Below, piece by piece: positions 1 to 48,376 of a stretch of DNA of 48,376 nt (the stretch's first letter is position 1; every line of letters begins with the position of its first letter). Where the stretch lies: the NCBI GenBank assembly GCA_039111535.1, contig JBCCIM010000020.1:1-48376 (forward strand). Direction: 5' to 3'. A program made the position numbers and the translations under genes. The notes beneath the pieces were generated by a model. It was not told the origin of the DNA. It ran no database searches and saw only the letters and a program-made list of their open reading frames with translations. The stretch comes from Bacteroidota bacterium (lineage in GTDB: Bacteria > Bacteroidota > Rhodothermia > Rhodothermales > JAHQVL01).

Positions 1-1
1 A

Positions 2-118
2 AAGAAAGTGGCTTTGATAGCAGTGGCCAACAAGCTGGTAAGACAGGTGTTTGCAGTAGTCAAAAGCGGTGTTGCCTTCGACAATGATTATGTCGAAAAA
101 ATGAAACTGAATACTTGA
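2..118 (+). pseudogene. C-terminal end of an IS110-family transposase (cut by window edge)
   Basis: The open frame from the left edge encodes 38 residues reading KVALIAVANKLVRQVFAVVK and onward, ending at TGA. This matches the conserved C-terminal tail of IS110/IS116/IS902 (DEDD) transposases. The catalytic part lies outside the window, so I cannot tell whether the element is intact. IS110 elements have no clear terminal inverted repeats, and none is visible here. Confidence 0.7.
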
Positions 119-185
119 TTCTTAACACAGTTCATCCTGAGTCCGGGAAGGATCTCTGCATGCATGGCACCGTACCTAAACTTCT
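119..185. repeat. Short intergenic stretch with a 'TCATCCTGAGTCC...GGATCTC' repeat-like segment
   Basis: At about 131-157 the sequence reads like the widespread intergenic palindrome in which TCATCCTGAG and GGATCTC flank a short core. Only one copy is visible in this window, so the repeat call rests on recognition of the motif. Confidence 0.3.
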
Positions 186-209
186 GTGCAAACCCTCTAT
201 CCAAAGCCA

Positions 210-1133
210 ATGAAGCAAACCAGTTTTCTCATCCTCGCCCTTCTACTCGCAGTCGGCTGCGATAACAGTACTACTGCCCCAGAACAGGAAATGCAGCAGA
301 TGGAAACCGTAGGCACCATCACAGCAGGCCTTACCCACGACGGGCTTGACCGGACCTACATCCTCTACGTCCCCGAATCCTACACCGGAGATACCCCCGT
401 CCCTGTTGTCTTCAACTTCCATGGCTACACCTCCAACGCGACCGAGCAAATGGGCTACGGCGATTTTCGTGCGATTGCAGACACAGCCGGCTTCATTGTC
501 GTGCACCCGCAAGGCACTTTGCTCGATGGCAGCACGCACTGGAACGTGGGGGGCTGGACGCTGGCCAGTACAGTCGATGATGTAGGGTTCACCGCAGCGT
601 TACTCGACAAGCTGATTGAGGGCTACAACATCGACGAAAGCCGCATCTACTCGACGGGGATGTCTAACGGCGGATACATGAGTTTCTTGCTTGCCTGTCA
701 GCTTAGCAACCGAATTACGGCTGTGGCCTCTGTGACGGGGTCAATGACACCTGAAACCTACAGCGCCTGCAACCCGCAGCATCCAACGCCAATTTTGCAA
801 ATCCACGGTACCAATGACAGCGTGGTGCCCTACAGCGGGGCAGTGTGGACACGGTCCATTGAAGATGTGCTCGACTACTGGGTAACCCACAACAGTTGCG
901 ACGGGAGCATGAAAACTGTTGCAGATCTGGCAAATACGAGCACGGCGGATGGCAGTACTGTCGACTACATTACCTATCCCTGTAGTGTCGACAACGCCGC
1001 AGTAGAACACTATCAGGTAGCCGGCGGCTTCCATACATGGCCTGGTGCAGAAGGGCCGGGCACCAATCAGGATATTGATGCCTCCGTTGAGATTTGGCGC
1101 TTCTTTTCGCGGTACGCACTACCCACAAATTGA
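210..1133 (+). CDS. Secreted PHB-depolymerase/feruloyl-esterase-like lipoprotein (LpqC family)
   Basis: Alpha/beta hydrolase of the extracellular polyhydroxybutyrate depolymerase type (COG3509, esterase family CE1). It probably hydrolyses ester bonds outside the inner membrane. The frame opens at a GTG at 186, but ATG 210 starts directly on a signal peptide (MKQTSFLILALLLAVGC) ending in a lipoprotein-like Cys, so I take 210; 307 residues. The oxyanion region FNFHGYTSNA, the nucleophile elbow GMSNGG, the acid region HGTNDSVVP and the terminal His in GGFHTWPG are all present in order. The gene converges on the ABC transporter genes, with 6 bases between the stop codons. The exact substrate cannot be read from the sequence. 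Confidence 0.85.
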   Translation: MKQTSFLILALLLAVGCDNSTTAPEQEMQQMETVGTITAGLTHDGLDRTYILYVPESYTGDTPVPVVFNFHGYTSNATEQMGYGDFRAIADTAGFIVVHPQGTLLDGSTHWNVGGWTLASTVDDVGFTAALLDKLIEGYNIDESRIYSTGMSNGGYMSFLLACQLSNRITAVASVTGSMTPETYSACNPQHPTPILQIHGTNDSVVPYSGAVWTRSIEDVLDYWVTHNSCDGSMKTVADLANTSTADGSTVDYITYPCSVDNAAVEHYQVAGGFHTWPGAEGPGTNQDIDASVEIWRFFSRYALPTN

Positions 1134-1139
1134 TCAAGC

Positions 1140-2630
1140 TCAGACGCGCAGCCCTTTAGGAATCACAACCTTCTCGAGGCTGTCAAAAAATGCCTGCGCA
1201 ACGATGGCTAGCACTGCAGCCGGGATGGCGCCTTCAAGAATGAGCGCGGTATCATCAAGTCGAATGCCAGTGAGAATGGGTTGTCCATAACCGCCGGCGC
1301 CAATCAGCGCACCCAGTGTGGCCGTTCCAATGTTGATGATGGCAGAAGTTTTGATGCCGGCAAGAATGGAGCGCGAGGCCAGCGGCAACTCAACTTTAAG
1401 CAGCTTTGTGGAAGGAGAGAGGCCGAGGGCGTGAGCCGACTCAATAAGCGGTTGCGGGATATCGGTCAGGCCGGCGTGTGTGTTTCGGACAATGGGCAGC
1501 AGACTGTACAGGAAAAGTGCAACCATGGCCGGCGGCCCCCCAATTCCTAGCAGTGGAATCATAAAAACCAGAAGCGCCAGCGACGGGATGGTATAAATTA
1601 CACCCACAATCCCCAGGATCACTCGGCCAATCTGTTCATATCGCGCGGCAATAATGCCCAGCGGGATGGCAAGTAAAATGGCTGCGAAAAGGGAAATTAG
1701 CACCAGATAGAGGTGTTCGCGGGTATATTGCCAGATACGCTCCCAGCGTGTAGCTTGAGATACTGCAATCTGGTTGTCCTGGAAAAAGGTCTCGTTGAGG
1801 AAATCGGCTGCGACAACGGCTTCTGGATTTTTGTCGAGTTTTGACCGGGCGTTGAGCGCGGTCATGCCTGCTTCATCGATCAGATGCTCAAGTTTCTTTA
1901 AACGTGCTTCCGCGCCGGGGAAGCGGTCCTCCAGATCATCACGATAGAGCAGGACCGCCTGGTAATCTGGGAAGAACTGCCGATCATCTTCCAAAACAGT
2001 GAGTCCGTAGTACGCAATCTCTGCATCTGTGGAGTACAGGTCCATCATATCGATTTCGCCAGACTCCAGCGCCCGGTAGGCAAGGTCGTGTACGAGGCCG
2101 CGGACGTTTTGCTGGGGCAGTCCGTATGCACCTTGCAGCCCCGGCCATCCATCTTCCCGATCCATAAACTCATTTGAAAATCCGCCGACGAGTTCAGGAT
2201 GATTGATCAGGTCTGAAATCTGCGTGATACCAAGCTGGGTTGCCCGATCAGTGCGCATCCCAATGGCGTAGGTATTGTTGAATCCAAGCGGACGGGTAAT
2301 GCTTATGCCGCGGTTGGCTAGGGAAGCCTTGAGCGCATCGTAGTTGGCTATGTTTTCCTGGGCGAGTACATCCTGGATGAGGGTGCCGGTGTAGTCCGGG
2401 TAGATGTCAATTTCGCCGGCCTGGAGTCCGTTCCACAAAATTGCAGTCCCGCCAAGTTGCGCACGGTGTGTTGCCGGTAACGCGTTGTTGGCGAGCAACT
2501 GTGTTGCAATCTCTCCGAGGATAACGGATTCGGTAAACGACTTGGAGCCAACCGTAATGGTGGATTGCCCAAAGGCCGGAAGGGCCCACGCAAAACAGAA
2601 GAAGAGTCCGATTAAGCAGCGATTACCCAT
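1140..2630 (-). CDS. Osmoprotectant-type ABC transporter, substrate-binding protein fused to permease
   Basis: A 496-residue fusion. A signal peptide (MGNRCLIGLFFCFAWALPAFG) is followed by an OpuAC-like binding domain (TVGSKSFTESVILGE, about 25-300) and then a BPD_transp_1 permease with about five membrane segments and an EAA loop (IESAHALGLSPSTKLLKVELPLA region). A longer frame begins upstream at 2756, but ATG 2630 overlaps the end of the ATPase gene by 8 bases and starts exactly at the signal peptide, which implies translational coupling. The family imports glycine betaine, choline, carnitine or related quaternary amines. The order (binding protein first, permease second) is the reverse of the commoner OpuABC/EgtU-type fusion. 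The ligand is not determined. Confidence 0.88.
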   Translation of the reverse strand: MGNRCLIGLFFCFAWALPAFGQSTITVGSKSFTESVILGEIATQLLANNALPATHRAQLGGTAILWNGLQAGEIDIYPDYTGTLIQDVLAQENIANYDALKASLANRGISITRPLGFNNTYAIGMRTDRATQLGITQISDLINHPELVGGFSNEFMDREDGWPGLQGAYGLPQQNVRGLVHDLAYRALESGEIDMMDLYSTDAEIAYYGLTVLEDDRQFFPDYQAVLLYRDDLEDRFPGAEARLKKLEHLIDEAGMTALNARSKLDKNPEAVVAADFLNETFFQDNQIAVSQATRWERIWQYTREHLYLVLISLFAAILLAIPLGIIAARYEQIGRVILGIVGVIYTIPSLALLVFMIPLLGIGGPPAMVALFLYSLLPIVRNTHAGLTDIPQPLIESAHALGLSPSTKLLKVELPLASRSILAGIKTSAIINIGTATLGALIGAGGYGQPILTGIRLDDTALILEGAIPAAVLAIVAQAFFDSLEKVVIPKGLRV

Positions 2631-3357
2631 CAAAAACCGTCCGTTGTGCGTTGGTGAAAGCTTCGACAAAAGGGGTAGCGGGTGAGTCAATGAGGTCGGT
2701 AAACGATCCCTGCTGTTCAACGCGTCCTTCGCGCAGGAGCAGGATGGTATCTGCAAAGTAGCCGGCTTCGTGCAGGTCGTGGGTGACCAACACCACGGTT
2801 TTGCTGAGCCGGCGGAAGATAGACCGCAAATCGGATTGCAGGTTGGCGCGGATCATCGGGTCAAGTGCGCCGAGGGGTTCATCGAGGAGTAGGACGTCGG
2901 GGTCGAGCATCAGGGCGCGCATCAAGCTGACGCGTTGCTGCTGGCCACCTGAGAGTTGGCCGGGGAAGCTGTCGAGCCGGTCAAAAGGGAATTGCACAAG
3001 GTCGGCCAGTTCGCGCAGCCGGCTTTCCTGTCGCTCTTTGGGCCACCCGAGTTGGGTTGCCAGCAGGGTCACGTTGTCGCGTGCCGAGAGATGGGGGAAG
3101 AGGCCACCATCCTGAATCACATAACCCATGTGGTACCGCATGGCTTGCAGGTTGTCGCGGGTGATGGGTTTACTGTCGAAGTAAACGTTGCCGGTGGTTG
3201 GAGCGATAAGTCCGTTCATCAGCCGGAGAAGTGTAGATTTGCCACAGCCGCTGGGCCCGATGAGGACCGTGGTTTCACCCGGTGTCGTGGTGAGGGACAG
3301 CGGGTGCAGCGCAACGGTAGATGCGTACGTCTTGGAGACCTGGTCTAGTTCGATCAT
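2623..3357 (-). CDS. Osmoprotectant-type ABC transporter ATPase (OpuCA/ProV-like)
   Basis: A 244-residue nucleotide-binding subunit that powers the fused permease downstream. Walker A is GPSGCGKST, the Q-loop is VIQDGGLFPHL, the signature is LSGGQQQR, Walker B is VLLLDEPLGALDP and the H-loop is VLVTHD. It lacks the C-terminal CBS domains that sense ionic strength in OpuCA/ProV proteins. Either regulation is elsewhere or the substrate is not an osmolyte. First gene of a two-gene operon with an 8-base overlap. Confidence 0.9.
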   Translation of the reverse strand: MIELDQVSKTYASTVALHPLSLTTTPGETTVLIGPSGCGKSTLLRLMNGLIAPTTGNVYFDSKPITRDNLQAMRYHMGYVIQDGGLFPHLSARDNVTLLATQLGWPKERQESRLRELADLVQFPFDRLDSFPGQLSGGQQQRVSLMRALMLDPDVLLLDEPLGALDPMIRANLQSDLRSIFRRLSKTVVLVTHDLHEAGYFADTILLLREGRVEQQGSFTDLIDSPATPFVEAFTNAQRTVFDG

Positions 3358-3595
3358 GGTACCTTGGTGCGGCTGTAATTTAGCAGCGGTGCCAAGTCAA
3401 TGCACAGGTATCCATTTGGTTCAACAACGGATCACGGAAAAGTAAAGCCGGTAATTCCCGGAGTCTCGGATGCATGTGAAGAAATATTGAGTAGCATTCA
3501 GGAAATCATCTCCCATGGGATCTCAGCCGCGATAACGGCGTGAAATGCCCTCGTTTGCAGAAATCAATCGGCAATCGAAATTCGACATTCGAATG
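3358..3595. other. Intergenic region between the ABC operon and tRNA-Thr
   Basis: About 240 bases containing the divergent promoters of the ABC operon (minus) and of the tRNA (plus). I see no clear operator, riboswitch or small gene. A short AATCGG/AATTCG/CATTCG simple repeat lies just before the tRNA, around 3566-3592. Confidence 0.4.
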
Positions 3596-3668
3596 GCCAA
3601 CGTAGCTCAGCTGGTAGAGCAGCTCACTCGTAATGAGCAGGTCACCGGTTCAAGTCCGGTCGTTGGCT
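3596..3668 (+). tRNA. tRNA-Thr (anticodon CGU)
   Basis: Full cloverleaf: acceptor arms GCCAACG (3596-3602) and CGTTGGC (3661-3667), D stem GCTC/GAGC, anticodon stem GCTCA/TGAGC around the loop CTCGTAA, variable AGGTC, and T stem ACCGG/CCGGT with loop TTCAAGT. The anticodon CGT (3629-3631) reads ACG, threonine. No CCA end is encoded. Nothing suggests it is used as an integration site. Confidence 0.96.
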
Positions 3669-3684
3669 CTGGTCTAACATGGAA

Positions 3685-3724
3685 AGCCGCTGGTAGCGTA
3701 TGTAGCCGGCGGCTTTTTTTGTTT
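3685..3724 (+). terminator. Rho-independent terminator of tRNA-Thr
   Basis: The stem AGCCGC (3685-3690) pairs with GCGGCT (3709-3714) around an 18-base loop, part of which can pair further, and runs into a long T tract. It lies 16 bases after the tRNA. Confidence 0.75.
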
Positions 3725-3746
3725 TTGCATTTTGGCTAGAAATCTA

Positions 3747-5030
3747 TCACCGCGACTGCGCAGCCAACCATTCCATAATCGTCACAGCCCTCCCATCGAT
3801 CTCGACCAAGCTACCGTCGTAGTCATGCCGGGCAACGTTCGCGTGGCCGTAGATCCAGCTCAAGTGGCCGTTGTAGTGGAAGCCGGAACCGCCAAAGAAG
3901 CCGGTGATGTCTACCACGTGGTCGTAGTAAGAGAAGTACACGTCGGATGCGCCGGCAGCTTTCAACCGATTGTATACCGGCACCACCGTTTGCTCTGGAT
4001 CGGTAACCGTATCATCTTTTGAGTGGATAAACCACATAGGGATTTCTTTAATCCGCTCAATCTGTGCATCTGTCAGGTACTCATTCGAAAAGGCTAGCGC
4101 GCTTGGGAACGCGGCTGCGTAGAAGTCGGGATACTCGATTAACAGTTTGATGGTCATATAGCCGCCATTGGAGCAGCCGCCTACATAAATCCGATCTCGA
4201 TCTATGGATGGGTTTTGAGCGATGTACATTTCAATCAGGTTTTGGAGCGCCTTAAAGTAAATATCGTCAATCTCGCCCCAGGTTGTGCCCTCGCCGCTGT
4301 CCATCCAGCGCGTAGGTGTTTGTGGAACCAGTACAAAAGCGCCGCCCATAATCGCCTGTATTTCGTCGGATGCATAATTGGCAGCACGGTTGGCCACCAA
4401 GGGAATGGACGGATCTGTTCCGCCTTCACCGCCGCCATGCAGCCAGATCAGGAGGGGCGGTTTTTCGTTGTTGGTTTCCGGACTGTATGCTGCGTAGGTG
4501 AGGGTTGTGCCGTTGCCATCTGAGAACTTTCCAGAGAGATCAAAACGATCAATGATGGGCATGATTCTGTTCACTTCCCTGTTCCAGATCAAGCCGCTCG
4601 ATTCATCCCTGATGGTCATTTTGTAGTCTACCCAGGCGTTGCCGGGGCAGCCTTTCGCCTGCGAGTACTGCATGGGTGAGCCGATGGGTAGATTGGGTGC
4701 CACGGCTAACACGAGCGTGACATGATTGCCTTCAGCTAACCGGTTGCCGGCTCCATTCGATACATACCCGTTGATCACACGCCGGCTACCCAGCTGCTGA
4801 CTGGCGGGGATGTTATCGCAATCTGACGACCGTTGTACCAGGACCTCGTAGTTGCGCCAGTTGACCGTCTTGACGGGTTCGTTCAGCGACAGCATGACTT
4901 TGCTCACCGCCGGCCCCCAGTCGTAGCCTTCTATGACGATACCGTATGTGCCGTCTGTCGTTGGGGAGGCAGCAATGGAGCCGTGAAAGGCTGTGAAGAG
5001 GAGAAGGAGAAGTGGGAGTTTCTTTGTCAT
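3747..5030 (-). CDS. Secreted alpha/beta-hydrolase esterase (prolyl-oligopeptidase-like / PHB-depolymerase-like)
   Basis: A 427-residue exported hydrolase. The frame extends upstream to 5153, but ATG 5030 begins a clean signal peptide (MTKKLPLLLLLFTAFHGSIA) and is preferred. Residues about 25-200 form a beta-rich N-terminal domain also found in front of secreted esterases. The hydrolase part follows: LIWLHGGGEGG (oxyanion hole), GGCSNGGYM (nucleophile elbow, Ser in CSN), HSKDDTV (acid) and a late His (GHLSWIYGH). The family acts on polyesters or acylated polysaccharides outside the cytoplasm. It is not a close duplicate of the esterase at 210-1133, although both share the SNGGYM elbow. Confidence 0.8.
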   Translation of the reverse strand: MTKKLPLLLLLFTAFHGSIAASPTTDGTYGIVIEGYDWGPAVSKVMLSLNEPVKTVNWRNYEVLVQRSSDCDNIPASQQLGSRRVINGYVSNGAGNRLAEGNHVTLVLAVAPNLPIGSPMQYSQAKGCPGNAWVDYKMTIRDESSGLIWNREVNRIMPIIDRFDLSGKFSDGNGTTLTYAAYSPETNNEKPPLLIWLHGGGEGGTDPSIPLVANRAANYASDEIQAIMGGAFVLVPQTPTRWMDSGEGTTWGEIDDIYFKALQNLIEMYIAQNPSIDRDRIYVGGCSNGGYMTIKLLIEYPDFYAAAFPSALAFSNEYLTDAQIERIKEIPMWFIHSKDDTVTDPEQTVVPVYNRLKAAGASDVYFSYYDHVVDITGFFGGSGFHYNGHLSWIYGHANVARHDYDGSLVEIDGRAVTIMEWLAAQSR

Positions 5031-5486
5031 TGTGGGGGTCTCGAAGTGGGGTAGTACACTATGGCGATTCAAGGGGGAGTGCATAATAAGCAACTTTTTT
5101 GATTCCAGAGACTGTATACGTTTTTTTTTGCTTACCAAAAAACAAATCTCCAAAACGGCACCACCAAATAAGGCGCGCTGACTGATCTATCACCGAAAAA
5201 CTGACCCATTCTAAATTTGAAAAATTACAGGTTCAATCGATCCTGTTTTTCGGGAAGCTTACACTTCCAGCAGCGCGATTTGCTGTTTCGCAGATGAAGG
5301 TGTGTCTCGACGCGATTTACGCCAGTTGGAATAGTGAGGCTGCATGTTGTATAACACCCGCGTCTGTCGTGCCAGACTTAATCTGGAATCCTGAGGGATG
5401 GCGTACAGTTTGGCTATTTGTATGCCTTTTGCTAGCCGAGTGGATACCGAATCAAGTTCTGCAGGACGTGGAGGTCAAGGGGATGA
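5031..5486. other. Intergenic stretch holding two dispersed repeats
   Basis: No convincing gene. Positions 5114-5180 share a degenerate repeat (T-run, GCTTaCC, CAAAAC, GGCACCACCAAA, GCGCGCT) with 28630-28702. Positions 5366-5391 hold a palindromic GTCGTGCC...GGAATCC repeat related to two copies near 14.7 kb. The rest is featureless and may contain the promoter of the esterase gene. Confidence 0.5.
5366..5391. repeat. Palindromic intergenic repeat, copy 1 (GTCGTGCC-AGACTTAATCT-GGAATCC)
   Basis: CCAGA and TCTGG form a 5-bp stem around CTTAA, flanked by GTCGTG and AATCC. The layout matches the copies at 14629-14671 and 14715-14758 (GTCATGCCCAGCTTGACTGG), where the core differs but pairing is partly kept. 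That suggests a structured dispersed repeat. Confidence 0.55.
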
Positions 5487-6257
5487 CTAAGCGCGCTCAA
5501 TGCCAAAGGTCAGCGTACCAACGTAGCCCCCTTCCACTTTGGTCATTTCCGCGATGGGGCCACGTTTGCCTTGTCGTTTGAAGATGCCGTCGTCAGCATT
5601 CATGGTACGGTTGCCACTTTTGGTGCTATATGCCTCGGCTCCATAGACGGCTTCGTTTACTTCTTCCGGGAAGTAAAGCTGACTCGTAAATACTTCGTTG
5701 TTTTCTAGATATACTTTGATGTGGATGTGGGTAGCACGCCCTGGGTACCAACCAGGATAAATAGTTTTGAAGGCGACCTCGCCTTTGGCATCAGTCACCT
5801 GGGCACCCCGCAGGTACGTTTTGTCGTTGTTCGGCTCCTGATGGAAACGCGGACGGTCTTTGTTTTCCGGTTTTGATCGATCCATAGGGCGGCCACGCTG
5901 CTCCTTGAACTCGCCGTCTTTGGTATAGACGGTTTCATAACCTGAATAAATACCGCCAGCATCGCAGCTCCAAATATCCACTACCGCATCCCGAACAGGC
6001 TCGCAGGCTTCATCTACAACTTTGAGTTTCAGATCCAGCACAGTACCGGGCCGGCCCTCGGTGATGTCCTGCCGGATCATCTTGGTGTCGAAGTAGAACG
6101 GCCCTTCTGTTTGTTGCGGTGTTACCGTGCAGGATGGTAACGCAGAAGGGGAGATGGCTGCTACTTGTTTTTCTCGCAGCGCGAGCGGTGCAAGGGCAGC
6201 ACCAGCGCCGGCAGCACCAATACCCAGTACAACTTGTCTACGCGTTAGCTTTTTCAT
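5487..6257 (-). CDS. Tat-exported intradiol ring-cleavage dioxygenase
   Basis: A 256-residue member of the non-haem Fe(III) intradiol dioxygenases (protocatechuate 3,4-dioxygenase beta/catechol 1,2-dioxygenase type), which open catechol rings between the two hydroxyls. The N-terminus TRRQVVLGIGAAGAG is a twin-arginine-style signal, so it should work in the periplasm. The expected iron ligands are visible: Tyr104 in GGIYSG, Tyr171 in PGWYPGR, and His177 and His179 in THIHI. It lies 61 bases downstream of the DoxX gene on the same strand. Exported dioxygenases of this subfamily are common in Bacteroidota and their natural substrates are mostly unknown. Confidence 0.9.
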   Translation of the reverse strand: MKKLTRRQVVLGIGAAGAGAALAPLALREKQVAAISPSALPSCTVTPQQTEGPFYFDTKMIRQDITEGRPGTVLDLKLKVVDEACEPVRDAVVDIWSCDAGGIYSGYETVYTKDGEFKEQRGRPMDRSKPENKDRPRFHQEPNNDKTYLRGAQVTDAKGEVAFKTIYPGWYPGRATHIHIKVYLENNEVFTSQLYFPEEVNEAVYGAEAYSTKSGNRTMNADDGIFKRQGKRGPIAEMTKVEGGYVGTLTFGIERA

Positions 6258-6318
6258 GGAATTGGATACGATAAAATGGAGTAATACACACTGAATAATA
6301 GTGTTTTGCTAAAATGGC

Positions 6319-6759
6319 TCACGCCGCAGCTGTTTCTTTTTCAGCTTTCGATTTTGCCATAATGGCATCTAGGCTGTATTTACCGGGGCCAAGAGGGAGT
6401 AGGCCTAGCAAGACGAACATATTCTTGAACGCGTGCGCTGGTGTTCCTTCTCCAGAAATAGCGTGCCGCAGTGTTGCAACCAGCATGGTGCCGGCTAGCA
6501 GTGCGACTATTGGACGATAGAACAGGCCGGCTGCGATCATTACCCCGCCAACCGATTCTGCAAAGGCAGCCAAAAATCCGAAGAAAGTATGGCCAAAGCC
6601 GATCCCAAACATCTCTAGCGTACTGCCCAGGCCTGCCCAGCTTTCCGGGCCACCCATGAGTTTGCCCCAGCCGTGGAAGAATAGGAAGCCGAGGCCAAAG
6701 CCAAGTCTGAAGATGAGCAGGCCATGGTCACGATACTTGTAGAGGTTGTCCCAAATCAT
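6319..6759 (-). CDS. DoxX family membrane protein
   Basis: A 146-residue protein with four hydrophobic segments and the DoxX pattern (LIFRLGFGLGFLFFHGWGKL, then GFLAAFAESVGGVMIAAGLF). DoxX proteins are small quinone- or redox-associated membrane subunits. Here it is the probable first gene of a two-gene unit with the intradiol dioxygenase, which would fit electron or oxygen handling at the membrane; that link is inference. The C-terminus is charged (MAKSKAEKETAAA). A terminator for the preceding gene lies just upstream. Confidence 0.85.
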   Translation of the reverse strand: MIWDNLYKYRDHGLLIFRLGFGLGFLFFHGWGKLMGGPESWAGLGSTLEMFGIGFGHTFFGFLAAFAESVGGVMIAAGLFYRPIVALLAGTMLVATLRHAISGEGTPAHAFKNMFVLLGLLPLGPGKYSLDAIMAKSKAEKETAAA

Positions 6760-6780
6760 GGTGGTAAGTGATTGGTGAGT

Positions 6781-6820
6781 AAATAAAAAACCGCCGGCTG
6801 AAGGGGAGCCGGCGGTTTAA
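6781..6820 (-). terminator. Strong rho-independent terminator after the redoxin gene
   Basis: A perfect 12-bp inverted repeat, AAACCGCCGGCT (6788-6799) and AGCCGGCGGTTT (6807-6818), with a 7-base loop. On the minus strand it is followed by TTTTTTATTT, so it terminates the DsbD-redoxin transcript before the DoxX gene. The stem contains the GCCGGC word typical of this part of the window. Confidence 0.85.
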
Positions 6821-6862
6821 TATACTGATTTATGCGTTCTTTCGTGTTCTCGGGATCTCGTA

Positions 6863-7537
6863 TCACCCCACAACACTCCGCACTCCAAACTCCACACTCA
6901 AATAATAATTAACCGAGCACCCATACGGCCGCGCAGTGGCAACAGACACTTCCTGCCCGTTCATTGCTTCTTCTAATGCGGCGCGGACGTAGTTGTTGGC
7001 CGTTTTGGTTTCATTCTCGCGGGCGCGTGGCTTGTCGTCGATGCCGCCTTTGTAGATCAGGGTGCCTTCCGGATTGATGATGTACATGTGCGGTGTGGTT
7101 TTGGCGCCGTAGAGCCGGCCGACGTCACCTGATGGGTCGAGCAGAATGGCCGTTTGCTGGCCGCCAAACTTTTCGTTCTGCATGTTCATACCGTCAGCTT
7201 CGTAATAACCCTGTTTGCCTGGGGAAGAAGAGACAATTGAAAGCCACACAACATCTTTGTCTTTATACGCTTGCTGGAGCTCTGGCATGTTGCCCGAGTT
7301 GTAGTGACGTTTCACGTATGGGCAGCCAAAGTTCAGCCATTCGAGTACAACAAACTTGCCTTCGAAGTCTGCAAGCGTGTACGATTCACCATCGGTACCG
7401 GGGAGGATAAAGGCCGGCGCAGCTGCGCCAATTGTTGCGTCATCTGCTGTGTTCGATGCAGGCGCATAGAAGCCCACAAAAAGTACCGCAGCAAAAGCAA
7501 GCAGTGCAATAGGTAAGAATTGGGTATGTGTTTTCAT
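6863..7537 (-). CDS. Secreted redoxin (AhpC/TSA-type thioredoxin fold)
   Basis: A 224-residue exported redoxin. A signal/anchor segment (FLPIALLAFAAVLFVGFYAP) precedes an AhpC/TSA domain with FVVLEWLNFGCPYVKRHY. The usual CxxC is reduced to one Cys (GCPYVK), with the cis-Pro motif in TTPHMYII; a second Cys lies near the end (PYGCSVNY). It is 48 bases after a DsbD-like gene, its likely electron donor. The last dozen residues (LSVEFGVRSVVG) are encoded by the GAGTTTGGAGTG simple repeat of the intergenic DNA. The ancestral protein probably ended near PYGCSV-Y, and the tail is read-through of a repeat. Confidence 0.85.
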   Translation of the reverse strand: MKTHTQFLPIALLAFAAVLFVGFYAPASNTADDATIGAAAPAFILPGTDGESYTLADFEGKFVVLEWLNFGCPYVKRHYNSGNMPELQQAYKDKDVVWLSIVSSSPGKQGYYEADGMNMQNEKFGGQQTAILLDPSGDVGRLYGAKTTPHMYIINPEGTLIYKGGIDDKPRARENETKTANNYVRAALEEAMNGQEVSVATARPYGCSVNYYLSVEFGVRSVVG

Positions 7538-7585
7538 GGATAGTGTTCTATGTTTTTTATTCGGATTAAACGCAGGATATACTGA

Positions 7586-9715
7586 TTAAAGTGACGCGCC
7601 GGCACGATCCGGGAGTGCTGAGAGCGCGTCGAGAATAATGGATTCGTTCAAAATTTCGGGAAGCAGCACTGGGGCCGCGTTTTTACCTGTGTAAAGCGCA
7701 TACACCGGGACGCCATTTCGGCCAAGTGCTTCGAGGGCCTGTGTAATTTCAGGGTCTTCGTTGGTCCAGTCGGCCTGAAAAATCGTCACGCCTTTTTTGC
7801 GAAATGCATCCTGCACCGCAGTGGCGTTTAGCGTGGTGCGTTTGTTTACCTGACAGGTCAGGCACCACGCTGCCGTAAAGTCGATGAACACCGGTTGACC
7901 CTGTTCGCGCAATGCGGCAACCGCAGTTACAGAGAAGGGTTGCCAGCCCGATTTTACGCTGGCTGTTTCAACTGATGTCAAATCTGCCTGGCTGGCGGCA
8001 CCGGTAAATACAGCGGCCATAGCGAGCAGGGTGAGGGCTGATGCGCCAGCGCGCGACCACAGCCGGGTACGCGTTGATATTTGAATGGCCGGCCATTTGC
8101 CAAGCACCCAACAGGCTGCCCCGAGCAAGAGCAGGCCCAGCAGCAACAGCGTAATGCCATCCGTGCCCGTCTGTTTGCCAAAAACCCAGATGAGCCAGAT
8201 GGCCGTTGCCAGCATTGGAAAAGCGAGCACTTGCTTGAGCGTTTCCATCCAGGCGCCGGGTTTTGGGAGGCGCTTCACCAGGTTGGGCATGTTAGATAGC
8301 AACACGTAAGGCAAGGCCATACCGATGCCCAGTGCGGTAAAGATGAGCAGCCCTTCCGCAGTAGGTAAAACGATGGCAGCACCCAATGCCGCACCCATAA
8401 ACGGTGCCGTGCAGGGGGTAGCAACGAGGGTGGCAAGTATGCCGTCAAAAAAGGCACGCTGGTGACCGCTGCCGCGAGACAGGTTGCCAAGTCTGGTTGT
8501 GAAGAGGCCAATTTCAAATACGCCCAGCAGGTTGAGTCCGATAACAAAAAAGAGGGCTGTCATGCCGGCAATAAACAACGGCGATTGCAACTGGAATCCC
8601 CAACCGACCTGACTGCCGGCAGCGCGGAGCGCAAGCAGGAGTCCGGCGAGCACCCAAAAAGAAGCTACCACCCCAAAGGCAAAGAACCACCCATGTTTGC
8701 GGATGTCTGTGGGACTACTGTCTGTTTGCTGGGCAAAGCCGAGCACTTTGAGCGACAGTACAGGAAAGACACAGGGCATCAGGTTTAGCAGCAGACCGCC
8801 GGCCAGGGCGAGCAATAGTAAAGGCAGCAACGCTTGTGTTGCCGGCTCAGCAGCAGCGGCTGCAAATCCTTGCTGGTCCTGCACCGGGATATCAACGGCG
8901 AGGGCCAGCGTGTTGTCGGCTGATTTGTTGATCAACACACCCGTCAGCTGTTCAGTTAATCCGCCGGCATATTCAGACTGCTGCAGACCAATCAGGTAAG
9001 CATTGCCATCGCGCGTGACAGGTTGCGGAGCAGCATGTTCTACAACGCTTTGTGCGCTTGAGAAAAAGTGAACATCTTCCCAATTTCCCTCAAAGGCTGA
9101 AGGCGGCACAACGCGGAGCACATAGCTTCCAGTTGTGCTGGTTGCTGCTACGTCCCAGCTTTCATCGGAAACGGGCAGTTGGTTGCGTGCTGTGTTAAAA
9201 AGCGGGGCGTCAGCACTTGATGTAGGCGTTGCCGCTTCAACGGGCAACTGGATAGAGACGGCTTCCTCTGCCGGTAAGCAGATTTCTTCGCAAATCAGCC
9301 AGTAGACTGTCGCTGTAATTTCGATCTTACTTCCCGTCGCCAGGTCTGCTGGCGGGGTGATGGCTGTCAGGAGTGTCACCTCGTTTTCATAGCCATACGT
9401 GCGCAGCGGGGGCAGGTCAATTTTGTGGGGAATAGGCCACTGGATGGCATCAGTGCTAAACGTTGCCGGCAAATCCCATACAATTTCAGTCGGCTCCCCC
9501 GAATCACCAGGGTTCAGCCAGTAGCTGTGCCAGCCCGGATCCATTTCCAGGTGAAGGCCCAGCGTAAACGGCACCCCGGGCTGGATCGATGTCACTTCTG
9601 AAATGAGGCGTGCGCTGCTGTACGGACTGCTGTCCTCAACTGCCTCATCCTGGGCCAATACAGGCGAAGCCACGAGGGTGAAAAGACTGATCAGGAGTGG
9701 GATAAACAATCGCAT
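7586..9715 (-). CDS. DsbD/ScsB-like thiol:disulfide interchange protein
   Basis: A 709-residue three-part protein that carries reducing power across the inner membrane. After a signal peptide comes a periplasmic DsbD_N/ScsB-type domain with the pair in WLICEEICLP. An eight- or nine-helix DsbD core has the membrane cysteines in LMPCVFPVLSLKVLGF and VATPCTAPFMGAALG. A C-terminal thioredoxin domain contains AAWCLTCQVNK (CxxC). It is followed on the same strand by the redoxin at 6863-7537, so the likely path is cytoplasmic thioredoxin to this protein to the redoxin. It starts 4 bases after the dienelactone hydrolase gene, so they form one transcript. Confidence 0.9.
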   Translation of the reverse strand: MRLFIPLLISLFTLVASPVLAQDEAVEDSSPYSSARLISEVTSIQPGVPFTLGLHLEMDPGWHSYWLNPGDSGEPTEIVWDLPATFSTDAIQWPIPHKIDLPPLRTYGYENEVTLLTAITPPADLATGSKIEITATVYWLICEEICLPAEEAVSIQLPVEAATPTSSADAPLFNTARNQLPVSDESWDVAATSTTGSYVLRVVPPSAFEGNWEDVHFFSSAQSVVEHAAPQPVTRDGNAYLIGLQQSEYAGGLTEQLTGVLINKSADNTLALAVDIPVQDQQGFAAAAAEPATQALLPLLLLALAGGLLLNLMPCVFPVLSLKVLGFAQQTDSSPTDIRKHGWFFAFGVVASFWVLAGLLLALRAAGSQVGWGFQLQSPLFIAGMTALFFVIGLNLLGVFEIGLFTTRLGNLSRGSGHQRAFFDGILATLVATPCTAPFMGAALGAAIVLPTAEGLLIFTALGIGMALPYVLLSNMPNLVKRLPKPGAWMETLKQVLAFPMLATAIWLIWVFGKQTGTDGITLLLLGLLLLGAACWVLGKWPAIQISTRTRLWSRAGASALTLLAMAAVFTGAASQADLTSVETASVKSGWQPFSVTAVAALREQGQPVFIDFTAAWCLTCQVNKRTTLNATAVQDAFRKKGVTIFQADWTNEDPEITQALEALGRNGVPVYALYTGKNAAPVLLPEILNESIILDALSALPDRAGASL

Positions 9716-9719
9716 ACCG

Positions 9720-10607
9720 TTAGCTCAGGTGCTCATTGAAAAAATCGACGGTTCTTTCCCACGCCAGTTTGGCTGCCGCTTCATCATAGCGTGGCGTCGT
9801 ATCGTTGTGGAAGCCATGGTTCACACCCGGGTACATGTGCGCTGTGTACACCTTGTTGTGCGCTTTCAGTGCTTCTTCGTACGCCGGCCATCCTGCGTTG
9901 ACGCGGGCATCGTTTTCTGCAAAATGAAGCAGGAGTGGGGCGTTGATATTGGGCACTTCTTCAGCCGATGCCTGGCCGCCATAAAAAGGGACCGCTGCTT
10001 TGAGTTCGGGTACGCGCGCAGCCATCATATTTGAAATCCAGCCACCAAAACAGAACCCTACCACACCAATCTGACCGCTACACTGTGGATGGCTTTTCAG
10101 GTAATGGAACGCGGCAATAAAGTCTTCCAGCATTTCACCCCGATCGCGTTCGCGTTGTAGCACGCGGCCTTCGTCATCCGTACCCGGATAGCCACCCAGC
10201 GGCCAAAGCGCATCGGGGGCAAGTGCAATGAAATTGGCGAGTCCGGCGCGCCGGCAAACATCTTCAATATGTGGATTCAACCCGCGGTTTTCATGCACGA
10301 CCACAACACCGGGCAGTTTGGCCTCGTTGCCGGCCGGCATAGAAAGTAATCCGCGTATGGTACCCCCGCCTTTGGGGGATTTGTACTCAACATAGTTATC
10401 ATCGAGCCGGCTGTCACCTGCCCGTACTTGCTGTGCCGCAGCGTACTTGGGCGACAGGAAATTGAGGATCGCTGTGGCTGTCAGGCCGCCGACGGCATAT
10501 TGAGACAACTGCTCCAGAAACGTACGGCGGTCCATGTTACCGTGTACGTACCGATCAAAAAGATCGTAGACTTCCTGTTTGATGTCGTCTTTAGAAATTT
10601 CTCGCAT
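9720..10607 (-). CDS. Exported dienelactone hydrolase family protein
   Basis: A 295-residue alpha/beta hydrolase with the Cys-nucleophile elbow GFCFGGW (Cys186), acid Asp233 in ENDARVN and His264 in VNHGFHND: the full triad of carboxymethylenebutenolidase. A Tat-like segment (DRRTFLEQLSQYAVGG, then hydrophobic) at 27-60 suggests export, after an unusually long hydrophilic leader. This enzyme class opens lactones made after intradiol ring cleavage, and an exported intradiol dioxygenase lies 3.5 kb downstream on the same strand. A shared pathway is plausible but unproven. It is 28 bases after the lipoprotein gene upstream. Confidence 0.88.
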   Translation of the reverse strand: MREISKDDIKQEVYDLFDRYVHGNMDRRTFLEQLSQYAVGGLTATAILNFLSPKYAAAQQVRAGDSRLDDNYVEYKSPKGGGTIRGLLSMPAGNEAKLPGVVVVHENRGLNPHIEDVCRRAGLANFIALAPDALWPLGGYPGTDDEGRVLQRERDRGEMLEDFIAAFHYLKSHPQCSGQIGVVGFCFGGWISNMMAARVPELKAAVPFYGGQASAEEVPNINAPLLLHFAENDARVNAGWPAYEEALKAHNKVYTAHMYPGVNHGFHNDTTPRYDEAAAKLAWERTVDFFNEHLS

Positions 10608-10635
10608 GATTCAGTGGGGCAATGTGGGGCAGGTT

Positions 10636-11574
10636 TTATTCGAGTCCGAGTTCAGCGCGGAGGGGCAGATCCGCGTTGTTGTTATGATTCCAGTAGGCCA
10701 GCATCATCCGTTTGTTGCGGGTCGCTTTTGTTGTTCGGGGGCCAGAGCGAACATTGCGTGTTTCTTCCCAGCCTTCAATTTCGTGCGGGAAATCTTTGTT
10801 GAACGTAATGTGCAAGGTGCTTTGGATGACCGGGTACTTGATGACGTACTGCATCACATTGTCGCCGACTTCTTCCATCGAGGCTTCAGCATCCATAATT
10901 TCAAAGTCCATGTGATCCAGTCGCTGAATCATGGTACCCGGAATCATTTTGAATTTGCCTGTGGGCAACAGCTCAGGGTCGAGCCGGATAGCGTTCCACA
11001 CTTCATCTTCCAGCATCACGGCATCCAGCGATACATCCTGATCCCCTTCACTTTCGAAGTAGGAGCGGCCTTCGATGTGATATTTGTTGCTGTCGCGGTT
11101 GATCTGGGTAAAGGTGTGCCCACACCATTCCTGCGAAGAGGTTGCCACCTTGAGCGTCCGGGGAAATTCGCTGCCCGGGATAGGGGTAAATACCGAAGAC
11201 ATCATCGAATACGGATAGATGCCCGTCGTGAAATTTCTTGTGGCGTTGAGCTTGAGCACACTCACTTTGTCATCGCCGGCGCGACTGGGGTAGTCGAGTT
11301 TTACTTGCTTCGACTTCGAGAAGTCTTCCGTGACAAAAATGAGCATGGCTGTTCCTTCGCGTACTTCGCCGTATCGCGATTGCTCGAGTGTGTAGCTTGT
11401 CAGTTCAGCTTCACCCTGGTACCAGTAATCGCCAAACTCATCCACGCTGGAACTGGTAGAAGCCAGGTTAACCGGACTGACGTCGGGGGATGGTGTATTC
11501 GTCTCCGGCGCCTCACAGGCAGTGAGGAGGCAGGCAAAAACCAACAACGATCCCGGGAAACTCAACCGTTTCAT
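10636..11574 (-). CDS. Conserved Bacteroidota lipoprotein of unknown function
   Basis: A 312-residue lipoprotein. I use ATG 11574 because it starts the signal peptide MKRLSFPGSLLVFACLLTAC; the longer frame from 11700 adds an unlikely 42-residue leader. It has conserved stretches such as YWYQGEAELTSYTLEQSRYGE, FVTEDFSKSKQVKLDYP and TGIYPYSMMSSVFTP. I recognise this as a lipoprotein family often listed in databases as 'septum formation inhibitor Maf', with no Maf (nucleotide pyrophosphatase) motif. The function is unknown. It heads the run with dienelactone hydrolase, DsbD and redoxin, so it may share their envelope redox role. Confidence 0.75.
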   Translation of the reverse strand: MKRLSFPGSLLVFACLLTACEAPETNTPSPDVSPVNLASTSSSVDEFGDYWYQGEAELTSYTLEQSRYGEVREGTAMLIFVTEDFSKSKQVKLDYPSRAGDDKVSVLKLNATRNFTTGIYPYSMMSSVFTPIPGSEFPRTLKVATSSQEWCGHTFTQINRDSNKYHIEGRSYFESEGDQDVSLDAVMLEDEVWNAIRLDPELLPTGKFKMIPGTMIQRLDHMDFEIMDAEASMEEVGDNVMQYVIKYPVIQSTLHITFNKDFPHEIEGWEETRNVRSGPRTTKATRNKRMMLAYWNHNNNADLPLRAELGLE

Positions 11575-11898
11575 AAAATTCTTCAGTAAATGAGCTTGAT
11601 ATAAATAGCTGTTAATGCAGGCGTCAACTAGGCCGTTCACACCGCATACTCTTTCAGAATGAAGGGCAGAAATGATTTGTTTCTCATTTAACGTAATCAT
11701 TACAACTACCTAAAACGACGTCTGGTGCATTTGGTGGCGGAGCTTTAATCCCTCTTTATACTTGTTTACAACTTTTAACAACACGCAGTTTGACAGATGC
11801 CGTTCTTTACTGGCAGCACCTTACACCGATTTTTGCGATGAGATGGACATGGATGAGACTTTCTCCCGCGATCAGCGCTGAAACCAAAGATCTAAAAA
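11575..11898. other. Divergent promoter region (lipoprotein operon / DUF5916 gene)
   Basis: About 320 bases between divergent genes. AT-rich parts (CTTTATACTTGTTTACAACTT near 11753-11773 and a TTTAACGTAATCATTACAACT stretch near 11687-11705) are the best promoter candidates. I see no clear operator or riboswitch. Confidence 0.35.
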
Positions 11899-14487
11899 AT
11901 GCAGGCCAACTTTTCTGGACGGACAGGACCACAAATTTGCAGCGTGTTTTTATTGATTTGCTTTATGGCCGGCACACCCGATGCTTTTGGGCAATCGCGT
12001 GAAGCAGCGGTGCCGGAAACACAACAACAGATGCGAGCGGAAGCGGTGTCCGAATCCATTGCATTGGATGGTTTTCTGGATGAAAGCGCATGGGAGACGG
12101 CAACGCCCATCACAAACTTCAGGCAGTATGAACCGGTGGATGGTGCTGAAGCATCGCAGCGGACAGCAGTTAAAATTCTCTACGGCCAGAATAGCCTGTA
12201 CGTTGGTGCAATGCTCTACGACGACGAGCCACAACTGATCGAGAAAACCCTTGGCCGGCGCGATGATTTTAACCGTGCAGACTGGTTTCTGGTATCCATC
12301 GACGCGTATTTTGAAAAACGCACGGCTTATGTTTTTGGTGTAAACGCAGCCGGCGTGCAATTCGACGCCATACAGTCGTCTGGCGGTGGAGGAGGAGGTG
12401 GCGGTAACGCCCCCCGTGGCATGGACCCTTCCTGGGATGCCATTTGGTATTCAGATGTGCAGGCAACAGGTGACGGCTGGAGCGTGGAGGCACGCATCCC
12501 ATACAGCATGCTGCGCTTTGCTGATGCGCCCATCCAGACGTGGGGCATTCATTTCACGCGCCGCAATCCACGACTGGGTGAGCAGACCGAGTGGCCCTAC
12601 GTGCCGCGTACACAACGTGACAATCTCATTGCCCAATTTGGCGCCCTTGAAGGGATACAAAATATCAAGCCACGCCGGAATATCCAGGTTTCGCCCTATA
12701 CCGTAACGGGCTTGTTTACCGAAGAAGATGAAAACGTCAGCGGAAAAACGGCAAGCAGCAGTACGTTTGACGTTGGGGGCGACCTCAAAATAGGCCTTGG
12801 CCCCAATATCACGCTCGACGCTACAATCAATCCAGATTTTGGGCAGGTCGACGCGGATCCGGCAGTGCTCAATCTGACAGCCTTTGAGAACTTCTTCGAA
12901 GAGCGCCGGCCTTTCTTTGTAGAAGGGATCAATATTTATGAGTTTGACATTGGCCGCGGTGGCTTGCTCTACACGCGTCGTATTGGGGCAGATGCGCCCA
13001 TTATTGGTGCCACCAAACTATCAGGTCGTACAGGATCCGGTTTGTCGTTTGGCGTCCTGGGTGCGGTGACTGGCAATAATTTTGATCCTACGCGAGAATT
13101 TGGCGTTGCCCGTGTGCGGCAGCAGATCGGCCGGTATTCCAGCGCCGGCGCCATTGCCACGTTTTTTAACGGCACAAACCTGGATGAGGGGCGCCTGAGC
13201 ACGTTTGTTGCTGGTACGGATTGGGATCTCCGCCTCAAAGACAACCAATACGGTATTGAGGGATTTCTGGCGATGACCCGACGAAACTGGGCAGATGCCT
13301 CGATTGGTGATGAAAACGGATACGCCGCGGATCTTACAGCGCGTAAACGGCAGGGCGCATGGAATGGGAGTATGGGGGTGAGTGTGTACACTGACAGTTT
13401 TGAACCCAATGATCTGGGACAACAACGCGAAAACAATTACGTCTCGCTATTTTCCAGATGGGAGCATGAAATAAATAGTGGGCAGCCTTTTGGCCCCTTT
13501 CAACGCGCCGGCTTCCGCATTTTTGGTATCCAGCGGTATACGTACGATGAAGGACTGGGGCTCGGGCAGCGCCTGAGCTTTGGGTCTCGTTGGACGCTCA
13601 CCGAATTTCAGACAATCGGGTTAGATTTTGGCATTGATGACGTCTTTGGTGGGTATAATCAGTTTGAAACCCGCGGCTTGTTATCCTGGGCAAATCCGGC
13701 CAATTTTGATTTTGAAATTGACTTCGAGACCGATGCGCGGCGCAACTGGCAGCTTGAGCCGGCCGTTGAAATGGCATTCCTCGACAATGGCGGCCGCGAA
13801 TACGGCCTGGTGTTGGAAGGGCGATTGAATGCCGGCGCGCGTCTGTCCTTGTCTGGTGAAATTGCCGGCGAGTGGGAGCAAAACGTGGTAGCCTGGTCAG
13901 CCAACGAGTCATTCCGGCGCCTGGGCGACGGCTGGCTGATTGGCCTCGAGTCATCTGCCCCGGATGAACTGGGTGATACAGACTATGTGCCTGTGGCAGA
14001 CAACGGCACCCTCGATGCGATTGTGTCTACTTTGACACCGTTTGACACGGACGTTTATTATGCCTCGGTCTTTGGCACCCGCGATACCCGCTCGGTAGAT
14101 TTCACGCTGAGAGGCACTGTTACCCTGACGCCTAAACTTTCGGTACAGCTATACAGCCAATTGTTTGCTGCGCGCGGTCGATATGAAAATTTCCAAATCC
14201 AGCAGGATCGCGATAACCTCGCTGCTTTTGATGCTTACCCGAAGCGCGATGAGTTTTCATTCAGCAGTTTGCAGTCCAATGTGGTGTTGCGCTGGGAATA
14301 CAGACCCGGCTCCTCCCTGTTTCTTGTCTGGACCCACGGCAGAAGCGCTGAAGACGTACTCAATCCACTTTCCCCCTGGAACGGTGCACCATACACCCGG
14401 TCCCTCAATGACCAGTTTGGCGATACCTTTAACATCTTTCCGGAAAATGTACTGCTGTTTAAGTTAAACTATACGTTTCTTTATTGA
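11899..14487 (+). CDS. DUF5916 outer-membrane protein with N-terminal CBM9-like domain
   Basis: An 862-residue exported protein. A signal region (SVFLLICFMAGTPDAFG) is followed by a CBM9-like sugar-binding fold (about 45-235: SIALDGFLDESAWETA, AVKILYGQNSLYVGAMLYDDEP, WSVEARIPYSMLRF) and then a DUF5916 region rich in alternating aromatic residues. The latter looks like an outer-membrane beta-barrel, ending in LLFKLNYTFLY with a C-terminal aromatic. A run of eight glycines at residues 162-169 lies inside the CBM9-like domain in a loop position (AIQSSGG...NAPRG). The family is common in Bacteroidota and often called a hydrolase, but no catalytic motif is visible. The role is unknown, perhaps glycan binding or outer-membrane transport. 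Confidence 0.82.
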   Translation: MQANFSGRTGPQICSVFLLICFMAGTPDAFGQSREAAVPETQQQMRAEAVSESIALDGFLDESAWETATPITNFRQYEPVDGAEASQRTAVKILYGQNSLYVGAMLYDDEPQLIEKTLGRRDDFNRADWFLVSIDAYFEKRTAYVFGVNAAGVQFDAIQSSGGGGGGGGNAPRGMDPSWDAIWYSDVQATGDGWSVEARIPYSMLRFADAPIQTWGIHFTRRNPRLGEQTEWPYVPRTQRDNLIAQFGALEGIQNIKPRRNIQVSPYTVTGLFTEEDENVSGKTASSSTFDVGGDLKIGLGPNITLDATINPDFGQVDADPAVLNLTAFENFFEERRPFFVEGINIYEFDIGRGGLLYTRRIGADAPIIGATKLSGRTGSGLSFGVLGAVTGNNFDPTREFGVARVRQQIGRYSSAGAIATFFNGTNLDEGRLSTFVAGTDWDLRLKDNQYGIEGFLAMTRRNWADASIGDENGYAADLTARKRQGAWNGSMGVSVYTDSFEPNDLGQQRENNYVSLFSRWEHEINSGQPFGPFQRAGFRIFGIQRYTYDEGLGLGQRLSFGSRWTLTEFQTIGLDFGIDDVFGGYNQFETRGLLSWANPANFDFEIDFETDARRNWQLEPAVEMAFLDNGGREYGLVLEGRLNAGARLSLSGEIAGEWEQNVVAWSANESFRRLGDGWLIGLESSAPDELGDTDYVPVADNGTLDAIVSTLTPFDTDVYYASVFGTRDTRSVDFTLRGTVTLTPKLSVQLYSQLFAARGRYENFQIQQDRDNLAAFDAYPKRDEFSFSSLQSNVVLRWEYRPGSSLFLVWTHGRSAEDVLNPLSPWNGAPYTRSLNDQFGDTFNIFPENVLLFKLNYTFLY

Positions 14488-14557
14488 GTGAAGAGTGAGG
14501 AGTTTGGAGTGAAGAGTTTGGAGTGAAGAGTTTGGAGTGAGGAGTTTGGAGTGAGGA
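14486..14557. repeat. GAGTTTGGAGTGAA simple tandem repeat
   Basis: About five imperfect copies of a 14-base unit (GAGTTTGGAGTGAA or GAGTGAGGAGTTTG) begin at the stop codon of the DUF5916 gene. The same wording occurs at 6866-6901, where it is translated as the tail of the redoxin. It is a dispersed low-complexity repeat of this genome. Confidence 0.8.
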
Positions 14558-14628
14558 ATTCGATTTTGTACCAACTGAGGGGGCACACGGCTACTCGCGT
14601 CGCTCACCATACTCTAGCCACTGTTATA

Positions 14629-14671
14629 CCCGATCCCGTCATGCCCAGCTTGACTGGGTATCCACCCGTTT
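14629..14671. repeat. Palindromic intergenic repeat, copy 2
   Basis: Reads CCCGATCCCGTCATGCCCAG then CTTGACTGGGTATCCACCCG. CCCAG and CTGGG form a short stem around CTTGA. Nearly identical to the copy 86 bases downstream. Confidence 0.7.
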
Positions 14672-14714
14672 GGCAGTTCAGTGAACTAGCACCGCCGTAT
14701 CCTATACCAGTCGC

Positions 14715-14758
14715 CCCGATCCCGTCGTGCTCAGCTTGACTAGGTAGTCCACCCGTTT
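14715..14758. repeat. Palindromic intergenic repeat, copy 3
   Basis: Reads CCCGATCCCGTCGTGCTCAG then CTTGACTAGGTAGTCCACCC, in the same orientation as copy 2 with few differences. Changes inside the stem weaken the pairing, so this copy looks decayed. Confidence 0.65.
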
Positions 14759-14882
14759 TGCAACCGGCTTTAAGCCTACTCATTTATAAGCATGCCATGC
14801 CTGTATATCCTCCAATTAAGCCCGGAGCAACAGTAGCATGAAGAAAACCACATCAATCGCCATTCGAAACGCGACACTCAAT

Positions 14883-16421
14883 TCACTCCTCACTGTAAAA
14901 AGCAATCTTCTCTTTGCTCAGGATTTCGTCGGCCTGGATGGTTGAGTCGAGGCGGAGGAATTGATCGGCTGCGGCAGGCCATTGGGGTAGGCCTTCGCCA
15001 TTAGGGTTGCCGGTTTTTACAAAGTTGACCCAATAAGCAGACATCTGGCTGGCAAGGGTGCGGTCTGCGGCTTCCCAGGGTCTGTCGATCAGGTGCTGGT
15101 TGTCAAACACGTAGGGAATTTCTGAAGAGTGGAATGCTTTGTAGCGCGGATGCTCTGGCCAGGGTGTTGCGCGGTCGAAGCTATAGTTGAACGTAGTAGC
15201 TGTCCCGGTTCTGGCCCGGTGCTGGGCGAGTTCATACAGTCCCATCGCCCATGTATCCTGTTGCTGTTTACTGAATGCGTACTTCAACGCTTCTTCAGAA
15301 TCAGCGGGATAGAGGGCTTTGAACGCGTCTAACCTTGTCTCGCCATAGTTCTCCCTTGCCATTTCGTAGAACGCGTCGGCGTTCAATTCATCCGGGTTGA
15401 AGAAAATGCCGGCAAACTCATCTGCTGTAAAGCCCATCAACATCGGGACGTCATTGTGTGCGCCAGCATCATAGGCAGAAGTGGGCCATATCCACCCATC
15501 GATATTGGGAACGAGGCGAACTTGCGCACGCTGTGCATGCAGGGTATGCAACGAATCTGCTGAAAGGGCACGTAGCGCTGAGATTGAGCTGGCATCAAAG
15601 CTTTCAAGCAGTTGCTGGCCGGTCTGCTCAGCTTCAGCAAGTGTTGGCATAAGGCCGGCCCCAGCACTTTGTTCAATGGCTCCATGAAACAGATCTTTTG
15701 CAAGGGGTGAGGCGACAAGCGCGCGTACTGAAATAGCACCGGCAGACTGGCCGGCTATGGTCACTCGGTCGGGGTTGCCGCCAAAGGCTGCGATGTTTTT
15801 CTGAATCCATTCCAGGGAAGCAATTTTGTCGAGTAATGCATAATTGCCAGAAGCATTGTTGGGGGATGCTGCTGTTAATTCGGGATGGGCAAGAAATCCA
15901 AATACACCAAGCCGATAATTGACCGTCACTACGATGATACCCTGTGCGGCCATGTTTTCGCCGTTGTAGAGCGGCACTTCGCCAGATCCCTCTACAAAAC
16001 CGCCGCCGTGGAAGTACACAAATACCAGCAGGTTTTCAGCGTTGTTTTTTGCCGGCGTCCAGATATTCAAGGTCAGGCAGTCTTCGTCGACCTCGTTGGC
16101 AATCAGGTATTCCATGGTCCACGGCAACCGATCTACCGGAGCGTTCTGCATGCAACTGCTACCAAAGGTGTCAGCAGCTTTTACGCCTTCCCAAATCGCC
16201 GGCGCTTGCGGGGGCGCCCAGCGTAGTTCGTCCACGGGTGGTGCAGCAAACGGAACACCTTTATAGACTGTTATCTCGGCGTTATTGCCGGCAATACCGG
16301 TAAGTTGCCCTTCTGCGACTTTGACAACTGCATCTGGCCCAACCGGTGGCGCCTCCGAACATGCAAACAAGAGGGTAAACGACAGCAGTAAACAGCGGTG
16401 AAGAATCCGGAAGCAGTTCAT
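14883..16421 (-). CDS. Carboxylesterase type B family lipoprotein
   Basis: A 512-residue esterase of the type B carboxylesterase/para-nitrobenzyl esterase family, which hydrolyses carboxylic esters. The signal peptide ends in a lipobox (LLFACSEAP), so it is anchored in a membrane. The family pattern EDCLTLNIWTP, the oxyanion VYFHGGGFVEGSG, the nucleophile elbow VTIAGQSAGAIS, the acid Glu in FTADEFAGIFF and the His in FHSSEIPYVF are all present. Length is normal. It is 82 bases downstream of a DUF6503-like lipoprotein gene and probably co-transcribed. Confidence 0.92.
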   Translation of the reverse strand: MNCFRILHRCLLLSFTLLFACSEAPPVGPDAVVKVAEGQLTGIAGNNAEITVYKGVPFAAPPVDELRWAPPQAPAIWEGVKAADTFGSSCMQNAPVDRLPWTMEYLIANEVDEDCLTLNIWTPAKNNAENLLVFVYFHGGGFVEGSGEVPLYNGENMAAQGIIVVTVNYRLGVFGFLAHPELTAASPNNASGNYALLDKIASLEWIQKNIAAFGGNPDRVTIAGQSAGAISVRALVASPLAKDLFHGAIEQSAGAGLMPTLAEAEQTGQQLLESFDASSISALRALSADSLHTLHAQRAQVRLVPNIDGWIWPTSAYDAGAHNDVPMLMGFTADEFAGIFFNPDELNADAFYEMARENYGETRLDAFKALYPADSEEALKYAFSKQQQDTWAMGLYELAQHRARTGTATTFNYSFDRATPWPEHPRYKAFHSSEIPYVFDNQHLIDRPWEAADRTLASQMSAYWVNFVKTGNPNGEGLPQWPAAADQFLRLDSTIQADEILSKEKIAFYSEE

Positions 16422-16503
16422 TGATTGCTTTGTTGCCTGGTGGGATGGTTACCGGGCAGTATAGCTATTCCTCGACAAAGAATAAACAAAAGCCAGCGAG
16501 GTA

Positions 16504-17316
16504 CTATGGTGTCGTTGGCTGCGCAATTTCGGCTTCTGCTGGTCGTGCAAATGCATCCAGTGATGGCTGCGCCGTAGAAAGTGTAATGTCACTGAATTTC
16601 GCTTCTCTGTAGGTTTCACCGGTTGTGCGCGTTTCGCTGTCCCAGGCATAAGAGGTCATCTGGGTAGGCAGCAACAGCCCGTCAACTGCTGCCCATGTAT
16701 CATAGGCGCGTGCATAATACTGCTCGTTGGCGGTTTGCGACATAAAGGTCACTGTATACAGCAGGAACTTAAGCTGGTACGAGGTGGGGTCAAAGTGGGC
16801 GATGTAGTAATCATTCGATGAAGCACCCGTGCCGGCGTCAAACGTGATTTTTATCGTCTCGTAAGATTCGCCGTTTACTGTGGTTTGTCCCAGATATTCC
16901 CGGTTTGAGCCTGGGTCTGCGAGGACAAAAGGAATGGCAAAGAAATAGAAGTCGAGTCCGCTGGCAAAACGGGGGTTGCCGGGGTACGCATCGAGGGCCG
17001 GCGCAACCCATACATCCTGCCCATTATTTCCAAATATATAACCGTCGCCAGTGTGGAGGATTTTTCTGTTGTTGAGGTCAATCAGGTGGTGCTCTTCGCG
17101 TTCCCCTTTGACAATGTTGTATTCAAGGCTGCCAAAGCTCTGCCAGAGATCCAGGCCGCCATGGGCTGCAAGGGCTTTATCCAGAACATCCATATCGACT
17201 GTCGAGGCAGGGGGCTCAGCTTCTGCTGTGTCTGGAGCCGGCTGGCAGGCAGCACATAGCAAAAAGATGAGGCCAATAGAGGCGCTCAGTTTTGACAGAG
17301 GGTGGGTGTGTAACAT
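16504..17316 (-). CDS. DUF6503-like lipoprotein of unknown function
   Basis: A 270-residue lipoprotein. ATG 17316 starts MLHTHPLSKLSASIGLIFLL and the lipobox is LCAAC; the longer frame to 17484 runs into the FeoB-like relic and is not used. The body has AHGGLDLWQSFGSLEYNIVKG, DFYFFAIPFVLADPGS and YETIKITFDAGTGASSNDYY, which I associate with DUF6503 of Bacteroidota. That family resembles periplasmic lipid-binding half-barrels (LolA/LolB-like), but this is only a resemblance. Likely an envelope protein; no enzyme motif is visible. Confidence 0.6.
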   Translation of the reverse strand: MLHTHPLSKLSASIGLIFLLCAACQPAPDTAEAEPPASTVDMDVLDKALAAHGGLDLWQSFGSLEYNIVKGEREEHHLIDLNNRKILHTGDGYIFGNNGQDVWVAPALDAYPGNPRFASGLDFYFFAIPFVLADPGSNREYLGQTTVNGESYETIKITFDAGTGASSNDYYIAHFDPTSYQLKFLLYTVTFMSQTANEQYYARAYDTWAAVDGLLLPTQMTSYAWDSETRTTGETYREAKFSDITLSTAQPSLDAFARPAEAEIAQPTTP

Positions 17317-17341
17317 GGTTGGGTAGGATGATTGAGGTGGT

Positions 17342-17617
17342 GCAAGAAAATACGTTAAAAAGTTCAGAATCAGCAGTAATAATTCCTTTTGGCTGACGCT
17401 TGGTGGTATTTTGTATCCCTTTGTTACCGTCGACCTGGCCAGGGTACGCCGCGAACTCAATCCCTGGAAATGGTCGGCAATCATGTGGATTTACATGGCC
17501 GGACTCGCTTACATGGCATCCCTGATTGTATACCGGGGCGGACTTGCACTTTGTTGGGGAGATAAAAAGACATTCGGTTATTCAGCATGCTATTTTGAGC
17601 TTAATAACATATTATAG
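17342..17617 (+). pseudogene. Relic of the C-terminus of a FeoB-like ferrous iron transporter
   Basis: Reading frame without an ATG or plausible start; the best part (17402-17550) translates as GGILYPFVTVDLARVRRELN followed by PWKWSAIMWIYMAGLAYMAS and LIVYRGG. The order (two-residue basic turn RRE, then WKW, then the aromatic helix MAGLAYMASLIVYRGG) matches the last two membrane helices of FeoB. Upstream sequence loses similarity immediately and no other FeoB part is present, so this is a fragment. It overlaps the upstream part of the DUF6503-like gene region on the opposite strand. The call depends on pattern recognition alone. Confidence 0.45.
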
Positions 17618-17735
17618 AGTCATGCAAATTATGGGTAAGCAGGCAGGATCAACATGACTTCGTGTTTCGGTTGACTGACCATTTGCTGCCGGCCCATTTG
17701 TACACACCTGTTTCTCCAAGCCACCCGCCAAAATA
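17618..17735. other. Promoter region of the DUF3500 gene
   Basis: With the relic above, this fills the 420-base gap between divergent genes. An AT-rich patch (AATAACATATTATAGAGTCATG near 17603-17624) is a candidate promoter for the plus-strand gene. Nothing else is seen. Confidence 0.3.
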
Positions 17736-18935
17736 ATGTTGAATCGATTTTTACTCCTGTTTGTCTCCGTTGCCTTATTGGGTTGCAATGCGCCGGCTTC
17801 GGATAAAGCTGATGCGTCCCTGCTACCTGCTCAACGTGCCGAGGCTGTAAAGGACGACCCAACGGGCAGTGCATACCAAATGCAGGGTGCAGCAACAACC
17901 TTTCTTGCATCGCTGTCTCCTGAACTTCGTGAACCCGGTATGTTTGCTTTGACAGATGGTGATGCACGCACAAAATGGAGTAACCTGCCGGCTTCCATGT
18001 ACGAACGCGTTGGTATTCGATTGGGGGATCTGTCAGATGAACAGCGCCGGCATTTCCATAATCTACTGCGGGCATCTTCGAGCAGTCAGGGCTACCTGAA
18101 AATGTCGTCGCTATTCTGGATGGAGGACATCCTGCATGAAGAAGCGAAAGCGCGATTTGAACGGGATGGCGGCAGCGACTTTTTTGCGCGGCTGATTGAG
18201 AGCTGGCGGTCTGAAAACTACTGGGCTTCTTTTTACGGCGACCCGGCTACAGATGACAATTGGGGGTGGATGATTACCGGTCACCATCTGGCAGCAAGCT
18301 TTACGGTGGTTGACAACGATGTGGCCTTTACACCGCTGTTTCTAGGTGCAGAACCTTACGAAGTAGAAGCGGGGACCTTTGCCGGCTGGCGCGCGCTATC
18401 CCACGAAGTCGAACGGGGTTTTGAATTATTACATGCCCTTTCTGCAGCGCAGCAAGAACAAGCTGTATTGGATACGGAAATTCCAAGGGATGTACTGGAA
18501 GGTCCGGGCTTAAAGCAGAGCCTGGAAACATACCAGGGCATTGCCGGCAGTGAACTCAATGCACCGCAGCAAAAATTGCTCAACCATCTGATTCACGAAT
18601 ACGTGAAGAATGCTGATCACGACGCCGCCGAGCGACAACTCGCTAAAATAGCGGCGGATGGCATGGATAAACTGTTTTTTGCCTGGATTGGGCCTACCGA
18701 TGACATTTCAAAACGGTACTACTACCGCGTTCATGGACCATCCATTCTCATCGAGTACATTCGAGAGCGGGGCGTGGGTGGCGATCAGGGCGCAGCTAAC
18801 CATGTACACACCATGGTGCGCGATCCGCAGAACGATTACGGAGAAGACTGGCTGCAGACGCATTACGAAGAGCATCACAGCGGACCGGGAGGTCCAGGCG
18901 GTCCGGGCGGCCCACCACCAGGTGGAAATAACTAG
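17736..18935 (+). CDS. DUF3500 family lipoprotein
   Basis: A 399-residue lipoprotein; the signal peptide MLNRFLLLFVSVALLGC ends in a lipobox. It matches DUF3500: W-x-N-L-P (KWSNLPASMYERVGIRLGDLSDEQR), FYGDPATDDNWGWMITGHHLAASFTV, FLGAEPYEVEAGTFAGWRAL, and a C-terminal YYYRVHGPSILIEYI with HVHTMVRDPQNDYGEDWL. The conserved His-rich GHHLA and HVHT motifs could bind a metal, but no function is established for the family. The C-terminus is a low-complexity GPGGPGGPGGPPPGG tail. Confidence 0.85.
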   Translation: MLNRFLLLFVSVALLGCNAPASDKADASLLPAQRAEAVKDDPTGSAYQMQGAATTFLASLSPELREPGMFALTDGDARTKWSNLPASMYERVGIRLGDLSDEQRRHFHNLLRASSSSQGYLKMSSLFWMEDILHEEAKARFERDGGSDFFARLIESWRSENYWASFYGDPATDDNWGWMITGHHLAASFTVVDNDVAFTPLFLGAEPYEVEAGTFAGWRALSHEVERGFELLHALSAAQQEQAVLDTEIPRDVLEGPGLKQSLETYQGIAGSELNAPQQKLLNHLIHEYVKNADHDAAERQLAKIAADGMDKLFFAWIGPTDDISKRYYYRVHGPSILIEYIRERGVGGDQGAANHVHTMVRDPQNDYGEDWLQTHYEEHHSGPGGPGGPGGPPPGGNN

Positions 18936-18958
18936 GCTGTAGTGCATTGCTCAGACGG

Positions 18959-19612
18959 ATGGACCGCAACATCATAACAGATCTCTACCTTGAGCAGGAG
19001 CCTGTGCCGCGTTTGCACCTGGGCAGCGCGGATAACTATTTGGCGGGCTGGCTGAATACAGACCTGATGCCACATAACGGATATGGCGACGCCGGGCAGG
19101 CCTATGTATTCATGGATGCAGCGAAGCCCTTCCCACTACCCGATAATGCGTTCCTGTATGTTTACACCGAGCATATGATCGAGCATTTGAGCTGGATAAA
19201 AGGGGCACGCATGTTAACTGAATGCGCCCGGGTACTGCAGCCGGGCGGGAAAATACGTATAGCAACGCCAAATCTTGCGGTACTGCTTGACTTGTATCGG
19301 CCGGATAAATCTCCTATCCAGGAACAGTATATTGCCTGGATAGCCGAGCGTTTTTTACCCAATGTTGAGGAAAGCAGCGATGTTATGGTCATCAACAACG
19401 CATTTCGAAGCTGGGGACACCAGTTCATTTACGATGAAAGCTTCCTGACAAAAGCACTCATTAAAGCCGGCTTTCAAAATGTGGTGGCTTGCGATGTTGG
19501 AAAAAGCAGTGACCCGTATTTCGACCAACTGGAACGGCACGGCATACGCGTTGGGAATGAAGAAATGAATGTGTTTGAGACCATGGTTCTTGAGGCAAAA
19601 TTGCCGGCTTAA
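18959..19612 (+). CDS. SAM-dependent methyltransferase (COG4627-like)
   Basis: A 217-residue class I methyltransferase-like protein. A frame starting with TTG 18947 exists, but ATG 18959 is the better start, 23 bases after the DUF3500 stop. The start of the fold is RLHLGSADNYLAGWLNTDL, an unusual motif I form of the COG4627 'predicted SAM-dependent methyltransferase' group. Later parts are YTEHMIEHLSW, ECARVLQPGGKIRIATPNLA and SWGHQFIYDESFLTKALIKAGF. These enzymes are often in polysaccharide or glycolipid clusters; no such neighbours are seen here, and the acceptor is unknown. Confidence 0.8.
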   Translation: MDRNIITDLYLEQEPVPRLHLGSADNYLAGWLNTDLMPHNGYGDAGQAYVFMDAAKPFPLPDNAFLYVYTEHMIEHLSWIKGARMLTECARVLQPGGKIRIATPNLAVLLDLYRPDKSPIQEQYIAWIAERFLPNVEESSDVMVINNAFRSWGHQFIYDESFLTKALIKAGFQNVVACDVGKSSDPYFDQLERHGIRVGNEEMNVFETMVLEAKLPA

Positions 19613-19888
19613 AGCATAGACTGCGCTGTACAGACCGCCACAGCGTTTTTAGCTGCTCCGTGTAGATGGAATGAATAAGCATAAACGCTGTGCATAAGGT
19701 CCTGGTCTATCTTATCGTAGTAAGGTCAACTGACTTCAACCTATGCGACCACCCACTAGGTACAAAAAAATAGATGTTGAAGGTTGTTTGTAAGTCCCAG
19801 TAAAGAAAAATAGTGGTATAGGACCCAAAACCTTCAGCCTTTAACCTGCAACATTTAACAGCAAACACAATACTCCATCAGGATTGAA
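19613..19888. other. Intergenic region upstream of the Mla operon
   Basis: About 280 bases without a supported gene. Near 19829-19865 it holds a low-complexity AACCTTCAGCC/AACCTGCAAC run, like intergenic simple repeats of related genomes. It should contain the promoter of the mla-like operon, but I cannot place it. Confidence 0.35.
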
Positions 19889-21049
19889 GTGTTTGCCCAA
19901 GCTTACCCATCAGCGGCCATTTTCGCCGTGCCCATGCAGATTGACGCCCGATACGAAGGAGACACACTCGTGCTGTTACTCGCCGGTGACTGGTCCATCG
20001 ACCAGCCCCTGAAGCGTTTCATGCCGCCGTTTTCTGCCTGGGAAGACGAGCGACAAGTGCGCGCCATCGGGTTTGATGCGTCGCGGTTGGGCAACTGGGA
20101 TAGCAGCTTACTCACCTACGTCCTGGATACGCTCCAATTCTGTGAGTCGAACGGACTGGCATTCAAGGGGGAGACCCTCCCTGAAAATATCGCGGGCCTG
20201 ATCGATTTATCCCAGGCAGTACCAGAGGCTGAACTCCTGGACCAACAGGAGGACAAAGGGTTCTTGCCCCGTTTGGGCAGGGCCGGTCTCAAACTCTTTC
20301 AAGAACTGACTGCTTTTGCCCGATTTACAGGCGAGTTTGCACAGACCTTCACAGGCTTTCTGTTTGGCCGAGTGAAACTACGGTGGCGTGACTTCTGGCG
20401 GATTGTGCAGTCTAACAGTTCGAGCGCGTTACCCATTGTGACGCTGATCAGTTTTCTGATGGGATTGATCCTTTCCTTTCTCGGCGCGGTGCTGCTCAAG
20501 CGGTTTGGGGCAGACTACTACGTGTCGTATCTCGTGAGCTATGGGATTTTGCGGGAGTTGGGCGCACTGATGACAGCAATTATCATGGCTGGCCGAACGG
20601 GTGCCGCTTTTGCTGCTGAGTTGGGCAGCATGAAAATCTCCGAAGAAATAAATGCGCTGGAGACCCTGGGTATTTCTCCCATGGATTTCCTCGTATTGCC
20701 GCGCTTTCTGGGCATTTTTGTGACGTTGCCGCTGTTGACGATTTACGCAAACTTTATTGGTGTCCTGGGGGGCGTGCTGGTGGCTTTGAGCATGCTTGAT
20801 GTTGGTATGACACAATTCATTACGGGATTTCTCGAGCCCGTGTCTATGCTCGATGTCATGGTCGGTTTGTTTAAAGCAACCATCTTCGGTGCCATCATCG
20901 GATTGGCCGGCTGCATGCGCGGATTACAGACAGGCAACGACGCCGGCGCCGTAGGTGTCTCGACTACTTCAGCAGTTGTGACAGCCATCACCCATATTAT
21001 CCTTGCCAATGCCATCATCGATTGGCTGGCTGCTGTGGTGGAGATTTAA
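19889..21049 (+). CDS. mlaE: MlaE-type lipid ABC permease with N-terminal STAS domain
   Basis: A 386-residue protein, or 371 if the ATG at 19934 (MQIDARYEGDTLVLLL) is the true start; GTG 19889 has a weak AGGA upstream, ATG 19934 has none. Residues about 16-110 form a STAS domain (MlaB-like; in E. coli MlaB is a separate protein). The rest is the MlaE/YrbE permease with five or six helices and the family core MAGRTGAAFAAELGSMKISEEINALETLGISPMDFLVLPR. It forms the membrane channel of a retrograde or anterograde phospholipid transporter that maintains outer-membrane asymmetry. First gene of the operon; the stop is 1 base before the ATPase start. Confidence 0.9.
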   Translation: MFAQAYPSAAIFAVPMQIDARYEGDTLVLLLAGDWSIDQPLKRFMPPFSAWEDERQVRAIGFDASRLGNWDSSLLTYVLDTLQFCESNGLAFKGETLPENIAGLIDLSQAVPEAELLDQQEDKGFLPRLGRAGLKLFQELTAFARFTGEFAQTFTGFLFGRVKLRWRDFWRIVQSNSSSALPIVTLISFLMGLILSFLGAVLLKRFGADYYVSYLVSYGILRELGALMTAIIMAGRTGAAFAAELGSMKISEEINALETLGISPMDFLVLPRFLGIFVTLPLLTIYANFIGVLGGVLVALSMLDVGMTQFITGFLEPVSMLDVMVGLFKATIFGAIIGLAGCMRGLQTGNDAGAVGVSTTSAVVTAITHIILANAIIDWLAAVVEI

Positions 21050-21050
21050 G

Positions 21051-21827
21051 ATGACAGACTATCACCCTCATAGCAACGAGGTAGCGATTCGCATCAGCAA
21101 TCTGACGATGGCTTATGCAAACTACGTTGTGATGCGTGATCTGGATTTCTCGATCCAGAAAGGAGAAATTTTTGTCATCATGGGCGGGAGTGGGAGCGGT
21201 AAAAGTACCTTGCTCAAACACATGATTGGCCTGAAGTCGCCGGCGGAAGGGCAGGTGCTGTACGACGGTCAGAGTTTCTGGGATATGGAAGAGGAAGGGA
21301 AGAACCATGTGCGCAAGCGGATCGGGATTTTATACCAAAACGGAGCGCTGTGGAGCGGGCTTACGCTTGCTGAGAATATCGCGCTACCGCTTGAGGTATA
21401 TACTGATTTAGAGCGCGAAGAAATAGCTGCGTTGGTTTCGCTCAAATTGTCGCTTGTAGGCTTAAAAGGATTTGAGTCGTTTTATCCGGCGGAGATTAGT
21501 GGGGGGATGAACAAGCGCGCAGCCCTTGCGCGGGCGATGGCGCTTGATCCTGAGATCCTGTTTTTCGACGAGCCTTCGTCGGGCCTCGACCCGATATCCG
21601 CTGGCCGGCTGGATGACCTGATTTTGCGGTTGCGAGACGGCCTCGGCACAACCATCATCATTGTAAGCCACGACCTGTCGAGTATTTTCAAAGTAGCAGA
21701 TCGCGGGGTTTTCCTGGACCGAACAGTCAAAACCATGACCGGCCTTGGCAACCCGTTCGACTTGAAATCAAATCCGCCTAACGAAGAAGTCCATCGCTTC
21801 CTCACGAGAAGCGGAGATGTGGATTGA
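21051..21827 (+). CDS. mlaF: MlaF-type lipid ABC transporter ATPase
   Basis: A 258-residue ATPase that energises the MlaE permease. The start ATG 21051 lies 1 base after the mlaE stop, and the longer frame from 21003 is inside mlaE. Walker A is GGSGSGKST, the Q-loop is LYQNGALWSGLTLAEN, the signature is ISGGMNKRAALARA (typical Mla form with GGM), Walker B is ILFFDEPSSGLDPIS and the H-loop is IIIVSHD. Normal length. Confidence 0.92.
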   Translation: MTDYHPHSNEVAIRISNLTMAYANYVVMRDLDFSIQKGEIFVIMGGSGSGKSTLLKHMIGLKSPAEGQVLYDGQSFWDMEEEGKNHVRKRIGILYQNGALWSGLTLAENIALPLEVYTDLEREEIAALVSLKLSLVGLKGFESFYPAEISGGMNKRAALARAMALDPEILFFDEPSSGLDPISAGRLDDLILRLRDGLGTTIIIVSHDLSSIFKVADRGVFLDRTVKTMTGLGNPFDLKSNPPNEEVHRFLTRSGDVD

Positions 21828-21902
21828 AGCCTATGCATAATATACTTAGCGTATCTATCAATTTTAACCTAAGCACAGTCAACCACCAAACGCAGTCAAA
21901 CA

Positions 21903-22934
21903 ATGAGTAAACGCGCAAATCCAACGATGATCGGCCTGTTTCTGCTCGGTGGACTGGTGTTATCCATTCTGGGCGTTGTTGCATTTACATCCAATAGCCT
22001 GTTTCGGGTACAAGCAGAATTTCAGAGCTCATTTCGCGAATCGGTTAACGGGCTTGCCATTGGTGCAAAAGTAAAGTGCCAGGGTGTACCCATCGGCGAA
22101 GTCACCGACCTCCAGTTGTTAATTGATTTGGATGAAGAGACGTTTCAGGTGCCTGTTACCTATGAAATCGATATGGAGCGGCTGGACCTGATTTTGTCAG
22201 ATGGCTTGAAATGGACGGAATACCTGGCGCTTCGCGAACATATTAAGAAAGGCCTTCGGGCACAGTTACAACTTGAGAGTATCGTAACAGGGCAAATGTA
22301 TATCGAGTTGCGGTATGTAGATACGCCGCCCCTTTCTGATGAAGCATTGGATAACCTGGCCGAGAATGAAATCCCTTCTACATTTTCGCCGATGGCTTCA
22401 CTGAGCTCTGAGGCGTCAGGGCTGGTATCTAACTTGCGCTCGTTCAACGTAAATGCCATCAGTGAAAACCTGACGGCGCTGCTTGTAAAGGCCAACCTCA
22501 AAATTGATGAACTGGATACCGAAGGCGTAAGCAGGTCGCTCATGCAGACGGCGTCTTCGATTCGCCGGCTTGTGGGCTCCGACTCTCTGCGGGCTACATT
22601 CGACAAACTGCCGGCTGCCTCCGATGAATTTGCGCGCACGATGGCCGATGTACGCCTGCTGGTACAGCAACTTGATACATCAACGCGCACCCTTACATCG
22701 CGCCTGGATCAGACAGGCACCGAACTGGATCAGACCCTGCGGGTCATGCGCGAGTCGATGACGCAGGCGAATTCGATGATGACCACCGACAGCGGCCTGG
22801 GCTTTCATCTGCAAGAGACGCTGGCAAGCCTTGCCAAAGCAGCGGATGCCCTGCAGGTACTCGCCAATACGCTCGAACAAAATCCAAGTATGCTCATCCG
22901 TGGCAAAGATGAAAACAACAACAGCGGCCAATAA
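21903..22934 (+). CDS. mlaD: MlaD/MCE-domain lipid-binding protein
   Basis: A 343-residue MCE protein anchored by one N-terminal helix (MIGLFLLGGLVLSILGVVAF). The MCE domain (about 38-120) contains FRESVNGLAIGAKVKCQGVPIGEV. The C-terminal 200 residues are helical and low in aromatics (repeated LxxTxxxL), fitting a coiled-coil tunnel extension as in PqiB or LetB-like proteins. It presumably forms the periplasmic hexamer that passes lipids to the permease. It follows mlaF after 75 bases and is 2 bases from the PqiC-like gene. Confidence 0.9.
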   Translation: MSKRANPTMIGLFLLGGLVLSILGVVAFTSNSLFRVQAEFQSSFRESVNGLAIGAKVKCQGVPIGEVTDLQLLIDLDEETFQVPVTYEIDMERLDLILSDGLKWTEYLALREHIKKGLRAQLQLESIVTGQMYIELRYVDTPPLSDEALDNLAENEIPSTFSPMASLSSEASGLVSNLRSFNVNAISENLTALLVKANLKIDELDTEGVSRSLMQTASSIRRLVGSDSLRATFDKLPAASDEFARTMADVRLLVQQLDTSTRTLTSRLDQTGTELDQTLRVMRESMTQANSMMTTDSGLGFHLQETLASLAKAADALQVLANTLEQNPSMLIRGKDENNNSGQ

Positions 22935-22936
22935 CT

Positions 22937-23557
22937 ATGTATAGCATATCTCGAATAATTCCCCTGCTCCTGGTCTGTTTATTGGTTCAGGGCTGTGTAA
23001 ATCTGAAACCAAGAGAGAACGAGACCCGGTTTTATGTACTCGGAGGCCAGCAACTGCAAGCGCCTGTCTCCAGCACCCAGGGCGCAGTCATTGGACTGCG
23101 TCGCTTGCAACTGGCCTCGTATCTCGATACGCCGCATCTGGTCGTCCGTCGGGGCGCTAACGAGGTTGGATTTCTGGACGCCCATCGTTGGGGAGAAGAC
23201 TTGAGTCCGGCCATTAACCGCGTCGTGGCTGGGCTAATGACTGCAAACGCTGAGGTGAAGCAAGTGGACGTTGTCCCGTGGTCTGCCGGCGCCCGGCATG
23301 ATTACGTGGTAGAAATCTCTGTGACCAAGTTCGAGGGTACACGGCTCGCGCAGGGAGGAGCAATAGGGATGCAAGCCCATCTGGAGGCGTACTGGAAAGT
23401 GCTGGAGCCATCGACAAATGCCGTGCTCAAGCAAGGAGTAACCGTGCATACAACAGAAGGACCTGTGTTGCTTGGATTCCCTGACCTGGTGACTGGCCTC
23501 GAAAAAACACTGGATGGCTTATCAGCGGACCTTGTTACAGCAATTAGCAGTATGTGA
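22937..23557 (+). CDS. PqiC-like ABC transport auxiliary lipoprotein
   Basis: A 206-residue lipoprotein with signal peptide MYSISRIIPLLLVCLLVQGC. The body (ETRFYVLGGQ, VIGLRRLQLASYLDTPHLVVRRGANEVGFLDAHRWGEDLSPAINRVVAGLM) matches the ABC-type transport auxiliary lipoprotein component family (DUF330, PqiC). It likely sits in the outer membrane and connects with the MCE tunnel. In E. coli PqiC goes with PqiAB, whereas here it accompanies an MlaE/F/D set, a mixed arrangement also known in other phyla. The start is 2 bases after the mlaD stop. Confidence 0.9.
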   Translation: MYSISRIIPLLLVCLLVQGCVNLKPRENETRFYVLGGQQLQAPVSSTQGAVIGLRRLQLASYLDTPHLVVRRGANEVGFLDAHRWGEDLSPAINRVVAGLMTANAEVKQVDVVPWSAGARHDYVVEISVTKFEGTRLAQGGAIGMQAHLEAYWKVLEPSTNAVLKQGVTVHTTEGPVLLGFPDLVTGLEKTLDGLSADLVTAISSM

Positions 23558-23616
23558 TCTCGTGCAGGCCGGAGTGTGGCGATTGGATGACGTATTGAAC
23601 AAGGATTGCTGGAGTT

Positions 23617-24507
23617 ATGACAGACATCTTGCAGGTGCTAGCGCGTCATGAAGTGTTTTCGGAGTTGGACGCAGATGAATTGACTGCCCTGATACCTATT
23701 GTAGAACGGGTGACCTTTGACGCCGGCACGCGTGTTTTCGACAGCAAAAGAAAGCCCCGCTTCTTCTATCTGATTGAGTCAGGGACCTTTTCATTGGAGC
23801 TTGCCTATGGGGAGTTGAAGACGCTGGGACCCGGACAGCTTGTGGGCGAAATTGGTGTAATAAACGGCGATTTTAGATCTGGAACTGTTGTTGCCGATGA
23901 GGCCGTTACTGCCATCGAGATTTGTGGGACCCGCCTGTTTAACGAGGCTTTTGTACCTGCTACAACAGCCCTCAAAATAACGCGGGCGCTGAGCAAACGG
24001 ATTACAAATTACCTCCGTTCGCGTACCCAGATCTCAACAGCGGAGCTGATCCGCCAGGGGGAAAGTGAGAATGTTGAATTTAAGTCGACGTTTCGCATGA
24101 ACCTGTATACCAACAAGAAAGACCGGTCCATCGAGAAGGCTGCCCTTAAAACCATCTGTGCCTTTCTCAACTCAGAAGGCGGCATCCTGATGATTGGTGT
24201 AAATGACGAGGGAGAAGTGCTTGGGTTGGCGCGCGACAACTTTCCCAACCATGATAAACTGATGCTGCACGTGACCAATATGATCAAGGAGCGCATCGGT
24301 GCATTGCACCTGCAGTTCATCCAGTTTGCTATCGAGGAGATTGAGGGGCAGGACATATTACGTATCGACTGCTCGCCGGCGTCCATGCCGGCCTATTTTA
24401 TGGATGATGAGCAGGATGCGTTTTTTATTCGCACTGGGCCTTCGACGACAAGTTTGCGTCTGCGGGATGTGCCTGCGTATCTCAAGGAGCGCTTTGGCAG
24501 CGTTTGA
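23617..24507 (+). CDS. Cyclic-nucleotide-binding domain fused to a Schlafen AlbA_2 domain
   Basis: A 296-residue two-domain protein. Residues about 10-130 form a Crp-type cNMP-binding fold (FFYLIESGTFSLELAYGELKTLGPGQLVGEIGVINGDFRSGTVVADE). Residues about 145-290 match the Schlafen AlbA_2 (AAA_4) domain: ESENVEFKSTFR, KAALKTICAFLNSEGGILMIGVNDEGEVLGL and a late FIRTGPSTTSLRLRDVPAYL. AlbA_2 domains bind nucleic acid or act as nucleases, and the E-F-K and G-G core is kept. The basis of its place 59 bases behind the lipid transport operon is unknown; it might sense a nucleotide or be a defence or regulatory protein. Confidence 0.82.
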   Translation: MTDILQVLARHEVFSELDADELTALIPIVERVTFDAGTRVFDSKRKPRFFYLIESGTFSLELAYGELKTLGPGQLVGEIGVINGDFRSGTVVADEAVTAIEICGTRLFNEAFVPATTALKITRALSKRITNYLRSRTQISTAELIRQGESENVEFKSTFRMNLYTNKKDRSIEKAALKTICAFLNSEGGILMIGVNDEGEVLGLARDNFPNHDKLMLHVTNMIKERIGALHLQFIQFAIEEIEGQDILRIDCSPASMPAYFMDDEQDAFFIRTGPSTTSLRLRDVPAYLKERFGSV

Positions 24508-24508
24508 C

Positions 24509-24728
24509 GGACACACCCCGAACCCGACTTTGTCGGGCCAACCCCACTCAAGAGGGGAATAGAAAAGTCCGTTTTTCTGGATAGGCGCCTAAATTGACGC
24601 AGTCGCTGAATTCCCTACCCAAGCGAGGAATAGAGAAGTCCGTCTACCTGGAAAGGTGCCTAAATTGACGCTGTAGGTGAATTCCCCTCTCGAGAGGGGT
24701 GCCGGTTGAAAATCGGCGGGGTGTGTCC
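24509..24728. mobile_element. 220-bp MITE-like element with perfect 11-bp terminal inverted repeats
   Basis: GGACACACCCC (24509-24519) is matched exactly in reverse complement by GGGGTGTGTCC (24718-24728). The adjacent inner bases (CGAACCCGACTTTGTCGGG versus CCGATTTTCAACCGG, read inward) are also partly complementary. Inside are two direct repeats of about 71 bases (from 24554 and 24625), each carrying AGTCCGT, GCCTAAATTGACGC and GAATTCCC. There is no coding capacity. I cannot confirm a target-site duplication, because the left end abuts the stop codon of the preceding gene. Confidence 0.6.
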
Positions 24729-24740
24729 TCAGGTGTGTAT

Positions 24741-24950
24741 TTATGCCGGCTCCTTGGCCTTCGTTGACAGCTTCAATGGTAGGTACAACGGACAGGTACC
24801 CACGAAGCTGGTGATCAAAAAGATAGCAGCCAGGACGCCCAGCACAATTGCTACCGTACCTGAAATCTGACCTGTGAAATAGAGTACGCCAACAACTGCG
24901 GCCAGAATGAAGCGAACAACCCGGTCGATGGTGCCCATGTTCAGGTTCAT
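24741..24950 (-). CDS. DUF2892 (YgaP-type) small membrane protein
   Basis: A 69-residue inner-membrane protein with two helices. It carries the DUF2892 pattern NMGTIDRVVRFILAAVVGVLYF at the start and FVGTCPLYLPLKLST near the end. A clear AAGGAG Shine-Dalgarno sits 7-8 bases before the ATG. The family is the membrane part of rhodanese YgaP or stands alone; its role is unclear. It lies close to a small membrane gene, a DUF7009-like gene and a Crp/Fnr regulator on the same strand. Confidence 0.8.
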   Translation of the reverse strand: MNLNMGTIDRVVRFILAAVVGVLYFTGQISGTVAIVLGVLAAIFLITSFVGTCPLYLPLKLSTKAKEPA

Positions 24951-24968
24951 AATATTTCTCCTTCAAAG

Positions 24969-25079
24969 TTAATTAAAAAGTGTCCCGCCAAACTCAATCA
25001 AAAGTCCAATTACCACAGCAATTCCAACACAGAGCATGCATACAAGCGCCAGTTTTTTTGCTGTGTCGCGTCTGGACAT
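24969..25079 (-). CDS. 36-residue single-pass membrane peptide
   Basis: The frame MSRRDTAKKLALVCMLCVG continues into a hydrophobic helix and ends LIEFGGTLFN, with a positive N-terminus (two Arg, two Lys) and one membrane span. It ends 18 bases before the DUF2892 start and on the same strand, so it would be translated from the same message. No strong ribosome site is visible upstream of it. No family is recognised. Confidence 0.4.
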   Translation of the reverse strand: MSRRDTAKKLALVCMLCVGIAVVIGLLIEFGGTLFN

Positions 25080-25201
25080 TGGTTGCCGTATCTGGGTGGA
25101 TTTCAGTTTGATGGTTTACCTGAAAATAGACTTCGCCTCAGATACCTTCTGTGACCTGGATCACACAGCCCATGATTATACTGCGAGCAATGAATTAGCC
25201 A

Positions 25202-25570
25202 TTATGCGGCAGGGTTGGGAAACGCATCCACATCTTCATCGCGATGCGTCAGGCATTTAAAGTCCTTCTCCAGGAGTACCGTGACGGATGTGCCGGCATA
25301 AACTTCTTGGGTGATGGTGGCTCCAACCCGCTCCGTATTGAGCAATTCATCAACCAGGGCATGTGATGCCTTGATGAGGATTTTACTGGTTTTGTAAGAG
25401 ATTTGCAGCGGTGCAGGATCAGGGGTTACGCGCAATTCAAAAGATACTATCTGATCTGGTGTGGGGCCAAGTTCAAGTGACTGCGTAAGCGTGCCAGCAG
25501 CGTGTAAGGCTGTCAGCTCTGCCGGCTTGATACGCAGGCGGATGGATTGCGGGGCAATGCGGATTTTCAT
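25202..25570 (-). CDS. DUF7009-like small protein
   Basis: A 122-residue cytoplasmic protein beginning MKIRIAPQSIRLRIKPAEL, the start I associate with DUF7009 (typically MKIRI...SIRLRL...E). It has a later conserved-looking stretch with LQISYKTSKILIKASHA and VTVLLEKDFKCL, and a C-terminal Cys-Leu-Thr-His-Arg. No catalytic motif. It is 13 bases after the Crp/Fnr regulator gene, so they are likely one transcript. Confidence 0.55.
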   Translation of the reverse strand: MKIRIAPQSIRLRIKPAELTALHAAGTLTQSLELGPTPDQIVSFELRVTPDPAPLQISYKTSKILIKASHALVDELLNTERVGATITQEVYAGTSVTVLLEKDFKCLTHRDEDVDAFPNPAA

Positions 25571-25582
25571 AACAATTCAGGT

Positions 25583-26242
25583 TCAGGCGCTGCGATGGGT
25601 TAACGCGTCTTTTTGGAGCACTGTAATGGCACCCCTGGAGAGCGATACAACCGATTTGTATTCAAGTTCTTTCAATAGCCGACTGACAACTTCTCTGGAG
25701 GTCCCGAGGTCGGTTGCAATTGCTTCATGGGTTTTTTTGATGACCGTATTGTTGGCAGATGCGTCTGAGAGGTAGCGGGCCAGCCGGACATCCATACGTT
25801 GAAAAGCGACTTCTTCCACAAGCGAAATGACATCCACAAGCCGGCGCGAGAGCAGGCTGAAAATGTAGCTGCTCCAATCGGGATGGGCCGTCAGCCAACG
25901 CCGGACGTATTGCGAGGGTACCAGCAGCGCTTCTATGTCGGTGACAGCAATTGCATTGGCAGGAAACACAATATCATTCATGATACAGGAAGCCGTCAGG
26001 ATACAACTGTCACCGGTCAGAATGGGGTAGAGGGTCAACTCCCTGCCTTCATCACTCATTTTGTACACGCGTGCCTCGCCGCGCAAAACTAGCGGAAGGT
26101 ACCCGCATTGATTGTTCTCGAGGCATATAAAGCTGCCTGCCGGCATCGTTTTGTGGATTGCCGTTTCGAAAAATGTGTTTCTGAATGCCTCAGTAGCATT
26201 CGGGAGAAACGCGAGGGCATCTAGTGCCTGGGATTCATCCAT
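25583..26242 (-). CDS. Crp/Fnr-family transcriptional regulator
   Basis: A 219-residue regulator starting at ATG 26242 (MDESQALDALAF); the frame extends to a TTG at 26305, less likely. The N-terminal cNMP-type beta-roll is followed by a dimerisation helix and a C-terminal winged HTH (KKTHEAIATDLGTSREVVSRLLKELEYK). There is no N-terminal cysteine cluster for an FNR iron-sulphur centre. FICLENNQCGYLPLVLRGEARVY is the effector region. It probably controls its own operon (DUF7009-like, 36-residue peptide, DUF2892). The ligand is unknown. Confidence 0.85.
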   Translation of the reverse strand: MDESQALDALAFLPNATEAFRNTFFETAIHKTMPAGSFICLENNQCGYLPLVLRGEARVYKMSDEGRELTLYPILTGDSCILTASCIMNDIVFPANAIAVTDIEALLVPSQYVRRWLTAHPDWSSYIFSLLSRRLVDVISLVEEVAFQRMDVRLARYLSDASANNTVIKKTHEAIATDLGTSREVVSRLLKELEYKSVVSLSRGAITVLQKDALTHRSA

Positions 26243-26466
26243 GCTGAATACGTTGGTACATACATCAAATAAAGTCAATGGTCCGCTAACACCATCAACC
26301 CACAAATCTTGGGCAATTGACGTTGCACGCCATTGAATATGGTGTTGTCATAGCCGAACTTAGGAAGAATATAACACCCCACAACGGGCAAATCCCACGC
26401 AGCACGTAGTGTTCGGTCTCGCACGGCAATTCGTCGGGCGTATTTCGGCGCTTCATTTCGACCCGC

Positions 26467-28569
26467 ATGGCAGGAAAATTATCAGACCGATTACGTGAAG
26501 CAAGCCGCCGGCTTTTTGTAGGGCGCAGTGCACAACGCAAGTTGTTTGAAACCGTGCTGTCAGCAGACACGCATCCCTTTGCGTTACTCCACATTTATGG
26601 TCCGGGTGGTATTGGTAAAACATCGCTATTGTATGAATACCGTCATCTGTGTGAAGCAGCACATATACCCGTTTTGTATCTCGATACGCGCACCATCGAA
26701 GCAGATCCGGCGATATTTCTGTCAGCCATCCGGCAGCAGTTGGGGATAGCAAACAATGTTGCGCCGGCTGATATGCTTGGTGCTGAGGGCAAACACGTCT
26801 TGATGCTCGATACGTATGAATCTATGTTTGCGCTCGAGCAGTGGCTCTACACTTCGTTTTTTCCCGAATTGAATGACACGGTGTTTATTGTTGTTGCTGG
26901 TCGGTATCCGCCCTCGCCTACATGGACCGATAACCCGGGATGGCGTTCGCTTATCAAAACTGTTGCTTTACGCAATTTTTCGCCGGATGAAAGCAGGACA
27001 TACCTGTCGCGGGTAGGCATGCCCGAAGACTTTCAGCAGCCGGCCATCAATTATACCCACGGACACCCGCTCGCGCTTTCCCTGGTCGCAGAATCCTTTA
27101 CGCAAACAGATGCTGCAGCGTTTGACGGTGAACTCGAACCTGATTTTATAAAGGTATTGCTCGATCGGTTTGTTCGAGAAGCGCCAAGCCTGGATCATCG
27201 GTTGGCACTCGAGGCCTGCGTATTGGTTAATAACCTTACAGAGCCATTGCTCGCTACCATGCTCGAGCGTACCGACGTACGGGCGCTCTTTGAGTGGCTT
27301 CGTAGCCTTTCTTTTATCGATTCGGGCACGCGCGGCCTCTTCCCGCATGATCTGGCGCGTGAGGTACTGGGGTCGGAATTGCGCTGGCGTAATCCGGATC
27401 AACACAAAGTGCTTCACCAGCAGGCGCGCGTGTATTACAATGCGCAACTGAAAGATGCTTCTTCGGAAGAGCAAGGCAATGTGTTGAAAGACTACATTTT
27501 CCTCCACAGAGACAATGCGATTGTGCGTCCGTTTTTTCTACAGCTCCAGTCGCAGTGGCAGGGCTCTACAGCCGCTATTTCTACGGATCAATACCACCCG
27601 CGCGATTTGGCGCAAATTGAGGCCATGGTGACCAAACACGAAGGCGAAGCATCAGCAGCGTTGGCGCGGATGTGGATTGAAGCGCAACCCGAACACGTGA
27701 TTCTGTTCAGGGATCAGCAGGGAGACGCTGCCGGCTTTTTGCTGTTACTTGCCCTCCATGATGCCAGTGAGACGTCGTTAAAAAAAGATCCGGTTGCGCA
27801 AGCGTGTGTCAAATATCTGAACACAAATGCACCACTACGCCCCGGTGAGGCCGCTACGCTTTTTCGGTTCTGGATGGACCGGGATGCCTACCAGAATATC
27901 ACGCAGGTGCAAAGCCTGATTTTTGTATACATGGTGCGCCACTACCTGACAACGTCCAAATTGGCGTTTAGCATGTTGCCAATTTCCAGCCCGTCTTTCT
28001 GGAAATCCGTATTTGGCTATGCTGATTTGCATCACCTTGAATCGCTCGATTTTGAACGCAATGGGATTCCGTTTGGCGTATTCGGACACGATTGGCGGAG
28101 CCGGCCACCTGCCGCCTGGCTCGATGTGCTGGCTTCTCGTGAAACAGGCAGTGGCTTCAGTGGCACTGCAGAAGCTACACCCCAGCGCACCATGCTTGTG
28201 CTCAGTGAAGAAGCGTTTGGTGAAGCGGTGCGGATGGTATGCCGAAATTACACCCGCCGCGATCGGCTGGTTAACAATCCACTACTCTCTTCCCGTATTG
28301 TGGCGGACAGTGTTGCTGAAAGTGCTGATGATGCTGAGCGCGTGGAGGTGCTCATGCAGCTTGTTGATGACGGGGTGGCGTTGTTGCAGCAGAATGTTAA
28401 GCAGGCCAAAGCTTTCAAGGCGCTGGATCGGACCTATCTGCGGCCGGCTGCTTCGCAGGAGCAAGCAGCAGAATTGTTGGGATTGCCGTACAGTACGTTT
28501 AGGCGGCATCTGGCGACAGCGCTCAATGAGCTCATTCAGTTTCTGTGGCAGAAAGAGTTGGGGCGGTAG
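26467..28569 (+). CDS. STAND/AAA-type NTPase with C-terminal HTH
   Basis: A 700-residue signal-transduction ATPase. It has a P-loop GPGGIGKTS (Walker A), VLMLDTYE (Walker B), VVAGRYPP (sensor) and a GHPLALSL motif like that of AP-ATPases. The middle 400 residues are helical without recognised repeats. The end (ASQEQAAELLGLPYSTFRRHLATALNELIQFLW) is a helix-turn-helix resembling sigma-70 region 4 or LuxR-type domains. Together this suggests a STAND transcription regulator whose middle region senses an unknown signal. It is transcribed divergently from the Crp/Fnr gene. It is also worth testing as a defence NTPase, though no effector domain is seen. Confidence 0.75.
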   Translation: MAGKLSDRLREASRRLFVGRSAQRKLFETVLSADTHPFALLHIYGPGGIGKTSLLYEYRHLCEAAHIPVLYLDTRTIEADPAIFLSAIRQQLGIANNVAPADMLGAEGKHVLMLDTYESMFALEQWLYTSFFPELNDTVFIVVAGRYPPSPTWTDNPGWRSLIKTVALRNFSPDESRTYLSRVGMPEDFQQPAINYTHGHPLALSLVAESFTQTDAAAFDGELEPDFIKVLLDRFVREAPSLDHRLALEACVLVNNLTEPLLATMLERTDVRALFEWLRSLSFIDSGTRGLFPHDLAREVLGSELRWRNPDQHKVLHQQARVYYNAQLKDASSEEQGNVLKDYIFLHRDNAIVRPFFLQLQSQWQGSTAAISTDQYHPRDLAQIEAMVTKHEGEASAALARMWIEAQPEHVILFRDQQGDAAGFLLLLALHDASETSLKKDPVAQACVKYLNTNAPLRPGEAATLFRFWMDRDAYQNITQVQSLIFVYMVRHYLTTSKLAFSMLPISSPSFWKSVFGYADLHHLESLDFERNGIPFGVFGHDWRSRPPAAWLDVLASRETGSGFSGTAEATPQRTMLVLSEEAFGEAVRMVCRNYTRRDRLVNNPLLSSRIVADSVAESADDAERVEVLMQLVDDGVALLQQNVKQAKAFKALDRTYLRPAASQEQAAELLGLPYSTFRRHLATALNELIQFLWQKELGR

Positions 28570-28682
28570 GTTGGCATTTCTAGCATTTTACCTGAGGTAT
28601 TCTGAAAAGCTTTTGCCGTTTGGTTCGGGACGCGTACGTTCATTTTTTTGCTTGCCCAAAATAACGAACCAAAAAAAGGGCA

Positions 28683-28793
28683 CCACCAAAGAAAATGCGC
28701 GCTTTTATCGCCATTCGCACTTGCCTTCCTGAACTTCATTCAGGAAAACGCTTCGATAAAAACTTCCTCCGCACACCGCCACGCATTTGGTGG
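28683..28793. repeat. 111-bp palindromic intergenic element
   Basis: The ends CCACCAAA (28683-28690) and TTTGGTGG (28786-28793) are perfect inverses. Further in, GCGCTTTTATCG and CGATAAAAAC are complementary, and the centre is an 8-bp hairpin TTCCTGAA/TTCAGGAA around a 5-base loop. The left edge overlaps the repeat shared with 5114-5180. It looks like a structured dispersed repeat. Confidence 0.6.
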
Positions 28794-28830
28794 ACGTCCA
28801 TCGCACTGATTATCTCAAAGCAACGGGTGT

Positions 28831-28896
28831 ACTTTACTCAATGAAAATTGCAGAACTCCTTCACATTTTACTGGAGAGTACTGCACTTTTCTCAAT
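28831..28896 (+). promoter_or_regulatory. Direct-repeat pair, possible operator upstream of DUF4331
   Basis: ACTTTACTCAAT (28831-28842) and ACTTTTCTCAAT (28885-28896) differ at one position and are 54 bases apart, about five helical turns, in the same orientation. They lie 110-175 bases before the DUF4331 start. An operator role is inferred only from the repeat and position. Confidence 0.3.
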
Positions 28897-29005
28897 ATTG
28901 AGCAGAAAGTGAGCAGGTTTTGGTCTGGTGGGTGAGCAAATCAGGAGGCTATTCTCGAGGTCGGTTAACATTCCAATTAATAAACGACCTTTAAGGAGGT
29001 AGCAT

Positions 29006-31177
29006 ATGTTACGCAAATCTGTTATCGGATTTTGTCTGCTACTGGTACTCGTCAGCGTTGGTTTGCTGGCGGGGCCGGAGTGGGGAGATGCTTCCAGTCA
29101 CCGTGAAGCACCTCTTATTAGCAATGATCCACTGGCGGATAATACCGACCTGTATGCATTTCGATCACCAGACGATCCGAATACAGTAACCATTATCGCC
29201 AACTACATCCCGCTCGAGGTCCCCGAAGGCGGGCCGAACTATCACACGTTTGGCGAAAATATCCGGTATGAAATCCATATCAAAAACCAGACATCTGTTG
29301 GGCCGCTTGGCAGCGCAAAAGATGATATCACGTACCGGTTTACATTTGACCAGGTGAACGAAGATCCAACCACGTTCTTCAACATCCGCCTGGGCAAACA
29401 AAACCTGAAAACAACCTACACGCTTGAAAAAAGCACAGATGGTGGAGAGTCCTTCACCACAATCCTTTCCGACGGTATTGTACCGCCGAACAACATCGGC
29501 CCTCGCTCTATCGAAGGTGGAGCCGGCCTGGGTACCGACTATGCCACACTGGTTGAAAATGCCATCATGACGGCATCCACTGGCGAAATGGTATTTGCCG
29601 GCCCGCGTGATGACGCATTTTTTGTAGACCTCGGCGGCATTTTTGACCTCGGCCAAACGCGTAGTGCGTACGGTGCAGATCCGTCGAACTCAGACTATGC
29701 GCGTGACGCCGTAGCCGGGTTTAATACCCACGCCATTTCGCTCAAAATACCGATCGATATGCTTCAGAAAGACGGTAAAAGCGTCAGCGAAGCAGAGAGC
29801 ATTCTCGATCCGGATTTTGTGATTGGTGTGTGGGCCTCTGCAAGCCGGCCGCAGATCCGGACCCTTTCTACAACAGGGGAGAAGCCTGAGTACTCTGGTC
29901 CCTGGGTTCAGGTGTCACGTCTTGGTATGCCACTGACCAACGAGGCAGTGATTCCAATCGGCGAAAAAGACCGCTGGAATGCTGTAACACCGTACAGTGA
30001 AGCAGAGCAGTCCTTCTACCCTTACTTCGCCAACCCAGAGCTGGCTTTGTATATGGATGACAGCCAGTTTGGCGGCGCTGTGCCGGCCTTGAGTGCGCTG
30101 CGCGTCCAGTCGATGTCGTATCCCGCAGTTGGGGATGTTGATGATGACGGTGTTGCCGGGTTTGACTTCCGGAATACCAAAGACGGTGTTTATGAACTTG
30201 CTGAAGCCGGCGTTGACCTCTCGGGTACTGCTTTCGCTGTGCCGCTGAGCCCAGGCCTCGCTGCGCCGGGCATGCCGCGCCTCTCGGATATCTTCCCGAT
30301 TTTCTACTATGGCGTGCCGAATGCCATCCCGTACCAGCTTGCCACCGGCAAAACCGGCGGTCCATTGAGCGCCGGCAAGCCATTTATCCACAACTTCCTG
30401 CCCATCACGCAGGATGCAGAAGGTGTGTTGTATGGTGGGGATATGCTACGCCTGAACATGGCGACACCGGTCACAGAACGCGGTACCTCTGAGTTCATGA
30501 CCTATGCGTCGCAGGGCTTGATTCGTGCGGCAGTACTTGGCCTCGTTGGAGACCCGTATAACACAACGGCAGACCTCGAAGCCATTCCGCACATGGATGG
30601 CTTCCCAAATGGCCGCCGGCTTGAAGATGATGTGACAACCATCGAATTGCAGGCCGTAGGCGGACTTGTATTAGCCGCTGTTGGGTTACCTTTCGACGAC
30701 GCAACCGCAAGTGATTACTCCGATCTGGCTTCTCCGGCACTGCTGGCTGAGCTTGGCTACAACGCCGGCCCAGTTGCCAACGATGTACCGCTGGCTGCAA
30801 GCTTCCCTTACCAGGCAGACCCGCACAACGGCTACGACTACGTCAAGCAGTTGACTGCGGCTGATCCGAATATGGAGCCTGTCGGGATCAACATCGGGGT
30901 AGGGGTACCAGATGCGTTTATGCTCAATCAGAACTACCCGAATCCATTCAATCCGAGCACAACCATCGAATACCAGGTGTCGCGTCCTGGCAATGTTGCC
31001 ATCCGCGTGTACGATATCCAGGGCCGTATGGTAGATACGCTGGTTGATGGAGACCATGCAACGGGGCTTCATTCCGTCCAGTGGAATGCAGCGTCCCTGG
31101 CAAGTGGTACCTATTTCTACCGGATTGAGGCTGCCGGCAAATCTGTGCAGACCAAAAAAGCCATTCTGGTGAAATAA
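29006..31177 (+). CDS. DUF4331 protein with type IX secretion C-terminal sorting domain
   Basis: A 723-residue exported protein. A signal peptide (VIGFCLLLVLVSVGLLAG) leads into DUF4331: SSHREAPLISNDPLADNTDLYAFRSPDDP. The last about 85 residues are a T9SS type A sorting domain (NQNYPNPFNPSTTIEYQV, IRVYDIQGRMVDTLVDG, ASGTYFYRIEA and a KKAILVK end), which directs it to the cell surface. This domain is the best phylum marker in the left part of the window. A strong AAGGAGGT ribosome site lies 7 bases upstream, unusual for Bacteroidota and a hint of high expression. The function of DUF4331 is unknown. Confidence 0.92.
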   Translation: MLRKSVIGFCLLLVLVSVGLLAGPEWGDASSHREAPLISNDPLADNTDLYAFRSPDDPNTVTIIANYIPLEVPEGGPNYHTFGENIRYEIHIKNQTSVGPLGSAKDDITYRFTFDQVNEDPTTFFNIRLGKQNLKTTYTLEKSTDGGESFTTILSDGIVPPNNIGPRSIEGGAGLGTDYATLVENAIMTASTGEMVFAGPRDDAFFVDLGGIFDLGQTRSAYGADPSNSDYARDAVAGFNTHAISLKIPIDMLQKDGKSVSEAESILDPDFVIGVWASASRPQIRTLSTTGEKPEYSGPWVQVSRLGMPLTNEAVIPIGEKDRWNAVTPYSEAEQSFYPYFANPELALYMDDSQFGGAVPALSALRVQSMSYPAVGDVDDDGVAGFDFRNTKDGVYELAEAGVDLSGTAFAVPLSPGLAAPGMPRLSDIFPIFYYGVPNAIPYQLATGKTGGPLSAGKPFIHNFLPITQDAEGVLYGGDMLRLNMATPVTERGTSEFMTYASQGLIRAAVLGLVGDPYNTTADLEAIPHMDGFPNGRRLEDDVTTIELQAVGGLVLAAVGLPFDDATASDYSDLASPALLAELGYNAGPVANDVPLAASFPYQADPHNGYDYVKQLTAADPNMEPVGINIGVGVPDAFMLNQNYPNPFNPSTTIEYQVSRPGNVAIRVYDIQGRMVDTLVDGDHATGLHSVQWNAASLASGTYFYRIEAAGKSVQTKKAILVK

Positions 31178-31313
31178 TTCCCCGGTATGCTGCAAGCAAA
31201 CGTCCATCCCCGCCGCGCCCACAGGCTGATTCCCCGGTCAGCAGCGCGGTGGGGCATGGGGCATCACAACATTCAGATACATCGATCCTATCAATCTGCA
31301 TTCCTTGCTATCC

Positions 31314-32627
31314 ATGAACGCAAAATCACTCGTACAACGGAGCGTTGCGCTCCTGCTTTTTCTAATCGTAATTGGTGGTGCCTTTTACGGTACCCGTATG
31401 CATCAGCAGGCGCCTGAACCAACCGCTACGCCGGTAACGTCCGTGGCCTGGTCAACAAAAAGAACAGACGCAATCAGCACCCTTGAAATGCGGTTGCGCA
31501 AAAAACCATCTGATACACAAAGCAGCATCCAACTGGCAGAATTGTATCTACAGGAAGCACAACGCTCGTTGCAAGAAGCGTATTACCTGCCGAAAGCGCA
31601 GGACGTACTTGACAGTATTTTAGCACGCGATAACGATGATTTCTCAGCCCTGACGTTGCAGGCCTCATTGTACAACACCTTACATCAATTTGAAAAAGCA
31701 CGCGACATTACGCGGCAGCTTATTGCCCGCGGTAATGAAACAGGCTATATCTACGGTATTCTTGTGGATGCGCTTGTTGAATTGGGTGCATACGAAGAAG
31801 CTGTTGTAGCGTGTGATCGGATGATCGCGCTGCGTCCCGGTATCTCTTCCTACTCACGCGCTGCGTATCTGCGAGAGCTGCATGGGGATGGTGATGGGGC
31901 GATAGAAGCGATGAAGCTGGCGGCAGAAGCCGGCGTAACCGGCGAAGAGGACCGCTCCTGGGCACTTTATCAGCTCGGACAGCTGTATCTCGGGAACGAT
32001 GACCTGGCCAGCGCTGAAGTAATTTTTAACGGCATTCTTGATGAGACTCCCTACTACGCGTATGCATTGGGTGGACTCGCACAGGTGGCCCTGCAGCGCG
32101 GCGATCTTGCAGCGGCTCAAAAGGGATTTGAAGAAGCATATGCATTTGTGCCGGCAGACGAATTTCTCGAAGGGCTGGTTGAGGTACAGCTTGCGCTCGG
32201 CGATCCCGAAGAAGTGCGTGCGCTGGAAGGCCGGCTTGCGCAAAGCTATCGCGATGCAGATGCCATGGGAGAGAATGTACGGATGGAGTACGCTGACTTC
32301 CTCGTTGACATCGAAAAGGACCTCGAACACGCCCTGCAGCTTGCTCAATTGGAGCAAGAGCGCCGGCCGAATCACATGCACGCCCTAGAGACCTACGCAT
32401 GGGCCTTGCACAAAAATGACCGGTCTGCTGAGGCGATTCCCTACATCGAGCGCGCCATGCGGTTGGGCACAGGTGATGCGATGGTCCATTTCCGGGCAGC
32501 CCACATTTACCAGGGCGCCGGCGATCCCGATATGGCGGATCTTTACTTTGAATCAGCCCTGGATGCGAATTTGCACATTGAGAGTCCGTCTGCGGCTGAA
32601 GAGGCAAAAGCGTTATTGGCTGGCTAA
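31314..32627 (+). CDS. TPR-repeat membrane-anchored protein
   Basis: A 437-residue protein from ATG 31314 (a TTG at 31305 is possible). An N-terminal helix (SVALLLFLIVIGGAFY) anchors it, followed by six or more TPR motifs, for example AELYLQEAQRSLQEAYYLPKAQDVL and YQLGQLYLGNDDLASAEVIFNGILDETP. It is 136 bases downstream of the DUF4331 gene; DUF4331 and TPR genes are often neighbours, frequently with a HupE/UreJ-like membrane gene, which is absent here. It probably scaffolds or processes the exported DUF4331 protein; this is inference. Followed by a strong terminator. Confidence 0.8.
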   Translation: MNAKSLVQRSVALLLFLIVIGGAFYGTRMHQQAPEPTATPVTSVAWSTKRTDAISTLEMRLRKKPSDTQSSIQLAELYLQEAQRSLQEAYYLPKAQDVLDSILARDNDDFSALTLQASLYNTLHQFEKARDITRQLIARGNETGYIYGILVDALVELGAYEEAVVACDRMIALRPGISSYSRAAYLRELHGDGDGAIEAMKLAAEAGVTGEEDRSWALYQLGQLYLGNDDLASAEVIFNGILDETPYYAYALGGLAQVALQRGDLAAAQKGFEEAYAFVPADEFLEGLVEVQLALGDPEEVRALEGRLAQSYRDADAMGENVRMEYADFLVDIEKDLEHALQLAQLEQERRPNHMHALETYAWALHKNDRSAEAIPYIERAMRLGTGDAMVHFRAAHIYQGAGDPDMADLYFESALDANLHIESPSAAEEAKALLAG

Positions 32628-32651
32628 GGACACAAGAACGTTCAAATTTAA

Positions 32652-32687
32652 AGAGGCCGGGGCTTACTGCTACCGGCCTCTTTTTTT
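32652..32687 (+). terminator. Rho-independent terminator after the TPR gene
   Basis: AGAGGCCGG (32652-32660) pairs perfectly with CCGGCCTCT (32673-32681), with a 12-base loop and a T tract of seven. Confidence 0.9.
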
Positions 32688-33090
32688 GCCCAATAATGGG
32701 GATTAAGGGTTCAAAACACTTGTCAACCGGTTTTTTGTGCTTTCGTATTTCTGTACTTCCGGTTTATGCTACCGTGGTATATTCGCATTTATCCCATTAT
32801 CGCAAAGAATGCCTGCCTAACACGCTTGGCAGTCTGTAAGTGCCGAAATACATCAACCGGCATTCGGCACTCGAAAATCGGCATTAAATTCTACAGTCAT
32901 GATGGCTTGATTCGATTTTTGTAGTGATATGTAGAGGAATGACTGACAGGAGACACGTTATTAGTTAAGATTTAATCCAAATTAGGATCCAAAGCACTTG
33001 TAGAGCTGTAAGCAACTTCCGATCTTACGTGTAAAGATTGCACATACCCTCGATTACACCTGGTATCACATAAATTTTGGGAGTGAAAGA
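32688..33090. other. Intergenic region before the truncated desaturase
   Basis: About 400 bases without a supported gene; promoter DNA for the desaturase is expected near its end. A CCGGCATTCGGCACTCG/AATCGGCATT simple repeat lies around 32858-32885, similar in wording to the stretch before the tRNA. No riboswitch is recognised. Confidence 0.35.
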
Positions 33091-33219
33091 ATGGCGAACG
33101 CAGAAGTGCGCACCCACCCAGTACTAGGCAAGCAACCGGAAAAAGGCACCTGGGACAAGGTGTCGATGACTTTCATCATCACCTACCACGTTGCTTTGTT
33201 TATTGGGTACATCTAGTCA
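33091..33219 (+). pseudogene. Truncated N-terminus of an acyl-CoA/fatty-acid desaturase at the sequence junction
   Basis: ATG 33091 opens MANAEVRTHPVLGKQPEKGT then WDKVSMTFIITYHVALFIGYI and a stop. The tail before GYI is the typical start of membrane fatty acid desaturases (short cytoplasmic leader, then TFIITYH entering helix 1, with a conserved His). A full protein would continue for about 250-300 residues. The base composition changes at the point where the protein stops (about 33198-33205), so the gene is cut, not naturally short. Confidence 0.6.
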
Positions 33220-33275
33220 AGTCTTTTGTGTACCCTTGTGCGTTTACTAAATTTAGAACAAACAAGGAGTTTCAA

Positions 33276-33440
33276 ATGAAACCAACAGAAGAACCAGATT
33301 ACAAAGCTTTGTTTGACCGAATGGAAGTTTTGATAGACCGTCTCTACAACAAGCACAAAGTTCACCGCAAAAAACGCCGTAAAAAATACCACAAATTGCT
33401 GCACAAACAGCTCAAGTTCTTGCGTGCACAGTTAGAGTAG
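33276..33440 (+). CDS. Small very basic hypothetical protein (54 residues)
   Basis: MKPTEEPDYKALFDRMEVLI followed by a long basic run (KHKVHRKKRRKKYHKLLHKQ) and LKFLRAQLE. It is preceded by a clear AAGGAG seven bases before the ATG and followed immediately by a hairpin. The charge pattern suggests a helical nucleic-acid- or membrane-binding peptide, but no family is recognised. It is the first gene after the composition switch. Confidence 0.5.
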   Translation: MKPTEEPDYKALFDRMEVLIDRLYNKHKVHRKKRRKKYHKLLHKQLKFLRAQLE

Positions 33441-33510
33441 GATCGTTCTGCGTCTCGGGCACCTCGATACAAAATTTATTGCAGTTGCAATAAATTTCAC
33501 TCGGTGTCCG

Positions 33511-33559
33511 GGATTGCTCTGGTTTTAAGCTAGGGAAATCCTGCTTATCGAGTAGCTGG
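33511..33559. repeat. TCTGGTTTTAA...ATCGAG repeat, copy 1 (degenerate)
   Basis: GGATTGCTCTGGTTTTAAGC with downstream TTATCGAG aligns with copies 2 and 3 but is shorter. The bases before it (TTTCACTCGGTGTC) also resemble the bases before copy 2 (ATTCACTCCATGTC). Confidence 0.5.
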
Positions 33560-33626
33560 AATAAAACTTTATTTGCAAATTCAATCTTAATTCTGCATAC
33601 CGAGATGAAAATTCACTCCATGTCTA

Positions 33627-33684
33627 AGATTATTCTGGTTTTAAAATAGAGAGAAGCTTCGGTCATCGAGCGTAGCCGAGATGA
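33627..33684. repeat. 58-bp direct repeat, copy 2 (left of the MNT-HEPN pair)
   Basis: Begins AGATTATTCTGGTTTTAA and ends TCATCGAGCGTAGCCGAGATGA. It agrees with copy 3 at about 48 of 58 positions, in the same orientation. TCATC and GATGA give a short palindromic end. Confidence 0.7.
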
Positions 33685-33790
33685 AAGAGCAAAGGGAAAG
33701 AATATGAATTGAGCTGTTCTGGTTCCACAGAAAAATGGCTTGTTTTTACAAAAAATTTTGTAATACTGTTATTTTAGGCCTTTTCTGAAA

Positions 33791-34144
33791 ATGATAACTG
33801 ATGAACCAATCCAAAATCTTAAAATACTAGATACAACTTTGATGGATGAGTTTATTCATCTAATAATTCAAAATATAGCTCCAGAAAAAATAATTCTATT
33901 TGGTTCCTATGCTTATGGAGAACCGAATATGGAAAGTGATATCGATTTATTTATCATATTGAGAGAATCTCAAATTCCAAGATACAAAAGAGCGAGACAG
34001 TTAAGAAAAGTTTTCAGAAAATATAGAAATTTGGAATTTGATTTTATAATTTATACAGAAGATGAAGTCGCTGAATGGAAAGATGTAGATTTATCTTTCG
34101 TAAATACTGTCTTAAAAAAAGGTCGGTTGGTTTATGAGAAATAA
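33791..34144 (+). CDS. MNT-type minimal nucleotidyltransferase (antitoxin)
   Basis: A 117-residue nucleotidyltransferase with the GSYAYGEPNMESDIDLFI core (GS-x9-11-DhD metal triad; third Asp near FDFIIY). Such proteins pair with HEPN toxins and neutralise them, in characterised cases by AMPylating a toxin tyrosine. The stop overlaps the HEPN start by 11 bases, so the two are co-translated. AT-rich codon use differs from everything left of 33.2 kb but matches genes to the right. Confidence 0.88.
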   Translation: MITDEPIQNLKILDTTLMDEFIHLIIQNIAPEKIILFGSYAYGEPNMESDIDLFIILRESQIPRYKRARQLRKVFRKYRNLEFDFIIYTEDEVAEWKDVDLSFVNTVLKKGRLVYEK

Positions 34145-34526
34145 AAATAACCTTGTGCAAGCATGGCTAAATAAAGCGGATAAAGATCTTTTAACAGCAA
34201 AAAGAGAGTTTTCTTTTGAAGATCCTGTAATTGAATCAGTCTGTTTCCATTCCCAACAAGCTACCGAAAAATATATTAAAGCGTATTTGGTTTATAAAGA
34301 CATACCATTTCCAAAATCACATGATATAGGAAAATTAATTGATTTATTAGATCAAAATGAAAAAGAACTTCACGAGTATAAAGATATAGCTGATACTCTA
34401 ACTGACTATGGTGTAGAAATTAGATATCCTGATATAAATGACATTCCTGAAAAAGAGGAAGCGAAAGAAGCATTAGCAATAACAATAAAATTTCGAGAAT
34501 TAATAACCAGTAAAATTAGAAGTTAA
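34134..34526 (+). CDS. HEPN domain protein (toxin partner of MNT)
   Basis: A 130-residue HEPN protein: WLNKADKDLLTAKREF, VCFHSQQATEKYIKAYLVY and the end-motif YGVEIRYPD typical of the MNT-associated HEPN family. It does not show the canonical R-x4-6-H RNase motif, so its toxicity may be weak or need a different active site; the ERYP/EIRYP tyrosine is the site AMPylated in related pairs. The start lies within the last codons of the MNT gene. Confidence 0.88.
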   Translation: MRNKNNLVQAWLNKADKDLLTAKREFSFEDPVIESVCFHSQQATEKYIKAYLVYKDIPFPKSHDIGKLIDLLDQNEKELHEYKDIADTLTDYGVEIRYPDINDIPEKEEAKEALAITIKFRELITSKIRS

Positions 34527-34641
34527 AGAATAGGAATCATATCTCAAAAGAACGCTTTTAAGAGCATCAATCTCGCCCATCACCCGTAGCGACTGATTGT
34601 ATCAGTCGTACGATTGAATCTGCCATAGCTGCCAATGCCCG

Positions 34642-34699
34642 AGATTTTTCTAGTTTTAAGATAAAGAGAAATCTTGTTCATCGAGCGGAGCCGAGATGA
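34642..34699. repeat. 58-bp direct repeat, copy 3 (right of the MNT-HEPN pair)
   Basis: Begins AGATTTTTCTAGTTTTAAGA and ends TCATCGAGCGGAGCCGAGATGA. With copy 2 it brackets about 1 kb containing only the toxin-antitoxin pair. It ends 3 bases before the end of the TPR gene. Confidence 0.7.
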
Positions 34700-34701
34700 G
34701 T

Positions 34702-36729
34702 TTATTTACATCTCTTCGGATTGCGATCCTTGCGGTTGCTTTCCCTCTCGACAATATCCTTAGAGCTTATCATATGCTGCCAAGACTTACCGATGGGAGT
34801 CGCTAGGGCAAGGAACTCATCCATATCCTTTATGCATACATTGCCGATTTTCCTACCATTTCGGGATATACGGTAGACCTGCTTTTTGCGAATTCCATCC
34901 CTATAACCTAAGTTGATGACAACTTCTTTGTTTTTGATTTTTAAAACACGGCCTATGCGAGGGATCTTGCTGGAAATCGTTTTTGCGAGCCTGACTGATA
35001 CTTCGCTGACGTAGTTTTGGCTGGAGGAAAGAAAGCTAATCTTTTTTAGGATTTGCCCATCTTGCCTGTCGTAGAGAACGAAGTTTACCTTGAGTTCATT
35101 GCCTTGCAAAGAGTATGTACCATAACCTACATAGCGTATCTTTTCTTTGTAAAGGCGACCTGCGTCTAAATTGATATGGTTGAGAATATCAGGAGAATAA
35201 AAGACTCCTTGGGTATGCTTGTATTCCGGTTTCGCTTGGCGAATTTTCTCTTTCAGAGCTTTCTCTTCTGTATCCGATAGAACAGAGATGTTGGGCATGA
35301 GACTGATAGAAAATTTGATGGAGTTGGTCAACACAAGCGAGGTATCTGGGTAGTTCTTGAGAAAGTTGTCTGGTTGCAAGTCAAAGAGAAAGATCTTAGG
35401 TGTATTGCGGATGCCACGAGAGATTTCACCATCCAGAGTTGTGTAACCTTCTCTATAGGAGAGACTATTCTTACGGTAGCGAAGGGCTCGTTCCAAACGG
35501 TTGTGTATTTTGATATTACGTGGTTCGTCGTTACGAATTTTCTTCAACAGGTGGATCATCTCTTGTAGATACCCGTTGCGGTAGTAGTACTGGGAAAGGA
35601 ATTTGCGCAATTGGCGGTTGTCTGGGATGAGTTTGCGGCTGCGCATCAAGCTGTAACCGGCTTGGCCATAGCGGTTGTTATTACTCGCTGAGCGATTTTG
35701 CCACAAACGATATTTCCCTAGATTGTTGCGTAACCAGTGGTTGGCACTCAAGTTTTGCAAAGAAAAACTTTCCGCAGAGTAACGACCAATTTCATCCAGG
35801 TCGTTGATACGTAGTACTTGTACATAGCTTTTGATCGCTGTGGAGTGGGAGCCTAGCTTTTTCGCAAGGTAGGCGTTCAAATAGTGCAACTCGCCATTTT
35901 CTGGGTACTTCTGCAACAAATCTTTGCACTGTTGTTGTGCATTGGCATACTCTTCGAACCACATAAAGGTCTGCATTAAGAGAGATTTGGTTTTGTCACT
36001 TTCTTGGTTTAGGGCAAGAGAGATGAGTAGATTCGATTGTGCCTGGTCAATTAGTTTTTCTACTTTGGTGGAAGGAAAGAGGCTGACTGCTTCTTGTAGG
36101 CTGATCTTCGCATACTCACGAAACAAATCGGGGTTTTCGGGTTCTAGGCTGGTAAGGTTTTTGAGGATTTTTTTGGCTCTACGGAAATTGCCGGAACTTG
36201 CATTGACTTTTGCGTAGAGCAACTTGAATTCGGTATTGTTGACAGTTTTGCCTTTTGCATCTTCCAGCTTACGTAGAGCCTGCGCATAATTCTCTTGCAT
36301 GAGATAGATTTCTATTCTTGCTAGCAATAGGTGTGAGTTATAGGGTTTTTTACGTAAGTTTTTGTTGAGCATTGTTAGGCTTTTGCGGTATTTTCCCTCT
36401 AATGCCTGGAGCTTGGCAACACCTGCAACAGCTTCCATGTTTTTGGGTTCTAATTTTAAAATTTTGCGAAATGCTTGCAGGGCTTTCTTATTGGCTTCTA
36501 TTTTTATAGAGCAACGGGCGACACCTAAAAGAGCCTTCAAAGAAGAGGGGTTGACCTGTAGGGCGTTTTTGTAGTGAAACAATGCTCGGTTGTAGTTTTT
36601 GCTTTGGTAGAGCTCATCGGCTTCTTTTAGGTATTTGTAGATATTGTCTGCGTGAACAGGTCCGTTTAGAGTCAGAACTGCTAGGAGAAGTAGAAAGATA
36701 GCTAAGAATTTATTGGTTGTTGGGAACAA
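34702..36729 (-). CDS. Exported TPR protein with FlgT-like C-terminal segment
   Basis: A 675-residue protein starting at TTG 36729, the only start before the signal peptide (NKFLAIFLLLLAVLTLNGPVHA), and overlapping the preceding gene by 20 bases. Residues 30-300 hold at least six TPRs (AALFHYKNALQVNPSSLKALLGVA-type). Residues 430-560 are a beta-rich domain like lipoprotein/TolB-like assembly proteins (FLFDLQPDNFLKN, RYVGYGTYSLQGNELKVNFVLYD). The C-terminus has EVVINLGYRDGIRKKQVYRI, the FlgT-C/SH3-like form found in envelope proteins. Last gene of the five-gene operon; likely periplasmic or outer-membrane. The function is unknown. Confidence 0.75.
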   Translation of the reverse strand: MFPTTNKFLAIFLLLLAVLTLNGPVHADNIYKYLKEADELYQSKNYNRALFHYKNALQVNPSSLKALLGVARCSIKIEANKKALQAFRKILKLEPKNMEAVAGVAKLQALEGKYRKSLTMLNKNLRKKPYNSHLLLARIEIYLMQENYAQALRKLEDAKGKTVNNTEFKLLYAKVNASSGNFRRAKKILKNLTSLEPENPDLFREYAKISLQEAVSLFPSTKVEKLIDQAQSNLLISLALNQESDKTKSLLMQTFMWFEEYANAQQQCKDLLQKYPENGELHYLNAYLAKKLGSHSTAIKSYVQVLRINDLDEIGRYSAESFSLQNLSANHWLRNNLGKYRLWQNRSASNNNRYGQAGYSLMRSRKLIPDNRQLRKFLSQYYYRNGYLQEMIHLLKKIRNDEPRNIKIHNRLERALRYRKNSLSYREGYTTLDGEISRGIRNTPKIFLFDLQPDNFLKNYPDTSLVLTNSIKFSISLMPNISVLSDTEEKALKEKIRQAKPEYKHTQGVFYSPDILNHINLDAGRLYKEKIRYVGYGTYSLQGNELKVNFVLYDRQDGQILKKISFLSSSQNYVSEVSVRLAKTISSKIPRIGRVLKIKNKEVVINLGYRDGIRKKQVYRISRNGRKIGNVCIKDMDEFLALATPIGKSWQHMISSKDIVERESNRKDRNPKRCK

Positions 36730-38779
36730 AATAACCTGCCTTCGATTTTCCTATGATATTTCGATAGGATACATCCACTCGTATGTCCATGTATTTGCCT
36801 GCTAGATCAGAGGCCGTTTTGGTACGGTATGAGATAATGTATCTTTTGTCTCGTTTAGATCGGATAAAGGAGTATAGTTTTTTTTCCTTTTGGCTACCAG
36901 GAACCTTGAGAAATAACCCTCCGGTTTTTTTAGCCATATTCTTATACCGTTCTACAGCTTCTCCTTCTCCTTGCAAAGAGAGAACAATGATGGGAATAGA
37001 GTGTGCGTTGGCATATTGGATGTTGCGAATCATACTGTACTGTTTGAAGCTTCCTGGCAACTCCTGTCCAGAAACTAATAGGATAACCGCTCTAGGTCCT
37101 AATTGGTTCATAAGAGAACTGATTCCGTCAAAAATACCTTTTCCCAAGTTAATATTAGACCTTTCGGGAGGGGATTTGCGGATCTTAGAGTATACATCTA
37201 AAATAGAATGGCCGAATTCATACAACTGGACAGAGTCCTTACCAGCTCGGATGACATTGACTTGGTCCTTGACCGTGAAAGAATTGAAAAAGTCACCTAA
37301 GAAGCTCGCTAAATTGCCGGAGATGTGTTGGATGCTCGTACTATTTTCAAAGACTAGAGAAACGCTCAATTTGTCGTTAAAACGCTTCATATCCGCCTGG
37401 CCTACCAAAGGATAGATATTTTCGTTTTCAATGATACGGAAGGCACTTCTTCCTATTCCTGTAAGGTCTTGGTTTTTACGGTTTTTCACACGCATGAATA
37501 CAGAAATGTCAGGAAAGCGGTTTAACTCGATTTTTTCAATGAATACGTTTAAATTGGAAGTAAGCATGTTGCGCGGGGCAAACATATCGATACGGTGGCG
37601 GGCGTAGTCAATGGTATACAGTGTTCCGGTATAGTCGTAAGCACTGGAGAAAGGCCGCAAGAACTTGCGGTACTTGCGGCTATGGTCCATAAACGAGCTA
37701 AGTTTGCTCCATTTGTCCTGATCCGGCTCATAGATAAGCAAACCAGCGTATTCATCGGCGACATATACCTTTTTACCGTGAATTTTAATAGAGCGCGGTT
37801 TTTGCAAACTGGGATGGCTGATATCAGCTATATAATTGCCCTCTGAATCAAACCTGACGATACGGCGGTTTCCCTTGTCTACAACCCAGATCGTGCCATC
37901 TTCGGCAACGGATAGACCAGACGGAGAGTAGAGCTTTCCATCTCCTTCCTTGCCAAACTCTTGGATAAACTCACCGGTAAGGTTGAACTTCTGGATACGG
38001 TTGTTGCCGGTATCCGCGATGTAGAGCTTTTCATCGGGAGAAATCGAGATACCAGCAGGTCCAATGAACTTACCTCTTTTGCTCCCTTTGCCCCCAAAGC
38101 GTTTCTGAAAATACCCTTTGGTATTCAAGATATATACGTAGTTAGAGGCAAAGTCACTGACAAAGAGATGCTTTTTGTGAATTGTGAAAAACAGAGGTCC
38201 GGTAAAGGAGCGGGCAAATCCACCTTTGTAATTTCCTACGGGAAAACCATTGGTATCAAATTTAACTATATTGGCCGAACCGAAAGACAGTACGTAGAGA
38301 TTGCCAATATCATCTACCAAGGCATCGGTGGGGTTGCGGAAGCGGTAGCTGCGAAAACTATCTCCGGTGATTTTATTATAGAATGTTAGAGGGTGCTCTT
38401 TGCCCTCGCCTGCAATGAGCATGCGTAAGACTTCTCTACGGTTCCTCCAATAGGGGTTGCGTGAGTCTTGGTCGAGAATGATGAGTTCGTTGAGGCTTTC
38501 TTGCCATTCACCGGTGAGGTAGTAGGTATCGGAGAGTAATTTGCGCGCCAGGCTAAAGCGTTCCATAATCGAGAGGGAAGCGATAAAATTCTCCCTTGCT
38601 GCACCATACTCACTGCGGTGGAAATAGATCAGACCTTTTCTGAAAAATGTTTTGGCTTTGTCTTCTCCTCTTTTGAAGTCAGGCAGCTCATCTGCTGTTA
38701 GGGAGCTATAGCAGAGAAGAACGACAAAGAAAAGAAGGAATGGTATGTTTTTTTTTATGTACTGCATGGTGTTACGCAT
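36710..38779 (-). CDS. Exported NHL-repeat protein with degenerate VWA-like domain
   Basis: A 689-residue protein (signal peptide NIPFLLFFVVLLCYSSLTA). Residues 40-100 are TPR-like, 145-400 hold about five NHL repeats (for example GKFIGPAGISISPDEKLYIADTGNNRIQKF) forming a beta-propeller, and 420-610 resemble a VWFA-related domain. Its metal site is altered: the usual DxSxS reads ENSTS (477-482) and the later Asp-Gly is SGQE. It probably binds a ligand or partner outside the cell membrane rather than a metal. It is 7 bases after the HAMP-like gene and overlaps the TPR gene, so it belongs to the same operon. Confidence 0.75.
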   Translation of the reverse strand: MRNTMQYIKKNIPFLLFFVVLLCYSSLTADELPDFKRGEDKAKTFFRKGLIYFHRSEYGAARENFIASLSIMERFSLARKLLSDTYYLTGEWQESLNELIILDQDSRNPYWRNRREVLRMLIAGEGKEHPLTFYNKITGDSFRSYRFRNPTDALVDDIGNLYVLSFGSANIVKFDTNGFPVGNYKGGFARSFTGPLFFTIHKKHLFVSDFASNYVYILNTKGYFQKRFGGKGSKRGKFIGPAGISISPDEKLYIADTGNNRIQKFNLTGEFIQEFGKEGDGKLYSPSGLSVAEDGTIWVVDKGNRRIVRFDSEGNYIADISHPSLQKPRSIKIHGKKVYVADEYAGLLIYEPDQDKWSKLSSFMDHSRKYRKFLRPFSSAYDYTGTLYTIDYARHRIDMFAPRNMLTSNLNVFIEKIELNRFPDISVFMRVKNRKNQDLTGIGRSAFRIIENENIYPLVGQADMKRFNDKLSVSLVFENSTSIQHISGNLASFLGDFFNSFTVKDQVNVIRAGKDSVQLYEFGHSILDVYSKIRKSPPERSNINLGKGIFDGISSLMNQLGPRAVILLVSGQELPGSFKQYSMIRNIQYANAHSIPIIVLSLQGEGEAVERYKNMAKKTGGLFLKVPGSQKEKKLYSFIRSKRDKRYIISYRTKTASDLAGKYMDIRVDVSYRNIIGKSKAGYFVPNNQ

Positions 38780-38786
38780 TTAAGCT

Positions 38787-39653
38787 CTAGGTGAATTTCT
38801 CAGGAATCTTTGAGATTTTAGTACTTAGCCTCTTTATATTTTCGGCTTCTTGCTGGATATTTTCAATCAGATCTGGTAAAGATTTTTCAACTAGAGAGGA
38901 GGTGAGAGAGAAGTTTTCTTGCAAATGCTCTAACTGTAGGCTCAATCTCTCTAAATTTGTCAGAGCAGAGGTATTGAGAAAGGAATTTGGTTGCAACATC
39001 ATTTGTTTGTATTTGCCCAATAAATTTTCAAGTGTCATTTGCAAGTCCAGTTGGAATTGGTAGAGAAATTCTTGTAAAAACTGCATCGACTCTTCTGGGT
39101 TCTCTTTGCGCTTGGCTACTTCTAAATTGATTTTGGCAACTTGCAACAAGGACTGTAAGTTTTCCATATCGAATTTGGTTTTTTGGTCAAAGATTTTACT
39201 CGGACGGTGCAGTTCCGTTTGGATTTGTTTCACATCCCCCTGCAAGTTTTCGGTCTTTTTTTGGTTTTGCTCACACTGCTGTAAGACAGTTTGCTTGAGT
39301 TCGGAAGAGAAGCCTACCTTTTCGACGATTGTCTCTGAAGTGCTTGTGAGTTCTTGGCAAATCGACTGTAGGGTCTCCAATTCGTCGTTGCGTGATTCTT
39401 TGACAGCCTCTAGGATGGTGTTGATCGCAGCTGCGGTTTCACGCCAGAAGCTGGGCATCTCTTCGCCATCAATTCGTTCTTGGAAATCCCCTATTTTGAC
39501 CCGCCCGACAATTTTTTTGAGCTGTGTTTCAAAGCTCAAATTGCGTTGTAATTCTTTTTCGCTCTCTTGTAGATCGTTGCCTTCTCGGATGAGCTGTTCT
39601 CCTTCTTGTAAGAAGGGATTTTTGCCTATCGTATGTGCTTGGGGTTGGTTCAT
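38787..39653 (-). CDS. Cytoplasmic coiled-coil protein with HAMP-like segment
   Basis: A 288-residue protein with no membrane segment. Residues 45-85 (KKIVGRVKIGDFQERIDGEE, then SFWRETAAAINTILEAV) have the HAMP pattern (I..GDF..RI....SFW...AAIN..L) found before the signalling part of chemoreceptors. The rest is long coiled coil (about 95-285). The conserved receptor tip that contacts CheA/CheW is not seen, so it is not a normal MCP. It starts inside the ParA gene (ATGA overlap) with AAGGA upstream and probably works with the CheA-like protein and ParA. The function is unknown. Confidence 0.6.
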   Translation of the reverse strand: MNQPQAHTIGKNPFLQEGEQLIREGNDLQESEKELQRNLSFETQLKKIVGRVKIGDFQERIDGEEMPSFWRETAAAINTILEAVKESRNDELETLQSICQELTSTSETIVEKVGFSSELKQTVLQQCEQNQKKTENLQGDVKQIQTELHRPSKIFDQKTKFDMENLQSLLQVAKINLEVAKRKENPEESMQFLQEFLYQFQLDLQMTLENLLGKYKQMMLQPNSFLNTSALTNLERLSLQLEHLQENFSLTSSLVEKSLPDLIENIQQEAENIKRLSTKISKIPEKFT

Positions 39654-40438
39654 GAACTTTCCTTGGAGCGGTATTTGCCTTCTTGTGCGATCACTTCTTT
39701 GGCAAGAGAACGAAAGTCGCGCGCACCTTTGCTTTGGCTAGAGTATTGTAAAATGGTCTTGGTAAAGGAGGGACATTCTGCTAATTTGATGTCTTCACGG
39801 ATGTAGGTGGAATAAACCAATTTGCCAAATTTGGTTAGCAATAGATCGAGAACTTCCATCGTATGCTTGACCTCTGGATCTATGCGTGAGGGCAAAACAC
39901 CTGAAATGTGAAGTTCCGGGTTTAGCTTTGCTTTGATCGCTTGGATGGTCTCTAACAAACTGATGACACCGTTTAAAACTAGGTAGTGTGCTACAATGGG
40001 GATTAGCAATTCATCCGCAGCGATGAGGGCATTGAGAGTTACCAGGTTGAGACCAGGGGAACAGTCGAAGAGTACATAATCATAGTATCCTGGTGCCAAT
40101 TTGCCAAACTTCTCTTTCAAAATCATTCCTTGGCTGGCGTGTTCACGCATCTGCTGGGAATGCCTATTGGGGACTTTCATATTGGGGATGATGTCTAAAT
40201 TCGCTGTTTTCGTTCTTTTGGCTAGCCTAGGAATCGCTTCCCAACCTATCGACAGGTCAAATAGACCTGGATCGTTGTACATACGGTTTAGGCCAAACCA
40301 GATCGAAGCTGAACCCTGGGGGTCTAGGTCGACAAGCAATACTTTTTTCCCTTGTTCGGCAAGAGCTGCTGCCAGGTTCACTGCGGTGGTCGTTTTGCCA
40401 CTGCCCCCTTTATGATTGTTAATAACAAATCTTCTCAT
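39650..40438 (-). CDS. ParA/MinD-type ATPase
   Basis: A 262-residue deviant-Walker ATPase: NNHKGGSGKTTTAVNLA (signature Lys plus P-loop), VLLVDLDPQGSAS and DYVLFDCSPGLNLVTLNAL. Such proteins position plasmids, chromosomes or, as ParC-type proteins, chemosensory clusters. No ParB or parS-like repeat is visible, and the operon contains CheA-like and HAMP-like genes, so a role in placing a sensory cluster is the best guess. ATG has GGGAG upstream; the stop overlaps the next gene (ATGA). Confidence 0.88.
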   Translation of the reverse strand: MRRFVINNHKGGSGKTTTAVNLAAALAEQGKKVLLVDLDPQGSASIWFGLNRMYNDPGLFDLSIGWEAIPRLAKRTKTANLDIIPNMKVPNRHSQQMREHASQGMILKEKFGKLAPGYYDYVLFDCSPGLNLVTLNALIAADELLIPIVAHYLVLNGVISLLETIQAIKAKLNPELHISGVLPSRIDPEVKHTMEVLDLLLTKFGKLVYSTYIREDIKLAECPSFTKTILQYSSQSKGARDFRSLAKEVIAQEGKYRSKESS

Positions 40439-40513
40439 TTTCTCCCAACTGATTGCGGAATGTGTTTCTCTGTAAGGGAACTTTTATCCCTTAATTCTGT
40501 AAAATAGTTTTTC

Positions 40514-41722
40514 CTAAGAAACTATATCGAGTAAAGTGACTGCATTGTCTTGGTACATCGCTTTGCCATAAGAGGAAATAGCAACATTGGGATTCGGATC
40601 TTGTTGTTGTATATGCTGCCATTCCCCGTTGTAAAGCTGCATAGATTGTACTGCAATTTGGTATGCTTTTTCTCCTTGGCGAAAGCTAAAGGTCAGCTCT
40701 ACCTTCTCTGGTCTATCTTTTTGCAAGTAATCTGGTATATGGGCCGATTCTTTGAGGCTAAAGCCAGACGTATGCTTTTCTACCCGATATACTTTTTCGA
40801 GTGATAGGGAAAAGTATTCCGAATTATGGTTCTGGAAAAGGAGGTATTTTGCTCTTGTGGTTGTTTTGTTCGCTTTTCCACGTTTCGCACCTTGTTTTTG
40901 TAAAAGTTCTGTTAGAGTTTCTTCTGCCTTTTGCCAATCTGTGTGTGTAAGCAGGGAAAAAGAACCAATTTCACCACAGCTTAGATCTAGGGTATGTGTT
41001 TCATTGGTCAGGCAAAGCAAAAACTTATGCGGTAGGGGAGGGTAGTCTGGACTGAGATGATTGTCTAAATCTAGGTATTCTAAATCCTGCAAGCTATCGT
41101 TGTTTAAGATACAACGGATCGATTGGATGAGGTAGCTAGGAATGGCAAAGGCTTCTCCAGAGCTGGTGAACAGTTGCAGGGCTTCCCCACGCGTCCTGTC
41201 AGCTTGTTGGTTTTGCAATTGCAAAAGGGTTTGGCTAACCTGTTGTAAATTTTCAAGCGCCTTTGATTGTTGTGTCGATGCTGTATTCGAAAGGTCTTCT
41301 TGGATAACTGCTAATTGGTCGAGTATCGGGCTAAAATCTGTCTTTGCCTGTTCTTCTGTGGCAGCCGGTTCCGCAATTGTCTCTTTTTCAACAACCACAC
41401 TCATACCTTCCTCTCCTCGCTGTTCCATGTTGTGTAAGATAAGCCCTAGTTCGTAAGCGTACTGGTCCAACTCTGGTTCTAGGCTTGGTACATCGGCTTT
41501 TTGTTGGAGAACTTGTTTGATTTTGTTTTCGATTGTGAGGGACTTATTCTCTAAGGCCTCTAAACTGTACAAGCTGCTCGTTCCATGTATGATGTGGATG
41601 GTACGTTGCAAACTTTGTAAGATTTCGGTTGGGTTCTTACTGATTTTTAGATTGCCGCTTAGCCTACGGATTTTTTGTAAGTCTTTCTGTGTCTGTTGGA
41701 TGAAGGTTTTGATAAAATTCAT
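40514..41722 (-). CDS. Kinase-less CheA-like scaffold: Hpt domain plus two CheW-like domains
   Basis: A 402-residue protein. Residues 20-75 are Hpt-like, with RTIHIIHGTSS: the phosphoacceptor His43 is kept, the following Lys is His46. A long linker (80-180) has no kinase sequence. Residues about 181-265 (LQLFTSSGEAFAIPSYLIQSI) and 290-402 (YLLFQNHNSEYFSLSLEKVYRVEKH, ending NAVTLLDIVS) are CheW-like. CheA normally has dimerisation and HATPase parts between Hpt and CheW; both are absent here. First gene of a five-gene operon with ParA, HAMP-like, NHL/VWA and TPR proteins. It could be a phosphate receiver or scaffold fed by a kinase elsewhere. Confidence 0.65.
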   Translation of the reverse strand: MNFIKTFIQQTQKDLQKIRRLSGNLKISKNPTEILQSLQRTIHIIHGTSSLYSLEALENKSLTIENKIKQVLQQKADVPSLEPELDQYAYELGLILHNMEQRGEEGMSVVVEKETIAEPAATEEQAKTDFSPILDQLAVIQEDLSNTASTQQSKALENLQQVSQTLLQLQNQQADRTRGEALQLFTSSGEAFAIPSYLIQSIRCILNNDSLQDLEYLDLDNHLSPDYPPLPHKFLLCLTNETHTLDLSCGEIGSFSLLTHTDWQKAEETLTELLQKQGAKRGKANKTTTRAKYLLFQNHNSEYFSLSLEKVYRVEKHTSGFSLKESAHIPDYLQKDRPEKVELTFSFRQGEKAYQIAVQSMQLYNGEWQHIQQQDPNPNVAISSYGKAMYQDNAVTLLDIVS

Positions 41723-41754
41723 GGCTTGTATGGAGAAGAAAACTGGGGAATTGT

Positions 41755-41788
41755 TAGTAGTGGGACGTACAGAGTTACGTCCCTACTA
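41755..41788. repeat. Hairpin repeat TAGTAG-GGGACGTA/TACGTCCC-TACTA
   Basis: TAGTAGTGGGACGTA and TACGTCCCTACTA are complementary apart from a two-base bulge, loop CAGAGT. It lies between the DUF3332 gene and the CheA-like gene on the minus strand. No T tract follows, so it is more likely a structured repeat or processing site than a true terminator. Confidence 0.55.
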
Positions 41789-41796
41789 AAATGATA

Positions 41797-42399
41797 TTAG
41801 AACGTTCCTTTGTTATAGGAGTAGTTTAAATCATTATAATCTTTGTAGTCTACAACTTTGGAAGATTGCAGTTTGCCGTCTTTTGCCATTTTGATCAGAA
41901 CTTTAGAGCCAATTCTCTTAGAACTCATCTTTACTTCTTCTAACTTACCATTGTTTTCTTGGAAGATTTGGTTTGGTTTGTTTTGTAAGAAAATGTATTT
42001 AGAGTCTTTGTTACCATTCTTGATATGCATTTCCATTTTCTTTCCATAGTCTAGGTACACTAATTTTAAAGTTTGGCTACCTTTGCTCATGGTCTTTACA
42101 TACATTCCGTTCTCATCGTACTCGTTGAAGCCAAGCAAATTGTTGCCAGTCCAGAACTCAATGAGGTTTAGAATGACTGCATCAATGAACATTCCAATAC
42201 CATAAACCGGTAGGATGTAGAATACATACATTACTATAGTTTTTAGAAATCTACCTACTAAGTTTTTCCCACCAATCGAGTCATTGAATTGGTATATTTT
42301 GCGTGTCAAAGCAAACTTGCCAAAACAATTTGCTGTACTAATGGTGATAAAACCGAACATTAGAACTAGGACTAAAGCCTTCTTTAATTTTTGTTTCAC
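41797..42399 (-). CDS. DUF3332 lipoprotein, copy A
   Basis: A 200-residue protein taken from the GTG at 42399 (VKQKLKKALVLVLMFGFITI). A textbook AAGGAG lies 10 bases before it, inside the longer frame that begins with GTG 42420, so the longer start is unlikely. The signal peptide ends in STANC, then GKFALTRKIYQFNDSI and two membrane helices, EFWTGNN and a KDGKLQSSKVVDYKDYNDL region near the end. It is clearly similar to the next gene upstream, in motif order and in wording. DUF3332 is found in Bacteroidota, vibrios and spirochaetes; function unknown. Confidence 0.85.
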   Translation of the reverse strand: MKQKLKKALVLVLMFGFITISTANCFGKFALTRKIYQFNDSIGGKNLVGRFLKTIVMYVFYILPVYGIGMFIDAVILNLIEFWTGNNLLGFNEYDENGMYVKTMSKGSQTLKLVYLDYGKKMEMHIKNGNKDSKYIFLQNKPNQIFQENNGKLEEVKMSSKRIGSKVLIKMAKDGKLQSSKVVDYKDYNDLNYSYNKGTF

Positions 42400-42457
42400 T
42401 AGAAAGATTCTCCTTTTCACTCAGTTTGAAACTTCATCTATGTTTGGCAATGTTTTT

Positions 42458-43051
42458 TTAGAAGACTTTTGAGTTATATGCATAGGCTAATTCTCTGTAA
42501 CCTTGGTAATCTACTACTTTAGAGGATTGTAATTTACCGTCCCTTGCTAGTTGCAATACTACTTTGGAACCTATCTTTTGTGCTTTTATGCTGATAGCCT
42601 GTAGTTTGCCGTTTTGCTTTTGGAAAAGCTGGCCAGGATTCTCGCGGAACAACCAAAATACCTGTTTTTTCTTTCCTTCGGAAAATTCTAACTGTAGGGT
42701 CTTACCGTATTCGCTGTAGGTCAAACATAGGTTTTGCTTGCCTTGCTGGAGGTTTTTGACAAAAATCCCCTTATTGTCGTACTCGTTATAGGCAATGGGG
42801 TTTTTGTCTGTCCAGAACTCATAGACATTGAGGAAGAGGTAATCGATAATGCCGATAAAACTGCCAATGGAAAAGGTTACAACAAAGAACAGAGTAGAGC
42901 GGATTGTTTTTCCGAGACGTCCCTTGCTACCGGTAGAGTCAATAAGTTCATAGGTCTTACGCACTAAAGCAAATTTTCCGTGGCAATTGCTGAGCATTGT
43001 AAGGGAAAAAAATAGCAGTGCTAGGCTAATGGGTTTTTTTAGGTGTTTCAT
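42458..43051 (-). CDS. DUF3332 lipoprotein, copy B
   Basis: A 197-residue paralogue of the previous protein. The signal peptide MKHLKKPISLALLFFSLTML ends in a lipobox LSNC, then HGKFALVRKTYELIDSTGSKGRLGKTIR, a hydrophobic stretch, YEFWTDKNPIAYNEYDNKG and DGKLQSSKVVDYQGYRELAY. AAGGA precedes ATG by 8 bases. Only 58 bases separate the two copies (37 if the upstream GTG of copy A is used), so they arose by tandem duplication and then diverged. Confidence 0.85.
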   Translation of the reverse strand: MKHLKKPISLALLFFSLTMLSNCHGKFALVRKTYELIDSTGSKGRLGKTIRSTLFFVVTFSIGSFIGIIDYLFLNVYEFWTDKNPIAYNEYDNKGIFVKNLQQGKQNLCLTYSEYGKTLQLEFSEGKKKQVFWLFRENPGQLFQKQNGKLQAISIKAQKIGSKVVLQLARDGKLQSSKVVDYQGYRELAYAYNSKVF

Positions 43052-43063
43052 ACTAGTGTCCTT

Positions 43064-45202
43064 TTACAACTTTCGAAATTCATTACAACTACGTTTGCTA
43101 CCAAGTTTGCACGATCTTTGCAATAAGGATTTGTATTTTGCTTCACTTTTTCCTACTTTTAGTTCAAAATATGCATAGGAGCGGTATACTTGCGGATTTG
43201 TTGGACTCTGTTGGGTCAGGATATCATAGTTTCTCTTCGCATTCGGATAGTCACCCAGACGGGAATACGAATTGGCAATTGCCAGGCGGCAACCTAAAAA
43301 TTGGGGATACAATTTTAAGGATTTCTCAAAGTAGGAAATCGCTTTTTGGTATTTCTTACCGGCATATTGTACATAGCCCTTGTTGTATTCCAAGATAGTA
43401 TGCCTCCCATATTTTCTCTCACCTTTAGAGATGAATTTCAAAGCATCTTTATAGCGACCTGCATCGGCAAAAGTCTTGGTCAAGAAAGTGATGCTACGAA
43501 AACGTCTTGGATTTAAGTTTAACGCTTTGTTGGCATAGGCATAGGCTTTTTTGAAACTCTTTTCTCGCACGAATACTTGGCTTGCTGCGAGGTTGATATG
43601 GATATCGCTTTTTCCCAATTCTAGGGCTCGGCGAAAGTAGTGGTTGTCGGAATTGCGAGAAACTTTCGGAGATAGTCGGAAGAGACTCAAATAAATGGAA
43701 GCGTCATTCTTATCATACTCCAACGCTTTGTAAATAAAGTTAGTTGCTTTTTTGAGGTTTTTCTTGATAAACTTTTCGACAAAGGACATGCACTGGTTGG
43801 CTTGTGATAGTTTTTCATCAATGTCATAGGCTTTGCGGCAGTACTTTTCGGCGAGTTCCAGACGGGACTCACTGTAGACACCATATGTTTTATCGTATTT
43901 GAAAAGAGCACGGTAGGATTTAGCTAAACCTACATAGGCGAGAGCATACGAAGAATCCTCTTTGATCGCTTGCTTATAGAGCTTTATGGCTTCTTCGATG
44001 CTAAACAGGTCATTGAGAGCAAATTTCTTTTGTGCTTGGATGTATATGCTAAAAGCCTTGCTATTTTCCGTAGCATGGGTGACGCGCTCGATAGCTTCTT
44101 TTTCCTTCTTGGTTGCCTTAATACGAAAGTTTTCCAGCGTCGCGTAGGATACCTTTTCCATCACCTCATCGTAATCATCGGATTTTGGTCTGATGATAAA
44201 GCTCTTCTCCAAGCCACCTTTGGCGACATTGTACAACTTACAGGTAATTAAAATTTTGTTTTGGATGCGTTTGAAGCTACCCTGTAAAACGGACTGTACA
44301 TTGAGACGTTTTCCCAACACAACTGGGCCTAATTTGCTACTGCCCTTTTCTTCTAAGATGTTTTTGGCATTTTGTCCAGGTACGATATTGAGAGACTCGA
44401 CTTTGTTTAGAGCTACTTCTAAGGTTTCCGGTAAGCCATCTTTGTACAATAACTCGTCCTCAGGATTTGTACTGGTGATAGCAAATGGCAGAATCGCGAC
44501 GCGTTTTTGGTTTTTGTACAGTGCAGAGACGTCACCCGAGAAACTTTTGATTTGGTCTGCATTTGGTGGTGGATTCGATAGTTTGTAGCCGACATAAGCA
44601 TTCTCAGCAAAAAAAGCCGAACCAGCCTTGGTGCTAGACTTGAAACTCCCATTCGTTTTGACATTCAAGTGTGATAGTGCTACACTTCCAGAGAGCTCCT
44701 TGCCGTCTTGGTTGAGCATTTGTACGGTAATCTTGTCCACCTTTAGCACAGAGCTGACATAGGGTTTTTCCAATAGATCTGGTCTGTTTTTTGCCAGTGG
44801 AGAAGGCAGGGGGTTTTGGATAGAAATTTCTTGTGGGTTGATGAGTTTTAAAACAATCCGAGCTACCGACTCATTTTTGACCTTGCCGTCTGTTTCGACT
44901 TTTTTGCCGGCTAAAATCCCTGTAAAATCAAAGCCAAAGGCAAAGGACTTACTCTCTGTAACGTCGATTTCTATGGTTTGTTTGACAGCACTGGTATTGT
45001 AGGGGGCACCTTCCCAGACTTTCTCTAAGAATTGGTTGCCGTCGGCGAGAACATAGCCAATGTAATCCCTATCCCCAGCGATGTCGAATTGGGTAAAACC
45101 CTTGATCTTCTCTTGCGCTTGTCCCCCTTTGAGTGCTCTATTGTCGATTAGGGAAGAGCAGTGGAACAAAAATAACAGCAGAACGAATAAACTTCTAAAC
45201 AT
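43064..45202 (-). CDS. TolB-like/TPR lipoprotein
   Basis: A 712-residue lipoprotein (MFRSLFVLLLFLFHCSS, lipobox LFHC). Residues 20-210 form a beta-rich N-terminal domain of no recognised family. Around 230-340 a TolB_N/FlgO-like module reads RVAILPFAITSTN, LYKDGLPETLEVALNKVESLNIVPGQNA and VLQGSFKRIQNKILITCKLYNV. The C-terminal half has at least eight TPR repeats (IEEAIKLYKQAIKEDSSYALAYVGLAKSYRALFKYDKTY-type). The TolB_N-TPR combination is common for signalling proteins often found beside class III cyclases. AGAGGA precedes ATG. It likely shares a transcript with the DUF3332 genes, 12 bases downstream. Confidence 0.78.
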   Translation of the reverse strand: MFRSLFVLLLFLFHCSSLIDNRALKGGQAQEKIKGFTQFDIAGDRDYIGYVLADGNQFLEKVWEGAPYNTSAVKQTIEIDVTESKSFAFGFDFTGILAGKKVETDGKVKNESVARIVLKLINPQEISIQNPLPSPLAKNRPDLLEKPYVSSVLKVDKITVQMLNQDGKELSGSVALSHLNVKTNGSFKSSTKAGSAFFAENAYVGYKLSNPPPNADQIKSFSGDVSALYKNQKRVAILPFAITSTNPEDELLYKDGLPETLEVALNKVESLNIVPGQNAKNILEEKGSSKLGPVVLGKRLNVQSVLQGSFKRIQNKILITCKLYNVAKGGLEKSFIIRPKSDDYDEVMEKVSYATLENFRIKATKKEKEAIERVTHATENSKAFSIYIQAQKKFALNDLFSIEEAIKLYKQAIKEDSSYALAYVGLAKSYRALFKYDKTYGVYSESRLELAEKYCRKAYDIDEKLSQANQCMSFVEKFIKKNLKKATNFIYKALEYDKNDASIYLSLFRLSPKVSRNSDNHYFRRALELGKSDIHINLAASQVFVREKSFKKAYAYANKALNLNPRRFRSITFLTKTFADAGRYKDALKFISKGERKYGRHTILEYNKGYVQYAGKKYQKAISYFEKSLKLYPQFLGCRLAIANSYSRLGDYPNAKRNYDILTQQSPTNPQVYRSYAYFELKVGKSEAKYKSLLQRSCKLGSKRSCNEFRKL

Positions 45203-45399
45203 GGAATTCCTCTAAGTAGTCAGTGATTTTACTCTTATATATGGTTTTTTGTATCGGACTCATAAATAAAATTTCTTTCGACAATGAGTGGGATATGTAA
45301 CAAATTTATGGATTTTTCCTAAAGAGTAAAAAACGTAAGTAATGGATAAAAGTTTCTGAGCCATTACGTATTGTGCAAGCATAAATCTCTAATTCAGAC
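45203..45399. other. Intergenic stretch upstream of the TolB-like/TPR lipoprotein gene
   Basis: About 200 AT-rich bases between two minus-strand genes. It should hold the promoter of the lipoprotein operon. I see no clear terminator or operator. Confidence 0.35.
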
Positions 45400-46203
45400 T
45401 TAAAGGTAGGAAAGTAGTCTATCATTCTCCGTCAGCAGTGGGTAGGTTTCGGCGAATTGTTGGGTAGTTTTTTTCAGAAAAGGATCGAGGTAACTGATTC
45501 CCTTTTTTAAGATGCTTTCTGGAATGGAGCCATAATAACATGCTGCGATTCCTCCTGCCATACAAGCAATGGTATCACTATCACCACCAATAGAAATAGC
45601 TTTGCGAATGGTCGATTCAAAGTCATTGCCTTCTAAAAAACTGATAATAGCCTCGGGAACTGAACCTTGGCAACTTACATCAAAAGAATATGTTTTGCGA
45701 ATTTCATCGATGCTTCTCTGCAAGGAATAGGAGAAACGTTGTTCTATTTCGGATTGGATAAAGCTCTTGGTCTGTTTCTGTCTGGCATAAAAAATACATA
45801 GGGCAATTGCCTGTGCTCCCTTGATCCCTTCCAGGTGGTTGTGGCTTACCTCGGCACTTTGCTTGGCATGCAGTAGAACCTCATCTTCAGTCTCAAAAGC
45901 AAAGGCGATGGGACTGACTCGCATAGCGGAACCATTGCCATAACTGTTATAAGGTTTTGCATGTTGCAGCCTCGCCCATTTTTGGAAGCGGCCACCATAA
46001 CCAGCTCTGGGGTAACGCTTGTAGAAGTCTTGATAGGTTTCTCTGTAGGGTTTTTGGTTTAAGATTGCATACGCTGTAGCAATGGTTAAAACAGAGTCAT
46101 CGGTAAAAGATGTCCTCGGTGGAAAGAGGGGAAAGTTTTCTAACTTAGTGTTTCTTCGTTCAAAACTCGAACCTAAAATGTCACCAATGATTGCACCTAT
46201 CAT
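45400..46203 (-). CDS. ADP-ribosylglycohydrolase family protein
   Basis: A 267-residue enzyme of the DraG/ARH family, which removes ADP-ribose from proteins or nucleic acids. The metal-site sequences are kept: FTDDSVLTIATA near residue 35 (Ser in place of the usual Thr of TDDT) and IGGDSDTIACMAGGIA near 225. It starts MIGAIIGDILGSSFE with an AGGAAGGG ribosome site. No ADP-ribosyltransferase partner is visible nearby. Confidence 0.9.
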   Translation of the reverse strand: MIGAIIGDILGSSFERRNTKLENFPLFPPRTSFTDDSVLTIATAYAILNQKPYRETYQDFYKRYPRAGYGGRFQKWARLQHAKPYNSYGNGSAMRVSPIAFAFETEDEVLLHAKQSAEVSHNHLEGIKGAQAIALCIFYARQKQTKSFIQSEIEQRFSYSLQRSIDEIRKTYSFDVSCQGSVPEAIISFLEGNDFESTIRKAISIGGDSDTIACMAGGIAACYYGSIPESILKKGISYLDPFLKKTTQQFAETYPLLTENDRLLSYL

Positions 46204-46277
46204 AAAGCCCTTCCTACAATAATACTCTTATTCATAATGATACATCTAGAGCATGAGAAAGCAAGCCTTTACTGCTA

Positions 46278-46778
46278 TCAGAGTTTCTCATTGATAATCT
46301 TTTTCAATCCTGGTACATCTTCTGCCGCCAAACCGTACTGTCTGTGAAAGATTTTCCCTTCCTGATCCAGAAATATAAGAGCAGGTTGGGCACTCACCTC
46401 CATAGCTTGGGCAAGAACCTGTCTTGGATCCAAAAGACTATTGTAGGTAATGCCAAACTGAGCTGCAATCTTTTTCACTTGGTAGACAGAGACCGATCGG
46501 GGGTCATCTGTATTGATACCTAAAACCACCACATTCTTCTCACGATACGCGTCTTCCAGTTGGCTGATAAGGGGTGCCGCTTTTTTACAATTGTGGCACC
46601 AGCTTGCCCAATAGTCTAAAATAACAACCTTACCTAGGTAATTCGCCAACTTGTGCGGCTTTCTCGACCAGTCTTTCAATTGGATATTGGCATACTCTGG
46701 CAATTTCTCTGCCTTAGTACAGGAAACTAAGCAGAGCAGCAAAAAAATAATTATATAAATTCTCAACAGTACTTTCAT
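46278..46778 (-). CDS. TlpA-like thioredoxin lipoprotein
   Basis: A 166-residue lipoprotein from ATG 46778 (MKVLLRIYIIIFLLLCLVSC); a longer frame reaches 46832 and another ATG lies at 46790, but AAGGA fits 46778. The lipobox is LVSC. The thioredoxin domain has YWASWCHNCKKAAPLISQLE (CxxC with WCHNC), cis-Pro in SAQPALIFLD and a LLDPRQVLAQ insert typical of TlpA/ResA. It should reduce disulphides outside the cytoplasm, for instance for cytochrome c maturation. Confidence 0.87.
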   Translation of the reverse strand: MKVLLRIYIIIFLLLCLVSCTKAEKLPEYANIQLKDWSRKPHKLANYLGKVVILDYWASWCHNCKKAAPLISQLEDAYREKNVVVLGINTDDPRSVSVYQVKKIAAQFGITYNSLLDPRQVLAQAMEVSAQPALIFLDQEGKIFHRQYGLAAEDVPGLKKIINEKL

Positions 46779-46924
46779 GAATAGTGCCATCCTTTGTTGT
46801 ATTAGGGATTTGTTCGAATATTCTATATACAAAGTTCCCTCCTTACAGCGTGTCTTAAAAATAGGTCTATTCTTACGCGTAGGATAAGCTGCAAGAGTCT
46901 ATAGTTAGGTTTTCAGACAGGCTC

Positions 46925-48250
46925 TTATAGAGCTATTCCTTTTTTGTTCCTATCTTCAGGAGTATTTTCCTGAACCCAGTATGTTTGCAGATCCTTGGCG
47001 ATCCCCTTGACTCGGATCGGTTCTCTTTTCCTACAAGGAATGACATCCCTGACTAATTCATAGGTTTCTTGCGATATTAGAATTCGATCCGGTTCAGAGC
47101 TAGATTCTAACCTAGCTGCCAAATTTACCGCTTTGCCAATAATCGTATATTCCATATGCTTTTCAGAACCAAAATTTCCCACAATGCATTCCCCTGTATT
47201 GATGCCGATACGAATTTGGATTCCTTTTTGCTTGGCTTGTTTTTGCATCTCCCTAGCCATAAATACACAGTTGATCGCATCCTTTTGGACACCTTGCGTT
47301 TTAGGGTCGCCAAAAAATACCATTACAGCATCGCCAATGAATTTGTCGACTGTCGCGTCGTAACGAAGGGCTATATTCGTCATGTCTTCTAGATAATCAT
47401 TCAACCATAAGGTTAGTTCTTGGATGTCGGCATTTTCTGTTTTGCTGGTGAAGCCAACAATATCAGAGAAAAAAACTGTCAAGGGCTTGCGTTGGTTATC
47501 AATTCGGACTTCTTTCTCACCTTTAAAAATTGAGTCATAAACTTGTGGGGAAAGGTATTTTGATAACTTGTTGGATAGCTGGAAGAGCTTGTCTTTTTTA
47601 TTGTCGATTTCGATAAGCAAGGAATAGACAAACAGGTAGGTTAAAAAGAAAACACTGGTAAAAACTACAATGCCGATAAAGACTAAAATTTTAGCTCCGA
47701 ATGGATCTTTTAAGAAATGGAAAGTGTTAAAAAGAGGGAAGACTGGGATGTGACCTAGATAGGTTAGAGTTGCATTTAAAACAAAGAAAACTAAAATAGT
47801 CGAACTAGATGCATAGTTTTGCATTTTATTCCCAAACATGAGTCCAACGAAAATTACAATGAATACGATGGAAATAATCGGGGAGGCAAACATACCTATA
47901 AAACTAGAGTTGAGCATTGACCAAACCGCGATCAACTGAAAACCAAGATGAACAAATAGCCTATTCTGAGGAAATCTCTTTTGTAAGTAAAGTCCCCAAA
48001 GTCCTGCACTGGAACAAATCGCAAATAATCCCAGATTCACAAAAAAATATAAGCGGTAAGTCTTTAGATTGAGTAAATCGATACGCTTGTTCGCTTGCAA
48101 GATCGATTCAATGCTAAATAAAATAGTAAGGATCATGACGCTGAATGCAGCCGAAAGGAAAAGAAAGAAAGTTACCAATTGAACCTTGCCAATGCTGCCA
48201 TTTTCGATTTTTTTGAATATGGATTTAAAACTGTTCTCAGTAGTGCTCAT
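46925..48250 (-). CDS. Membrane-anchored class III adenylate cyclase
   Basis: A 441-residue cyclase. The first about 215 residues contain six probable membrane helices. A helix (KYLSPQVYDSIF) leads to the catalytic domain (about 250-430): metal Asp263 in FFSDIVGFTS, Asp307 in VDKFIGDAVMVFFG (Lys303 in an adenine-specifying position), and YTIIGKAVNLAARLES with the transition-state Asn and Arg. Its product is expected to be cAMP. It is 5 bases downstream of a leucine-rich-repeat gene on the same strand. Confidence 0.88.
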   Translation of the reverse strand: MSTTENSFKSIFKKIENGSIGKVQLVTFFLFLSAAFSVMILTILFSIESILQANKRIDLLNLKTYRLYFFVNLGLFAICSSAGLWGLYLQKRFPQNRLFVHLGFQLIAVWSMLNSSFIGMFASPIISIVFIVIFVGLMFGNKMQNYASSSTILVFFVLNATLTYLGHIPVFPLFNTFHFLKDPFGAKILVFIGIVVFTSVFFLTYLFVYSLLIEIDNKKDKLFQLSNKLSKYLSPQVYDSIFKGEKEVRIDNQRKPLTVFFSDIVGFTSKTENADIQELTLWLNDYLEDMTNIALRYDATVDKFIGDAVMVFFGDPKTQGVQKDAINCVFMAREMQKQAKQKGIQIRIGINTGECIVGNFGSEKHMEYTIIGKAVNLAARLESSSEPDRILISQETYELVRDVIPCRKREPIRVKGIAKDLQTYWVQENTPEDRNKKGIAL

Positions 48251-48255
48251 TTCGT

Positions 48256-48375
48256 TTACAAGCGATTCAGTAATTCTTGCACATACTGGCCACCAAACTT
48301 CAAAGGGTTTCCTTCGATATGCAATTCGCGTAAATTTTCTAATTTGCTGATATTTCTAGATATATAGGTAATATT
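48256..48375 (-). CDS. C-terminal end of a leucine-rich-repeat protein (cut by window edge)
   Basis: The frame from the right edge reads NITYISRNISKLENLRELHI, EGNPLKFGGQ and on to a stop: one and a half LRR units (ISKLENLRELHIEGNPL). The rest lies beyond the window. It is followed after 5 bases by the cyclase gene, so they form one operon. Confidence 0.7.
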   Translation of the reverse strand, partial: NITYISRNISKLENLRELHIEGNPLKFGGQYVQELLNRL

Positions 48376-48376
48376 G

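Follow-up and report, generated by a model that had tools for sequence, protein, structure and literature searches.

The window corresponds to contig C20 in its entirety (48,376 bp), one of the 355 contigs of a draft genome of 6.59 Mb, and is composed of two parts which meet inside a host gene for a membrane fatty-acid desaturase. We interpret the right part as a horizontally acquired block from an unrelated bacterium, inserted in this gene, and we give this real insertion, which we prefer to an assembly chimera, a probability of about 0.65. The features around the junction are the following.

29006-31177, + strand: DUF4331 protein of the host, carrying a type IX secretion sorting domain (Pfam; orthologues)
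31305-32627, + strand: host TPR protein, the last complete host gene left of the junction (Pfam; orthologues)
32846-32894, no strand: copy of a host interspersed repeat (other contigs of this genome have about 20 more)
33091-33207, + strand: 5' part of the host membrane desaturase gene, 39 codons, reaching into the first transmembrane helix (N-terminal profile; alignment)
33207/33208, no strand: left junction, where host DNA gives way to foreign DNA (end of protein homology and composition change)
33208-48376, no strand: foreign DNA of 15,169 bp or more, which reaches the contig end (composition; no match elsewhere in the genome; tested proteins without orthologues in relatives)

The GC content is 0.525 at 1-33000 and 0.406 at 33451-48376, and the motif GCCGGC occurs 2.9-3.0 times per kb on the left and 0.07 times per kb on the right, as the first-pass annotation had described when it contrasted a GC-rich left half packed with GCCGGC with an AT-rich right half. 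The tetranucleotide profiles of the two halves are also sharply different: the correlation of their z-scores is 0.04. When the same z-scores are compared with those of other contigs of this genome, the left part reaches correlations of 0.68-0.84 (samples of at least 7.7 kb), the right part 0.00 to 0.15. We also scored 1.5-kb windows by a third-order Markov log-odds (foreign minus host, per 100 bases): the maximum is +0.69 in about 2,100 host windows covering 1.16 Mb of the same genome, none of which scores like the right part (+2.7 to +7.1). Since the right part itself served to train the foreign model, this gap is somewhat overstated, but the independent composition measures point the same way. 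Taken together, these measures and the Markov score demonstrate that the break is real and far beyond chance, and the abrupt switch announced near 33,200 is thereby confirmed. Composition alone puts the change point at 32884, within an AT-rich intergenic region of the host; protein homology puts the break at 33207/33208.

A generally chimeric assembly was also considered, and discarded. Foreign-like windows are few in the 1.16 Mb (L025, L010, L130 and L018), all score below the right part, and their genes are ordinary or of mobile type. Among the sampled host windows, L025:8049-10262, at the end of contig G000:C220, is the most foreign-like, and has AT-rich genes which look by eye like pentapeptide-repeat/TIR-like genes. 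Two small contigs of the same genome, L029 (G000:C340) and L155 (G000:C345), are all N in the stored sequence.

The left part belongs to the bulk genome. Orthologues of the DUF4331 protein are 77-78% identical in genomes of the same family and of the same order, and orthologues of the TPR gene are present in 14 other genomes of the order. The two genes (29006-32627) are adjacent in 14 of the 14 other genomes of the order which have the TPR orthologue. The repeat at 32846-32894 anchors the host identity near the junction. The repeat is about 30-50 bp long, with a core at about 32852-32888, and its other copies are 83-100% identical. The only tRNA of the window is at 3596-3669, and an Rfam search of the window and of contig C120 of the same genome gave nothing besides it.

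The frame 33,091-33,216 had been described as the start of a desaturase, 42 residues long, which stops exactly where the composition changes. The break of the gene at the junction is supported, the length is not: the frame has 41 residues in all, reading MANAEVRTHPVLGKQPEKGTWDKVSMTFIITYHVALFIG, then YI and a stop, and the last two residues (Y, I) and the stop codon are foreign DNA. Pfam alone gives no hit for this frame, and its identity as a desaturase comes only from the comparison with orthologues. These were found in nine relatives, with one copy per genome, and begin with a helix of the type FIVTYHLALLVALPLYL...SITAGYHR. The orthologue alignment and an N-terminal profile built from these nine sequences confirm that the frame is the start of a desaturase. 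Indeed, among 28,570 open frames searched with the profile, the window fragment ranks first (E 0.006, model positions 14-31) and a gene of contig C120 ranks second (E 0.013, model positions 54-66), each E-value being modest individually.

A Pfam search of the genome detects six fatty-acid desaturases. They were considered as six complete paralogues, which proved wrong: five are complete, and the sixth, on C120, lacks its N-terminus and corresponds to the missing half. This C-terminal part (C120:18958-19977, − strand) begins with ...TLISITAGYHR and reads ...TLISITAGYHRYYSHRTFK...; the gene continues from about 19,953-19,962 down to 18,958. It matches PF00487 with 69.3 bits, over the cut-off, as expected of a membrane fatty-acid (acyl-CoA) desaturase. 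The window fragment occurs only once in the genome, and no other copy of the N-terminal part and no full-length gene was found in the assembly. Judging from these alignments, the rest of this single-copy desaturase is on C120, so that, as the first-pass annotation had claimed, the composition changes inside a desaturase gene, which is split. Model positions 32-53 (about 22 codons, or about 66 bp) are in neither piece. The enzyme would be inactivated, since part of the first transmembrane segments is lost.

The gene order in a genome of the same family, G002, provides evidence which is independent of the desaturase. On G002:C159, the DUF4331 and TPR genes are followed, after 18 bp, by a gene 69% identical to its orthologue C120:16371-18758, and by the counterparts of other C120 genes. 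This shows that the left part of C20 and C120, read in reverse, are neighbours in the ancestral order. Both flanks of the junction are thus host DNA and contiguous in a relative, but G002 is not a perfect empty site because the desaturase is absent there: in G002 it is located elsewhere, and no relative was found with an intact desaturase at this exact site. Either the desaturase therefore joined this locus on the way to the present genome, or the other lineage lost it.

The first-pass annotation considered an assembly chimera as the most likely origin of the junction, and a very recent transfer as the second option. The half gene on C120, the adjacency in G002 and the absence of a shared 18-mer reverse this order: a real insertion is favored, and a chimera is the less likely of the two. 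In a chimera, the host sequence would run directly from C20:33207 to C120, a contig of a second organism being misjoined to C20 and the C120 tail being a second misjoin. The assembly is indeed a metagenome-like draft of 355 contigs, the composition of the donor is wholly unlike that of the host, and the genes of the foreign part are housekeeping-like with no mobility gene. The estimated contamination of 0.06 (for a completeness of 97.6%) is also compatible with a chimera, marker-based estimates being less sensitive to non-redundant contamination (PMC8201837). However, two independent misjoins would be needed, about 66 bp apart in a single gene, and the junction has no 18-mer, recurring in 1.2 Mb of this genome, that could have misled an assembler. 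Misassemblies are moreover said to be relatively rare next to mis-binning (PMC8201837).

On C120, 475 bp (about 0.48 kb) of AT-rich DNA separate the desaturase part from the contig end. With a GC content of 0.38, this tail is poorer in GC than every interior host window of that size in the sample; in second- and third-order Markov models, the tail, which is short and non-coding, scores like AT-rich intergenic DNA of the host. No part of its sequence recurs in the right part of the window, and it has no match in plasmids, in phages or in its own genome. We infer that this tail is probably where the same insert ends on the other side, and that both foreign ends belong to a single insert, a proposal made from a tail too short to be assigned by composition and having no sequence in common with the right part. 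One insertion would explain the split gene, the composition break and the adjacency of the two host flanks, all three demonstrated above, together with the AT-rich tail of C120. It is improbable that a host rearrangement instead broke the desaturase, the left part of the gene joining an old foreign island and its right part joining unrelated AT-rich host intergenic DNA, so that the two ends do not bound one insert: the resemblance of the tail to such intergenic DNA in both Markov models, and the fact that it has nothing in common with the right part of the window, fit this scenario, but it needs more events, the gap of about 66 bp between the host ends better suits one insertion, and the GC content of the tail is lower than in all the sampled interior host windows.

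In the insertion that we favor, a foreign block of at least 15.2 kb would enter the host desaturase gene at 33207/33208, and the gene would resume on C120 behind the AT-rich tail. About 66 bp (22 codons) of the target would be lost at insertion. The missing codons and the absence of a visible target-site duplication give the event the look of an illegitimate or deletion-associated recombination, rather than an insertion by a tyrosine recombinase or a transposase. The enzyme, if any, may be encoded in the unassembled part of the insert. Composition and log-odds scores both indicate foreign DNA within the host replicon, its placement in that replicon being given by the contig.

The genes of the foreign part are, from the junction to the contig end:

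33791-34526, + strand: nucleotidyltransferase-HEPN pair, type VII toxin-antitoxin-like (Pfam PF18765 and PF05168; weak MntA match below the cut-off)
34702-36729, − strand: TPR protein (profile matches)
36710-38779, − strand: NHL-propeller protein with weak VWA similarity at the C-terminus (profile matches)
within 38787-41722, − strand: coiled-coil-like protein, listed from the junction before the ParA-type ATPase
39650-40438, − strand, within 38787-41722: ParA-type ATPase
40514-41722, − strand, within 38787-41722: Hpt-domain protein
41797-45202, − strand: tandem pair of DUF3332 lipoprotein-like genes, and a TPR gene which is also lipoprotein-like (the translations show signal peptides)
45400-48250, − strand: ADP-ribosylglycohydrolase, thioredoxin-like protein and membrane adenylate/guanylate cyclase (CyaB-like tblastn matches for the cyclase)

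A 58-bp sequence, whose two copies (33627-33684 and 34642-34699) are 83% identical, flanks the nucleotidyltransferase-HEPN pair, and the tandem DUF3332 genes at 41797-43051 are a diverged pair.

This gene content is chromosome-like or island-like, not phage. The PHROGs matches of the foreign part are restricted to TPR, NHL-like, ParA and ADP-ribosylglycohydrolase families, with no phage structural or replication gene, and do not identify a prophage. The right-hand proteins tested include no integrase or transposase, and the search for a recombinase, terminal repeats or a target duplication, which would identify an integrative element or a transposon, gave none. The first-pass annotation had noted that no integrase, transposase, direct repeat or tRNA marks the junction. 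This description holds, among the right-hand proteins tested for the enzymes, from the lack of a terminal repeat or target duplication for the repeats, and from the distant position of the only tRNA.

No close relative of the tested right-part proteins was found across the collections searched, and the spirochaete-like origin proposed by the first-pass annotation is a guess. The right part has no match on any other contig of its own genome, and its tested proteins have no orthologue in relatives of the host. Searched against the genome contig collection, the HEPN protein has no relatives and the ParA-type ATPase has only matches at 36-37%, without shared neighbours. The viral contigs of IMG/VR contain no relatives of five right-part proteins. 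Plasmids give only distant matches for the ParA, NHL, DUF3332, cyclase and HEPN proteins, and none for the left end of the insert searched as DNA. Similarly, the ADP-ribosylglycohydrolase has scattered matches of at most 53% identity in 394 genomes of the host phylum. A tentative and somewhat doubtful extension of the insertion reading is that at least 15.6 kb of chromosomal-type DNA, from a distant and so far unsampled lineage and with no recognisable mobility gene, entered by an illegitimate recombination which removed about 66 bp, its composition being still unameliorated.

Horizontal islands which interrupt genes are an already known kind of structure. As in genomic islands and other recent horizontal gene transfers, the composition changes abruptly here, the genes are sporadic, a host gene is interrupted and the synteny of the flanks is kept in a relative. 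In contrast to genomic islands, the part assembled here has no integrase, tRNA target, direct repeats or conjugation genes, and its target was not duplicated but shortened by about 66 bp. The chimeric contigs of metagenome-assembled genomes, which are addressed by GUNC (PMC8201837), likewise combine two lineages on one contig and are invisible to marker-gene estimates of contamination. Unlike in such contigs, the opposite end of the broken gene was found here, cut by unrelated DNA, on the syntenic neighbouring contig.

The search for the second half of a broken gene is a simple check, which can help to tell insertions from chimeras without reads. If the window is a chimera after all, a genome estimated at 97.6% completeness and 0.06 contamination would carry 15 kb of another organism, which would mislead studies of gene content. 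If the insertion is real, the genome would hold a freshly inserted block, still unameliorated and derived from a distant lineage; no mobility machinery is visible in it, the interrupted gene can be recognised on both sides of it, and its two defined junctions would make the route of such transfers testable.
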